Source of the DNA: Cinnamomum chago
Lineage: Eukaryota; Streptophyta; Magnoliopsida; Laurales; Lauraceae
Length of the DNA: 64,000 nucleotides
Assembly: GCA_038049695.1 (NCBI GenBank)
Contig: CP142451.1
Location: forward strand, 34,146,001-34,210,000
Direction of reading: 5' to 3'
Shown here: positions 1 through 64,000 of the stretch, in pieces
How the letters are laid out: every line of letters begins with the position of its first letter
Numbering within the stretch: the first letter of the stretch is position 1
The notes under the pieces: model-generated
What the model saw: the letters and a program-made list of their open reading frames with translations, nothing else
Databases searched by the model: none
Told to the model about the DNA's origin: nothing
Position numbers and translations under genes: made by a program

Positions 1-472
1 ACTCATCACAGCAAACTTCGCGAGGTCATATCTCCCTCGATATAGCTCCGATTTATACAATCTTTTACTCCACGGATATCTACTCGAAAAGAGCTTTCCA
101 ACGGTACGTAGATTACACTAATCCGACACTCGAGTTGAAAGTTATGACCATTTCAAGTTGCTGCCCCTGAAAATTCCGAGAATAATGGTGCAATTAAAAG
201 AACTTCCATGTTGGCATGCTATGGGGTGAGTGGGACCCATGTTGGACGTCCAAGGCATGTTTGGAGTCTTGCTTTGCTTTCTTATTTAAGTCTCTTCCCA
301 TATTTGGCACGCTTTCTTACTTGCAACTCCGGTTTGTCATGCTTTGTGAGATTTCTTCCACTTTAGCTTTGAATTTCGCTCCTTGCATCTGTAGTACCTA
401 CAAACAATAAAATAACATAATTAACCAAGTCCTCATTAAGGGGCCTAAAATGTATCTTTTAGGCTCTCATCA
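1..472 (-). mobile_element. Athila-like LTR, outer part
   Basis: The reverse complement matches about the first 470 bp of the LTRs starting at 24564 and 31325 (subfamily opening TGATGAGAGCC). The LTR terminus lies at 472, directly against LINE coding sequence, so an Athila-like Ty3/Gypsy element or solo LTR sits in the LINE in minus orientation. The rest is outside the window, so its completeness and target duplication cannot be judged. Confidence 0.85.
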
Positions 473-1820
473 GGCCCCTCGGTTATGGCTGCTCAAAACA
501 CCTCCCTCACAAGAATCCCCTCCCCAACAGAGATTCGAGAGGCAGTTTTCGGTTTAAAGAAAGCACAATTCGCCTGGTCCAGATGGATTTTCTGGTGTCT
601 TTTTTACCAGTTGCTGGGATATTGTGGGAAAAGATGTCGTCCAAGCTGTAACCCACTTCTTCTCCTCAGGTAGGTTACTTAGAGCTACAAATGCCTTCTT
701 CATCACTGTCCTCCCCAAAGCTCAATCTCCTGTCTCCTTCAATGATTTTCGGCCTATTAGCCTACTAAACTTTGCCAAAATCTTGGCTAAAAGACTCCAA
801 AATCCTTCCTCATCTCATTTCAAATCATCAGTCTGCTTTTGTGAAAGGTAGGTCCATCCATCACCATATAGCCCTGGCCCATGAGCTCTTCCAAAAGCTA
901 AAATCTAGAAGTTCTTCAATTTCTCCCAGCAGTGGATCAACGTCATCACATAATTGGTCTGTACCAGTCGAGCTCAGTCTTGGTCAACAAAAGTCCTTCT
1001 GGCTTCTTCTCCTCTTCCTGTGGCTTGCAACAAGGTTGTCCTGTTTCCCCTTACCTTTTCATTTTAGTTGAGGAGATCCTAAGCCTCAAGATTGAAAGAT
1101 TAAGGCTAGAGGGTTCAATCTCCTCAGTCCCCTTTTCTCCCTGCCATTTGCTATATGCAGACGACATTTTGATCTTTCTCGAAGCGCATAAGAGAGGCCT
1201 GAGAAGATTGTCAGAGTTGCTTAATCTTTACCAAGATTCTTCAGTGCAGGTTTTCAACTTCCTCAAAAGTCAGATGTTTCTTGGCAAATGTGCTGCTAGT
1301 AGAATTCAAATGGTTAAAGGCTTGTTTCAGATTAGCCAAACAGCTCTCCCTTCTACCTATCTGGGAGTTCCTTTGTTCTTAGGCTGTGTTCGTCACTCCT
1401 TCTTCAAAAGGATAGTTGACACCATTAGATCGAGACTGGCAGGCTGGAAGTCCAAACTTCTCTCTTTTGCTAGCAGGCTCATTCTGGTTAAGCACGTTCT
1501 CAGCTCCATTCCAATCCATATCTCTTTGATCATTCCTCTCCCTTCCAAAACATGCCTTCCAATTGAGAGGCTGATGAAGAATTTTCTATGGTTCTCCGAT
1601 CCAAATCATCTTAGCAGCAATCTTGTTAGATGGGATGCTATTTGTCTGCCAAAGTCTGAGGGCGTCCTTGGGTTAAGACGTTTAAAAGAGCTTAATGATG
1701 CTTGTTTTCTTAAGTTGGCTTGGTCAATTGCCACAGGGTCCTCTCTTTGGGCTGAATGGTTGAGTCAGAAACTGTAGAGCTAGCTCCTTGTGGCACCCCA
1801 ATAATCCTAGGAACGACTCC
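473..1820 (+). pseudogene. LINE (plant L1) reverse transcriptase remnant
   Basis: Remains of the ORF2 reverse transcriptase of a plant L1-type LINE, which copies its RNA at nicked target DNA. Recognisable blocks in order are an EIREAVFGLKK region near 533, FRPISLLN at 747-770, GLQQGCPVSPYLF from about 1022, the catalytic YADD at 1154-1165, and TYLGVPL near 1345, running to LWAEWLSQ near 1746. The longest open stretch is 932-1777 (281 codons). The reading frame shifts between the early blocks. The palm segment holding motif A (first catalytic Asp) is missing between about 905 and 930, so the enzyme is dead. It is cut by an LTR on the left (472) and by a MULE-like insertion at 1821; the coding sequence resumes at 2833. 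Confidence 0.9.
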
Positions 1821-2832
1821 ATGGTTTAAAATTACGGTATCAGTCGCGGTATCGGCCGGGACAAAAACTGATTTAATATCGGTATCGGTCGCGGTTGTCG
1901 GTCCATCGTGGTTGTCGCGGTGTGAAAATTTTTTTAATAAAAAAAAATTCGCAAAAATATCCAAAAAATCTAGAATATTAGAAAATGCTGGAAAACAATG
2001 TTTTTTTTTTTTTTTCATTAGTAACAACAATAAGACAAAATATTGGTCACCTTAAGTTATTAGTTTTGTCTGTGTTGCATTTCACTGTCTTCTCTAATAT
2101 TTCATATAATCCAACTATTATTTTGGTTCATGGTGAATTTATTAGTATAAAATATAAGAAAATAAAGATAATATAAAAATTATCTATACACCATTAATAA
2201 GCTATTAGCTAGTATTTACTATTTAGTATCATAAATACTTCTATAATTATTTTTTTTAAAGTAGAAGATTTAACAAAAATCATTTTTCTACACTCAAAAT
2301 CATGTTTATAAGTAGCTCTAGCATGAGAGTGTGTAGATCTATGTTAAGAACACAACACAAAGCCAAAAATGACATGCCAATGATCTTTTCATTCATTTCT
2401 ATGCTTTATTTAAAAATAAAAAAAATAAAAAATACATAATAGTAAAAATAAGGGAGTTAAGTTGATTTTCTCTTACTAAATAAAATGATTTCTTCAAGAA
2501 ATAGTGTTGGAATTTGGAAATATGTAAGAGAATGAGCTATTGAAACATGGTTGCTCTAAGGAGATGAGGGGAGAGGAGAAGAAAATGGGGGAATGGGGAA
2601 AAAGTTACAAAAAATTAGGGTTTTTTACCATTACTCCATCTCGGCCGATATTTTCAAAATATCGGTCGAGATATTGGTCAAACTGATATTTTGACCATAT
2701 AGGCCGAGATTGACCAATATTTTAGCGATATTTTGCCTAACTCGGTATCACGGCAAAATATCGTCGCGGTATGGGCCGATAGCGGTTCATATCGACTGAT
2801 TTGAACTGGTATCGGCCGAGATTTTAAACCAT
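1821..2832. mobile_element. MULE-like non-autonomous DNA transposon inside the LINE
   Basis: A 1012-bp insertion in the LINE with perfect 12-bp terminal inverted repeats ATGGTTTAAAAT / ATTTTAAACCAT. The subterminal zones are rich in CGGTATCGGCCG-type words in both orientations. It is flanked by a degenerate 10-bp target duplication: GAACGACTCC at 1811-1820 and GAATGGCTCT at 2833-2842 (GAATGACTCT in the other two copies). A 9-11 bp duplication is typical of Mutator-like elements. No transposase is visible; the interior is AT-rich. Only the part from about 2065 on occurs in the other two tandem units. Superfamily assignment rests on duplication length only. Confidence 0.7.
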
Positions 2833-3723
2833 GAATGGCTCTACTATTTGGAAAAAGATCAGATCTCTCTCCCCCTCTCTTCAGACTAATAGCTCCTGGG
2901 TTGTTGGTAATGGTAAGTCCATCTGTATTTGGTTTGATAATTGGATCAATAAGGACTCAATTGCTTCCAAGTTCCCTCTCATTCAGTTCTTGGAGACAGA
3001 TTTGGTGGCAGACATAATTGCTAATAATGCCTGGCTCATCCCTTCCTCTCTTCTGGCAGCCTTGCAGGAGTTTCTTCAGCTTTCAACTAGCCAAATCCTG
3101 ATTAGTGAAGTCCCTGACACCCTTGTTTGGAATGGTAATTCTTCAGACAGCCTCTCTCTCTCTCTCCGATGCTTGGAATCATCTCAGATCTAAGGCTCCT
3201 GTCAAAAGCCGGTCTGGTCTGATATGGAACCAATTTGTCAACCCAAGACTAGCCTGTTTTCTCTTGGCGCCTAATGCATAGGAAAACTCCAACTGAAAAT
3301 TGGGCGAAGCACATGGGCTGCTCTTTGGCTTCTAGATGTCAAAACTGTTTTTGTGAAGAAGAAGATGATCTCCACCTATTATTCTCCTGCACTTTGGCCC
3401 ATCAGTTCTGGAGCTGGTTACTTCTCCCCTGTGGAGCCAATTTTCTCCCCAGTCAGATAATGTCAGCTCCCACCATTTGGTATTTCTTTGCCAAAGACAG
3501 AGATGCCTCTACGAGAAAAGGTACTGCTGCAATTCTATTCCACGCCATCTCAGTGCTTTGGACTCTCCGGAATGATTCTAAGCGTCACAACAGGAAGCCT
3601 TCTCTGGAGAGAGCCAAGAAGATTTTTTTGGATCATTTGAAGGATTTAGTTACTTGTCAATCAGGAAGTAAACATCCTCTTCCCTCCCACCCCATTCTGC
3701 TGTTCATGGGAGTGATTTGCTAA
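2833..3723 (+). pseudogene. LINE ORF2 C-terminal part with zf-RVT domain
   Basis: Continuation of the LINE ORF2 after the MULE insertion. The first open stretch (2831-3193) reads STIWKKIRSL...WVVGNGKSICIWFDNW, the connection region usual in plant L1 ORF2. The second (3274-3723, 149 codons) is the reverse-transcriptase zinc-binding domain (zf-RVT type), with CQNCFCEEEDDLHLLFSC and HQFWSWLLLP. The two stretches are in different frames, with a stop just before the second, so it is not translatable as one protein. It ends at FMGVIC-stop at 3723, followed by the LINE 3' UTR. Confidence 0.9.
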
Positions 3724-4614
3724 TGCTGAAGCCTCCCCTCTGTTTCGTTTCTGTGTTTTTGGTTGTCTGGGTTTGGCCTTGATGCTGGTTTTGAAGCTTC
3801 CCTCCCCTTCTTTGTCAGTGAAGTGGAGTTCTGTCTGCTGATTGTGCTGCGTTTTGGTTTCCCTGTTTTTGGTGGCTTTCGTGTTGTCCGGTGCTGTGGG
3901 GAGCTGAGTTCTGTAGTTCGCTGTCCTGCTTTGTGGTGTTGTGCTGTGCCTTGCTTTGCTCTCTGTGCTGTGCAGTGGTTTTGAAGCTTCATAGTGCTGG
4001 TGGTTCTGTGCTTTGCAGGGATGTGCTTAGCTTTGCTTAGTGGTGGAGTTCCCTCTGGGCAATGTTTTGCTGAGCATTTTTGCTTTCTCTGTGCTGTTTT
4101 GTGTAGCTGTTTTGGCTCTTTTGCCTTTTTGGGAAGGCAATTTTTTGGGCGTGCAGGTGCAGTGGTGTGCTGTGTTTCTGGTTTTCTGGGTAGGGCCTTG
4201 CTGCCATTTTGAAGCTTCCCTTTCCTCCTCCTTCAGTGCATGTGCAGTGCTTTGTGTGTGCTATGCTTCGTGTGATTCGTGGTGAAGAGCGGTGCCATGC
4301 AATGATTCTCTCTGTGCAGTGAAGTGGATTTGATGCTTCAATGTGCTGGTTGTGCTGTGCTTTGCTGACAAGTGCAATGCTATGCATAACAGTGGTGTTC
4401 TCTCTATGCAGTGAAGTGCTGTGTTTTTATGCTTTCTCTGTGCTGTTTTGTGCTGTGCTTTGCTGTGCGCAGTGCTAGGTGGTGAACTGGTGTTTTCCTT
4501 TTTCCTGTCTCCCATGTACAGGTAGCTCTCCTTTTGTTTTCTGTTTGGCACTTTTGCTACTTTGGGATGGTTTTTTTTGTAAACCTCGTTGGGATTATTG
4601 CTTTAATAATCCAA
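3724..4614 (+). mobile_element. LINE 3' UTR, G/T-rich
   Basis: About 890 bp of strongly strand-biased G/T-rich sequence after the LINE stop codon, built of drifting words such as GTGCTGTGCTTTGC. The phrase TTTGAAGCTTC recurs near 3790, 3980 and 4208. The bias gives spurious open frames on both strands. It runs to TTTTTTTTGTAAACCTCGTTGGG near 4570, where a Copia LTR begins soon after. Homologues lie at 23770-24558 and 53715-54606. Confidence 0.7.
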
Positions 4615-5165
4615 TGAGAAAATCAAGAAATCTCCGAGAGTATCCAAAAATCATTTTGGAAAGTCTAAAGGTCAAAGGTCATCTAGAAAAGCTATAGGTC
4701 ATGGTTTTTATTGTTGTCTTGATTTATGTAAAGTCATGTCTTTTGAAAGTGTCCCTTAGTAGTCTATATAAGGTTATGTAGTAGTTGTTTTCTAAGTGTG
4801 AAGAAATTATGTGAAGCAAGAGTGTGTGTGGAGGTCTTGGAGATTGTCTATTGTTATCTTAAGGTTTGATTTATATAAAAGTCTTTTGTTCATTTGATTT
4901 AGAGCAGGGGCTCTGTACGGCCCTTTGGCCGTAGAACCCCACATACACAAGCACACATATTCCATCATGTTCGCTACAAAGAAGTTTCGGTAGAGCGATT
5001 TATGTTTTCACTGTAACTTCAGTACTTTGTTCTGTTAATCTGAGTACACAGAACTTAAACATGAGTATTTGTTGAAGGCAGCCTTAGTATGCACAGAATA
5101 TGAATTTTAGTTCCAGCAATGTTGTAGCAGAAGAAGCCATCTTCCATCAAATTGGTATCAGAGTT
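4615..5165 (+). mobile_element. Copia LTR with tRNA-iMet primer site
   Basis: A TG...CA-bounded segment (4615-5149) is followed at once by a primer-site match to initiator-Met tRNA (TGGTATCAGAG at 5153-5163), the hallmark of a Ty1/Copia 5' LTR. A 7-bp hairpin TACGGCC-CTTT-GGCCGTA lies near 4916. No gag or pol follows, so only the LTR and leader are left. The left border is approximate because the flank has an inverted repeat (TTGGGATTATT...AATAATCC). Equivalent segments lie in units 2 and 3. Confidence 0.65.
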
Positions 5166-5293
5166 CATATTTTCATCAGCCTTTCCTGTCTGGTTTTCCC
5201 TTCTTTTTTTTGGGGCCTTATGCCCTGGTCCCTCTCTTCTCTTAATACAAATTTACCTTAAAGCAAAAAGCAAAAAAAAGAAAAGAAAAAGAA
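5166..5293 (+). mobile_element. LINE-like 3' end with poly(A)
   Basis: The sequence after the Copia primer site runs through a T-tract, GGGGCCTTATGCCCTGGTCC and CTTAATACAAATTTACC into an A-rich tail (5263-5293), the usual look of a plant LINE 3' terminus. The simplest reading is that it is the true end of the LINE above, whose 3' UTR was split by the Copia piece. A second LINE end is the alternative. Confidence 0.5.
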
Positions 5294-7763
5294 GTATTGA
5301 TCCTAAATTCAAACTGATTTGCACACTAGTCCCCATGTGATATTATCAAATGAGTTTATGCAGTATATTTATATATAGGGTGAATGATAATCACCTTTGA
5401 ACTAAATATTATGCAAAATATAACTCTAGAAACCATTCGAATTTAATCTGATGGAGATTATTATACATATTAGTTTTAAGTTAGGATAAGTGTTAATTCA
5501 TGGGTGTGAGGGAGTTGGAATTGTTAATTCACGTGGCGGTAAAAAGTTTACCTCTCGTGTAAGTTCACGAGTGGTACATTTTAGCTCAACATAGCCCATA
5601 TATTAAGGGCTTAAAAAAATGTTAGGATCATTTGATTGGTTGATAATTCACATCCAACATTTCTACGACCATGCTTTTGTAATTGTCATGCATGCATTCG
5701 ATTGAACTCCACTAGAAGTGATAACTATTTAAGGTAATGTTGGGTTTTTCTTGTAGCAATGATCTTGAAAACCACGGCAAATAAATCTCCATTACGGCCC
5801 GACTTTGTTAAGAGTCCATGCAACGGATCATGGTGGATCGTTGTTTTAGATTCATTACATTAGGCCTGGACCATCACATATAATTGGTGGGCCACTCATC
5901 ATTAGAATGGACCAGTTAAGAGCCCAATCAGACAATCCTCTTGATCCGGCTATACAATCGCACAATCGGACAGATCGCACGATGCATGCAGTGTACCTGG
6001 GACTTGAAGAAAATGATGTCTTTGATGGATGGCCGTTGCACCCCACCCACCAGTTCTTCACAACCTAGCCAAAGTACTTCTGTTACTTTGGCTGGGTAAA
6101 CTTGTTTTGGCATGCTAACAATAGGGCTCCAATTATATTAGAGATTATCCTTCTATCACGCTGTAAAGGAATGCTTGAACATTGGATTCACAATTCATTG
6201 AACTAAGTTTTGTTTATGATGATATAGCATTCAATATTTTCGTTAATCACATTAATTTTATTAGTGCTAACAATATGATTTATGATAAGTGAGCTTAATT
6301 TGTTGAAATAATCCAAGGATATTGATCACTATTATATGAAACTCGCGATAGAGCCCATACATCAGTCGGTGTTTAATATGATCAGGTTGGTAAAATGAGT
6401 AGTTCAAGTGAAGCCATTGTGATTATTGCTAACAATGCTATACGTTATTAAAGGATTTTACCTGAGAAAATCACCTTAGATGTGGTCACCAAAAAGACCC
6501 TCTGAGTTTTCTTCAGACGGAAGTGGTCCCTTGAGACCGCAATCATTGGTTTTTTTCTTTCGTAAAAATAGGGGCGGGTCGATATCGACCTCCGTTGGGC
6601 CTTTAAAACGCAAAAAACTCTAGTTTTCTGCTTATCTCTCTCCTCTTCTCTTCCACAAACCTATTTGGGTTTGTAAGTCAAACTAGTCTGTGAAAATCCT
6701 AGTGCCAAATAACTAGAACAGCCAGGGCGACAAACATGCGTGGGATGTAAAAGGGCCATAATACCATACCAGCATACCTTATCACACACTGATCATTCAG
6801 TCACGCATATCAACAGTTAACTGACATGTCATCTCCGAAAAAGATCATTCCCACCTCCTAAAGGTTAATGGCCCTTAGAGTCCTATTGATTGCAATGGAA
6901 CCCACACAGATTTGCACACAGGACCTGGCTATTACTCTTCAAATTACAAGTCCATAAATGATTGATGGAATAAGAAAATAACCCCCTTTTCCATTTACTA
7001 CCAATACAACTGTGACAATAACATGATTGAACATATACAAATGTCCACAACTGGGTTTTACACATGCTGCGTATTCAACCAGGCAAATCAACAAATCAAT
7101 TGAAGTGTCATTGATAAGCATTGGTTGCATGGTTCATGTACCTCAATTATAGCATGATTCGTTCTCCTCTATTGATGTGGATTAAGATGTTGTCTCCATT
7201 TGCATCATTGCTTCCCCACTTCCTAATCCTCCTGGTCATCATCTTATATTTTCTTTTTCCCATTCTTTCTCCGGTCTAAATTTGTTTACAACTTTTTTGT
7301 ATTTTGTATTTTTTTTCTATTTTATTGTAGATTTTGCGGTTGTTTTAAATGCTTAGGCATGAAATTACAGTTTTTTGGGGGATTTTTTGCCTTTTTTCAT
7401 TTTGGCATATTTGTAAATTTCTTTTTCTCAAGCCCTGATCCGTCTATTGTAACTGCCATGGGAGCTTCTTAGCTCATATTTTCTTTACTTTTCTGGCTTA
7501 ACTTGAATTCAACTAAATGTGCATACAATGAATCGAGAGATGTCAAGAAAGGAGGACCATACATTAATTTGAGTTTTAGTCCGTGCTTGTATTTGTGATT
7601 GATGATATGATTACTAATTGTAGAATCTTTTTTTTTTCTTTCGATAAAAATATTTATCAATATAAGTATATGTTTATAATTATATTTTGATACATTATTA
7701 TTATTATTATTTTTTACCGGCCTAAGCATGGGCCGTTGTTGCTAGTAGAATTATATACATACA
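5294..7763. other. Host block, left part, unit 1
   Basis: About 2.5 kb of AT-rich DNA with no convincing gene. Its left third (about 5370-5830 and 6105-6235) is a diverged copy of the DNA upstream of the MIR159-type foldback (17890-18375 and 19620-19760). The stretch 6400-7750 shows no coding signal; a T-rich segment spans about 7240-7480. The copies at 42381-44860 and 55338-57810 are nearly unchanged. The Athila-like element enters at 7764. Confidence 0.6.
5370..6235. repeat. Old duplicate of the MIR159 upstream region
   Basis: Shared stretches with 17890-19760 include the words around 'ggtgaatgataatcacc', 'taattcatgtg', 'cccaacatagc', 'cattgatcttgaaaacca' and 'gcatgctaacaataggg', all in the same order. 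The copy here lacks about 1.25 kb corresponding to 18375-19620. Divergence is clearly higher than between the tandem units, so this duplication is older. The paralogous foldback itself is not seen; LINE and Copia sequence occupies the place where it would lie. Confidence 0.65.
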
Positions 7764-9130
7764 TGATGAGAACCTAAAAGATACATTTTAGGCCCCTTAA
7801 TGAGGACTTGGTTATACCTTAGAAAGAGATTAATTAGATTAATTATGTTATTTTATTGTTTGTAGGTATTACAAATGCAAGGAGGGAAATTCATAGCTAA
7901 AATGGAAGAAATCACAAAGCATGACAAAGAATGAGTTGCAAGTAAGAAAGATTGCCAACTATGGGAGGAGACTCAAATAAGAAAGCAAAGCAAGAGTCCA
8001 AACATGCCTTGGATCTCCAACATGGGTCCCACTCATCCCATAGCATGCCAACATGGAAGGTCTTCTAATTGAACCATGATTCCCGGAATTTTCAGAGGCA
8101 GCAACTTGAAATGGTCATAACTCTCAACTCGAGTGTCGGATTCGTGAAATCTACGTACCGTTGGAAAGCTCTTTTCGAGTAGATATCCGTGGAGTCCAAG
8201 ATTGTGTAAATCGGAGCTATATTGAGAGAGATATGACCTCGCGAAGTTCGCTGTGATGACCAGTGGGCCCGGACCCGACGGGAATCCATCTCCTACCCGA
8301 ATTAAAGATCCTTTTTCACCCCAAAACTTATATATAGGAGCCCTAACTCGTTTTTGGAGAGATTCACATCTGGGGAGAAGGTCTGAAGAAGGTTTTGGAG
8401 CTTTTGGGAGCGTAGCCATGGCGATTTCATCAGAGATTCTTTGCCAATCATCTTCCATGCGTAACTAATTCCTCATCTTTGGGTTGCGATGAAGCCCTAA
8501 CCTTTTGTTTATGGTGATGTATAGGTTTAGGGTTTATTTTAAACGCTTTTGATTATATGACAAGATGCTAATCCATTGAATGGATTTTATGAATGCTATA
8601 TTTCTTTCTTTGGTATTTTAATCTTGTAGATTTGAATACTAAGTCATATAATGATGCTTGAATGAATGTGCTTGTTAGATTTAGGATAATCTATGCCATA
8701 GAGATAGGTTATGCCCTGATTTACACCCACATCCTTTATTTATTGACTCTGAAGGTTTGTAACCAAGACGAGTCTCTGTAGCGTTGACAGTAAAACCCGA
8801 GACCTATACTTGCCATTGTGTGAGGTTAGAGTGGATTCGTGCCCTTAGATCTTTTCTCTGATTGAATCAAAGTTTTCTTTAATTTGTTAATTTAGAAATT
8901 GTTAATTTAGAATTTACAAACCAATCAGCCCATTACTTCGTTTTCTAATAGGATTAGTTTAATAATCAGAACTTTATTTTCCAATAGAATTAGTTTAGGA
9001 ATTTAGGAAACAGCGCAACTTAGCCCTTTTGTCTCAGTGGATACGATACTCGGTTAACATCTCTACTTTTACAAGCGGAGATAATAGCGGAGAATAATTT
9101 ATAATTGCAACCCTATTCTAGGATTGACCA
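7764..9130 (+). repeat. 5' LTR of the unit-1 Athila-like element
   Basis: 1367 bp, starting TGATGAGAACC and ending GGATTGACCA; nearly identical to 13578-14944. It belongs to subfamily A (GAGAACC) as opposed to the GAGAGCC subfamily of the unit-2 composite. Confidence 0.92.
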
Positions 9131-9136
9131 TAATTT

Positions 9137-9154
9137 TGGCGCCGTTGCCGGGGA
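9137..9154 (+). promoter_or_regulatory. Primer binding site (tRNA-Asp)
   Basis: TGGCGCCGTTGCCGGGGA is complementary to the 3' end of plant tRNA-Asp including CCA. It lies six bases after the LTR, as usual in Athila-type elements. It primes minus-strand DNA synthesis. Confidence 0.85.
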
Positions 9155-9302
9155 CAATTAGCACGGTTGTTTGTTTCTTTTAATTCTGATTTTAGTTTAG
9201 TTTATTTATTTTAATTTATTTTATTTTGCCTTTTTAGCTTTATTCACATTGTTTATTATCCTTACTGCAGGGCTTTGATTTTAACACAGATTTCTAGAAT
9301 TT

Positions 9303-12087
9303 GTGCAGGGATCTAAGAGAGTTCACAAAGGACAAAGTTTTACTCAAAAGAAATCTCTCTTCTCCTCCCAAGTGCACTGTAAGCCTAGACTTTCTGATTC
9401 TTTTCATTTAATTGCAGTAAATTTTTTTGTGTGCATGCTTGGTCGTCGCTCTTGTCACCCAGATTTGATTTCTCTAGACCAAAATTTAGAGCGAGCCCTT
9501 AGACAAATTAGATCATCTAAACACCCTTCTGTTGTCTCACACACAAATTCATTAATGGCTGAAGAAAGAAAAGAGGATGAGGGTCTTGAGGCTCCACCTC
9601 TCCGACCCTTGAAGGAGCACTATACTCCTTCAGAATACGCGTCACCATCGTGTATTCAGCTGCCTACTGTACAGGCAGCTCAATATGAGATCAAGCCCAG
9701 CACAATAAATCTGATTCCTTCTTTCTATGGCTTGAACAATGAGGACCCATACAATCATATTGATGAGTTCTTGGTTATTTGCTCCACAGTGCGGATAAAC
9801 AATTTCAGTAATGAGGCCTTGAAAATGTTTCTCTTTCCATTTTCGTTGAAGGACAAAGCCAAGTATTGGCTGAGTACCTTACCTGCAAACTCCATCACTT
9901 CTTGGGCCCAATTACAACAAAAATTCTTAGATAAATATTTCTCTGTGGGTAAAACAAATCAGTACAGGAGATCTATCACATCCTTTGTCCAAACTGATAA
10001 CGAACAATTTCATGAGGCATGGGATAGATTCAAGGATCTCATTAGAAAATGTCCTCATCACCAAATTGCCAAGTGGCAATTGATTCAGTTCTTTTATGAT
10101 GGGTTGTCTCCTGAATGGCGAAACATGGTAATCACCGCCAGTGGGGGATCAATTATGCTGAAAAATGAGAATGAGGCATGGGAGCTTTTTGAGAATATGA
10201 GTGAGACCTTTCAGCACCATGCTTCCACTGCTAGATTAGAGAGGCCGGCAGCCTCTAATTTGCAAAAACCTAGAGGTGTGTTTGAAATTCAACCATCTAA
10301 TGAACTCACCACTCAGGTGGCTGCCTTGACCCAAAAATTGGATCAGCTATTATTTGTGGGTCAAACTCTCCAATCCCCACCCTCTCAAGGTGGTTGTGCT
10401 TTGTGCTCTAGTCCCGCTCATTTTGTGGGCAATTGTCCTGCAGCACCCCCAATTTCCTGAGTTTGTGCAAGAGCAAGTGAATGCTGCACAGGGGTTCTCC
10501 AAACCGGGTAATGATCCATTTTCGAATACTTTTAACCCGGGATGGCGCAATCACCCCAACTTTTCATGGAAGTCGCCCGGTCAAGGCACTTCATTCTCTC
10601 AACCGGGAAATGGGCCAAATTTTCAATACAATCATGCGGCCTATCGTTCCCAACAATCCTACCAGCAACCCAACCCTCAACCACCTCAAAGAACACCATC
10701 ATTTGAGGAGACAGTGTTGCAAGAGCTCAAAGAGCTCAAAGCAACCACTCAGCTGGTCCATTCCCACTCTCAATCCATAGCTAAGATAGAGGTCCAGATT
10801 GGGCAAATAGCTAATACTCTTAACAAAAGAGAGGAGGGACGCTTGCCTAGCCAACCCACAGTTAACCCTAAGAATTCTTTTGATGTGGGTAGTTGCTCGC
10901 AACATAATGATACCTATCATGAGCAAGTGAAAATGGTTGTCACATTACGAAATGGGCGCGAGGTTGAGACTAGGCCCGAGGAGCCTAAGCAAGATGTGAG
11001 AGAGACCACAGCCAATCCCAAGAGCTCTCGGGTTGACATGATTTCTAAGGGAAATGAGGCACCCCCATATGTGCCTAAAGTCCCTTTTCCCACTTGCCTT
11101 GACACACCCTCTCCCTTTAGTAAAAAGAAAGCAACCATGGATGAAATGGTGGAGGTGTTTAAACAAGTAAAGATTAACCTGCCTTTGCTAGATGCTATCA
11201 AGCAGGTCCCTTCTTATGCTAAATTTCTAAAAGATTTGTGCACTCAAAAACGCAAATCTAAATCTCATGTGCCAAAGAAGGTTTTACTTACCGAGCAGGT
11301 GAGCTCAATTCTCCATAATGACACTCCTCCCAAGCTGAAAGATCCTGGCACTCCCACCATTACGTGCACAATTGGGAGTCACGTTATTGATCATGCATTG
11401 TTGGATCTGGGAGCGAGTGTCAATCTCTTGCCTTACTCGGTGTATGAGCAGATTGGGTTAGGGGACTTAAAGCCCACTCCGGTTACCTTGCAACTTGCTG
11501 ATAGGTCTGTTAGGGTACCCCGGGGAATAATTGAGGATGTTCTGGTCAAGGTCGATAAGTTCTTTTTCCCTGTCGATTTCATCGTCCTTGACACTGAACC
11601 AGTGCAAAACTCACGGAAGCACACTACTGTCATTCTTGCACGGCCCTTTTTGGCCACGGCCAATGCGAACATTAATTGCCGAACCGGAGTTATGGATGTT
11701 TCCTTCGGGAATATGAAAGTGAGGCTGAATGCTTTTAGGGCCTCTCATCAACCTTCAGACCAAGATGAAAGCTTTGCAGTCAATGTTGTTGATGAGCTTG
11801 TAGAAAACACTCTTCACCCTAGGGATACTTTGCCAGCTGTCATTGCTCCTGATCTGTCTGACGGTCAGGAAGCTCAAATTTTGGAGGTGTTGGAAATGCA
11901 CAAGAGTGCACTCGGCTGTTCAATTGCCGAGTTAAAATATATTGATTCCTCTATTTGCATATCCCGTCTTCCTTGCATTGCTGATTTTACACTTTCTCGA
12001 GATATGCAGAGATTTTTAGATCCTAACCTGGAGGAGGTAGACATAAAGGAAGTGTTGAGTCATGTTTTTAGTGCTCTTTACTTGTAG
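9303..12087 (+). pseudogene. Athila-like gag-protease region
   Basis: Gag of the retrotransposon-gag (PF03732) type: the conserved block with FYGLNNEDPYNHIDEF, LFPFSLKDKAKYWL, and FHEAWDRFKDL then CPHHQIAKW is followed by a CX2CX4HX4C zinc knuckle near 10397. Next come a NPGWRNHPNFSW motif typical of Athila, a poorly conserved linker, and an aspartic protease with LLDLGASVNLLP near 11400, LQLADRSV and a RPFLATANANI block. Gag would package the RNA and the protease would mature it. Two overlapping open stretches cover the region; about one break is suggested. Coding sequence ends near 12087 without any polymerase domain. Confidence 0.85.
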
Positions 12088-13004
12088 TCCTTTCCTTTGA
12101 TTTTAGTTTTTTGTTTACTTGTAGTCTTTTCCTAAAAAAAAAAAAAAAAAAAAAAAAAACTTTCTTTTTTTTTTTCCTTACTGTTCTTCTTCTTAATTCT
12201 TTTGCACTTGTTCAGTTGTACACCCTCCTGCGAGGTGGGTCATTGGTGCTAATCTTTTGCAGGTTCTTTAATGCAAGTTGGGGGGTCTACCCGACTTTTC
12301 TTTACTGTGCATCATTTTAGTCAGCACCACCCAGGTGATATCCCTCCTTCTCCTTTACTCTTCTTGTCCTTTATCTTTTATTTGATGTTTAACATTGTGG
12401 ACACTGTTACGGTCAGTTGGGGGGTGGGGTATTGACCTTGGGAGGAGTTTAGGGGTTGTTTTAGCAGTTTTATTTCTGTTGGCTTGTTGTCTTTTATTTG
12501 TCTTTTCTTTTGCTTATGATTGGTAGTCTTTCGGGAGTTTTCTAACTTGGTTTTTATGAAACGAAGATACCCTGTTTTTGGAACTTTATGTGAGGAAAAA
12601 GAGAGAAATGGTTCACTATCTTGTTTTAGGAAAGAGTTTTTGAGAAATTGTTGAATTACTGATCTCTCACTTAACACGTATTATATAGAAAATTTGAAAT
12701 GTGAAACTATGATTTCCATACTAGTGAAAACTTCAGCGCAATTATGATGGAAAGCTGACCCTCGGTCATACTGAAGTCGGGCATATGGAAAGGGCTACCT
12801 ATTGTTAGGGACCGTTTAAAAAAAAAAAAAAAAAAAAAAATTAGTTTGGGTTCGTAGCCTTTTTAACTCGAGCCAGTAAGCCCATAGGGGTATTGCCATA
12901 TCTAGTGCCCTAAGGACATCTGTCTTGGGAGTCATTGGCTGAATGCTCGTTACATGGGTTAATTAGAAAGCTTAAGGGACCTAGGCATTGCACAGTCATT
13001 GCTT

Positions 13005-13036
<32 letters not shown>

Positions 13037-13577
13037 TCAAAATAGTGCTTTCATGTCCTTTGAAAAACAATAGTGTGAAAGCCACCACTAATGCCTTGAG
13101 AGGAATCATGTTAACTTTTACTGAGGTTCGGTGGCCCAGCATTTCGAAAGAACAAGATGTGTTTTCACGGAAATTTTTAGTGAATCGTTTTATGCTTTCA
13201 TGTTTCTATATGTACACACCTTCCACTGTGCACGATTAATTTTTCCAGCATGATTTTGAGGATTTCTGACCAAAAGATAGGATTTGTGAACCACATTTGA
13301 GTGTGTATTGAAAACCCCAAAAATCAGGAATATCCGGTGTTCGTGGATACCTTGGTGGAAAATGCTCCCTGTTTTTATGTTATGTTTTAGGAATTTTGTG
13401 GGTAGATTCACTGCAAACCCTCACGAGACTATAACTCGTCCTCTAGGGGGAACTTAGGGGTTTAAAGGCTTGCTGCACATGCTAAGTGCAGCCGTGCTCC
13501 CTACGAAAGTGGCCTTAGTTAGTTTTCTTTTTGTTTTAGCTTTGCTCGAGGTCTAGCAAAGTGTAAGTTGGGGGGTG
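12088..13577 (+). other. Non-coding 3' part and polypurine tract of the unit-1 element
   Basis: About 1.5 kb between the protease region and the 3' LTR, with long A-runs (about 12135-12160, 12818-12840 and 13004-13027). A polypurine-type word AGTTGGGGGGT occurs three times (12276, 12415 and 13566); the last directly precedes the 3' LTR and is the expected plus-strand primer. No coding signal was seen. Confidence 0.7.
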
Positions 13578-14944
13578 TGATGAGAACCTAAAAGATACAT
13601 TTTAGGCCCCTTAATGAGGACTTGGTTATACCTTAGAAAGAGATTAATTAGATTAATTATGTTATTTTATTGTTTGTAGGTATTACAAATGCAAGGAGAG
13701 AAATTCATAGCTAAAATGGAAGAAATCACAAAGCATGACAAAGAAGGAGTTGCAAGTAAGAAAGATTGCCAACTATGGAAGGAGACTCAAATAAGAAAGC
13801 AAAGCAAGAGTCCAAACATGCCTTGGATCTCCAACATGGGTCCCACTCATCCCATAGCATGCCAACATGGAAGGTCTTCTAATTGAACCATGATTCCCGG
13901 AATTTTCAGAGGCAGCAACTTGAAATGGTCATAACTCTCAACTCGAGTGTCGGATTCGTGAAATCTATGTACCGTTGGAAAGCTCTTTTCGAGTAGATAT
14001 CCGTGGAGTCCAAGATTGTGTAAATAGGAGCTATATTGAGGGAGATATGACCTCGCGAAGTTCGCTGTGATGACCAGTGGGCCCGGACCCGACGGGAATC
14101 CATCTCCTACCCGAATTAAAGATCCTTTTTCACCCCAAAACTTATATATAGGAGCCCTAACTCGTTTTTGGAGAGATTCACATCTGGGGAGAAGGTCTGA
14201 AGAAGGTTTTGGAGCTTTTGGGAGCGTAGCCATGGCGATTTCATCAGAGATTCTTTGCCAATCATCTTCCATGCGTAACTAATTCCTCATCTTTGGGTTG
14301 CGATGAAGCCCTAACCTTTTGTTTATGGTGATGTATAGGTTTAGGGTTTATTTTAAACGCTTTTGATTATATGACAAGATGCTAATCCATTGAATGGATT
14401 TTATGAATGCAATATTTCTTTCTTTGGTATTTTAATCTTGTAGATTTGAATACTAAGTCATATAATGATGCTTGAATGAATGTGCTTGTTAGATTTAGGA
14501 TAATCTATGCCATAGAGATAGGTTATGCCCTGATTTACACCCACATCCTTTATTTATTGACTCTGAAGGTTTGTAACCAAGACGAGTCTCTGTAGCGTTG
14601 ACAGTAAAACCCGAGACCTATACTTGCCATTGTGTGAGGTTAGAGTGGATTCGTGCCCTTAGATCTTTTCTCTGATTGAATCAAAGTTTTCTTTAATTTG
14701 TTAATTTAGAAATTGTTAATTTAGAATTTACAAACCAATCAGCCCATTACTTCGTTTTCTAATAGGATTAGTTTAATAATCAGAACTTTATTTTCCAATA
14801 GAATTAGTTTAGGAATTTAGGAAACAGCGCAACTTAGCCTTTTTGTCTCAGTGGATACGATACTCGGTTAACATCTCTACTTTTACAAGCGGAGATAATA
14901 GCGGAGAATAATTTATAATTGCAACCCTATTCTAGGATTGACCA
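13578..14944 (+). repeat. 3' LTR of the unit-1 Athila-like element
   Basis: 1367 bp, same length as the 5' LTR, ending GGATTGACCA before the target duplication ATACA at 14945-14949. Confidence 0.92.
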
Positions 14945-15719
14945 ATACACAAGCCCATAAGCGAGCACAAATAGAAATCAACACATTTGTTGAATGGTTA
15001 TTTGTATAACGGCAGGTTAGTATGATGACCGTTAATGAAAGCCCATTTTACGGACGTCCGCTTAATCATGGAAATGTCAAAGCCTTTCCAAACCCCTATT
15101 TCCCTTATAGGAAATGATTTTTCAAACATCATCATAAATCAGTCACCATTTGTAACTTTTTCTTAGAGTAAATTGTGCAGCACCAAACAGTAAGAGGGGC
15201 ACAAGTGCAGAAAAGCGATGCCAGTGGTGACACACAAACATGCCCATGTTCCATAGTTAAATAACCATAAATCCCCTTATCATAAACATCCTATTGAGCA
15301 CCCAATAATTTATGTACTCACAAGAGATTGACAATTAACACAAAATGTTAAGTCTCTCTTTTGGTTTATACAATCAAAACAACAGTGCACTTTTAAGTAC
15401 AGAATTGGTACAAGTAGTTTGAAGAAGAAAGAAAGACCAAATTGCCAGCAGACATGACTGCAGTATGAAGAAAGTGAGGTTTCTGAGATTTCACCCGTTC
15501 GTTTACTATCTTCTCCGAGGTATAAGACCTGTTCATCACAACTAAAACGTCATCTCATACAATAAATAATACACTATATTTATATATATTTCAGTATCAA
15601 ATGCGTCGAGATTTCTCCAATTAAATTAAAACTTTGAAAAATTCTGTTCAATATTGTGCATTTTTAATAATTGTATACTTGCTAAGTTCTCAGCTTGTTT
15701 AGGTGGTTATGGCCTTATA

Positions 15720-15849
15720 GAGTGGAGAAGGTTTGCCTGATTCCATTTACTTATGAGTGGCTCAAGCCCAGACCCTCCAGAATTAGAGTGGAGAAGGTTT
15801 GCCTGACTGCATTTACTTATGAGTGGCTCAAGCCTAGACCCTCAAGAAT
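15720..15849. repeat. 65-bp direct repeat, two copies
   Basis: Two adjacent 65-bp units starting GAGTGGAGAAGGTTTGCCTG, differing at a few positions. It is present in all three tandem units (also 45661-45790 and 58612-58741), so it predates them. Confidence 0.85.
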
Positions 15850-16199
15850 GTGTTAAGGTCAGGTGAGATCTAAATTTCACTGTTAACATTGTGAGTATTA
15901 TTGTGGTCAATTGGCCTGAAAAAATTGTACAAATCTAGATTGAATTACGCTAGCGCCAGTGAATATGCCCAATTTCAAACCAGTCTCATTATTAGTCCAG
16001 GCTTCATAAAAGCCAGTTAGAGCTTGTTGGCTTCACTTAAAAATGAAAACCTATCTTTTAAAAGAAATATAAATTTAAAACAAATTTTTAGCTGAGTTCA
16101 GCCACATTTTACAATCCAAGTTGCTCCAATTTATAGCTAAATTTAACTGTTGTATTTGAGCCCAACAAATTTAGTATTGGTCGAGCCCAACAAAAAAAG

Positions 16200-16413
16200 A
16201 AACTCTCTTTTAGCGGTAGACAAAATGAGATTACATGAAGAAAAAACCACCGCTCCTGCATGATTTTTGCGACATAAAATTTTTGTCACTATTTCCTACC
16301 CATTCTCTGAGACGGTTCGTCAAGAGCTTAAAACGACAATTGTAGTGGCGGGGAAAAATCTCCGCCACTAAAGGATGTTCCATCCACTACTAAAGATCAC
16401 TTTTTTTGTAGTG
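16200..16413 (-). mobile_element. CACTA-like terminus fragment
   Basis: Read on the minus strand it begins CACTACAAAAAAAGTGATC at 16413 and continues through the subterminal words TAGTAGTGG and TAGTGGCGGAG. A hairpin AGTGGCGG...CCGCCACT lies at 16343-16369. This is the layout of CACTA ends. The opposite end was not found, so the left limit is a guess. Copies end at 46353 and 59304. Confidence 0.5.
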
Positions 16414-17116
16414 ACAACTGCATGTTTTACAATTAATCAATATAATTGTGAGCCCAAATCTCATTAGTGTGGTGAAATTGCGACCGGTGGTGACATATTG
16501 GGAGGCAAAGAATTAAAGTGGCTCGGTTTAGGCTGTTCTCTAGTGGGGACTTCCTGAAAATATAGATTAATACTTGATGTGCAATGAGAGTGCAATGAGG
16601 ACAAGGAGATACAAGGGTGGGCTTTAAAATAAAAGCTAGGTTCGCTTTTAATATTATTATATATAAAGCGTCGCTACTTCTATTTTGAAACGCGACCAAA
16701 ATGGGATTTATATCAACTTAGATTTTAGGCCATGACCCGATATTGAACGCGGCAATAATTTAGAGGACTTTTGAGAATTGATGGGAGTAGAAGCGAGATT
16801 GGAGGCTGATTGTTTGTTTCCATGGGCGTTTTTTATTCTAAAATACTAATCCCTAAGAATTCTAAAAATTGTACTCCTAAAAATGGCTGGAAGATCCATC
16901 AATGACTACCTAGCAATCTCCTCTCTTATATATGGAAAATGATTTGAGGAGGAAGATGGAAAATGGATACTTGTCCTTCACCCAATTAAATCAAACCCTA
17001 GGGAAGTGCCCCTTCTACATATTGACCTTATATCATTTACTACTCAATTTTCTAATACCATTGTGTCATGATTTTGTAATAATTTAATTCCATGAAAACA
17101 AATAATCCCTTAATAT

Positions 17117-17131
17117 CACACACACACACAC

Positions 17132-17178
<47 letters not shown>
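17117..17178. repeat. (CA)n(GA)n microsatellite beside MIR159 copy 1
   Basis: A compound CA/GA tract of about 62 bp ends directly at the 3' side of the minus-strand foldback; the transcript would read CU- then GU-rich there. Lengths differ in the copies (47057-47106 and 60008-60065). Confidence 0.9.
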
Positions 17179-17182
<4 letters not shown>

Positions 17183-17185
<3 letters not shown>

Positions 17186-17356
17186 GGAGCTCCCTTCACT
17201 CCAAGTAAGAAAAGAAGAAGGCGACCTCATCTCCTGGTTCATGCACACCTTAAACTGCATGAACTCCTGCTAACTTCTACAGTTAAAAGGTATTCATGAA
17301 CCAGCAGCTGTCAACACCCTCTTTCCTCTCTGGACTTGGAGTGAAGGAGCTCCAGT
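17183..17356 (-). ncRNA. MIR159: MIR159-type microRNA precursor, copy 1
   Basis: A ~174-bp foldback on the minus strand. Its 3' arm (17185-17205) reads CTTGGAGTGAAGGGAGCTCC plus A, agreeing at 19 of 21 positions with the grape-type miR159 as I recall it, and related to miR319 (TTGGACTGAAGGGAGCTCC). The 5' arm (17334-17354) pairs with it almost perfectly, with one bulged base. Above it a second long duplex forms (CATGAACCAG at 17295-17304 with CTGGTTCATG at 17234-17243, then CAGTT/AACTG), as MIR159/319 precursors have. The mature miRNA on the 3' arm is also the family rule. Its known role is repression of GAMYB-type MYB mRNAs. The plus-strand reading lacks one G of the conserved core, which supports the minus orientation. 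A TATA box lies 160 bp upstream. Confidence 0.85.
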
Positions 17357-17382
17357 AACCCAAACTTCAAAATAATAGTAAC

Positions 17383-17400
17383 GATGATGATGATGATGAT
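17383..17400. repeat. (GAT)6 microsatellite in the MIR159 leader
   Basis: Six GAT repeats lie between the TATA box and the foldback, so inside the predicted primary transcript. The other units have 12 (47309-47344) and 7 (60268-60288) repeats. Confidence 0.9.
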
Positions 17401-17514
17401 GGAACAACATTTCTCCAACTGACTGAAAGGCCAACCACCATATCTACTAGAGAGGGAGCAAGTGAAATACTTAGCAAACCACAACACTCTTGAAGAGTAA
17501 AGGGGACAAGGGCT

Positions 17515-17526
17515 GCCTTTTATAGA
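17515..17526 (-). promoter_or_regulatory. Predicted TATA box of MIR159 copy 1
   Basis: Minus-strand TCTATAAAAGGC, a near-consensus plant TATA element, lies 160 bp upstream of the foldback. Transcription would start about 30 bp downstream, near 17485-17490. It is conserved in all three units. No other upstream element could be assigned. Confidence 0.65.
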
Positions 17527-20500
17527 TTTCATGATTTAACTATGGCCATTGGATGCCATTGAGATATGGAAAGTGAATCTTGAGTTGGAGATTTTCTTTC
17601 ATGCAAATCTATGGTTTTGCCCATAGGAATGGGGCCTCAAAAAATAGGTTGTGGTTTAATTAGGATGGAGACTGGTTGTGGTATTTGGAAACCTGGTGAA
17701 TCCTCCGTGATACTCACTTTCCTAATATCCCTTCTCATAAAGGTATGTTTTTCAACGATGTGGACCTTTCCACTTCCACGGCGGTACGAGTCCTACTTAT
17801 GACTTGGAACACGGTTTTCCTCCCTACGCATGGAAATTGCAATAAAAGACTATGATGTTATCAATTAAGTTTGTGCAATATATATATATATATATTATAT
17901 ACTGTGAATAATAACCACCATCGGATTAGATTTTCTTGAAAATATAATTGGAGAATCAGTTGGGACTTTATCCGATATGGAGATTATTACTCAGATTAGC
18001 GCCAAGTGAGGATGAGTGTTAATTCATGTGGGTTAGTCTGTGTGAGGGGATTGGGATTGTTATGCTATGTCCCACATGGTGGTAAAGAGTTTCCTCTATT
18101 GAAAATCAATGAGAGGTACCTCTTAGCCCAACATAGCACATATATTAAAGGTTTAAAACTAAATATTAAGGTCATTTGATTGGTCAGTATTTTGGATATC
18201 CCTAATTCACATCTAACATTTCTATGACGATAACTCTGAAATTGTCATGCATTTTGCCGAGCTCCACTAGAATTGAGAACTCTATAAGGTATAATGTTGG
18301 ATTTTCTTGTAGCATTGATCTTGAAAACCATGGAAGATAAATCTGCATTATAGGCCCGACTTAACCAAAGTCTATTATGACATTAATTAGCAGGCCAAAA
18401 CGAAACATGTTCTACAATTAGTAGAGGTAGTCCAAAATTAGTACATCATAAAAGCATGTTTGGTAAGCATCCATGTAGTGAATCCCTTTTGATTTTCCTC
18501 GATCCCAATGGAGAGTTTAGGTTTGGTATTGAGACGAAAATAGTAGCAAGGACCTCCAGGATCCATGTTTCCTATTTTATTACTATAGGACCTCCCCAGA
18601 TCCCCCTACCCCACTATTAGATTATGAAGATCAACGGAATCAAAGAAAGTGGAAGAAAGCGTAGCTATAGTGGTCATGGCTGGTAACTTAAAGGCTACCG
18701 GTTTTGTCTTTGGAAACATAGTTTTTAGGTCCCTTTATTTAAGATACGAATTGGTAATCATGTTTAAAATGTTCAAAATAGCTAGGAATTCAAATATCCA
18801 CAACCGACTCCTCGCGTACTTTTGCACTATTTTCAAAAAAGTTCATACCATAGATCATGATGTCCCGACTTCTATAGACACATTTTGTAAAATCTGAACT
18901 GTTTAGTCTCTTCTTAAGGTCTAAAATGGCTATGTCGTTAAATTTTAAAGAAGAATTAATCATGGGTCATACGAAAACTCCAAAAAAACATGTTAGTTGT
19001 TGAAGATATTTTTAACTTAGGATGCCAGAAAAGACGCTGCTATAGTACCAAAATTGGTGACCTAAGAGGTTACCTTTTTGCTTTGGAACTCTATTGTTTG
19101 GATTCCATAATCAATATTTGAACCACTAATCATAATTATAAGGTCATAAAGCCATCACATCAAATTTCAGCCATTTATTTGTCATGGAGTTTGAGATATT
19201 TGCAAATAAGTCTAGATCCCAAAATATCAACTTTTAATTTCCATGGGCCCAATTTGCAAGATCCGAACCGTTGAAACTCTCTAAAGAGCGAAGGATGGCT
19301 ATGTGGTGAGGAATCAACCATTTTTTTCATGGATTTTGAGAAAATTGTAAGAAAAAAAACCTATAACTGTAGGATCACACATCCCATAGATGGTAGGAGT
19401 CCTCTCCATTAACCAAACTTGGAACTTCCTTGGAAATCTTCTTTGTGATATGTTAAATTCAAGAGAATAAGGTAACCCTCTAAATAGAGTATTCCTCTTT
19501 GTTTAGGAAACGTTCCCTAAAAACGTAACCCACTCCATAGCACCTACCACACTTTGAGAACCCTCATTTCCTCTCATGTTGGCGAAATAACATCCTTGCC
19601 ACATGTAATTATTGACTTATTTCTGCATGCTAACAATAGGGCACCAATATCTCTTGATCCCGATTAGAGATTGTCCCTCTATTACTTTAATGGAATGCTC
19701 AAACATTGGGTCCACAATTCATTTAACTACTTAGTTTGTTTTAAGATGATAGGTATAGAGTGCAGGTGAGACACTTAATGAAATGAAAATATAAGATCTT
19801 GTCATTAGTATGGTGCTAATGTAAGCTAACACTTAATTTAACCCATATCGACGTACCTTTGCTAGATTAAAGTGGTTCAGATCTCACACCACCTTAATCT
19901 AAGAGCTGACCTATACTTCACCTTAGCTAAAGAAAAATGCACTACTGGATTATTCATGTGTGAAAAAAATACAACAACAAAATACATATATGATCAATCC
20001 ACTGGTATCTATTGAAGCAATCGAGACTACAATTTTGGAAGTTCTTGTTTTCAGAGTAAAATTTGGAAGTTGTTTACAAAGAGGGTCGTGCATTATATCA
20101 GTAGTGGTTTTGATAAGGAAAACTTGGTTCCACCCATGTTGAATAAGATATGTACTAGCGAAAAGCCCACCGCTAAGCACGGGCAGCGTGATTCATAAAA
20201 TTAAATATTAAAAAAATATATTATAAAATAGAAATTATGCCGTGGTGCAGTAAAATTATTTTTAAAACATGTATTTTCAATATTAAATATATTCCGAATT
20301 CTAAAGGACTACCACAACAGCCTATATAAAAAAAACTCTAGATTTTCTACTTTAATCAACCATTTAATTTCACAAAATAATAGAAATGGCGAAGATAAGT
20401 GCGCATTTAAGCAAAAAATAGGGAGAAAAGATATATATGAAATTAACTCTGTAATTCGTGATATTTGGAAGCAATGGGTTTATTCAGAAGTAAATGAAGA

Positions 20501-20618
20501 TTTATGTTATCTTAGTTGATTAATGCATCCTACGGATCAATATACTATTTTATACATGTTTTGTAAGATAGTAATCTCATCCGTAAGATCCAACCCTCAA
20601 AATCCATGATAAACATGA
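17527..20618. other. Region upstream of MIR159 copy 1
   Basis: About 3.1 kb of AT-rich DNA upstream (minus-strand sense) of the MIR159 TATA box. Positions 17890-19760 are the paralogue of 5370-6235. Two diverged direct repeats of about 300 bp (about 18655-18960 and 19040-19350) share words such as 'gctatagt', 'ggctatgt' and a 'ccgaaccgtt'-like segment. A small open frame (18649-18897) survives in all units but overlaps this repeat and looks non-coding. Confidence 0.55.
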
Positions 20619-20809
20619 CACTACACCAAAAACAGGAAATTGGAACGGTTTAACGGATTAGGAATGGACGGATTAAGAACGGTAATCTGTTCAAATTTCC
20701 TGTTTTTGGTGTAGTAACCGTTCCTAATCCGTTCCAAAAATAGGAAATTGGAACGGATAAACGGATTCGGAACGGTAATCCGTTCCAATTTCCTGTTTTT
20801 GGTGTTGTG
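20619..20809. mobile_element. CACTA-type MITE (~191 bp)
   Basis: Begins CACTACACCAAAAACAGG and ends CCTGTTTTTGGTGTTGTG, long terminal inverted repeats with a CACTA-type terminus. The interior is filled with GGAACGG/CCGTTCC words in both orientations. An extra inner GGTGTAGT end near 20715 suggests one short unit placed next to or inside another. Flanks TGA/TGG would fit a decayed 3-bp duplication. Copies: 50565-50766 and 63511-63712. Confidence 0.7.
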
Positions 20810-21214
20810 TGGATAATACATCAGATGCCTACCAATCCATAGATAATCTGTAAACATTAGAAGAAGATTATGATATTATATGCATCAGAAAAAGAGAAAA
20901 GGCCATAAGTATAGAGACAATGTAGAAAGTTATAGTAGGTACGTACGATGAAATTGTCATCGCATAATTATAGTTGTGGTTCAAGTATATGTAAGAACAC
21001 AATTGTGATAAACACCAAATAGATATATATCTATATGAATATAAAGATTCCAATAGAATGAAATTGATATATATATATATATATAGTTATGTGTGGCCAG
21101 GATAACATAGAGTTGTAGGAATAAAGAAAATACGAACAATAGATCATGGGTACAATATTTTTTTTTGGAATGTTCGTGCATCCCCTCACTTTCTTAGCAC
21201 TTTATTACAAAATC
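20810..21214. other. AT-rich spacer with (TA)n, unit 1
   Basis: AT-rich DNA with a TA microsatellite near 21067-21086. In units 2 and 3 the same tract continues into a (GA)n run that is absent here. No gene is visible. Confidence 0.6.
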
Positions 21215-21637
21215 TAAATTGAAAAGGTCAGCAGCAACTAATTCAGTGCTGCGATGAGTGATAACAACCGATTTGACTCCGTAACATAGTCTATATCTGC
21301 CAACTTGTTGCCGAACATGATTGATTTGTGCCATTATTTTTGTTTCTATTCAATCTCAAGTAGAAAATGAAAAACCTCCATAGGACAGTCTTGATCTTGT
21401 CAGCCACTTTGTCCATCTCATTTTCCTGCATAGAAAGTATAGGTCATGAATGGTAGAAACTAGTTTTAATATTTCAATGTGACGAAAAATATATTATTTG
21501 GGATATAAACTTACATTGCTATAAATGAAGAGAGCTCATACTTGATTGTTTGTAAGATCGTTGTGCGAACTTCATCATAAAACAGTACAACATTTAAAGT
21601 GCCCCTATGATCAATCAATGTAAGATGCAAGATGAAC
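21215..21637 (-). pseudogene. Possible RPA1-like (OB-fold) gene relic, copy 1
   Basis: On the minus strand 21637-21515 looks like an exon: a CTACAG acceptor precedes it, GTAAGT follows, and it reads RFILHLTLIDHRGTL then VVLFYDEV. After a ~90-bp intron-like gap ending TATGCAG, 21425 onward reads ENEMDKVADKIKTVLW then RFFIFYLR, and in another frame near 21310 QVGRYRLCYGVKSVV. The order and hydrophobic pattern resemble the C-terminal DNA-binding domain of replication protein A 70-kDa subunits. The two exon frames do not join in phase with the visible splice sites, so it is a relic. Family assignment is from memory and tentative. A copy lies at 51196-51618. Confidence 0.4.
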
Positions 21638-22092
21638 CTGTAGAAACATGATATGTTTTATGGTGTTGAACACCCCGAAGTTTAAGGGTGCGCAGCAATA
21701 TAATCCTGGTGAGTACAGGGTCAAATTCACATGGAGCAATTTTTTTTAGCACTTTCCAACTTTAACCTGTCGTAATTTAGAAACTAAATCTGACCTAATT
21801 AAATGGAAAGTAATTAAATTACAAAAAATTCCAAAAAACTGAAATAGAATTTTTAATTATAAAATTTCCAACAAAATAAAAACCTAATCTAAGAAAAGAA
21901 ACCTAGGCTATCTAGAACTTGAGAAAATAACAAACTCATGAAAACAACCAACTTAATATGACATCAATCAAAATAAGATTTCCTAAATTAAATCCTAATT
22001 ACCAAAACTAATTACAATGCAATTATGAATGATTTATTATGTCCTAAATGCAATCAATGCAATTTTATGCAAGTTAAAAAAATCTGATGCAA
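21638..22092. other. AT-rich end of the host block, unit 1
   Basis: About 450 bp of AT-rich DNA up to the unit junction. Text such as 'gtgagtacagggtcaaattc' hints at a decayed LTR but is not enough to name one. Next to the TTTGTC junction lies MULE interior sequence. Confidence 0.45.
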
Positions 22093-22895
22093 TTTGTCCG
22101 TGTCGCACTTCACTGTTTTCTCTAATATTTCATATAATCCAACTATTATTTTGGCTCATGGTGAATTTATTAGAGTAAAATATAAGAAAATAAAGATAAT
22201 AATATAAAAATTATCTATACACCATTAATAAGCTATTAGCTAGTATTTACTATTTAGTATCATAAATACTTCTATAATTATCTTTTTTAAAAGTAGAAGA
22301 TTTAACAAAAATCATTTTTCTACACCCAAAATCATGTTTATAAGTAGATCTAGCATGAGAGTGTGTAGATCTAAGTGAAGAACACAACACAAAGCCAAAA
22401 ATGACATGCCAATGATCTTTTCATTCATTTCTATGCTTTATTTAAAAATAATAAAAAATAAAAAATACATAATAGTAAAAATAAGAGAGTTAAGTTGATT
22501 TTCCCTTACTAAATAAAATGATTTCTTCAAGAAATAGTGTTGGAATTTTGAAATATATAAGAGAATGAGCTATTGAAACATGGTTGCTCTAAGGAGATGA
22601 AGGGAGAGGAGAAGAAAATGGGGGAATAGGGAAAAAGTTATAAAAAATTAGGGTTTTTGACCATTACTCAAAATATCGGCCGAGATATTGGTCAAACTGA
22701 TATTTTGACCATATAGGCTGAGATTGTCCGATATTTTAGGGATATTTTGCCTGACTCGGTATCACGGCAAAATCTCGTCGCGGTATGGGCCGATATCGGT
22801 TCATATCGACTGATTTGAATGACTCGTTGGGATGGTTTTTTTTGTAAACCTCGTTGGGATTATTTGAACCGGTATCGGCCGAGATTTTAAACCAT
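22093..22895. mobile_element. MULE-like element, right part, unit 2
   Basis: Homologous to 2065-2832, ending ATTTTAAACCAT and flanked by GAATGACTCT. The left part is absent because the unit junction falls within the element. A 49-bp filler (22820-22868) interrupts the subterminal region in this copy only. Confidence 0.75.
22820..22868. repeat. 49-bp templated filler in the MULE
   Basis: Absent from units 1 and 3 at the same place. It contains GGGATGGTTTTTTTTGTAAA and CCTCGTTGGGATTATT, the words found at the LINE 3' end (about 4564-4598). Short homology TTTGAA stands at both edges. Confidence 0.75.
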
Positions 22896-23769
22896 GAATG
22901 ACTCTACTATTTGAAATAGGATCAGATCTCTGTCCCCATCTCTTCAGACTAATAGCTCCTGGGTTGTTGGTAATGGTAAGTCCATCTGTATTTGGTTTGA
23001 TAATTGGATCGATAAGGACTCAATTGATTCCAAGTTCCCTCTCATTCAGTTCTCGGAGACAGATTTGGTGGCAGACATAATTGCTAATAATGCCCGGCTC
23101 ATCCCTTCCTCTCTTCTGGCAGCATTGCAGGAGTTTCTTCAGCTTTCAACTAGCCAAATCTTGATTAGTGAAGTCCCTGACACCCTTGTTTGGAATGGTA
23201 ATTCTTCAGACAGCCTCTCTCTCTCCGATGCTTGGAATCATCTCAGATCGAAGGCTCCTGTCAAAAGCCGGTCTGGTCTGATATGGAACCAATTTGTCAA
23301 CCCAAGACTAGCCTGTTTTCTCTTGGCGCCTAATGCATAGGAAAACTCCAACTGAAAATTGGGCGAAGCACATGGGCTGCTCTTTGGCTTCTAGATGTCA
23401 AAACTGTTTTTGTGAAGAAGAAGATGATCTCCACCTATTATTCTCCTGCACTTTGGCCCATCAGTTCTGGAGCTGGTTACTTCTCCCCTGTGGAGCCAAT
23501 TTTCTCCCCAGTCAGACTATGTCAGCTCCCACCATTTGGTATTTCTTTCCCAAAGACAGAGATGCCTCTAGGAGAAAAGGTGCTGCTGCAATTCTCTTCC
23601 ACGCCCTCTCAGTGCTTTGGACGCTCCGGAATGATTCTAAGCATCACAACAGGAAGCCTTCTCTGGAGAGAGGCAAGAAGATTTTTTTGGATCATTTGAA
23701 GGATTAAGTTACTTCTCAATCAGGAAGTAAACATCCTCTTCCTTCCCACCCCATTCTGCTGTTCATGGG
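22896..23769 (+). pseudogene. LINE ORF2 C-terminal part, unit 2
   Basis: Copy of 2833-3723: connection region (WVVGNGKSICIWFDNW type), then the zf-RVT domain opening at 23333 with CQNCFCEEEDDLHLLFSC. The zf-RVT frame stops earlier here (23707) than in the other copies, and the first part has lost its frame near 22915. Non-functional. Confidence 0.88.
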
Positions 23770-24558
23770 AGTGATTTGCTAATGCTGAAGCCTCCCCCTC
23801 TGTTTCGTTTCTCTGTTTTTGGTTGTCTGGGTTTGGCCTTGCTGCTGGTTTCGAAGCTTCCCTCCCCTTCTTTGCCAGTGAAGTGGAGTTCTGCCTGCTG
23901 ATTGTGCTGCGTTTTGGTTTCCCTGTTTTTGGTGGCTTTCGTGTTGTCCGGTGCTGTGGGGAGCTGAGTTCTGTAGTTCGCCGTGCTGCTTTGTGGTGTT
24001 GTGCTGCCCCTTGCTTTGTTCTCTGTGCTGTGCAGTGGTATTGAAGCTTCATAGTGCTGGTGGTTCTGTGCTTTGCAGGGATGTGCTTAGCTTTGCTTAG
24101 TGGTGGAGTTCCCTCTGGGCAGTGTTTTGCTGAGCATTTTTGCTTTCTCTGTGCTGTTTTGTGTAACTATTTTGGCTCTTTCGCCTTTTGGGGAAGCAAA
24201 TTTTTTGGGCGTGCAGGTGCAGTGGTGTGCTGTGTTTCTGGTTTTCTGGGTAGGGCCTTGCGGCCATTTTGAAGCTTCCCTTTCCTCCTCCTTCAGTGCA
24301 TGTGCAGTGCTTTGTGTGTGCGTTGTGCTGTGCTTTGCTGACAAGTGCAATGCTATGCATAACAGTGGTGATCTCTCTGTGCAGTGAAGTGCTGTGTTTT
24401 TATGCTTTCTCTGTGCTGTTTTGTGCTGTGCTTTGCTGTGCGCAGTGCTAGGTGGTGAACTGGTGTTTTCCTTTTTCCTGTCTCCCATGTACAGGTAGCT
24501 CTCCTTTTGTTTTCTGTTTGGCACTTTTGCTACTTTGGGATGGTTTTTTTTTGTAAAC
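23770..24558 (+). mobile_element. LINE 3' UTR, unit 2
   Basis: G/T-rich copy of 3724-4580, lacking about 87 bp present in units 1 and 3 (after about 24320). It runs to GTAAAC, where the target duplication CTCGT (24559-24563) of the composite LTR element follows. Confidence 0.75.
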
Positions 24559-24563
24559 CTCGT

Positions 24564-25922
24564 TGATGAGAGCCTAAAAGATACATTTTAGGCCCCTTAA
24601 TGAGGACTTGGTTATACCGTCGAAAGAGATTAATTAGCTTAAATATGTTATTTTATTGTTTGTAGGTAATATACAAATGCAAGGAGCGAAATTCAGAGCT
24701 AAAATGGAAGAAATCCCATAAAGCATGACAAACCGGAGTTGCAAGTAAGAAAGCTACCAAATATGGGAGGAGACTCAAATAAGAAAGCAAAGCAAGAGTC
24801 CAAACATGTCTTGGACATCCAACATGGGTCCCACTCACCCCATAGCATGCCAACATGGAAGGTCTTCTAATTGTACCATGATTCTCGGAATTTTCAGAGG
24901 CAGCAACTTGAAATGGTCTTAACTTTCAACTCGAGTGTCGGATTTGTGAAATCTATGTACCGTTGGAAAGCTCTTTTCGAGTCGATATCCGTGGAGTCCA
25001 AGATTGTATAAATCGGAGCTATATCGAGGGAGATATGACCTCGCGAAGTTCGTTGTGATGACCAGTGGGCCCGGATACGACGGGAATCCGACTCCTGCAC
25101 GAATTGAAGACCTTTTTCACCCCAAAACTTATAAATAAGAGCCCAAACTCGTTTTTTGGGGATATTGACATCTTGGGAGAAGTTTTGGGAGGCTTTCTTG
25201 GAGCTTGGGGAAGAGCATCAATGGGGATTTCGTCAAGACTTCTTCGTCAATCGTCTTCCATGAGTAACTAAATCTCCATCTTAGGGTTGTGATGAAACTT
25301 TAGTTTTGTGTTTATGGCAATGTATAGGTTCTAGGGTTCTATTTTAAATGCTTTAATTATATGACATTGATTTAATCCATTGATTGGATTCGTTTATTAA
25401 TGCAATATCTCTTTTGGTGTTTTATTCTTGTAGTTTAGAATACCAAGTCATATAACATAATGCTTGAATGAATGTGTTTGTTAGATCTAGGATAATATAT
25501 GCCATAGAGATAGGTTATGCCCTGATTTGCATCCACTACCCTTATTTGGTGACTCTGTGAAGGTTTGTAACCAGAACGAGTCTGGAAAGCATTAACAGTG
25601 AAACCCTAGACCTATATTCGCCATTGCACAGGCTATGGTGGATTCATATCCTAAGACTTTTCTCTAATAGGATCAAAACTTGTCTTTTAATTTGTTAATT
25701 TAGAAATCAAAACCAATCAACCCCACACTTCGTTTTCTAATAGGATTAGTTTAATAATCAGAACTTTGTTTTCCAAGAGGATTAGTTTAGGAATTTAGGA
25801 AACAACGCAACTTAGCCTTTTTGTCCCAGTGGATACGATACTCGGTTAACATCTCTGCTTTTGCAAGTGGAGATAATAGCGGAGAATAATTTATAATTGC
25901 AACCCTGTTCTAGGATTGATCA
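24564..25922 (+). repeat. LTR1 of the composite
   Basis: 1359 bp, TGATGAGAGCC...GGATTGATCA, followed by a tRNA-Asp primer site (TGGCGCCGTTGCCGGGGA, 25929-25946). Subfamily B. Confidence 0.9.
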
Positions 25923-26094
25923 TAATTTTGGCGCCGTTGCCGGGGACAATTAGCACGGTTGTTTGTTTCTTTTAATTCTAGTATTAGTTTAGTCTTTCCT
26001 TTTTCTTTTCTTTTTTTATTTTATTTTGCCATCTCTTCTCACACTTCTACTATTCTTACTGCAGAATATTAGTTTTAACACAGAATCTTAGAAT

Positions 26095-28942
26095 TTGTGC
26101 TGGGATCTACGAGAGTTCACAAAGCTTTGCTCAAAGAAATCTTTCCTCTCCTCCCAAGGGCACTGTAAGCCTAGACTTTCTGATTCTTTTCATATAATTG
26201 CAGTAAATTTTTGTGTGTGCATGCTTGGTCGTCGCTCTTGTCATCCAAATTTTGTTTCTTTAGATCAAAATTTAGAGCGAGCCCTTAGGAAAATTAGATC
26301 ATCTAAACACCGTTCTGCTGTCTCACACACAAATTCATTAATGGCTGAAGAAAGAAAAGAGGAGGAGGGTTCTGAGGCTCCACCTCTCCGACCCTTGAAG
26401 GAGCACTATACTCCATCCGAATACACGTCACCATCGTGTATTCAGCTGCCTACTGTACAGGCAGCTCAATATGAAATCAAGCCTAGCACAATCAATCTGA
26501 TCCCTTCTTTCTATGGCTTGAACAATGAGGACCCGTACAACCACATTGATGAGTTTTTGGTTACTTGCTCCACAGTGCGAATAAACAATTTCAGTAGTGA
26601 GGCCCTAAAATTGTTTCTCTTTCCGTTTTCATTAAAGGACAAAGCCAAGTATTGGCTGAGTACTTTACCTCCAAACTCTATCAATTCTTGGGCCCAACTC
26701 CAACAAAAAAATTTGGACAAATATTTCTCTGTGGGCAAAATAAATCAGTATAGGAGATCCATCACATCCTTCGCCCAAACCGACAGTGAACAGTTTCACG
26801 AGGCGTGGGATAGATTTAAGGATCTCCTTAGAAAGTGTCCTCATCACCAAATTGCCAAATGGCAATTGGTGCAATTCTTTTATGATGGGCTATCACCCGA
26901 ATGGCGAAACATGGTAGTAACCGCTAGTGGGGGATCAATTATGCTGAAAAATGAGGATGAGGCATGGGAACTTTTTGAGAATATGAGTGAGACATTTCAG
27001 CACCATGCCTCCACTGCTAGATTAGAGAGGCCAGCAGCCTCGATTTTGCAGAAACCTAAGGGGGTATTTGAAATTCAACCCTCTATTGAGCTCACAACCC
27101 AAGTGGCTGCCTTGACCCAAAAGTTAGATCAGCTGATTTCTGGGGGACAATCTCTCCAATCTTCATCTCCCCAGCCCCCTGCTCATCAAGATGCTTGTGC
27201 TTTATGCAATAGTCTCGCTCATTTTGTGAGCAGTTGTCCTGTAGTACCCCAATTTCCTGAGTTTGTGCAAGAGCAAGTGAATGCTGCACAGGGGTTCTCC
27301 AAACCGGGTAATGATCCATGTTCGAATACTTTTAACCCGGGATGGCGCAATCACCCCAACTCTTCATGGAAGTCGCCCGGTCAAGGCACTTCAATCTCTC
27401 AACTGGGAAATGGGCCAAATTTTCAATACAATCCTGCGGCCTATCGTTCCCAGCAATCCTACCAGCAACCCAACCCTCAACCACCTCAAAGAACTCCATC
27501 ATTTGAGGAGACAGTGCTGCAAGAGCTCAAGGAGCTCAAAGCAACCACTCAACTGGTCCATTCCCACTCTCAATCCATAGCTAAGCTAGAGGTCCAGATC
27601 GGGCAAATAGCTAATGCTCTTAACAAAAGAGATGAGGGACGCTTGCCTAGCCAACACACGGTTAACCCTAAGAATTCTTTTGATGTGGGTAGTGGCTCGC
27701 AACATAATGATACCTATCATGAGCAAGCGAAAATGGTTGTCACATTACGGAATGGGCGTGAGGTTGAGACTAGGCCTGAGGAGCCTAGGCAAGATGTGAA
27801 AGAGCCCACAGCCAATCCCAAGAGCTCTCGGGCTGACATGGTTTCTAAGGGAAATGAGGCACCCCCATATGTGCCTAAAGTCCCTTTTCCCACTTGTCTT
27901 GACACACCCTCTCCCTTTAGTAAAAAGAAAGCAACCATAGATGAAATGTTGGAGGTGTTTAAGCAAGTAAAGATTAACCTGCCTTTGTTGGATGCTTATC
28001 AAGCAGGTTCCTTCTTATGCTAAATTTCTGAAAGATTTGTGCACTCAAAAACGCAAATCAAAATCTCATGTGCCAAAGAAGGTTTTACTTACCGAGCACG
28101 TGAGCTCAATTCTCCATAATGACACTCCTCCCAAGCTGAAAGATCCTGGCACTCCCACCATTACCTGCACAATTGGGAATCATGTTATTGATCATGCATT
28201 GTTGGATCTGGGAGCGAGTGTCAATCTCTTGCCTTACTCGGTGTATGAGCAGATTGGGCTAGGGGACTTAAAGCCCACTCCGGTTACCTTACAACTTGCT
28301 GATAGGTCTGTTATGGTGCCCCGGGGAATAATTGAGGATGTTCTGGTCAAGGTCGACAAGTTCTTTTTCCCTGTCGATTTCATCGTCCTTGACACTGAAC
28401 CAGTGCAAAATTTACGGAAGCACACTACTGTCATTCTTGGACGGCCCTTTTTGGCCACGGCCAATGCGAACATTAATTGTCGAACCGGAGTTATGGATGC
28501 TTCCTTCGGGAATATGAAAGTGAGGCTGAATGCTTTTAGGGCCTCTCATCAACCTTCAGACCAAGATGACTGCTTTGCAGTCAATGTTGTTGATGAGATT
28601 ATAGAAAACGCTCTTCACCCTGAGGATACTTTGCCGGCTGTCATTGCTCCTGATCTGTCTGATGGTCGGGAAGCTCAAATTTTGGATGTGTTGGACTTGC
28701 GCAAGAATGCACTCGACTGTTTAGTTGCTGAGTTGAAAGATATTGATTCCTCCATTTACATATCTTGTCCCCCTTGCATTGCTGATTTTACACTTTCTCG
28801 AGATATGCAGAGATTTTTAGTTCCTAACCTGGAGGAGGTAGACATAAAGGAAGTGTTGAGTCATGTCTTTTTGCAAGTTTGGTTTGTTCTTCTTAGATTT
28901 TCTTTGTCTCTGTTTATTGTGCTTGCCGCTAACATTCCGTAG
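26095..28942 (+). pseudogene. Athila-like gag-protease region of the composite
   Basis: Same architecture as the unit-1 element: PF03732-type gag core (FYGLNNEDPYNHIDEF, FSLKDKAKYWLSTLP), a CX2CX4HX4C knuckle near 27197, the Athila-type NPGWRNHPN motif, then the protease with LLDLGASVNLLP near 28200 and ILGRPFLATANANI. Long open stretches cover it and about one break is suggested. Again no reverse transcriptase or integrase follows, so the family as a whole appears to lack pol rather than this copy having lost it. Confidence 0.85.
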
Positions 28943-29254
28943 GTACTTTGGTCTGAGTTGGGGGGCGTCCTCCCCGTTTTCCTCCCCTCCACTTCTTGTT
29001 AAGCGGTACCCAGGTGATATCCCTCCTTTTCATTTACTTTCCTTGTCCTTTATCTTTTATTTTGTTTTTAACATTGTGGACAATGTTAGGTTAAGTTGGG
29101 GGGTGGGGTATTAACCTTTCGAGTAGTCTAGGGGTAGTTTTTAGCGGTTTTTAGTGCTCTTTACTTGTAGTCTTTTCCTTTGATTTTAGTTCTTTTTTTT
29201 TTTTTACTTGAAGTCGTTTCCTGTAGTGTCAAAAAAAAAAAAAAAAAAAATTCC

Positions 29255-29370
29255 GGCGTCCGGACGCCCGGAATTTTTCAAAACAGGGTTGCTCTCTGGA
29301 ATGGGGCGTCTGGACGCCCAGAAATTGTTTAAAACCCCTCTGCTCTCTGCCTCCGGGCGTCTGGACGCCC
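29255..29370. repeat. Three GC-rich palindromes, ~50-bp spacing
   Basis: GGCGTCCGGACGCC at 29255-29268 and GGGCGTCTGGACGCCC-type words at 29304-29319 and 29355-29370, with GCTCTCTG in the spacers, right after an A-run. A remnant of the same word follows another A-run near 30461-30474. The unit-1 element has only an A-run at this place. Confidence 0.85.
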
Positions 29371-29689
29371 GAAGTGCCAAAAAAAATTAAATCTTTTTAC
29401 TTGTTTTCCTTACTGTTCTTTTTCTTAATTCTTTTGCACTTGTGTTGAGGTAGTTTAGGTTGTTTTTCCCTTTTTCAGTTGTACACCCTCCTGCGGAGTG
29501 GGTCTTTGGTGCTAACATTTTGCAGGTTCTTTCGTGCAAGTTGGGGGGTCTACCCGACTTTTCTTTACTATGCATCGTTTTGTTTAGCACTACCCAGGTG
29601 ATATCCCTCCTTTTCCCTTTACTTTTATTGTCCTTTATCTTTTATTTTTTGTTTAACATTGTGGACACTGTTACATTCAGTTGGGGGGT

Positions 29690-30332
29690 GGGGTATTGAC
29701 CTTGGGAGTAGTTTAGGGGTAGTTTTAGCAGTTTTATTTCTGTTTGCTTGTTGTCTTTTATTTGTCTTTTCTTTTTCCTTGTCTTTTCCCTTTAAAAAAA
29801 AAAGGAGCTTTTGCTATTTTTGGTAGTCTTTCGGGAGATTTCCAACCGGGTTTTTGTGAAACGAAGATACCCTGTTTTTGGAACTTTTTGTGAGGAAAAA
29901 GAGAGAAATGGTTCACTATCTTGTTTTAGGAAAGAGTTTTTGAGAAATTGTTGAATTATTGATCTTTCACTTGACACGTATTATATAGAAAATTTGAAAT
30001 GTGAAGCTATGGGGTATTGACCTTGGGAGTAGTTTAGGGGTAGTTTTAGCAGTTTTATTTCTGTTTGTTTGTTGTCTTTTATTTGTCTTTTCTTTTTCCT
30101 TGTCTTTTCCCTTTAAAAAAAAAGAGGAGTTTTTGCTATTTTTGGTAGTCTTTCGGGAGATTTCCAACCGGGTTTTTGTGAAACGAAGATACCCTGTTTT
30201 TGGAACTTTTTGTGAGGAAAAAGAGAGAAATGGTTCACTATCTTGTTTTAGGAAAGAGTTTTTGAGAAATTGTTGAATTATTGATCTTTCACTTGACACG
30301 TATTATATAGAAAATTTGAAATGTGAAGCTAT
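29690..30332. repeat. ~321-bp tandem duplication
   Basis: 29690-30010 and 30011-30332 are nearly identical, differing mainly in A-run length. The unit-1 element has one copy. Confidence 0.9.
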
Positions 30333-30355
30333 GATTTCCATACCAGTGAAAACTT

Positions 30356-30565
30356 CAGAGCAATTATGATGGAAAGCTGACCCTCGGTCATACTGAAGTC
30401 GGGCATATGGAAAGGGCTACCTATTGTTAGGGACCGTTTTATATAAAAAAAAAAAAAAAATTTCCGGCGTCCGGCAGAGCAATTATGATGGAAAGCTGAC
30501 CCTCGGTCATACTGAAGTCGGGCATATGGAAAGGGCTACCTATTGTTAGGGACCGTTTTAAAAAA
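30356..30565. repeat. ~119-bp tandem duplication
   Basis: The segment starting CAGAGCAATTATGATGG occurs at 30356 and again at 30475, with an A-run and a CCGGCGTCCGG remnant between. Confidence 0.85.
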
Positions 30566-31324
30566 AAAAAAAGTTGTGACTAGTTTGGGTTCGTAGCCTT
30601 TTTAACTCGAGCCAGTAAGCCCATATGGGTATTGCCATACCTAGTGCCCTAAGGACACCTGTCTTGGGAGTCACTGGCTGAATGCTCGTTACATGGGTTA
30701 ATTAGAAAGCTTAAGTGACCTAGGCATTGCACAGTCATTTCTCTAAATAAAAAAAAAAAAAGAAAAAGAAAAAAGAAAAAAAAATCAAAATAGTGTTGTC
30801 CTTTGAAAAACAATAGTGTGAAAGCCACCACAAATGCCTTGAGAGGAATTATGTTAACTTTGACTGAGGTTCGGTGGCCCAGCATTTTGAAAAAGAAAAA
30901 AGATGTGTTTTCACGGAAATTGTTAGTGGATCGTTTTATGCTTTCATGCTTTTATATGTACACAATTTTCACCGTGCACGATTAATTTTTCCAGCATGAT
31001 TTTGAGGATTTCTGACCAAAAGATAGGATTTGTGAATCACATTTGAGTTGTGTATGGAAAACCCCAAAATCAGGAATATCCGGTGTTCGTTGATACCTTG
31101 GCGGAAAATTCTCCCTGTTTTTCTTTTATGTTTTAGGAATTTTGTGGGTAGATTCACTGCAAACCCTCACGAGACTATAACTCGTCCTCTAGGGGGAACT
31201 TAGAGGTTTAAAGGCTTGCTGCACATGCTAAGTGCAGTCATGCTCCCTACGAAAGTGGCCTTAGTTAGTTTTTTCTTTTGTTTAGGCTTTGCTCGAGGTC
31301 TAGCAAAGTGTAAGTTGGGGGGTG

Positions 31325-32013
31325 TGATGAGAGCCTAACAGATACATTTTAGGCCCCTTAATGAGGACTTGGTTATACCGTCGAAAGAGATTAATTAGCT
31401 TAAATATGTTATTTTATTGTTTGTAGGTAATATACAAATGCAAGGAGCGAAATTCAGAGCTAAAATGGAAGAAATCCCATAAAGCATGACAAACCGGAGT
31501 TGCAAGTAAGAAAGCTACCAAATATGGGAGGAGACTCAAATAAGAAAGCAAAGCAAGAGTCCAAACATGCCTTGGACATCCAACATGGGTCCCACTCACC
31601 CCATAGCATGCCAACATGGAAGGTCTTCTAATTGTACCATGATTCTCGGAATTTTCAGAGGCAGCAATTTGAAATGGTCATAACTTTCAACTCGAGTGTC
31701 GGATTCGTGAAATCTATGTACCGTTGGAAAGCTCTTTTCGAGTCGATATCCGTGGAGTCCAAGATTGTATAAATCAGAGCTATATCGAGGGAGATATGAC
31801 CTCGCGAAGTTCGCTGTGATGACCAGTGGGCCCGGATACGACGGGAATCCGACTCCTGCACGAATTGAAGACCTTTTTCACCCCAAAACTTATAAATAAG
31901 AGCCCAAACTCGTTTTTTGGGGATATTGACATCTTGGGAGAAGTTTTGGGAGGCTTTCTTGGAGCTTGGGGAAGAGCATCAATGGGGATTTCGTCAAGAC
32001 TTCTTCGTCAATC
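31325..32013 (+). repeat. LTR2 of the composite, left part
   Basis: First 689 bp of LTR2, up to the target duplication CAATC of the nested Copia element. It continues at 39408-40077; together 1359 bp. Confidence 0.88.
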
Positions 32014-33768
32014 TGTAAGTCCACGAGGATCCTAACCCTAGAGGGGGGGGGGGGTGAATAGGGTGAGCTACAACTATGACCAATTTACACCAATTTTAAC
32101 TTCTTAATAAAAACTAGTCAAATGTGATGATTAAACAATCAATATGCGGAAGCTAATAAACAATCACCACACAAGCAATCACCACAACACAATATTTATA
32201 GTGGTTCGGCCTCAATGCCTACATCCACTACCGGCTTGTGCATCCAACACTCCACCGGATTTCCACTATTTATGCTTTTAACTAGGCTAAGCAATAACCC
32301 TTACAATGTTGCTTTTCAAGGCTAAACAACAACCTCTCAATGTGCTTTTCTAGGCTTAGCAATAACCTTTACAAAATGCTTTTCTTAGGCTAAGCAATAA
32401 CCTTACAAGATGCTTTTCAAAGGCTAAGCAATAACCTTACACAATGTAGATTTCTCTAAGAAGGTGTCTTTCCAAAAGATCACTCTAAGAGATACAAATT
32501 AAAGCTCAAATGTTGTTGCCTCTTAAATAGGCTAATATGAAAGTTTAAAATAACTCACACAAACACTCTATGAATGCAAAAGTGTATGCTCATGATGTGT
32601 GTGTGTGATGACTTCAATCAAGTTTAAAAAGAAAGCTTAATCAAATATATGCTTAAAGCATTTGAAAGTTTAAGACACACAAAAGTTTTGATTGAAGTTT
32701 GATGCAAATCACATGAATAATAAACAACTTGTTAATGACATGAAATTCAAAGAATCACAAGTTGTATGAAAAATAAAGTTTAATAAAGCATGTGATTTGA
32801 TAAGAGTGATTGCAAACTAATCTAATTTACCAAGAAAGATATTGAGCTTGCAAATCAACTCTTTAAGGACTTGAAATCATGCATAAATGAAAATACAAAG
32901 GATTTGAACATGCATGAATTTCATTTGTATGGAAATCAAAATAACTTAGAAGATGTACCTTTTAAAAACTCATGAGTTTGATTTCCAAATAGCCCTCTAG
33001 CCTTTCCAACTTCTTCCCCTTTCTTTGGCTCCAAAATGCTCTCAAAAGTTCATGTGTCAAACCTTGAAAAAGGTTGGAAATGAATGGACTTTATAGCCAA
33101 AAAGTTGCCAACGGCTAGTCCTCGGTCGATCGGCAAAGGGGTCTCGGTCGACCGAGAAGGCACAACGGTCAGATTTCTGACCGTTGGGGCTTCAGTTCAA
33201 AAAACTGTCCACTTGCCCTGCAGTGGTCTCGGTCGGTCTCGGTCGACCGGCGACACTGCCGGGCGAGTCCCTGGGGCCAAAAATCCAACTTTTTCTCATT
33301 TCAAAGTATTTCTTTGAGGGATCTTTGGGCCACTAAATCAAGGTTAAATAACATGTTTTAAGACATTCTAAGATGTTTAAAAACATGAAAAACACAAAGC
33401 CTAAAAAGATTCAAAAGTTTAAAACCAAAGGCTAGCTTGATTTGATAAAACTCTTTTCAAATGAAAATGCATACAAAAATGATTCTTTTTGTAATGAATG
33501 TATGCAAAGCTCAAACCTAAATTCACATGATGATTTTCCAAATATAATGCACAAGGAATTAGGTTTTCAAAAGAGTTTTGGGTTCTAAAACCAATGCATC
33601 CAAGTTTATGACCAAAACATGCATAAACCAAAAACTTTTTCAAATCTAAAAACCAATGCATGTATAAAACTAGATTTCAAGGTATTTTAAATCAAAGCAT
33701 GTGTAAAATATCAAATGATGCTAAAGTGCAAATGCATCCATCAAATTGCAATTACAAAATCCCTAACA
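32014..33768 (-). repeat. 3' LTR of the nested Copia element
   Basis: 1755 bp. It contains a poly-G run of 12 near 32043, five ~40-bp tandem repeats (about 32281-32448, words GGCTAAGCAATAACC and TGCTTTTC), a 16-bp palindrome TCTCGGTCGACCGAGA (33142-33157) and a perfect 10-bp hairpin CAACGGTCAG/CTGACCGTTG (33163-33186). Confidence 0.88.
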
Positions 33769-34140
33769 ATCTCCCCCTTTGCAATTTGATGGCAACTTAC
33801 TCATCATTGAAATTACACACCAAGGTCTTCAGCTCCCCCTCAGCTGGACAAGTCTTGAAATCTTCTTGGATGCTTCTTCTCTTAGCTTGGGCTCTTGAGC
33901 TCTTTTCTTCAATCTTCTTGATGCTTGGAGCTTGATCATTCTTCAAGCTTTCTTGCCTCTTTCTTTCTTTATCCAAGCATCTCCTTTAGCTCCAAGCTTT
34001 CTTTCTTCTATTTGCTCTCCCCCTTTGATGGATAGGAGATCTTCGAGTACTTGAACTCTCGAACTCTCTCCCCCTTTGAAGAGTAGGAGATCTTTGAGTC
34101 ACACTTGAACTCTCTCTCCCCCTTTGACATTAAATTGCAA
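33769..34140 (-). repeat. Polypurine tract and PPT-like tandem repeats
   Basis: The minus-strand polypurine tract AAAGGGGGAGAT abuts the 3' LTR at 33769-33780. The same CTCTCCCCCTTTGA-type word recurs near 34015, 34066 and 34114, within ~50-bp tandem repeats that also share TAGGAGATCTT and TTGAACTCTC. Confidence 0.75.
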
Positions 34141-34319
34141 AGGTACCTACACACATGAGACAAGAAGAATACCTTTAGTAGCACCTGTTAACAAATGAAA
34201 TCGAAAATGAAATTCATAACAGGCTATCATGTATGTAAGTTATCTCTAAGGGCTCAAAGGCAATCCAAGGGTGAATTTGATCAAAACTAATACTTCCTAT
34301 GAAGGTTTACACTCCCCCT

Positions 34320-36113
34320 CAATCCATTCTCTTCTTTTGTCAAACTTTGACAAGATATAACTATTAAATGCAAGAAGTAGATGGTTTAACCAAGTGAGGG
34401 TCAACTTCAAGGAAAGGATTAGATTCATTTAACTATAAAGCACAATATGATCAAATTACCAAAAGAGAGCTAGGTCTAATGGGAAAAGCAATCATGGATA
34501 TCAATTGGAAAAACAAAGAGTACCAATTGAGATTTAAGGATATGACTTATTAAATCAATCACTCTAAAATGGATTTAAAAATATAACTATTAGGAAAAAT
34601 CCAAATTAGAGCTATCCATGATGCAATGGGGTTTACTCAAACATAGCATCAATCAATATAACTTATGAAAATCATATGCTATGTAAGGTTTTGAACTCAT
34701 TTCATTCAATCAATAAATATGACTATTAAAGTGCAAGATGAGTGAAATGAATTCCAAGCATGAAGCCAACCTCAACTAATAACCAACCGATATTATTAAC
34801 ACATAAACATGGTGGTCATGAGATATACCTATATGAGTAAGAGAGGTGGCAAACATGAACATTATGATGCTAATGGTGTGTGACATGGAACAATCATATT
34901 ACTTATCAAGTTCAATCCAATGCACACAAGGTTTATCACATTCACAAGAAATCAAATCAATCAAACATTATACTAATTGAAACCAATTGAATTTGATAAC
35001 ATGAATAAGAGCAAGAATGTGACAAACTCAAAATTCCATCAAGCATCATAAATGCATATTCATCACTTTTAAAGATATGACTATTGAGCATAGTGATGAA
35101 CAAGGCAAATTGCAATGCAAAAGAATATGACTTTGTAAAGCATGCAATTTCCAAAGTGACTAAATCATATGAATTCAACACTAAGATATCCATCAAACAA
35201 GAGATATAACTATGAAATACAAGGAATGGATTTCAAAGAGGTTCATATGATCAAGAACACTACTATGAAGTTGAAACATGTATAAAGATGACTCCAAGAG
35301 AATCTACATGAATCAACATCATAACCATCCATAAAGATATGACTATAAGGCATAGAGGATGGATTTGGGTTCTAGTATGGTTTCTACAAATGAAACTAAG
35401 ATCACAACCATACATGGAACCAAAAGTCATTTGCATATATAAAGAATGTAAATAAACAAGCAAGGATGCAAACAACATACATTTCCATTTCTAAGATAAT
35501 GAAACCAAAAGAAAAAGGAAATGAAAACATGGAATATGCTTAGAAGATTATAACTATTGATGTTAAAGAGCATTTCCATTCATACAATCTTCAAATCATT
35601 TTAATACACAAAATCCAACAATGAGCATAAAAAGAATGATTTTGAAGATCAATTATCAACAATGTATTTTAAAAGATATAACTTAATTGAAACACATACA
35701 AGTTGATTTTTCAAAACAATGTTCTCCATATAAAAGTATAACTTAGGAATCCATGGAAAAACTTGAATTGATTCAAATCATTTGTTCAAAAAATATTACT
35801 ATCATATCTACACAAATGATTCAACAACAATTGATCATGAAAAGTCTAGCTATAAAAGCTTTTGAAATCACAATCAATTAATCATGTAGAAATGCAATGC
35901 AAAACATAAATGCAAAAAAAACAAATCAAACATGATGAGATTATAATCAAATGATTTTGAAAACCATGATATGTAACTTAGAATGGTGCATGAAGACAAA
36001 ATCAAAAGATCATAAAGAAACATTGCATTTTAATAGATGTAACTAAAAAGAAACAAAATGCAAATGCAACATGACCAACAAAGTGATTTAACTATTAAAG
36101 AATAGGTTGGTCA
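34320..36113 (-). repeat. Array of ~20 hairpins with a shared loop motif
   Basis: Successive inverted repeats with mutually unrelated stems enclose loops that mostly contain a word like GATATRACTATTA (plus strand). Perfect stems include 34641-34649/34676-34684 (9 bp), 35059-35067/35092-35100 (9 bp), 35164-35173/35242-35251 (10 bp), 35375-35382/35406-35413 (8 bp), 35776-35785/35812-35821 (10 bp), 36023-36031/36055-36063 (9 bp) and 36072-36079/36106-36113 (8 bp). At 34491-34622 a 10-bp stem encloses three 7-bp hairpins. The array lies downstream of the gag-like ORF, where pol would be. Function is unknown. Confidence 0.75.
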
Positions 36114-36128
36114 AGTAGGTTCAAGGCC

Positions 36129-37529
36129 CTAAGGTTTGTCTAGGTAAATAACTTTAGGAATCCACCTAAGGTCTTGAGAGGGTCGAACTTTGAGGTCTAT
36201 TTTGGACTTCTCACCAACTATAGGAGATTTAACTTGATAAATTTTCAATTTGAACTTATCACCATGATATTTAGATTTTACTAAATTTGGCTTAGAATGG
36301 TGATTAGTCTTTTGATGTTGGTGAGTTTGTTTCTTTGGGGATTGTTTCACTTTTCTTTTCTTCTTACTTTCTCCCTTTACTTGACTTTTGAATTTTAGAT
36401 TTAACTTAGCAACTTTCTTCAAAAGTTCTTTCATGGGTTCATATAAGGGAGGTAGGTTGAGAAGCTTTTTGTTTTTAGATTCTTTCAAGCTTGGTTTAAC
36501 TTGTTTAAGCTTTTTAGAATCTATCTTGGGAGACTCCTTTTTAAGAGATTTAACTTGTTTAGACATTTTGGAGTCTTTCTTGATTTTTAGTGTCTTACCC
36601 TTCATAGGTTTTGATTCTCCATTTTTTAGTTCAAAGATGGGTTTAGACACATGGCTTCTCTTTCTTAGTTTGCACTCAAACATAAAATGCCCTTCTATGC
36701 CACAATAATTGCATTTGGTTTTGGGCAAAAGAGAAAGAGTGCTAGAGAATGAGGACTCACCTTTCACAAAAGTGTTGGTGAATTTAGGGTCATATGTCAT
36801 ATTTCTATTAAATCCAAGACCCGTCCTATCTCCATGAGATTTACCCAATTTGAATAATTTTTCAAGTTTCTCTTCACTTTGGGTAAACTTGCACTCATAC
36901 TTTTGTTTATAGCTTTCAAGTTGAGTGACTTTGGTTATAAGGATTGAATTTTCATGTTTGACTTTTGAAAGTTCATTTTCAATTTCCTTATATTTGCTTA
37001 GCTCTTCATTGGCAAGTTTTAATTCAAGCTTTAGTTCATTAACAACATTAGATCCAAGCTCTTGGGTTTTTAACTTACTTTTAATCAACTTGGCTTCTAA
37101 ATTGTTAAAGTCTTTGTCTTGCCTTTTTATTTGATCTCTTAGAATTAAATTTTCCTTATTGACATTATCATAATCCATCTTTAATTCTTTTAGTTCATCT
37201 TGAATGTTAGATAGATTATTTAAAGAGATCATGAACTTAGATTCTACACAATTTATAAATTCATCTTTTTCTCTAAGTTCATTTTTAGAAGAGTCTAATT
37301 CTTGGTTTAGCCTTATAGATTCTTCTTTTAATCTTTTATTTTTCTTGGAAACCTCTAAGGACCATGTGTACAATTCCTCATAGGCTTCAAGTTCATCATA
37401 TTCTTCTTCTTTTAATTCAAGTTGAGATTCTTTAAATTCAATGTTTGAATCTCCATAAGATGGAAGAATGAGGGGTCTAGAAGAATCTACAAAGTCTAGC
37501 ATAGTGGAGTCCATTTCAATGATTTTCAA
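36129..37529 (-). CDS. Gag-like ORF of the nested Copia element
   Basis: A 466-codon open frame inside the element. Residues about 35-230 are charged and heptad-like, predicting a long coiled coil. GKSHGDRTGLGF at 229-240 is a motif seen in gag regions of SIRE-type Copia elements. A CX2CX4HX4C zinc knuckle lies at 273-286. A very basic, Lys-rich tail (about 300-440) ends in WIPK, close to where protease would begin in Copia polyproteins. By family, gag C-terminal regions bind RNA; here a structural or RNA-packaging role is inferred. The usual N-terminal gag domain and all pol domains are not seen. The open frame starts about 90 bp after the primer site, so it could be translated from the element's leader. 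It is not a host gene. Confidence 0.7.
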   Translation of the reverse strand: MKIIEMDSTMLDFVDSSRPLILPSYGDSNIEFKESQLELKEEEYDELEAYEELYTWSLEVSKKNKRLKEESIRLNQELDSSKNELREKDEFINCVESKFMISLNNLSNIQDELKELKMDYDNVNKENLILRDQIKRQDKDFNNLEAKLIKSKLKTQELGSNVVNELKLELKLANEELSKYKEIENELSKVKHENSILITKVTQLESYKQKYECKFTQSEEKLEKLFKLGKSHGDRTGLGFNRNMTYDPKFTNTFVKGESSFSSTLSLLPKTKCNYCGIEGHFMFECKLRKRSHVSKPIFELKNGESKPMKGKTLKIKKDSKMSKQVKSLKKESPKIDSKKLKQVKPSLKESKNKKLLNLPPLYEPMKELLKKVAKLNLKFKSQVKGESKKKRKVKQSPKKQTHQHQKTNHHSKPNLVKSKYHGDKFKLKIYQVKSPIVGEKSKIDLKVRPSQDLRWIPKVIYLDKP

Positions 37530-37616
37530 ATAAGCACTACTCTAGGGTTTTAACTCTAGGTTTTTACACCTAATCAAGAGTTCCAAACACTTTATCCTAA
37601 GGGATTAGAGCACTTC

Positions 37617-37628
37617 GCTCTGATACCA
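37617..37628 (-). promoter_or_regulatory. Primer binding site (tRNA-iMet)
   Basis: Minus-strand TGGTATCAGAGC, complementary to the 3' end of initiator-Met tRNA, three bases from the right-hand LTR. It fixes the element's orientation. Confidence 0.85.
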
Positions 37629-37630
37629 AT

Positions 37631-39402
37631 TGTAAGTCCACGAGGATCCTAACCCTAGAGGTGGGGGGGGGGGGGGGGGGGGGGGGGGTGAATAGGGTGA
37701 GCTACAACTATGACCAATTTACACCAATTTTAACTTCTTAATAAAAACTAGTCAAATGTGATGATTAAACAATCAATATGCGGAAGCTAATAAACAATCA
37801 CCACACAAGCAATCACCACAACACAATATTTATAGTGGTTCGGCCTCAATGCCTACATCCACTACCGGCTTGTGCATCCAACACTCCACCGGATTTCCAC
37901 TATTTATGCTTTTAACTAGGCTAAGCAATAACCCTTACAATGTTGCTTTTCAAGGCTAAACAACAACCTCTCAATGTGCTTTTCTAGGCTTAGCAATAAC
38001 CTTTACAAAATGCTTTTCTTAGGCTAAGCAATAACCTTACAAGATGCTTTTCAAAGGCTAAGCAATAACCTTACACAATGTAGATTTCTCTAAGAAGGTG
38101 TCTTTCCAAAAGATCACTCTAAGAGATACAAATTAAAGCTCAAATGTTGTTGCCTCTTAAATAGGCTAATATGAAAGTTTAAAATAACTCACACAAACAC
38201 TCTATGAATGCAAAAGTGTATGCTCATGATGTGTGTGTGTGATGACTTCAATCAAGTTTAAAAAGAAAGCTTAATCAAATATATGCTTAAAGCATTTGAA
38301 AGTTTAAGACACACAAAAGTTTTGATTGAAGTTTGATGCAAATCACATGAATAATAAACAACTTGTTAATGACATGAAATTCAAAGAATCACAAGTTGTA
38401 TGAAAAATAAAGTTTAATAAAGCATGTGATTTGATAAGAGTGATTGCAAACTAATCTAATTTACCAAGAAAGATATTGAGCTTGCAAATCAACTCTTTAA
38501 GGACTTGAAATCATGCATAAATGAAAATACAAAGGATTTGAACATGCATGAATTTCATTTGTATGGAAATCAAAATAACTTAGAAGATGTACCTTTTAAA
38601 AACTCATGAGTTTGATTTCCAAATAGCCCTCTAGCCTTTCCAACTTCTTCCCCTTTCTTTGGCTCCAAAATGCTCTCAAAAGTTCATGTGTCAAACCTTG
38701 AAAAAGGTTGGAAATGAATGGACTTTATAGCCAAAAAGTTGCCAACGGCTAGTCCTCGGTCGATCGGCAAAGGGGTCTCGGTCGACCGAGAAGGCACAAC
38801 GGTCAGATTTCTGACCGTTGGGGCTTCAGTTCAAAAAACTGTCCACTTGCCCTGCAGTGGTCTCGGTCGGTCTCGGTCGACCGGCGACACTGCCGGGCGA
38901 GTCCCTGGGGCCAAAAATCCAACTTTTTCTCATTTCAAAGTATTTCTTTGAGGGATCTTTGGGCCACTAAATCAAGGTTAAATAACATGTTTTAAGACAT
39001 TCTAAGATGTTTAAAAACATGAAAAACACAAAGCCTAAAAAGATTCAAAAGTTTAAAACCAAAGGCTAGCTTGATTTGATAAAACTCTTTTCAAATGAAA
39101 ATGCATACAAAAATGATTCTTTTTGTAATGAATGTATGCAAAGCTCAAACCTAAATTCACATGATGATTTTCCAAATATAATGCACAAGGAATTAGGTTT
39201 TCAAAAGAGTTTTGGGTTCTAAAACCAATGCATCCAAGTTTATGACCAAAACATGCATAAACCAAAAACTTTTCCAAATCTAAAAACCAATGCATGTATA
39301 AAACTAGATTTCAAGGTATTTTAAATCAAAGCATGTGTAAAATATCAAATGATGCTAAAGTGCAAATGCATCCATCAAATTGCAATTACAAAATCCCTAA
39401 CA
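37631..39402 (-). repeat. 5' LTR of the nested Copia element
   Basis: 1772 bp. The length difference to the other LTR comes from the poly-G tract (26 G here against 12). The same palindrome (38776-38791) and hairpin (38797-38820) occur. Confidence 0.88.
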
Positions 39403-39407
39403 CAATC

Positions 39408-40077
39408 GTCTTCCATGAGTAACTAAATCTCCATCTTAGGGTTGTGATGAAACTTTAGTTTTGTGTTTATGACAATGTATAGGTTCTAGGGTTCTATTTT
39501 AAATGCTTTGATTATATGACATTGATTTAATCCATTGATTGGATTCGTTTATTAATGCAATATCTCTTTTGGTGTTTTATTCTTGTAGTTTAGAATACCA
39601 AGTCATATAACATGATGCTTGAATGAATGTGTTTATTAGATCTAGGATAATCTATGCCATAGAGATAGGTTATGCCCTGATTTGCATCCACTACCCTTAT
39701 TTGGTGACTCTGTGAAGGTTTGTAACCAGAACGAGTTTGGAAAGCATTAACAGTGAAACCCTAGACCTATATTCGCCATTGCACAGGCTATGGTGGATTC
39801 ATACCCTAAGACTTTTCTCTAATTGGATCAAAACTTGTCTTTTAATTTGTTAATTTAAAAATCAAAACCAATCAACCCCACACTTCGTTTTCTAATAGGA
39901 TTAGTTTAATAATCAGAACTTTGTTTTCCAAGAGGATTAGTTTAGGAATTTAGGAAACAACGCAACTTAGCCTTTTTGTCCCAGTGGATACGATACTCGG
40001 TTAACATCTCTGCTTTTGCAAGCGGAGATAATAGCGGAGAATAATTTATAATTGCAACCCTGTTCTAGGATTGATCA
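39408..40077 (+). repeat. LTR2 of the composite, right part
   Basis: Last 670 bp of LTR2, ending GGATTGATCA. A second primer-site-like sequence follows at 40084-40101, opening the second internal region. Confidence 0.88.
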
Positions 40078-40249
40078 TAATTTTGGCGCCCTTGCCGGGG
40101 ACAATTAGCACGGTTGTTTGTTTCTTTTAATTCTAGTATTAGTTTAGTCTTTCCTTTTTCTTTTCTTTGTTTATTTTATTTTGCCATCTCTTCTCACACT
40201 TCTACTATTCTTACTGCAGGATATTAGTTTTAACACAGAATCTTAGAAT

Positions 40250-41434
40250 TTGTGCAGGGATCTACGAGTGTTCACAAAGCTTTGCTCAAAGAAATCTTTC
40301 CTCTCCTCCCAAGGGCACTGTAAGCCTAGACTTTCTGATTCTTTTCATATAATTGCAGTAAATTTTTGTGTGTGCATGCTTGGTCGTCGCTCTTGTCATC
40401 CAAATTTTGTTTCTTTAGACCAAAATTTAGAGCGAGCCCTTAGGAAAATTAGATCATCTAAACACCGTTCTGCTGTCTCACACACAAATTCATTAATGGC
40501 TGAAGAAAGAAAGAAAAGAGGAGGAGGGTCCTGAGGCTCCACCTCTCCGACCCTTGAAGGAGCACTATACTCCATTCGAATACACGTCACCATCGTGTAT
40601 TCAGCTGCCTACTGTACAGGCAGCTCAATATGAAATCAAGCCTAGCACAATCAATCTGATCCCTTCTTTCTATGGCTTGAACAATGAGGACCCGTACAAC
40701 CACATTGATGAGTTTTTGGTTATTTACTCCATAGTGCGAATAAACAATTTCAGTAGTGAGGCCCTAAAATTGTTTCTCTTTCCGTTTTCATTAAAGGACA
40801 AAGCCAAGTATTGGCTGAGTACTTTACCTCCAAATTCTATCAATTCTTGGGCCCAACTCCAACAAAAAATTTTGGACAAATATTTCTTTGTGGGCAAAAT
40901 AAATCAGTATAGGAGATCCATCACATCCTTCGCCCAAACCGACAGTGAACAGTTTCACGAGGCGTGGGATAGATTTAAGGATCTCCTTAGAAAGTGTCCT
41001 CATCACCAAATTGCCAAATGGCAATTGGTGCAATTCTTTTATGATGGGCTATCACCCGAATGGCGAAACATGGTAGTAACCGCCAGTGGGGGATCAATTA
41101 TGCTGAAAAATGAGGATGAGGCATGGGAACTTTTTGAGAATATGAGTGAGACATTTCAGCACCATGCCTCCACTGCTAGATTAGAGAGGCCAGCAGCCTC
41201 GATTTTGCAGAAACCTAAGGGGGTATTTGAAATTCAGCCCTCTAATGAGCTCACAACCCAAGTGGTTGCCTTGACCCAAAAGTTAGATCAGCTGATTTCT
41301 GGGGGACAATCTCTCCAATCTTCATCTCCCCAGCCCCCTGCTCATCAAGATGCTTATGCTTTATGCAATAGTCCCGCTCATTTTGTGAGCAGTTGTCCTG
41401 CAGCACCCCAATTTCCTGAGTTTGTGCAAGAGCA
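40250..41434 (+). pseudogene. Second gag region of the composite
   Basis: Highly similar to 26095-27285: the PF03732-type gag core and the CX2CX4HX4C knuckle near 41350, ending shortly after the knuckle where LTR-derived sequence begins. No protease is present. One or two breaks are suggested. It belongs to the same subfamily as the first internal region. Confidence 0.82.
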
Positions 41435-41471
41435 TCGCAAGCGGATACGATACTCGGTTAACATCTCTGCT

Positions 41472-41623
41472 TTCCAAGAGGATTGGTTTAGGAATTTAGG
41501 AAACAACACAACTTAGCCTTTTTGTCCCAGTGGATACGATACTCGGTTAACATCTCTGCTTTTGCAAGCGGAGATAATAGCGGAGAATAATTTATAATTG
41601 CAACCCTGTTCTAGGATTGATCA
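41472..41623 (+). repeat. Partial LTR3 of the composite
   Basis: Only the terminal ~150 bp of the LTR, ending GGATTGATCA and followed by the target duplication CTCGT. Confidence 0.8.
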
Positions 41624-41628
41624 CTCGT

Positions 41629-42380
41629 TGGGAATATTGCTTTAATATTCCAATGAGAAAATCAAGAAATCTCCGACAGTATCCAAAAATCATTTTGGAA
41701 AGTCTAACGGTCAAAGGCCATCTAGAAAAGCTAAAGGTCATGGTTTTTTTTGTTGTCTTGATATATGTAAAGTCATGTCTTTTGAAAGTGTCCCTTAGTA
41801 GTCTATATAAGGTTATGTAGTAGTTGTTTTCTAAGTGTGAAGAAATTATGTGAAGCAAGAGTGTGTGTGGAGGTCTTGGAGATTGTCTAGTGTTTTGGTG
41901 TAGGGAAATCTATTGTTATCTTAAATTTTGATTTATATAAAATTCTTTTGTTCATTTGATTTAGAGCAGGGGATCTATACGGCCCTTTGGCCGTAGAACC
42001 CCACATACACAAGCACACATATTCCATCATATTCGCTACAAAGAAGTTTCGGTAGACCAATTTATGTTTTTACTGTAACTTCAGTATTTTGTTCTGTTAA
42101 TCTGAGTACACAGAACTTAAACATGAGTATTTGTTGAAGGCAGCCTTAGTATGCACAGAATATGAATTTCAGTTCCAGCAATGTTGTAACAGAAGAAGCC
42201 ATCTTCCATCAAATTGGTATCAGAGCTCATATTTTCATCAAATTGGTATCAGAGTTCATATTTTCATCAGCCTTTCCTGTCTGGTTTTCCCTTTTTTTTT
42301 GGGGCCTTATGCCCTGGTCCCTCTCTTCTCTTAATACAAATTTACCTTAAAGCAAAAAGCAAAAAAAAAAAAAAAAAAAA
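41629..42380 (+). mobile_element. Copia LTR, primer sites and LINE-like 3' end, unit 2
   Basis: LTR from about 41654 to 42211, then two primer-site words in tandem (TGGTATCAGAGC at 42215-42226 and a variant at 42244-42255), then the LINE-like 3' end with a pure poly(A) run (42361-42380). The tandem primer site is shared with unit 3 but not unit 1. Confidence 0.65.
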
Positions 42381-44860
42381 GAAGTATTGATCCTAAATTC
42401 AAACTGATTTGCACACTAGTCCCCATGTGATATTATCAAATGAGTTTATGCAGTATATTTATATATAGGGTGAATGATAATCACCTTTGAGCTAAATATT
42501 AAGCAAATTAAAATATAACTCTAGAAACCATTCGAATTTAATCTGATGGAGATTATTATACAGATTAGTATTAAGTTAGGATAAGTGTTAATTCATGGGT
42601 GTGAGGGAGTTGGAATTGTTAATTCACGTGGCGGTAAAAAGTTTACCTCTCGTGTAAGTTCACGAGTGGTACATTTTAGCTCAACATAGCCCATATATAT
42701 ATTAAGGGCTTAAAAAAATGTTAGGATCATTTGATTGGTTGATAATTCACATCCAACATTTCTATGACCATGCTTTTGTAATTGTCATGCTTGCATTCGA
42801 TTGAACTCCACTAGAAGTGATAACTATTTAAGGTAATGTTGGGTTTTCTTGTAGCAATGATCTTGAAAACCACGGCAAATAAATCTCCATTACGGCCCGA
42901 CTTTGTTAAGAGTCCATGCAACGGATCATGGTGGATCGTTGTCTTAGATTCATTACATTAGGCCTGGACCATCACATATAATTGGTGGGCCACTCATCAT
43001 TAGAATGGACCAATTAAGAGCCCAATCAGACAATCCTCTTGATCCGGCTATACAATCGCACAATCGGACAGATCGCACGATGCATGCAGTGTACCTGGGA
43101 CTTGAAGAAAATGATGTCTTTGATGGATGGCCGTTGCACCCCACCCACCAGTTCTTCACAACCTAGCCAAAGTACTTCTGTTACTTTGGCTGGGTAAACT
43201 TGTTTTGGCATGCTAACAATAGGGCTCCAATTATATTAGAGATTATCCTTCTATCACGCTGTAAAGGAATGCTTGAACATTGGATTCACAATTCATTGAA
43301 CTAAGTTTTGTTTATGATGATATAGCATTCAATATTTTCGTTAATCACATTAATTTTATTAGTGCTAACAATATGATTTATGATAAGTGAGCTTAATTTG
43401 TTGAAATAATCCAAGGATATTGATCACTTTTATATGAAACTCGCGATAGAGCCCATACATCAGTCGGTGTTTAATATGATCGGGTTGGTAAAATGAGTAG
43501 TTCAAGTGAAGCCATTGTGATTATTGCTAACAATGCTATAAGTTATTAAAGGATTTTACCTGAGAAAATCACCTTAGATGTGGTCACCAAAAAGACCCTC
43601 TGAGTTTTCTTCAGACGGAAGTGGTCCCTTGAGACCGCAATCATTGGTTTTTTTCTTTCTTAAAAATAGGGGCGGGTCGATATCGACCTCCGTTGGGCCT
43701 TTAAAACGCAAAAAACTCTAGTTTTCTGCTTATCTCTCTCCTCTTCTCTTCCACAAACCTATTTGGGTTTGTAAGTCAAACTAGTCTGTGAAAATCCTAG
43801 TGCCAAATAACTAGAACAGCCAGGGCGACAAACATGCGTGGGATGTAAAAGGGCCATAATACCATACCAGCATACCTTATCACACACTGATCATTCAGTC
43901 ACGCATATCAACAGTTAACTGACATGTCATCTCCGAAAAAGATCATTCCCACCTCCTAAAGGTTAATGGCCCTTAGAGTCCTATTGATTGCAATGGAACC
44001 CACACAGATTTGCACACAGGACCTGGCTATTACTCTTCAAATTACAAGTCCATAAATGATTGATGGAATAAGAAAATAACCCCCTTTTCCATTTACTACC
44101 AATACAACTGTGACAATAACATGATTGAACATATACAAATGTCCACAACTGGGTTTTACACATGCTGCGTATTCAACCAGGCAAATCAACAAATCAATTG
44201 AAGTGTCATTGATAAGCATTGGTTGCATGGTTCATGTACCTCAATTATAGCATGATTCGTTCTCCTCTATTGATGTGGATTAAGATGTTGTCTCCATTTG
44301 CATCATTGCTTCCCCACTTCCTAATCCTCCTGGTCATCATCTTATATTTTCTTTTTCCCATTCTTTCACCGGTCTAAATTTGTTTACAACTTTTTTGTAT
44401 TTTGTATTTTTTTTCTATTTTATTGTAGATCTTGCGGTTGTTTTAAATGCTTAGGCATGAAATTACATTTTTTTGGGGGATTTTTTGCCTTTTTTCATTT
44501 TGGCATATTTGTAAATTTCTTTTTCTCAAGCCCTGATCCGTCTATTGTAACTGCCATGGGAGCTTCTTAGCTCATATTTTCTTTACTTTTCTGTCTCAAC
44601 TTGAATTCAACTAAATGTGCATACAATGAATCGAGAGATGTCAAGAAAGGAGGACCATACATTAATTTGAGTTTTAGTCCGTGCTTGTATTTGTGATTGA
44701 TGATATGATTACTAATTGTAGAATCTTTTTTTTTCTTTCGATAAAAATATTTATCAATATAATTATATGTTTATAATTATATTTTGATACATTATTACTA
44801 TTATTAATTTTTACCCGGCCTAAGCATGGGCCGTTGTTGCTAGTAGAATTATATACATAC
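42381..44860. other. Host block, left part, unit 2
   Basis: Copy of 5294-7763, continuous with the following part because the Athila-like element is absent. No gene is seen. The old paralogue of the MIR159 upstream DNA lies at about 42455-43330. Confidence 0.6.
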
Positions 44861-47056
44861 ACAAGCCCATAAGCGAGCACAAATAGAAATCAACACATTT
44901 GTTGAATGGTTATTTGTATAACGGCAGGTTAGTATAATGACCGTTAATGAAAGCCCATTTTATGGACGTCCGCTTAATCATGGAAATGTCAAAGCCTTTC
45001 CAAACCCCTATTTCCCTTATAGGAAATGATTTTTCAAACATCATCATAAATCAGTCACCATTTGTAACTTTTTCTTAGAGTAAATTGTGCAGCACCAAAC
45101 AGTAAGAGGGGCACAAGTGCAGAAAAGCGATGCCAGTGGTGACACACAAACATGCCCATGTTCCATAGTTAAATAACCATAAATCCCCATATCATAAACA
45201 TCCTATTGAGCACCCAATAATTTATGTACTCACAAGAGATTGACAATTAACACAAAATGTTGAGTCTCTTGACAATTAACACAAAATGTTAAGTCTCTCT
45301 TTTGGTTTATACAATCAAAACAACAGTGCACTTTTAAGTACAGAATTGGTACAAGTAGTTTGAAGAAGAAAGAAAGACCAAATTGCCAGCAGACATGACT
45401 GCAGTATGAAGAAAGTGAGGTTTCTGAGATTTCACCCGTTCGTTTACTATCTTCTCCGAGGTATAAGACCTGTTCATCACAACTAAAACGTCATCTCATA
45501 CAATAAATAAAACACTATATTTATATATATTTCAATATCAAATGCGTCGAGATTTCTCCAATTAAAATAAAACTTTCAAAAATTCTGTTCAATATTGTGC
45601 ATTTTTAATAATTGTATACTTGCTAAGTTCTCAGCTTGTTTAGGTGGTTATGGCCTTATAGAGTGGAGAAGGTTTGCCTGATTCCATTTACTTATGAGTG
45701 GCTCAAGCCCAGACCCTCCAGAATTAGAGTGGAGAAGGTTTGCCTGACTCCATTTACTTATGAGTGGCTCAAGCCTAGACCCTCCAGAATGTGTTAAGGT
45801 CAGGTGAGATCTAAATTTCACTGTTAACATTGTGAGTATTATTGTGGTCAATTGGCCTGAAAAAATTGTACAAATCTAGATTGAATTACGCTAGCGCCAG
45901 TGAATATGCCCAATTTCATACCAGTCTCATTATTAGTCCAGGCTTCATAAAAGCCAGTTGGAGCTTGTTGGCTTCACTTAAAAATGAAAACCTATCTTTT
46001 AAAAGAAATATAAATTTAAAACAAATTTTTAGCTGAGTTCAGCCACATTTTACAATCCAAGTTGCTCCAATTTATAGCTAAATTTAACTGTTGTATTTGA
46101 GCCCAACAAATTTAGTATTGGTCGAGCCCAACAAAAAAAGAAACTCTCTTTTAGCGGTAGACAAAATGAGATTACATGAAGAAAAAACCACCGCTCCTGC
46201 ATGATTTTTGCGACATAAAATTTTTGTCACTATTTCCTACCCATTCTCTGAGACGGTTCGTCAGGAGCTTAAAACGACAATTGTAGCGGCGGGGAAAAAT
46301 CTCCGCCACTAAAGGATGTTCCATCCACTACTAAAGATCACTTTTTTGTAGTGACAACTGCATGTTTTACAATTAATCAATATAATTGTGAGCCCAAATC
46401 TCATTAGTGTGGTGAAATTGCGACCGGTGCTGACATATTGGGAGGCAAAGAATTAAAGTGGCTCGGTTTAGGCTGTTCTCTAGTGGGGACTTCCTGAAAA
46501 TATAGATTAATACTTGATGTGCGATGAGAGTGCAATGAGGACAAGGAGATACAAGGGTGGGCTTTAAAATAAAAGCTAGGTTCGCTTTTAATATTATTAT
46601 ATATAAAGTGTCGCTACTTCTATTTTGAAACGCGACCAAAATGGGATTTATATCAACTTAGATTTTAGGCCATGACCCGATATTGAACGCGGCAATAATT
46701 TAGAGGACTTTTGAGAATTGATGGGAGTAGAAGCGAGATTGGAGGCTGATTGTTTGTTTCCATGGGCGTGTTTGATTCTAAAATACTAATCCCTAAGAAT
46801 TCTAAAAATTGTACTCCTAAAAATGGCTGGAAGATCCATCAATGGCTACCTAGCAATCTCCTCTCTTATATATGGAAAATGATTTGAGGAGGAAGATGGA
46901 AAATGGATACTTGTCCTTCACCCAATTAAATCAAACCCTAGGGAAGTGCCCCTTCTACATATTGACCTTATATCATTTACTACTCAATTTTTTAATACCA
47001 TTGTGTCATGATTTTGTAATAATTTAATTCCATGAAAACAAATAATCCCTTAATAT
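44861..47056. other. Host DNA downstream of MIR159 copy 2
   Basis: Copy of 14945-17116 with the 65-bp direct repeat (45661-45790) and the CACTA-like terminus (to 46353). A further 27-bp duplication around 45239-45290 (TTGACAATTAACACAAAATG word) is shared with unit 3 but not unit 1. Confidence 0.6.
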
Positions 47057-47058
47057 CA

Positions 47059-47107
<49 letters not shown>

Positions 47108-47108
47108 C

Positions 47109-47282
47109 AATGGAGCTCCCTTCACTCCAAGTAAGAAAAGAAGAAGGCGACCTCATCTCCTGGTTCATGCACACCTTAAACTGCATGAACTCCTGCTAAC
47201 TTCTACAGTTAAAAGGTATTCATGAACCAGCAGCTGTCAACACCCTCTTTCCTCTCTGGACTTGGAGTGAAGGAGCTCCAGT
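47109..47282 (-). ncRNA. MIR159: MIR159-type microRNA precursor, copy 2
   Basis: Same foldback as copy 1 with an unchanged mature arm (47111-47131, CTTGGAGTGAAGGGAGCTCC plus A) and star arm (47260-47280). The upper duplex is also conserved. A (GA)n tract borders it at 47057-47106 and (GAT)12 lies in its leader at 47309-47344. The unchanged hairpin in a neighbourhood that differs from unit 1 at a percent or two suggests constraint, but the hairpin is short and this is weak evidence. Expression cannot be judged from the sequence. Confidence 0.85.
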
Positions 47283-47308
47283 AACCCAAACTTCAAAATA
47301 ATAGTAAC

Positions 47309-47347
<39 letters not shown>

Positions 47348-47460
47348 ACAACATTTCTCCAACTGACTGAAAGGCCAACCACCATATCTACTAGAGAGGG
47401 AGCAAGTGAAATACTTAGCAAACCACAACACTCTTGAAGAGTAAAGGGGACAAGGGCTGC

Positions 47461-47470
47461 CTTTTATAGA
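47461..47470 (-). promoter_or_regulatory. Predicted TATA box of MIR159 copy 2
   Basis: Minus-strand TCTATAAAAG, same position relative to the foldback as in copy 1 apart from microsatellite length. Confidence 0.65.
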
Positions 47471-50400
47471 TTTCATGATTTAACTATGGCCATTGGATGC
47501 CATTGAGATATGGAAAGTGAATCTTGAGTTGGAGATTTTCATTCATGTAAATCTATGGTTTTGCCCATAGGAATGGGGCCTCAAAAAATAGGTTGTGGTT
47601 TAATTAGGATGGAGACTGGTTGTGGTATTTGGAAACCTGGTGAATCCTCCGTGATACCCACTTTCCTAATATCCCTTCTCATAAAGGTATGTTTTTCAAC
47701 GATGTGGACCTTTCCTCTTCCACGGCGGTACGAGTCCTACTTATGACTTGGAACACGGTTTTCCTCCCTACGCATGGATATTGCAATAAAAGACTATGAT
47801 ATTATCAATTAAGTTTGTGCAATATATATATATATATATTATATTGTGTGAATAATAACCACCATCGGATTAGATTTTCTTGAAAATATAACTGGAGAAT
47901 CAGTTGGGACTTTATCCGATATGGAGATTATTACTCAGATTAGCGCCAAGTGAGGATGAGTGTTAATTCATGTGGGTTAGTCTGTGTGAGGGGATTGGGA
48001 TTGTTATGCTATGTCCCACATGGTGGTAAAGAGTTTCCTCTCTTGAAAATCAATGAGAGGTACCTCTTAGCCCAACATAGCACATATATTAAAGGTTTAA
48101 AACTAAATATTAAGGTCATTTGATTGGTCAGTATTTTGGATATCCCTAATTCACATCTAACATTTCTATGACCGTAACTCTGAAATTGTCATGCATTTTG
48201 CCGAGCTCCACTAGAATTGAGAACTCTTTAAGGTACAATGTTGGATTTTCTTGTAGCATTGATCTTGAAAACCATGGAAGATAAATCTGCATTATAGGCC
48301 CGACTTAACCAAAGTCTATTATGACATTAATTAGCAAGCCAAAACGAAACATGTTCTACAATTAGTAGAGGTAGTCCAAAATTAGTACATCATAAAAGCA
48401 TGTTTGGTAAGCATCCATGTAGTGAATCCCTTTTGATTTTCCTCGATCCCAATGGAGAGTTTAGGTTTGGTATTGAGATGAAAATAGTAGCAAGGACCTC
48501 CAGGATCCATGTTTCCTATTTTATTACTATAGGACCTCCCCAGATCCCCCTACCCCACTATTAGATTATGAAGATCAACGGAATCAAAGAAAGTGGAAGA
48601 AAGCGTAGCTATAGTGGTCATGGCTGGTAACTCAAAGGCTACCGGTTTTGCCTTTGGAAACATAGTTTTTAGGTCCCTTTATTTAAGATACGAATTGTTA
48701 ATCATGTTTAAAATGTTCAAAATGGCTAGGAATTCAAATATCTACAACCGACTCCTCGTGTACTTTTGCGCTATTTTCAAAAAAGTTCATACCATAGATC
48801 ATGATGTCCCGACTTCTATAGACACATTTTGTAAAATCTGAACTGTTTAGTCTCGTCTTAAGGTCTAAAATGGCTATGTCGTTAAATTTTAAAGAAGAAT
48901 TAATCATGGGTCATACAAAAATTCCAAAAAAACATGTTAGTTGTTGAAGATATTTTTAACTTAGGAAGCCAGAAAAGACGCTGCTATAGTATCAAAATTG
49001 GTGACCTAAGAGGTTACCTTTTTTCTTTGGAACTCTATTGTTTGGATTCCATAATCAATATTTGAACCACTAATCATAATTATAAGGTCATAAAGCCATT
49101 ACATAAAATTTCAGCCATTTATTTGTCATGGAGTTTGAGATATTTGCAAATAAGTCTAGATCCCAAAATATCAACTTTTAATTTCCATGGGCCCAATTTG
49201 CAAGATCCGAACCGTTGAAACTCTCTAAAGAGCGAAGGATGGCTATGTGGTGAGGAATTAACCATTTTTTTCATGGATTTTGAGAAAATTGTAAGAAAAA
49301 AAGCCTATAACTGTAGGATCACACATCCCATAGATGGTAGGAGTCCTCTCCATTAACCAAACTTGGAACTTCCTTGGAAATCTTCTTTGGGATATGTTAA
49401 ATTCAAGAGAATAAGGTAACCCTCTAAATAGAGTATTCCTCTTTGTTTAGGAAACGTTCCCTAAAAACGTAACCCACTCCATAGCACCTGCCACACTTTG
49501 AGAACCCTCATTTCCTCTCATGTTGGTGAAATAACATCCTTGCCACATGTAATTATTGACTTATTTCTGCGTGCTAACAATAGGGCACCAATATTTCCTG
49601 ATCCCGATTAGAGACTGTCCCTCTATTACTTTAATGGAACGCTCAAACATTGGGTCCACAATTCATTTAACTAATTAGTTTGTTTTAAGATGATAGGTAT
49701 AGAGTGCAGGTGAGACACTTAGTGAAATTGAAATATAAGATCTTGTCATTAGTATGGTGCTAATGTAAGCTAACACTTAATTTAACCCATATCGACGTAC
49801 CTTTGCTAGATTAAAGTGGTTCAGATCTCACACCACCTTAGTCTAAGAGCTGACCTATACTTCACCTTAGCTAAAGAAAAATGCACTACTGGATTATTCA
49901 TTTGTGAAAAAAATATAACAACAAACTACATATTTGATCAATCCACCAGTATCTATTGAAGCAATCGAGACTACAATTTTGGAAGTTCTTGTTTTCAGAG
50001 TAAAATTTGGAAGTTGTTTACAAAGAGGGTCGTGCATTATATCAGTAGTGGTTTTGATAAGGAAAACTTGGTTCCACTCATGTTGAATAAGATATGTACT
50101 TGCGAAAAGCCCACAGCTAAGCACGGGCAGCGTGATTCATAAAATTAAATATTATAAAAATTTATTATAAAATAGAAATTATGCCGTGGTGCAGTAAAAT
50201 TATTTTTAAAACATGTATTTTCAATATTAAATATATTCCGAATTCTAAAGGACTACCACAACAGCCTATATAATAAAAAAACTCTAGATTTTCTACTTTA
50301 ATCAACCATTTAATTTCACAAAATAATAGAAATGGCGAAGATAAGTGTGCATTTAAGCAAAAAAAAGGGAGAAAAGATATATATGAAATTAACTCTGTAA

Positions 50401-50564
50401 TTCGTGATATTTGGAAGCAATGGGTTTATTCAGAAGTTAATGAAGATTTATGTTATCTTAGTTGATTAATGCATCCTATGGATCAATATACTATTTTAGA
50501 CATGTTTTGTAAGATAGTAATCTCATCCGTAAGATCCAACCCTTAAAATCCATGATAAACATGG
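47471..50564. other. Region upstream of MIR159 copy 2
   Basis: Copy of 17527-20618, including the two diverged ~300-bp direct repeats (about 48600-48900 and 48985-49290). No gene is supported. Confidence 0.55.
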
Positions 50565-50766
50565 CACTACACCAAAAATAGGAAATTGGAACGGTTTAGG
50601 AACGGTTTAACTGATTAGGAATGGACGGATTAAGAACGGTAATCTGTTCAAATTTCCTGTTTTTGGTGTAGTAACCGTTCCTAATCCGTTCCAAAAATAG
50701 GAAATTGGAACGGATTATCGGATTCGGAATGGTAATCCGTTCCAATTTCCTGTTTTTGGTGTTGTG
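50565..50766. mobile_element. CACTA-type MITE, unit 2
   Basis: Copy of 20619-20809 with a slightly longer interior (an extra GGTTTAGGAACGG word). Confidence 0.7.
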
Positions 50767-51017
50767 TGGATAATACATCAGATGCTTACCAATCCATAGA
50801 TAATCTGTAAACATTAGAAGAAAATTATGATATTATATGCATAAGAAAAAGAGAAAAGGCCATAAGTATAGAGACAATGTAGAAAGTTATAGTAGGTACG
50901 ATGAAATTGTCATCGCATAATTATAGTTGTGGTTCAAGTATGCAAGAACACAATTGTGATAAACACCAAATAGATATATATCTATATGAATATAAAGATT
51001 CCAATAGAATGAAATTG

Positions 51018-51069
<52 letters not shown>

Positions 51070-51195
51070 ATGTGTGGCCAGGATAACATAGAGTTGTAGG
51101 AATAAAGAAAATACGAACAATAGATCATGGGTACAATATTTTTTTTTGGAATGTTCGTGCATCCCCTCACTTTCTTAGCACTTTATTACAAAATC
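50767..51195. repeat. AT-rich spacer with (TA)n(GA)n, unit 2
   Basis: Holds a TA tract followed by about 15 GA repeats (about 51019-51067), the GA part being absent in unit 1. Confidence 0.8.
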
Positions 51196-51618
51196 TAAAT
51201 TGAAAAGGTCAGCAGCAACTAATTAAGTGCTGCGATGAGTGATAACAACCGATTTGACTCCGTAACATAGTCTATATCTGCCAACTTGTTGCCGGACATG
51301 ATTGATTTGTGCCATTACTTTTGTTTCTATTCAATCTCAAGTAGAAAATGAAAAACCTCCATAGGACAGTCTTGATCTTGTCAGCCACTTTGTCCATCTC
51401 ATTTTCCTGCATAGAAAGTATAGGTCATGAATGGTAGAAACTAGTTTTAATATTTCAATGTGACGAAAAATATATTATTTGGGATATAAACTTACATTGC
51501 TATAAATGAAGAGAGCTCATACTTGATTGTTTGTAAGATCGTTGTGCGAACTTCATCATAAAACAGTACAACATTTAAAGTGCCCCTATGATCAATCAAT
51601 GTAAGATGCAAGATGAAC
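51196..51618 (-). pseudogene. Possible RPA1-like gene relic, copy 2
   Basis: Almost identical to 21215-21637, with the same exon-like blocks (51496-51618 and from 51406 down) and the same splice-like borders. The tentative family call and the loss of frame apply equally here. Confidence 0.4.
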
Positions 51619-52073
51619 CTGTAGAAACATGATATGTTTTATGGTGTTGAACACCCCGAAGTTTAAGGGTGCGCAGCAATATAATCCTGGTGAGTACAGG
51701 GTCAAATTCACATGGAGCAATTTTTTTTAGCACTTTCCAACTTTAACCTGTCGTAATTTAGAAACTAAATCTGACCTAATTAAATGGAAAGTAATTAAAT
51801 TAAAAAAAATTCCAAAAAACTGAAATAGAATTTTTAATTATAAAATTTCCAACAAAATAAAAACCTAATCTAAGAAAAGAAACCTAGGCTATCTAGAACT
51901 TGAGAAAATAACAAACTCATGAAAACAACCAACTTAATATGACATCAATCAAAATAAGATTTCCTAAATTAAATCCTAATTACCAAAACTAATTACAATG
52001 CAATTATGAATGATTTATTATGTCCTAAATGCAATCAATGCAATTTTATGCAAGTTCAAAAAATCTGATGCAA
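51619..52073. other. AT-rich end of the host block, unit 2
   Basis: Copy of 21638-22092 up to the second unit junction (TTTGTC at 52074). Nothing further was recognised. Confidence 0.45.
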
Positions 52074-52827
52074 TTTGTCCGTGTCGCACTTCACTGTTTT
52101 CTCTAATATTTCATATAATCCAACTATTATTTTGGCTCATGGTGAATTTATTAGAGTAAAATATAAGAAAATAAAGATAATAATATAAAAATTATCTATA
52201 CACCATTAATAAGCTATTAGCTAGTATTTACTATTTAGTATCATAAATACTTCTATAATTATCTTTTTTAAAAGTAGAAGATTTAACAAAAATCATTTTT
52301 CTACACCCAAAATCATGTTTATAAGTAGATCTAGCATGAGAGTGTGTAGATCTAAGTGAAGAACACAACACAAAGCCAAAAATGACATGCCAATGATCTT
52401 TTCATTCATTTCTATGCTTTATTTAAAAATAATAAAAAATAAAAAATACATAATAGTAAAAATAAGAGAGTTAAGTTGATTTTCCCTTACTAAATAAAAT
52501 GATTTCTTCAAGAAATAGTGTTGGAATTTTGAAATATATAAGAGAATGAGCTATTGAAACATGGTTGCTCTAAGGAGATGAAGGGAGAGGAGAAGAAAAT
52601 GGGGGAATAGGGAAAAAGTTATAAAAAATTAGGGTTTTTGACCATTACTCAAAATATCGGCCGAGATATTGGTCAAACTGATATTTTGACCATATAGGCT
52701 GAGATTGTCCGATATTTTAGGGATATTTTGCCCGACTCGGTATCATAACAAAATATCGTCGCGGTATGGGCCGATATCGGTTCATATCGACTGATTTGAA
52801 CTGGTATCGGCGGAGATTTTAAACCAT
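52074..52827. mobile_element. MULE-like element, right part, unit 3
   Basis: Copy of 22093-22895 without the 49-bp filler, ending AAACCAT before GAATGACTCT (52828-52837). Confidence 0.75.
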
Positions 52828-53714
52828 GAATGACTCTACTATTTGAAAAAGGATCAGATCTCTGTCCCCATCTCTTCAGACTAATAGCTCCTGGGTTGTT
52901 GGTAATGGTAAGTCCATCTGTATTTGGTTTGATAATTGGATCGATAAGGACTCAATTGCTTCCAAGTTCCCTCTCATTCAGTTCTCGGAGACAGATTTGG
53001 TGGCAGACATAATTGCTAATAATGCCTGGCTCATTCCTTCCTCTCTTCTGGCAGCCTTGCAGGAGTTTCTTCAGCTTTCAACAAGCCAAATCTTGATTAG
53101 TGAAGTCCCTGACACCCTTGTTTGGAATGGTAATTCTTCAGACAGCCTCTCTCTCTCCGATGCTTGGAATCATCTCAGATCGAAGGCTCCTGTCAAAAGC
53201 CGGTCTGGTCTGATATGGAACCAATTTGTCAACCCAAGACTAGCCTGTTTTCTCTTGGCGCCTAATGCATAGGAAAACTCCAACAGAAAATTGGGCGAAG
53301 CACATGGGCTGCTCTTTGGCTTCTAGATGTCAAAACTGTTCTTGTGAAGAAGAAGATGATCTCCACCTATTATTCTCCTGCACTTTGGCCCATCAGTTCT
53401 GGAGCTGGTTACTTCTCCCCTGTGGAGCCAATTTTCTCCCCAGTCAGACTATGTCAGCTCCCACCATTTGGTATTTCTTTCCCAAAGACAGAGATGCCTC
53501 TAGGAGAAAAGGTGCTGCTGCAATTCTCTTCCATGCCCTCTCAGTGCTTTGGACTCTCCGGAATGATTCTAAGCATCACAACAGGAAGCCTTCTCTGGAG
53601 AGAGCCAAGAAGATTTTTTTGGATCATTTGAAGGATTTAGTTACTTCTCAATCAGGAAGTAAACATCCCCTTCCCTCCCACCCCATTCTGCTGTTCATGG
53701 GAGTGATTTGCTAA
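52828..53714 (+). pseudogene. LINE ORF2 C-terminal part, unit 3
   Basis: Connection region plus the zf-RVT domain (53265-53714, 149 codons, full length as in unit 1, ending FMGVIC). The upstream part is in another frame, so the LINE protein cannot be made. Confidence 0.88.
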
Positions 53715-54606
53715 TGCTGAAGCCTCCCCCTCTGTTTCGTTTCTGTGTTTTTGGTTGTCTGGGTTTGGCCTTGCTGCTGGTTTTGAAGCTTCCCTCCCCT
53801 TCTTTGCCAGTGAAGTGGAGTTCTGCCTGCTGATTGTGCTGCGTTTTGGTTTCCCTGTTTTTGGTGGCTTTCGTGTTGTCCGGTGCTGTGGGGAGCTGAG
53901 TTCTGTAGTTCGCCGTGCTGCTTTGTGGTGTTGTGCTGTCCCTTGCTTTGGTCTCTGTACTGTGCAGTGGTATTGAAGCTTCATAGTGCTGGTGGTTCTG
54001 TGCTTTGCAGGGACGTGCTTAGCTTTGCTTAGTGGTGGAGTTCCCTCTGGGCAGTGTTTTGCTGAGCATTTTTGCTTTCTCTGTGCTGTTTTGTGTAGCT
54101 ATTTTGGCTCTTTTGCCTTTTTGGGAAGGCAATTTTTTGGGCGTGCAGGTGCAGTGGTGTGCTGTGTTTCTGGTTTTCTGGGTAGGGCCTTGCGGCCATT
54201 TTGAAGCTTCCCTTTCCTCCTCCTTCAGTGCATGTGCAGTGCTTTGTGTGTGCTATGCTTCGTGTGATTCGTGGTGAAGAGCAGTGCCATGCAATGATTC
54301 TCTCTGTGCAGTGAAGTGGATTTGATGCTTCCATGTGCTGGTTGTGCTGTGCTTTGCTGACAAGTGCAATGCTATGCATAACAGTGGTGCTCTCTCTGTG
54401 CAGTGAAGTGCTGTGTTTTTATGCTTTCTCTGTGCTGTTTTGTGCTGTGCTTTGCTGTGCGCAGTGCTAGGTGGTGAACTGGTGTTTTCCTTTTTCCTGT
54501 CTCCCATGTACAGGTAGCTCTCCTTTTGTTTTCTGTTTGGCACTTTTGCAACTTTGGAATGGTTTTTTTTGTAAACCTCGTTGGGATTATTGCTTTAATA
54601 TTCCAA
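53715..54606 (+). mobile_element. LINE 3' UTR, unit 3
   Basis: G/T-rich copy of 3724-4614. It keeps the ~87-bp stretch missing in unit 2. Confidence 0.7.
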
Positions 54607-55337
54607 TGAGAAAATCAAGAAATCTCCGAGAGTATCCAAAAATCATTTTGGAAAGTCTAAAGGTCAAAGGTCATCTAGAAAAGCTATAGGTCATGGTTTT
54701 TATTGTTGTCTTGATTTATATAAAGTCATGTCTTTTGAAAGTGTCCCTTAGTAGTCTATATAAGGTTATGTAGTAGTTGTTTTCTAAGTGTGAAGAAATT
54801 ATGTGAAGCAAGAGTGTGTGTGGAGGTCTTGGAGATTGTCTAGTGTTTTGGTGTAGAGAAATCTATTGTTATCTTAAGGTTTGATTTATATAAAAGTCTT
54901 TTGTTCATTTGATTTAGAGCAGGGGCTCTGTACGGCCCTTTGGCCGTAGAACCCCACATACACAAGCACACATATTCCATCATGTTCGCTACAAAGAAGT
55001 TTCGGTAGAGCGATTTATGTTTTCACTGTAACTTCAGTATTTTGTTCTGTTAATCTGAGTACACAGAACTTAAACATGAGTATTTGTTGAAGGCAGCCTT
55101 AGTATGCACAGAATATGAATTTCAGTTCCAGCAATGTTGTAGCAGAAGAAGCCATCTTCCATCAAATTGGTATCAGAGCTCATATTTTCATCAAATTGGT
55201 ATCAGAGTTCATATTTTCATCAGCCTTTCCTGTCTGATTTTCCCTTTTTTTTTTGGGGGCCTTCTGCCCTGGTCCCTCTCTTCTATTAATACAAATTTAC
55301 CTTAAAGCAAAACGCAAAAAAAAAAAAAAAAAAAAGA
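54607..55337 (+). mobile_element. Copia LTR, primer sites and LINE-like 3' end, unit 3
   Basis: LTR 54607-55164, a primer site TGGTATCAGAGC at 55168-55179 repeated about 29 bp later, then the LINE-like 3' end with poly(A) (about 55317-55335). Base substitutions here side mostly with unit 1, although the primer-site doubling is shared with unit 2. Confidence 0.65.
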
Positions 55338-57810
55338 AGTTTTGATCCTAAATTCAAACTGATTTGCACACTAGTCCCCATGTGATATTATCAAATGAGT
55401 TTATGTAGTATATTTATATATAGGGTGAATGATAATCACCTTTGAGCTAAATATTATGCAAAATATAACTCTAGAAACCATTCGAATTTAATCTGATGGA
55501 GATTATTATAAAGATTAGTTTTAAGTTAGGATAAGTGTTAATTCATGGGTGTGAGGGAGTTGGAATTGTTAATTCACGTGGCGGTAAAAAGTTTACCTCT
55601 CGTGTAAGTTCACGAGTGGTACATTTTAGCTCAACATAGCCCATATATTAAGGGCTTAAAAAAATGTTAGGATCATTTGATTGGTTGATAATTCACATCC
55701 AACATTTCTATGACCATGCTTTTGTAATTGTCATGCTTGCATTCGATTGAACTCCACTAGAAGTGATAACTATTTAAGGTAATGTTGGGTTTTCTTGTAG
55801 CAATGATCTTGAAAACCACGGCAAATAAATCTCCATTACGGCCCGACTTTGTTAAGAGTCCATGCAACGGATCATGGTGGATCGTTGTCTTAGATTCATT
55901 ACATTAGGCCTGGACCATCACATATAATTGGTGGGCCACTCATCATTAGAATGGACCAATTAAGAGCCCAATCAGACAATCCTCTTGATCCGGCTATACA
56001 ATCGCACAATCGGACAGATCGCACGATGCATGCAGTGTACCTGGGACTTGAAGAAAATGATGTCTTTGATGGATGGCCGTTGCACCCCACCCACCAGTTC
56101 TTCACAACCTAGCCAAAGTACTTCTGTTACTTTGGCTGGGTAAACTTGTTTTGGCATGCTAACAATAGGGCTCCAATTATATTAGAGATTATCCTTCTAT
56201 CACGCTGTAAAGGAATGCTTGAACATTGGATTCACAATTCATTGAACTAAGTTTTGTTTATGATGATATAGCATTCAATATTTTCGTTAATCACATTAAT
56301 TTTATTAGTGCTAACAATATGATTTATGATAAGTGAGCTTAATTTGTTGAAATAATCCAAGGATATTGATCACTTTTATATGAAACTCGCGATAGAGCCC
56401 ATACATCAGTCGGTGTTTAATATGATCGGGTTGGTAAACTGAGTAGTTCAAGTGAAGCCATTGTGATTATTGCTAACAATGCTATAAGTTATTAAAGGAT
56501 TTTACCTGAGAAAATCACCTTAGATGTGGTCACCAAAAAGACCCTCTGAGTTTTCTTCAGACGGAAGTGGTCCCTTGAGACCGCAATCATTGGTTTTTTT
56601 CTTTCTTAAAAATAGGGGCGGGTCGATATCGACCTCCGTTGGGCCTTTAAAACGCAAAAAACTCTAGTTTTCTGCTTATCTCTCTCCTCTTCTCTTCCAC
56701 AAACCTATTTGGGTTTGTAAGTCAAACTAGTCTGTGAAAATCCTAGTGCCAAATAACTAGAACAGCCAGGGCGACAAACATGCGTGGGATGTAAAAGGGC
56801 CATAATACCATACCAGCATACCTTATCACACACTGATCATTCAGTCACGCATATCAACAGTTAACTGACATGTCATCTCCGAAAAAGATCATTCCCACCT
56901 CCTAAAGGTTAATGGCCCTTAGAGTCCTATTGATTGCAATGGAACCCACACAGATTTGCACACAGGACCTGGCTATTACTCTTCAAATTACAAGTCCATA
57001 AATGATTGATGGAATAAGAAAATAACCCCCTTTTCCATTTACTACCAATACAACTGTGACAATAACATGATTGAACATATACAAATGTCCACAACTGGGT
57101 TTTACACATGCTGCGTATTCAACCAGGCAAATCAACAAATCAATTGAAGTGTCATTGATAAGCATTGGTTGCATGGTTCATGTACCTCAATTATAGCATG
57201 ATTCGTTCTCCTCTATTGATGTGGATTAAGATGTTGTCTCCATTTGCATCATTGCTTCCCCACTTCCTAATCCTCCTGGTCATCATCTTATATTTTCTTT
57301 TTCCCATTCTTTCACCGGTCTAAATTTGTTTACAACTTTTTTGTATTTTGTATTTTTTTTCTATTTTATTGTAGATCTTGCGGTTGTTTTAAATGCTTAG
57401 GCATGAAATTACATTTTTTTGGGGGATTTTTTGCCTTTTTTCATTTTGGCATATTTGTAAATTTCTTTTTCTCAAGCCCTGATCCGTCTATTGTAACTGC
57501 CATGGGAGCTTCTTAGCTCATATTTTCTTTAATTACTTTTCTGTCTCAACTTGAATTCAACTAAATGTGCATACAATGAATCGAGAGATGTCAAGAAAGG
57601 AGGACCATACATTAATTTGAGTTTTAGTCCGTGCTTGTATTTGTGATTGATGATATGATTACTAATTGTAGAATCTTTTTTTTTTCTTTCGATAAAAATA
57701 TTTATCAATATAATTATATGTTTATAATTATATTTTGATACATTATTACTATTATTAATTTTTACCCGGCCTAAGCATGGGCCGTTGTTGCTAGTAGAAT
57801 TATATACATA
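55338..57810. other. Host block, left part, unit 3
   Basis: Copy of 42381-44860; no gene is seen. From about 55700 on it is almost identical to unit 2. Confidence 0.6.
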
Positions 57811-60007
57811 CACAAGCCCATAAGCGAGCACAAATAGAAATCAACACATTTGTTGAATGGTTATTTGTATAACGGCAGGTTAGTATAATGACCGTTAATG
57901 AAAGCCCATTTTATGGACGTCCGCTTAATCATGGAAATGTCAAAGCCTTTCCAAACCCCTATTTCCCTTATAGGAAATGATTTTTCAAACATCATCATAA
58001 ATCAGTCACCATTTGTAACTTTTTCTTAGAGTAAATTGTGCAGCACCAAACAGTAAGAGGGGCACAAGTGCAGAAAAGCGATGCCAGTGGTGACACACAA
58101 ACATGCCCATGTTCCATAGTTAAATAACCATAAATCCCCATATCATAAACATCCTATTGAGCACCCAATAATTTATGTACTCACAAGAGATTGACAATTA
58201 ACACAAAATGTTGAGTCTCTTGACAATTAACACAAAATGTTAAGTCTCTCTTTTGGTTTATACAATCAAAACAACAGTGCACTTTTAAGTACAGAATTGG
58301 TACAAGTAGTTTGAAGAAGAAAGAAAGACCAAATTGCCAGCAGACATGACTGCAGTATGAAGAAAGTGAGGTTTCTGAGATTTCACCCGTTCGTTTACTA
58401 TCTTCTCCGAGGTATAAGACCTGTTCATCACAACTAAAACGTCATCTCATACAATAAATAAAACACTATATTTATATATATTTCAATATCAAATGCGTCG
58501 AGATTTCTCCAATTAAAATAAAACTTTCAAAAATTCTGTTCAATATTGTGCATTTTTAATAATTGTATACTTGCTAAGTTCTCAGCTTGTTTAGGTGGTT
58601 ATGGCCTTATAGAGTGGAGAAGGTTTGCCTGATTCCATTTACTTATGAGTGGCTCAAGCCCAGACCCTCCAGAATTAGAGTGGAGAAGGTTTGCCTGACT
58701 CCATTTACTTATGAGTGGCTCAAGCCTAGACCCTCCAGAATGTGTTAAGGTCAGGTGAGATCTAAATTTCACTGTTAACATTGTGAGTATTATTGTGGTC
58801 AATTGGCCTGAAAAAATTGTACAAATCTAGATTGAATTACGCTAGCGCCAGTGAATATGCCCAATTTCATACCAGTCTCATTATTAGTCCAGGCTTCATA
58901 AAAGCCAGTTGGAGCTTGTTGGCTTCACTTAAAAATGAAAACCTATCTTTTAAAAGAAATATAAATTTAAAACAAATTTTTAGCTGAGTTCAGCCACATT
59001 TTACAATCCAAGTTGCTCCAATTTATAGCTAAATTTAACTGTTGTATTTGAGCCCAACAAATTTAGTATTGGTCGAGCCCAACAAAAAAAGAAACTCTCT
59101 TTTAGCGGTAGACAAAATGAAATTACATGAAGAAAAAACCACCGCTCCTGCATGATTTTTGCGACATAAAATTTTTGTCACTATTTCCTACCCATTCTCT
59201 GAGACGGTTCGTCAGGAGCTTAAAACGACAATTGTAGCGGCGGGGAAAAATCTCCGCCACTAAAGGATGTTCCATCCACTACTAAAGATCACTTTTTTGT
59301 AGTGACAACTGCATGTTTTACAATTAATCAATATAATTGTGAGCCCAAATCTCATTAGTGTGGTGAAATTGCGACCGGTGCTGACATATTGGGAGGCAAA
59401 GAATTAAAGTGGCTCGGTTTAGGCTGTTCTCTAGTGGGGACTTCCTGAAAATATAGATTAATACTTGATGTGCGATGAGAGTGCAATGAGGACAAGGAGA
59501 TACAAGGGTGGGCTTTAAAATAAAAGCTAGGTTCGCTTTTAATATTATTATATATAAAGTGTCGCTACTTCTATTTTGAAACGCGACCAAAATGGGATTT
59601 ATATCAACTTAGATTTTAGGCCATGACCCGATATTGAACGCGGCAATAATTTAGAGGACTTTTGAGAATTGATGGGAGTAGAAGCGAGATTGGAGGCTGA
59701 TTGTTTGTTTCCATGGGCGTGTTTGATTCTAAAATACTAATCCCTAAGAATTCTAAAAATTGTACTCCTAAAAATGGCTGGAAGATCCATCAATGGCTAC
59801 CTAGCAATCTCCTCTCTTATATATGGAAAATGATTTGAGGAGGAAGATGGAAAATGGATACTTGTCCTTCACCCAATTAAATCAAACCCTAGGGAAGTGC
59901 CCCTTCTACATATTGACCTTATATCATTTACTACTCAATTTTTTAATACCATTGTGTCATGATTTTGTAATAATTTAATTCCATGAAAACAAATAATCCC
60001 TTAATAT
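57811..60007. other. Host DNA downstream of MIR159 copy 3
   Basis: Copy of 44861-47056, with the 65-bp direct repeat (58612-58741) and the CACTA-like terminus (to 59304). Confidence 0.6.
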
Positions 60008-60009
60008 CA

Positions 60010-60066
<57 letters not shown>

Positions 60067-60067
60067 C

Positions 60068-60241
60068 AATGGAGCTCCCTTCACTCCAAGTAAGAAAAGA
60101 AGAAGGCGACCTCATCTCCTGGTTCATGCACACCTTAAACTGCATGAACTCCTGCTAACTTCTACAGTTAAAAGGTATTCATGAACCAGCAGCTGTCAAC
60201 ACCCTCTTTCCTCTCTGGACTTGGAGTGAAGGAGCTCCAGT
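60068..60241 (-). ncRNA. MIR159: MIR159-type microRNA precursor, copy 3
   Basis: Third copy, with the mature arm at 60070-60090 and the star arm at 60219-60239, both unchanged from copies 1 and 2. It is flanked by (CA)n(GA)n at 60008-60065 and has (GAT)7 in its leader (60268-60288). If all three copies are expressed they would give the same small RNA, so they act as dosage copies rather than separate regulators (inference). Confidence 0.85.
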
Positions 60242-60404
60242 AACCCAAACTTCAAAATAATAGTAACGATGATGATGATGATGATGATGGAACAACATTT
60301 CTCCAACTGACTGAAAGGCCAACCACCATATCTACTAGAGAGGGAGCAAGTGAAATACTTAGCAAACCACAACACTCTTGAAGAGTAAAGGGGACAAGGG
60401 CTGC

Positions 60405-60414
60405 CTTTTATAGA
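60405..60414 (-). promoter_or_regulatory. Predicted TATA box of MIR159 copy 3
   Basis: Minus-strand TCTATAAAAG, conserved with the other two units. Confidence 0.65.
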
Positions 60415-63400
60415 TTTCATGATTTAACTATGGCCATTGGATGCCATTGAGATATGGAAAGTGAATCTTGAGTTGGAGATTTTCATTCATGTAAATCTAT
60501 GGTTTTGCCCATAGGAATGGGGCCTCAAAAAATAGGTTGTGGTTTAATTAGGATGGAGACTGGTTGTGGTATTTGGAAACCTGGTGAATCCTCCGTGATA
60601 CCCACTTTCCTAATATCCCTTCTCATAAAGGTATGTTTTTCAACGATGTGGACCTTTCCTCTTCCACGGCGGTACGAGTCCTACTTATGACTTGGAACAC
60701 GGTTTTCCTCCCTACGCATGGATATTGCAATAAAAGACTATGATATTATCAATTAAGTTTGTGCAATATATATATATATATATATTATATTGTGTGAATA
60801 ATAACCACCATCGGATTAGATTTTCTTGAAAATATAACTGGAGAATCAGTTGGGACTTTATCCGATATGGAGATTATTACTCAGATTAGCGCCAAGTGAG
60901 GATGAGTGTTAATTCATGTGGGTTAGTCTGTGTGAGGGGATTGGGATTGTTATGCTATGTCCCACATGGTGGTAAAGAGTTTCCTCTCTTGAAAATCAAT
61001 GAGAGGTACCTCTTAGCCCAACATAGCACATATATTAAAGGTTTAAAACTAAATATTAAGGTCATTTGATTGGTCAGTATTTTGGATATCCCTAATTCAC
61101 ATCTAACATTTCTATGACCGTAACTCTGAAATTGTCATGCATTTTGCCGAGCTCCACTAGAATTGAGAACTCTTTAAGGTACAATGTTGGATTTTCTTGT
61201 AGCATTGATCTTGAAAACCATGGAAGATAAATCTGCATTATAGGCCCGACTTAACCAAAGTCTATTATGACATTAATTAGCAAGCCAAAACGAAACATGT
61301 TCTACAATTAGTAGAGGTAGTCCAAAATTAGTACATCATAAAAGCATGTTTGGTAAGCATCCATGTAGTGAATCCCTTTTGATTTTCCTCGATCCCAATG
61401 GAGAGTTTAGGTTTGGTATTGAGATGAAAATAGTAGCAAGGACCTCCAGGATCCATGTTTCCTATTTTATTACTATAGGACCTCCCCAGATCCCCCTACC
61501 CCACTATTAGATTATGAAGATCAACGGAATCAAAGAAAGTGGAAGAAAGCGTAGCTATAGTGGTCATGGCTGGTAACTCAAAGGCTACCGGTTTTGCCTT
61601 TGGAAACATAGTTTTTAGGTCCCTTTATTTAAGATACGAATTGTTAATCATGTTTAAAATGTTCAAAATGGCTAGGAATTCAAATATCTACAACCGACTC
61701 CTCGTGTACTTTTGCGCTATTTTCAAAAAAGTTCATACCATAGATCATGATGTCCCGACTTCTATAGACACATTTTGTAAAATCTGAACTGTTTAGTCTC
61801 GTCTTAAGGTCTAAAATGGCTATGTCGTTAAATTTTAAAGAAGAATTAATCATGGGTCATACAAAAATTCCAAAAAAACATGTTAGTTGTTGAAGATATT
61901 TTTAACTTAGGAAGCCAGAAAAGACGCTGCTATAGTATCAAAATTGGTGACCTAAGAGGTTACCTTTTTTCTTTGGAACTCTATTGTTTGGATTCCATAA
62001 TCAATATTTGAACCACTAATCATAATTATAAGGTCATAAAGCCATTACATAAAATTTCAGCCATTTATTTGTCATGGAGTTTGAGATATTTGCAAATAAG
62101 TCTAGATCCCAAAATATCAACTTTTAATTTCCATGGGCCCAATTTGCAAGATCCGAACCGTTGAAACTCTCTAAAGAGCGAAGGATGGCTATGTGGTGAG
62201 GAATTAACCATTTTTTTCATGGATTTTGAGAAAATTGTAAGAAAAAAAGCCTATAACTGTAGGATCACACATCCCATAGATGGTAGGAGTCCTCTCCATT
62301 AACCAAACTTGGAACTTCCTTGGAAATCTTCTTTGGGATATGTTAAATTCAAGAGAATAAGGTAACCCTCTAAATAGAGTATTCCTCTTTGTTTAGGAAA
62401 CGTTCCCTAAAAACGTAACCCACTCCATAGCACCTGCCACACTTTGAGAACCCTCATTTCCTCTCATGTTGGTGAAATAACATCCTTGCCACATGTAATT
62501 ATTGACTTATTTCTGCGTGCTAACAATAGGGCACCAATATTTCCTGATCCCGATTAGAGACTGTCCCTCTATTACTTTAATGGAACGCTCAAACATTGGG
62601 TCCACAATTCATTTAACTAATTAGTTTGTTTTAAGATGATAGGTATAGAGTGCAGGTGAGACACTTAGTGAAATTGAAATATAAGATCTTGTCATTAGTA
62701 TGGTGCTAATGTAAGCTAACACTTAATTTAACCCATATCGACGTACCTTTGCTAGATTAAAGTGGTTCAGATCTCACACCACCTTAGTCTAAGAGCTGAC
62801 CTATACTTCACCTTAGCTAAAGAAAAATGCACTACTGGATTATTCATTTGTGAAAAAAATATAACAACAAACTACATATTTGATCAATCCACCAGTATCT
62901 ATTGAAGCAATCGAGACTACAATTTTGGAAGTTCTTGTTTTCAGAGTAAAATTTGGAAGTTGTTTACAAAGAGGGTCGTGCATTATATCAGTAGTGGTTT
63001 TGATAAGGAAAACTTGGTTCCACTCATGTTGAATAAGATATGTACTTGCGAAAAGCCCACAGCTAAGCACGGGCAGCGTGATTCATAAAATTAAATATTA
63101 TAAAAATTTATTATAAAATAGAAATTATGCCGTGGTGCAGTAAAATTATTTTTAAAACATGTATTTTCAATATTAAATATATTCCGAATTCTAAAGGACT
63201 ACCACAACAGCCTATATAATAAAAAAACTCTAGATTTTCTACTTTAATCAACCATTTAATTTCACAAAATAATAGAAATGGCGAAGATAAGTGTGCATTT
63301 AAGCAAAAAAAAGGGAGAAAAGATATATATGAAATTAACTCTGTAATTCGTGATATTTGGAAGCAATGGGTTTATTCAGAAGTTAATGAAGATTTATGTT

Positions 63401-63510
63401 ATCTTAGTTGATTAATGCATCCTATGGATCAATATACTATTTTAGACATGTTTTGTAAGATAGTAATCTCATCCGTAAGATCCAACCCTTAAAATCCATG
63501 ATAAACATGG
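60415..63510. other. Region upstream of MIR159 copy 3
   Basis: Copy of 47471-50564 with the ~300-bp diverged direct repeats (about 61545-61850 and 61930-62240). No gene is supported. Confidence 0.55.
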
Positions 63511-63712
63511 CACTACACCAAAAATAGGAAATTGGAACGGTTTAGGAACGGTTTAACTGATTAGGAATGGACGGATTAAGAACGGTAATCTGTTCAAATT
63601 TCCTGTTTTTGGTGTAGTAACCGTTCCTAATCCGTTCCAAAAATAGGAAATTGGAACGGATTATCGGATTCGGAATGGTAATCCGTTCCAATTTCCTGTT
63701 TTTGGTGTTGTG
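63511..63712. mobile_element. CACTA-type MITE, unit 3
   Basis: Copy of 50565-50766. Confidence 0.7.
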
Positions 63713-63963
63713 TGGATAATACATCAGATGCTTACCAATCCATAGATAATCTGTAAACATTAGAAGAAAATTATGATATTATATGCATAAGAAAAAGAGA
63801 AAAGGCCATAAGTATAGAGACAATGTAGAAAGTTATAGTAGGTACGATGAAATTGTCATCGCATAATTATAGTTGTGGTTCAAGTATGCAAGAACACAAT
63901 TGTGATAAACACCAAATAGATATATATCTATATGAATATAAAGATTCCAATAGAATGAAATTG

Positions 63964-64000
<37 letters not shown>
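63713..64000. repeat. AT-rich spacer with (TA)n(GA)n, unit 3 (cut by window end)
   Basis: The window stops inside the GA tract. Its true length here is not visible. Confidence 0.75.

Follow-up and report, generated by a model that had tools for sequence, protein, structure and literature searches.

The window, a 64,000-nucleotide stretch of the Cinnamomum chago genome (C1:34146001-34210000), carries on its minus strand a Sirevirus-type Copia element of 7.4 kb, the non-coding part of which is an array of hairpins. Coordinates are those of the window, and every feature of the element given below lies on the minus strand. The 3′ LTR (32014-33768) is delimited by its TG...CA ends and by the target duplication, and the 5′ LTR (37631-39402) has a C-rich run near the LTR end; self-comparison of the window gave 99.94% identity between the two (32043-33768 against 37677-39402), and the 5-bp target duplication CAATC flanks both outer LTR ends. 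A primer binding site assigned from the sequence, ATTGGTATCAGAGC, is positioned just inside the 5′ LTR (37617-37630) and presumably matches the initiator methionine tRNA. Non-coding marks given for Sireviruses (Ty1/Copia, SIRE/Maximus lineage) by Bousios et al. 2010 (PMC2829016, in the parts compared) are also observed. These include multiple identical polypurine tract (PPT) octamers before the 3′ LTR, AGGGGGAG in sense and CTCCCCCT on the plus strand, six of which lie within 33771-34319 (starts 33771, 33833, 34017, 34068, 34116 and 34312); an AT/TG attachment site (att) after the terminal PPT, reading AGGGGGAG AT TG in sense (33778-33767); a perfect 14-bp inverted repeat (14 nt, 100%) bordering the terminal PPT and att (33738-33792); and CGG-CCG palindromic LTR repeats of the GGTCTCGGTCGACCG family, with four copies at 33118-33249, two of them exact. 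The likeness to the Sireviruses of that account extends to the C-rich stretch in the LTR and to a protein with a CCHC knuckle and a coiled-coil-like part, whereas the window element has no pol, and the conserved motifs given in the parts compared do not include an array of hairpins. Sirevirus LTR palindromic boxes and the small RNAs over them are already known (PMC2829016 and PMC10760457, in part). The LTR palindromes at 33118-33249 contain CGGTCGACCG, and 33143-33342 has the lowest z of the tested 200-nt windows (-5.4).

The gag-like ORF (36129-37529), the sole ORF in the internal domain to reach 100 amino acids in sense, encodes 466 amino acids when read from a mechanically assigned TTG start; the first ATG corresponds to M6. 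The predicted protein is composed of a coiled-coil-like N-terminal half, a CCHC zinc knuckle (residues 272-287; 36669-36716) and a Lys-rich tail. The knuckle matches Pfam zf-CCHC with an E value of 0.0032 and 18 bits, under the cut-off of 20.8 bits, and its Cys and His residues are kept in all seven aligned proteins. The Pfam search of the ORF returned no capsid family, and NCBIfam and PDB searches with its protein gave weak matches only, mostly to coiled-coil entries. Thirty gag loci, after removal of one for its length and of near-duplicates, left eight copies; comparison of seven of these with that of the window gave a pooled pN of 1.9% and pS of 5.5% (pN/pS 0.35), indicating that the ORF is constrained between copies. 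We take the ORF to be without the N-terminal capsid part of Sirevirus Gag, and the element may therefore need a helper for the particle itself; because no pol ORF was found, it should also need the helper's enzymes. The original paper on LARDs, a class of non-autonomous LTR elements, reportedly dates from 2004. Both LARDs and TRIMs are described as devoid of gag, pol and env (PMC7215508, in part), and the constrained ORF sets the window element apart from a LARD defined by having no protein-coding capacity. TR-GAG elements (PMC6022998, in part) are similar in being non-autonomous and in coding for a gag-like protein only, between LTRs; they differ in that no capsid family was found in the window ORF, whose knuckle scores below the Pfam cut-off, and their definition, in the part of the source consulted, makes no mention of RNA structure. 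The host of the array is best read as a non-autonomous Sirevirus-type LTR retrotransposon in which pol has been replaced by hairpins and branched domains.

The array (34261-36128) is positioned between the zinc-knuckle/coiled-coil ORF and the six polypurine octamers, where pol would be, as the preliminary description had it; the roughly 20 hairpins claimed there are matched by 24 helices in the structure counted here, with ACTW cores (plus-strand letters) in the loops. The first hairpin begins about 15 nt past the ORF stop codon. Read in sense, the hairpins include 36072-36113 (8 bp, 26-nt loop, ACTA); 36023-36063 (9 bp, 23-nt loop, ACTA), whose outermost pair is absent in 16 of 22 copies; 35952-36004 (8 bp, 37-nt loop, ACTT), whose outermost pair is absent in 15 of 23; 35776-35821 (10 bp, 26-nt loop, ACTA); 35587-35649, a 14-bp stem with one bulge and a loop without ACTW; 35375-35413 (8 bp, 23-nt loop, ACTA); 35325-35362 (6 bp, 26-nt loop, ACTA); and 35264-35323, the stem of which is formed by three 5-bp runs, with 13 of 15 pairs invariant over 29 copies. 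Further along lie 35107-35150 (8 bp, 28-nt loop, ACTT; stem invariant over 29 copies), 35059-35100 (9 bp, 24-nt loop, ACTA), 34697-34750 (8 bp, 38-nt loop, ACTA; stem invariant) and 34641-34684 (9 bp, 26-nt loop, ACTT). Outer stems of 10 bp are found at 35164-35251, at 34862-35051, where the stem closes a branched domain, at 34491-34622, around the hairpins 34501-34530 and 34563-34610, and at 34274-34457. The earlier picture of simple consecutive hairpins thus holds for part of the array, but stems such as 34491-34622, 34862-35051 and 35164-35251 enclose others, so that branched domains and simple hairpins both contribute to the chain. The largest ORF within the array is 79 amino acids, which rules out a coding remnant as its nature. 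The closeness of the first hairpin to the stop codon, together with the conserved gag/pol inverted repeat of Sireviruses (PMC2829016, in part), would suit a signal for translation or processing, in which descendants of that repeat were amplified after pol was lost and act in termination or RNA export; in our judgement two dozen units over 1.9 kb far exceed the need of a recoding site, and we think such an origin quite improbable.

Folding was compared with that of dinucleotide-shuffled sequence. Exact Watson-Crick stems of at least 8 bp with loops of up to 60 nt number 14 in 34200-36128, against 3.6 +/- 1.8 in 200 shuffles; the preliminary description had allowed that shuffled sequence might yield equally many, and the shuffle maximum was 9. 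Stems of at least 10 bp with loops of up to 200 nt number 7, against 1.0 (shuffle maximum 5), and stems of at least 11 bp are absent from the same interval, against 0.3 in shuffles. The minimum free energy (MFE) of the whole array, with a span of 200 and 60 shuffles, corresponds to z -8.5 for the element sense (minus strand) and -7.8 for the plus strand. Four other array copies fold with z -7.7 to -16.2 on either strand (14 shuffles each). Across the array, 200-nt windows give a patchy signal (z +0.5 to -4.7), and some stems enclose nearly 200 nt. The gag-like ORF also folds better than its shuffles (z -5.7 in sense, -4.9 in antisense), so that excess structure alone is not peculiar to the array. 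Chance pairing of AT-rich sequence is ruled out by the dinucleotide shuffles together with the conservation between copies described below. An Rfam search with E up to 5 returned four matches of 17-21 bits, far under the gathering scores of 40-55 bits, and on these scores a known RNA family was ruled out.

The stems of different hairpins are unrelated to one another, as first described: the arms share almost no information across the array, and comparisons between them score near chance (mean 22.4 against 20.4; the 99% null is exceeded in 3 of 219 pairs). These values lend no support to the idea, also raised in the preliminary description, of a mechanism creating hairpins around a seed, and leave no general case for ancestry by duplication with compensated arms. 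A possible exception is 35645-35694, which aligns with 36006-36055 at 76% identity (E 7e-4); by eye the two differ by U-A to C-G on both arms, and they may represent a duplicated hairpin with compensated arms. The loop word was searched as the 13-mer GATATRACTATTA with up to two mismatches, which matches 10 times over the 64 kb, where 5.05 matches would be expected; the array accounts for 7 of the 10, and two of 100 shuffles reach 10. A looser search for the core found 15 sites, 10 of which lie wholly within innermost loops (23% of the array; 3.4 expected, p 4e-4), the list of innermost hairpins having been drawn up before the sites were counted. ACTA or ACTT is present in the loops of 11 of the 16 innermost hairpins; the remaining five have no such core and weigh against a strict model of one core per hairpin.

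The genome searched for relatives comprises 1.06 Gb in 14 contigs. Array DNA has at least 41 matches among the candidates scored. A 21-mer over the PPT and att occurs, with up to two mismatches, at 8,238 places (control 1), and the intact 9-bp hairpin at 35059-35100 at 5,283 (control 0), the pattern being self-complementary so that every place appears on both strands. When the flanks are extended and five pairs left free, the same hairpin is found at 2,805 places (control 0); the hairpin at 34641-34684, searched together with its flanks and with four pairs left free, is found at 1,734 (control 0). On C1 below 37.54 Mb, 32 of the 41 listed PPTs have a 35059 hairpin at a distance of 1.26-1.65 kb in the direction of the array, and no listed PPT has one in the opposite direction; 32 of the 47 such hairpins have a PPT among the listed matches and 15 do not, and since the PPTs listed are exact matches only, mismatched PPTs may stand at those 15 places. 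Independent mobile hairpin units were considered and set aside, the tested hairpin being tied to the PPT of the element at 32 of 47 places. The array is downstream of the gag-like ORF in all 30 loci examined, the best 30 of 91 listed matches. Nine 3′ ends, hand-picked from the listed PPT places and all on C1, were read; the array is present, whole or in part, in eight, at 87-91% identity, and L065 is without it. Within the sequence read, L061, L062, L064, L068 and L069 show deletion or replacement of parts of the array. The internal domain of L065 (positions 1-735), with PPT and att, runs for about 0.7 kb to an apparent LTR and holds almost no array; it is perhaps a TRIM-like derivative of the family. 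At 1378-2000 of L062 the array is replaced by unrelated DNA with few hairpins, perhaps another insertion. Family copies also occur in chains of 3-9 units at 5.2-5.8 kb spacing (C6:27.05 and 44.38 Mb, C8:44.08 Mb, C12:63.74 Mb and C1:60.55-60.59 Mb); this spacing is shorter than the whole element, so the chains are probably LTR-internal-LTR arrays like those published for Cassandra (PMC7215508, in part), which is alike in forming tandem chains. A search of viral contigs for relatives confirmed none.

For the comparison between copies, 29 distinct arrays were aligned (25 kept from 65 loci plus the window, and 4 added later), with near-identical arrays merged and L065 left out. Each column was scored against its commonest letter with the window row excluded, the first figures for selection having measured difference from the window copy. 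Over the 28 remaining copies, paired columns vary in 137 of 10,071 cells (1.4%) and unpaired columns in 2,085 of 34,501 (6.0%), and when the pairing mask is shifted circularly, none of the 1,838 shifts gives a value as low. Because the named helices were partly chosen with the alignment in view, the comparison was repeated with an MFE structure computed from the window copy alone, which gave 3.7% for paired and 7.1% for unpaired columns (0 of 1,838 shifts as low); measured as difference from the window copy, the values for this structure are 4.4% and 8.9%. Around the 15 loop sites, the left arm varies by 1.5%, the right arm by 2.4% and the ACTW core by 1.6% (21 of 1,339), whereas the linkers that join the core to either arm vary five to seven times more than the core (left, 371 of 4,226, 8.8%; right, 292 of 2,773, 10.5%) and the ATATR letters beside the core, which like the core letters were part of the search word, by 7.7%. 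Linker variation (9-11%) exceeds the synonymous rate of gag. Five copies could be compared with the window copy in both regions: paired sites differ by 0.9-2.3% and unpaired sites by 7.0-11.2%, and in the gag-like ORF pN is 0.9-2.9% and pS 1.6-8.6%, such that the unpaired sites differ more than the synonymous sites in each copy and the paired sites about as much as amino-acid-changing sites. The hairpin at 35059-35100 exhibits the same pattern in 62 rows, with 4 of 620 stem, 4 of 248 core and 112 of 1,240 linker letters variable; these are the equal-length rows of the 63 readable among the 2,805 places, all on C1 and with exact flanks, one having been dropped for its length. In L064 and L069, a different set of hairpins is found beyond window position 35437, with words like ATATAACTA in some loops. 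This set also folds (z -4.2 and -6.4 in sense, -2.9 and -3.5 in antisense), and the two copies differ at 2 of 107 paired against 34 of 495 unpaired sites with stems taken from L064, and at 4 of 137 against 32 of 465 with stems taken from L069.

Each hairpin of an array thus has a stem of its own, which is preserved between copies; the core is preserved in both comparisons, and the linkers are free. The 1.4% against 6.0% contrast, with no shift as low, supports the view that selection acts on pairing and not on a stem sequence common to all hairpins, and stems did not decay in the family copies at hand. The original phrase, conserved loop and variable stem, is accurate among the hairpins of one array; across copies, conservation falls on the stems and the ACTW core, and variation on the other loop letters. 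We are confident that the array is a constrained structured region. A purely mutational origin, in which template switching or nested MITE-like insertion makes hairpins around a seed word with no selection, could account for a common loop word between unrelated arms and for arrays that gain and lose hairpins. It is extremely unlikely given the 4.4-fold lower variation of paired than unpaired columns in 28 copies, the far lower variation of stem letters than linkers over the 62 rows of one hairpin, and the association of the tested 9-bp hairpin with a listed element PPT at 32 of 47 places. Service of the hairpins as small-RNA substrate or decoy, feeding or absorbing host Dicer, a role suggested for the LTR palindromes of maize Sireviruses, is slightly less remote and still very improbable. 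Stems of 5-15 bp are short for Dicer, and conserved cores and exact stems have no obvious use in a decoy; on the other side, an excess of small RNAs maps to those parts of maize Sireviruses that are palindromic and structured (cited in PMC10760457, in part).

Pairing is maintained in 98.2% of 5,206 stem cells, against 29-42% with slid partners. Compensatory changes are few because divergence between copies is low: two of 208 base pairs are changed on both sides (11 cells), one in the hairpin 34501-34530 (GC to AU in 8 of 21 copies) and one in 34641-34684 (AU to UA in 3 of 28). The number of double-change cells and the covariation score exceed those of all shuffles (0 of 500 reach them), but there is no excess in the number of double-changed pairs (reached by 294 of 500 shuffles) or of further pair types (494 of 500). 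The compensatory changes looked for in the stems are thus present at two pairs, in a number of pairs no higher than in shuffles, and covariation at the array stems is weak. Changes to G-U and to A-C number 17 and 12 (p 0.16), which does not single out the sense strand. Genome-wide, single-base variants at two pairs of the 35059 hairpin, searched with short flanks, are rare (4, 2, 5 and 5 copies), and G-U and A-C variants of this hairpin occur at 7 and 5 places. Since these comparisons favour neither strand, a sense-strand RNA is an assumption from the life cycle of the element; that the array acts as RNA rather than DNA, and in sense, is what we infer. Constraint on DNA, as cruciforms or as hairpins of single-stranded cDNA in reverse transcription, integration or tandem-array recombination, would agree with the about equal folding of both strands, with the G-U comparison and with the frequent tandem chains. 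We consider it improbable, as PPT and att are located elsewhere and we know of no replication step of LTR elements that needs such an array of hairpins.

Our leading explanation, put forward tentatively, is that a non-autonomous element carries a structured RNA array offering multivalent sites for docking or packaging. As part of the genomic RNA, the array would form a multivalent docking platform in which stems keep the loops open at set distances, and an RNA-binding protein would recognise many of the mid-loop ACTW cores (UAGU/AAGU in sense) together. The likeliest binder would be either the zinc-knuckle/coiled-coil protein that the element itself encodes or a Gag supplied by an autonomous Sirevirus helper, and the element RNA might thereby be packaged with the helper's enzymes. 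The pattern calls for a function that makes repeated use of stems, a short accessible core and unconstrained linkers. A docking array fits best because a basic zinc-knuckle, coiled-coil-like protein is encoded directly beside it, and packaging into helper particles would be the step most directly raising copy number; the docking or packaging role, with its putative protein binding and helper, is a possibility in which our confidence is limited. Rather unlikely as a whole is the bolder proposal that a Sirevirus parasite traded its pol gene for about two dozen unlike hairpins with a UAGU-type core, a multivalent platform for packaging or particle assembly with which it out-competes its helper and reaches thousands of copies.

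A purely structural role is the main rival, ahead of roles at the level of DNA, a signal for recoding or export, and effects through small RNAs. If its role were purely structural, the RNA would serve compactness, stability or dimerisation with no recognition of loops, the loop word being a relic of duplication or a spacer. That the stems are the most conserved part of the array and that 5 of 16 innermost loops have no core would both be expected of it, and conserved RNA secondary structure is stated for the non-autonomous LARD and TRIM elements (PMC7215508, in part). Such a role is unlikely, though it deserves to be kept in view, given that the ACTW core is conserved like the stems and its neighbours in the same loops vary five to seven times more, at 15 sites between unrelated arms. 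Recognition of the cores has a parallel in the dispersed packaging signals of RNA viruses, multiple stem-loops that vary around a common motif (PMC6281560, in part). These are alike in bearing a shared motif on varying stem-loops, which in MS2 is in the apical loop, and the array likewise has a common loop motif on different stems in 11 of 16 innermost hairpins, with a conserved core; they are unlike it in being scattered through viral genomes and tied to a coat protein, the binding proposed for the array being putative.

The statement that no described feature of Copia elements matches the array stands to the extent that our search of open-licence papers found none describing a Copia element in which hairpins of unlike stems form an array and have one loop core in common; it falls short in that conserved RNA secondary structure of LARDs and TRIMs is on record (PMC7215508, in part). 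Conserved secondary structure in a non-autonomous LTR element is the point of likeness, action as RNA being our reading for the array; the fold described for Cassandra, in the part of that source consulted, is a pairing of LTR with LTR rather than an array of small hairpins with a common loop core. The repeated palindromes of Sireviruses lie in the LTRs and before env and have one common sequence, unlike the stems of the array (PMC2829016, in the parts compared). Here, a 1.9-kb non-coding region of a large family has its stems and a four-base loop core constrained and the letters between them free, so that its cis-acting parts can be read off an alignment and tested singly. The near-unchanged stems and loop centres point to a structured RNA needed for the spread of the element, and a docking array would extend to retrotransposons, in concrete and testable terms, the idea of multiple packaging signals proposed for RNA viruses.

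Elsewhere in the window, 29689-30333 is composed of two 322-bp tandem units (99%). Two stretches of 9.4 kb, 41624-51054 and 54577-64000, are 99.2% identical and represent either recently duplicated DNA or a different element present in two young copies.
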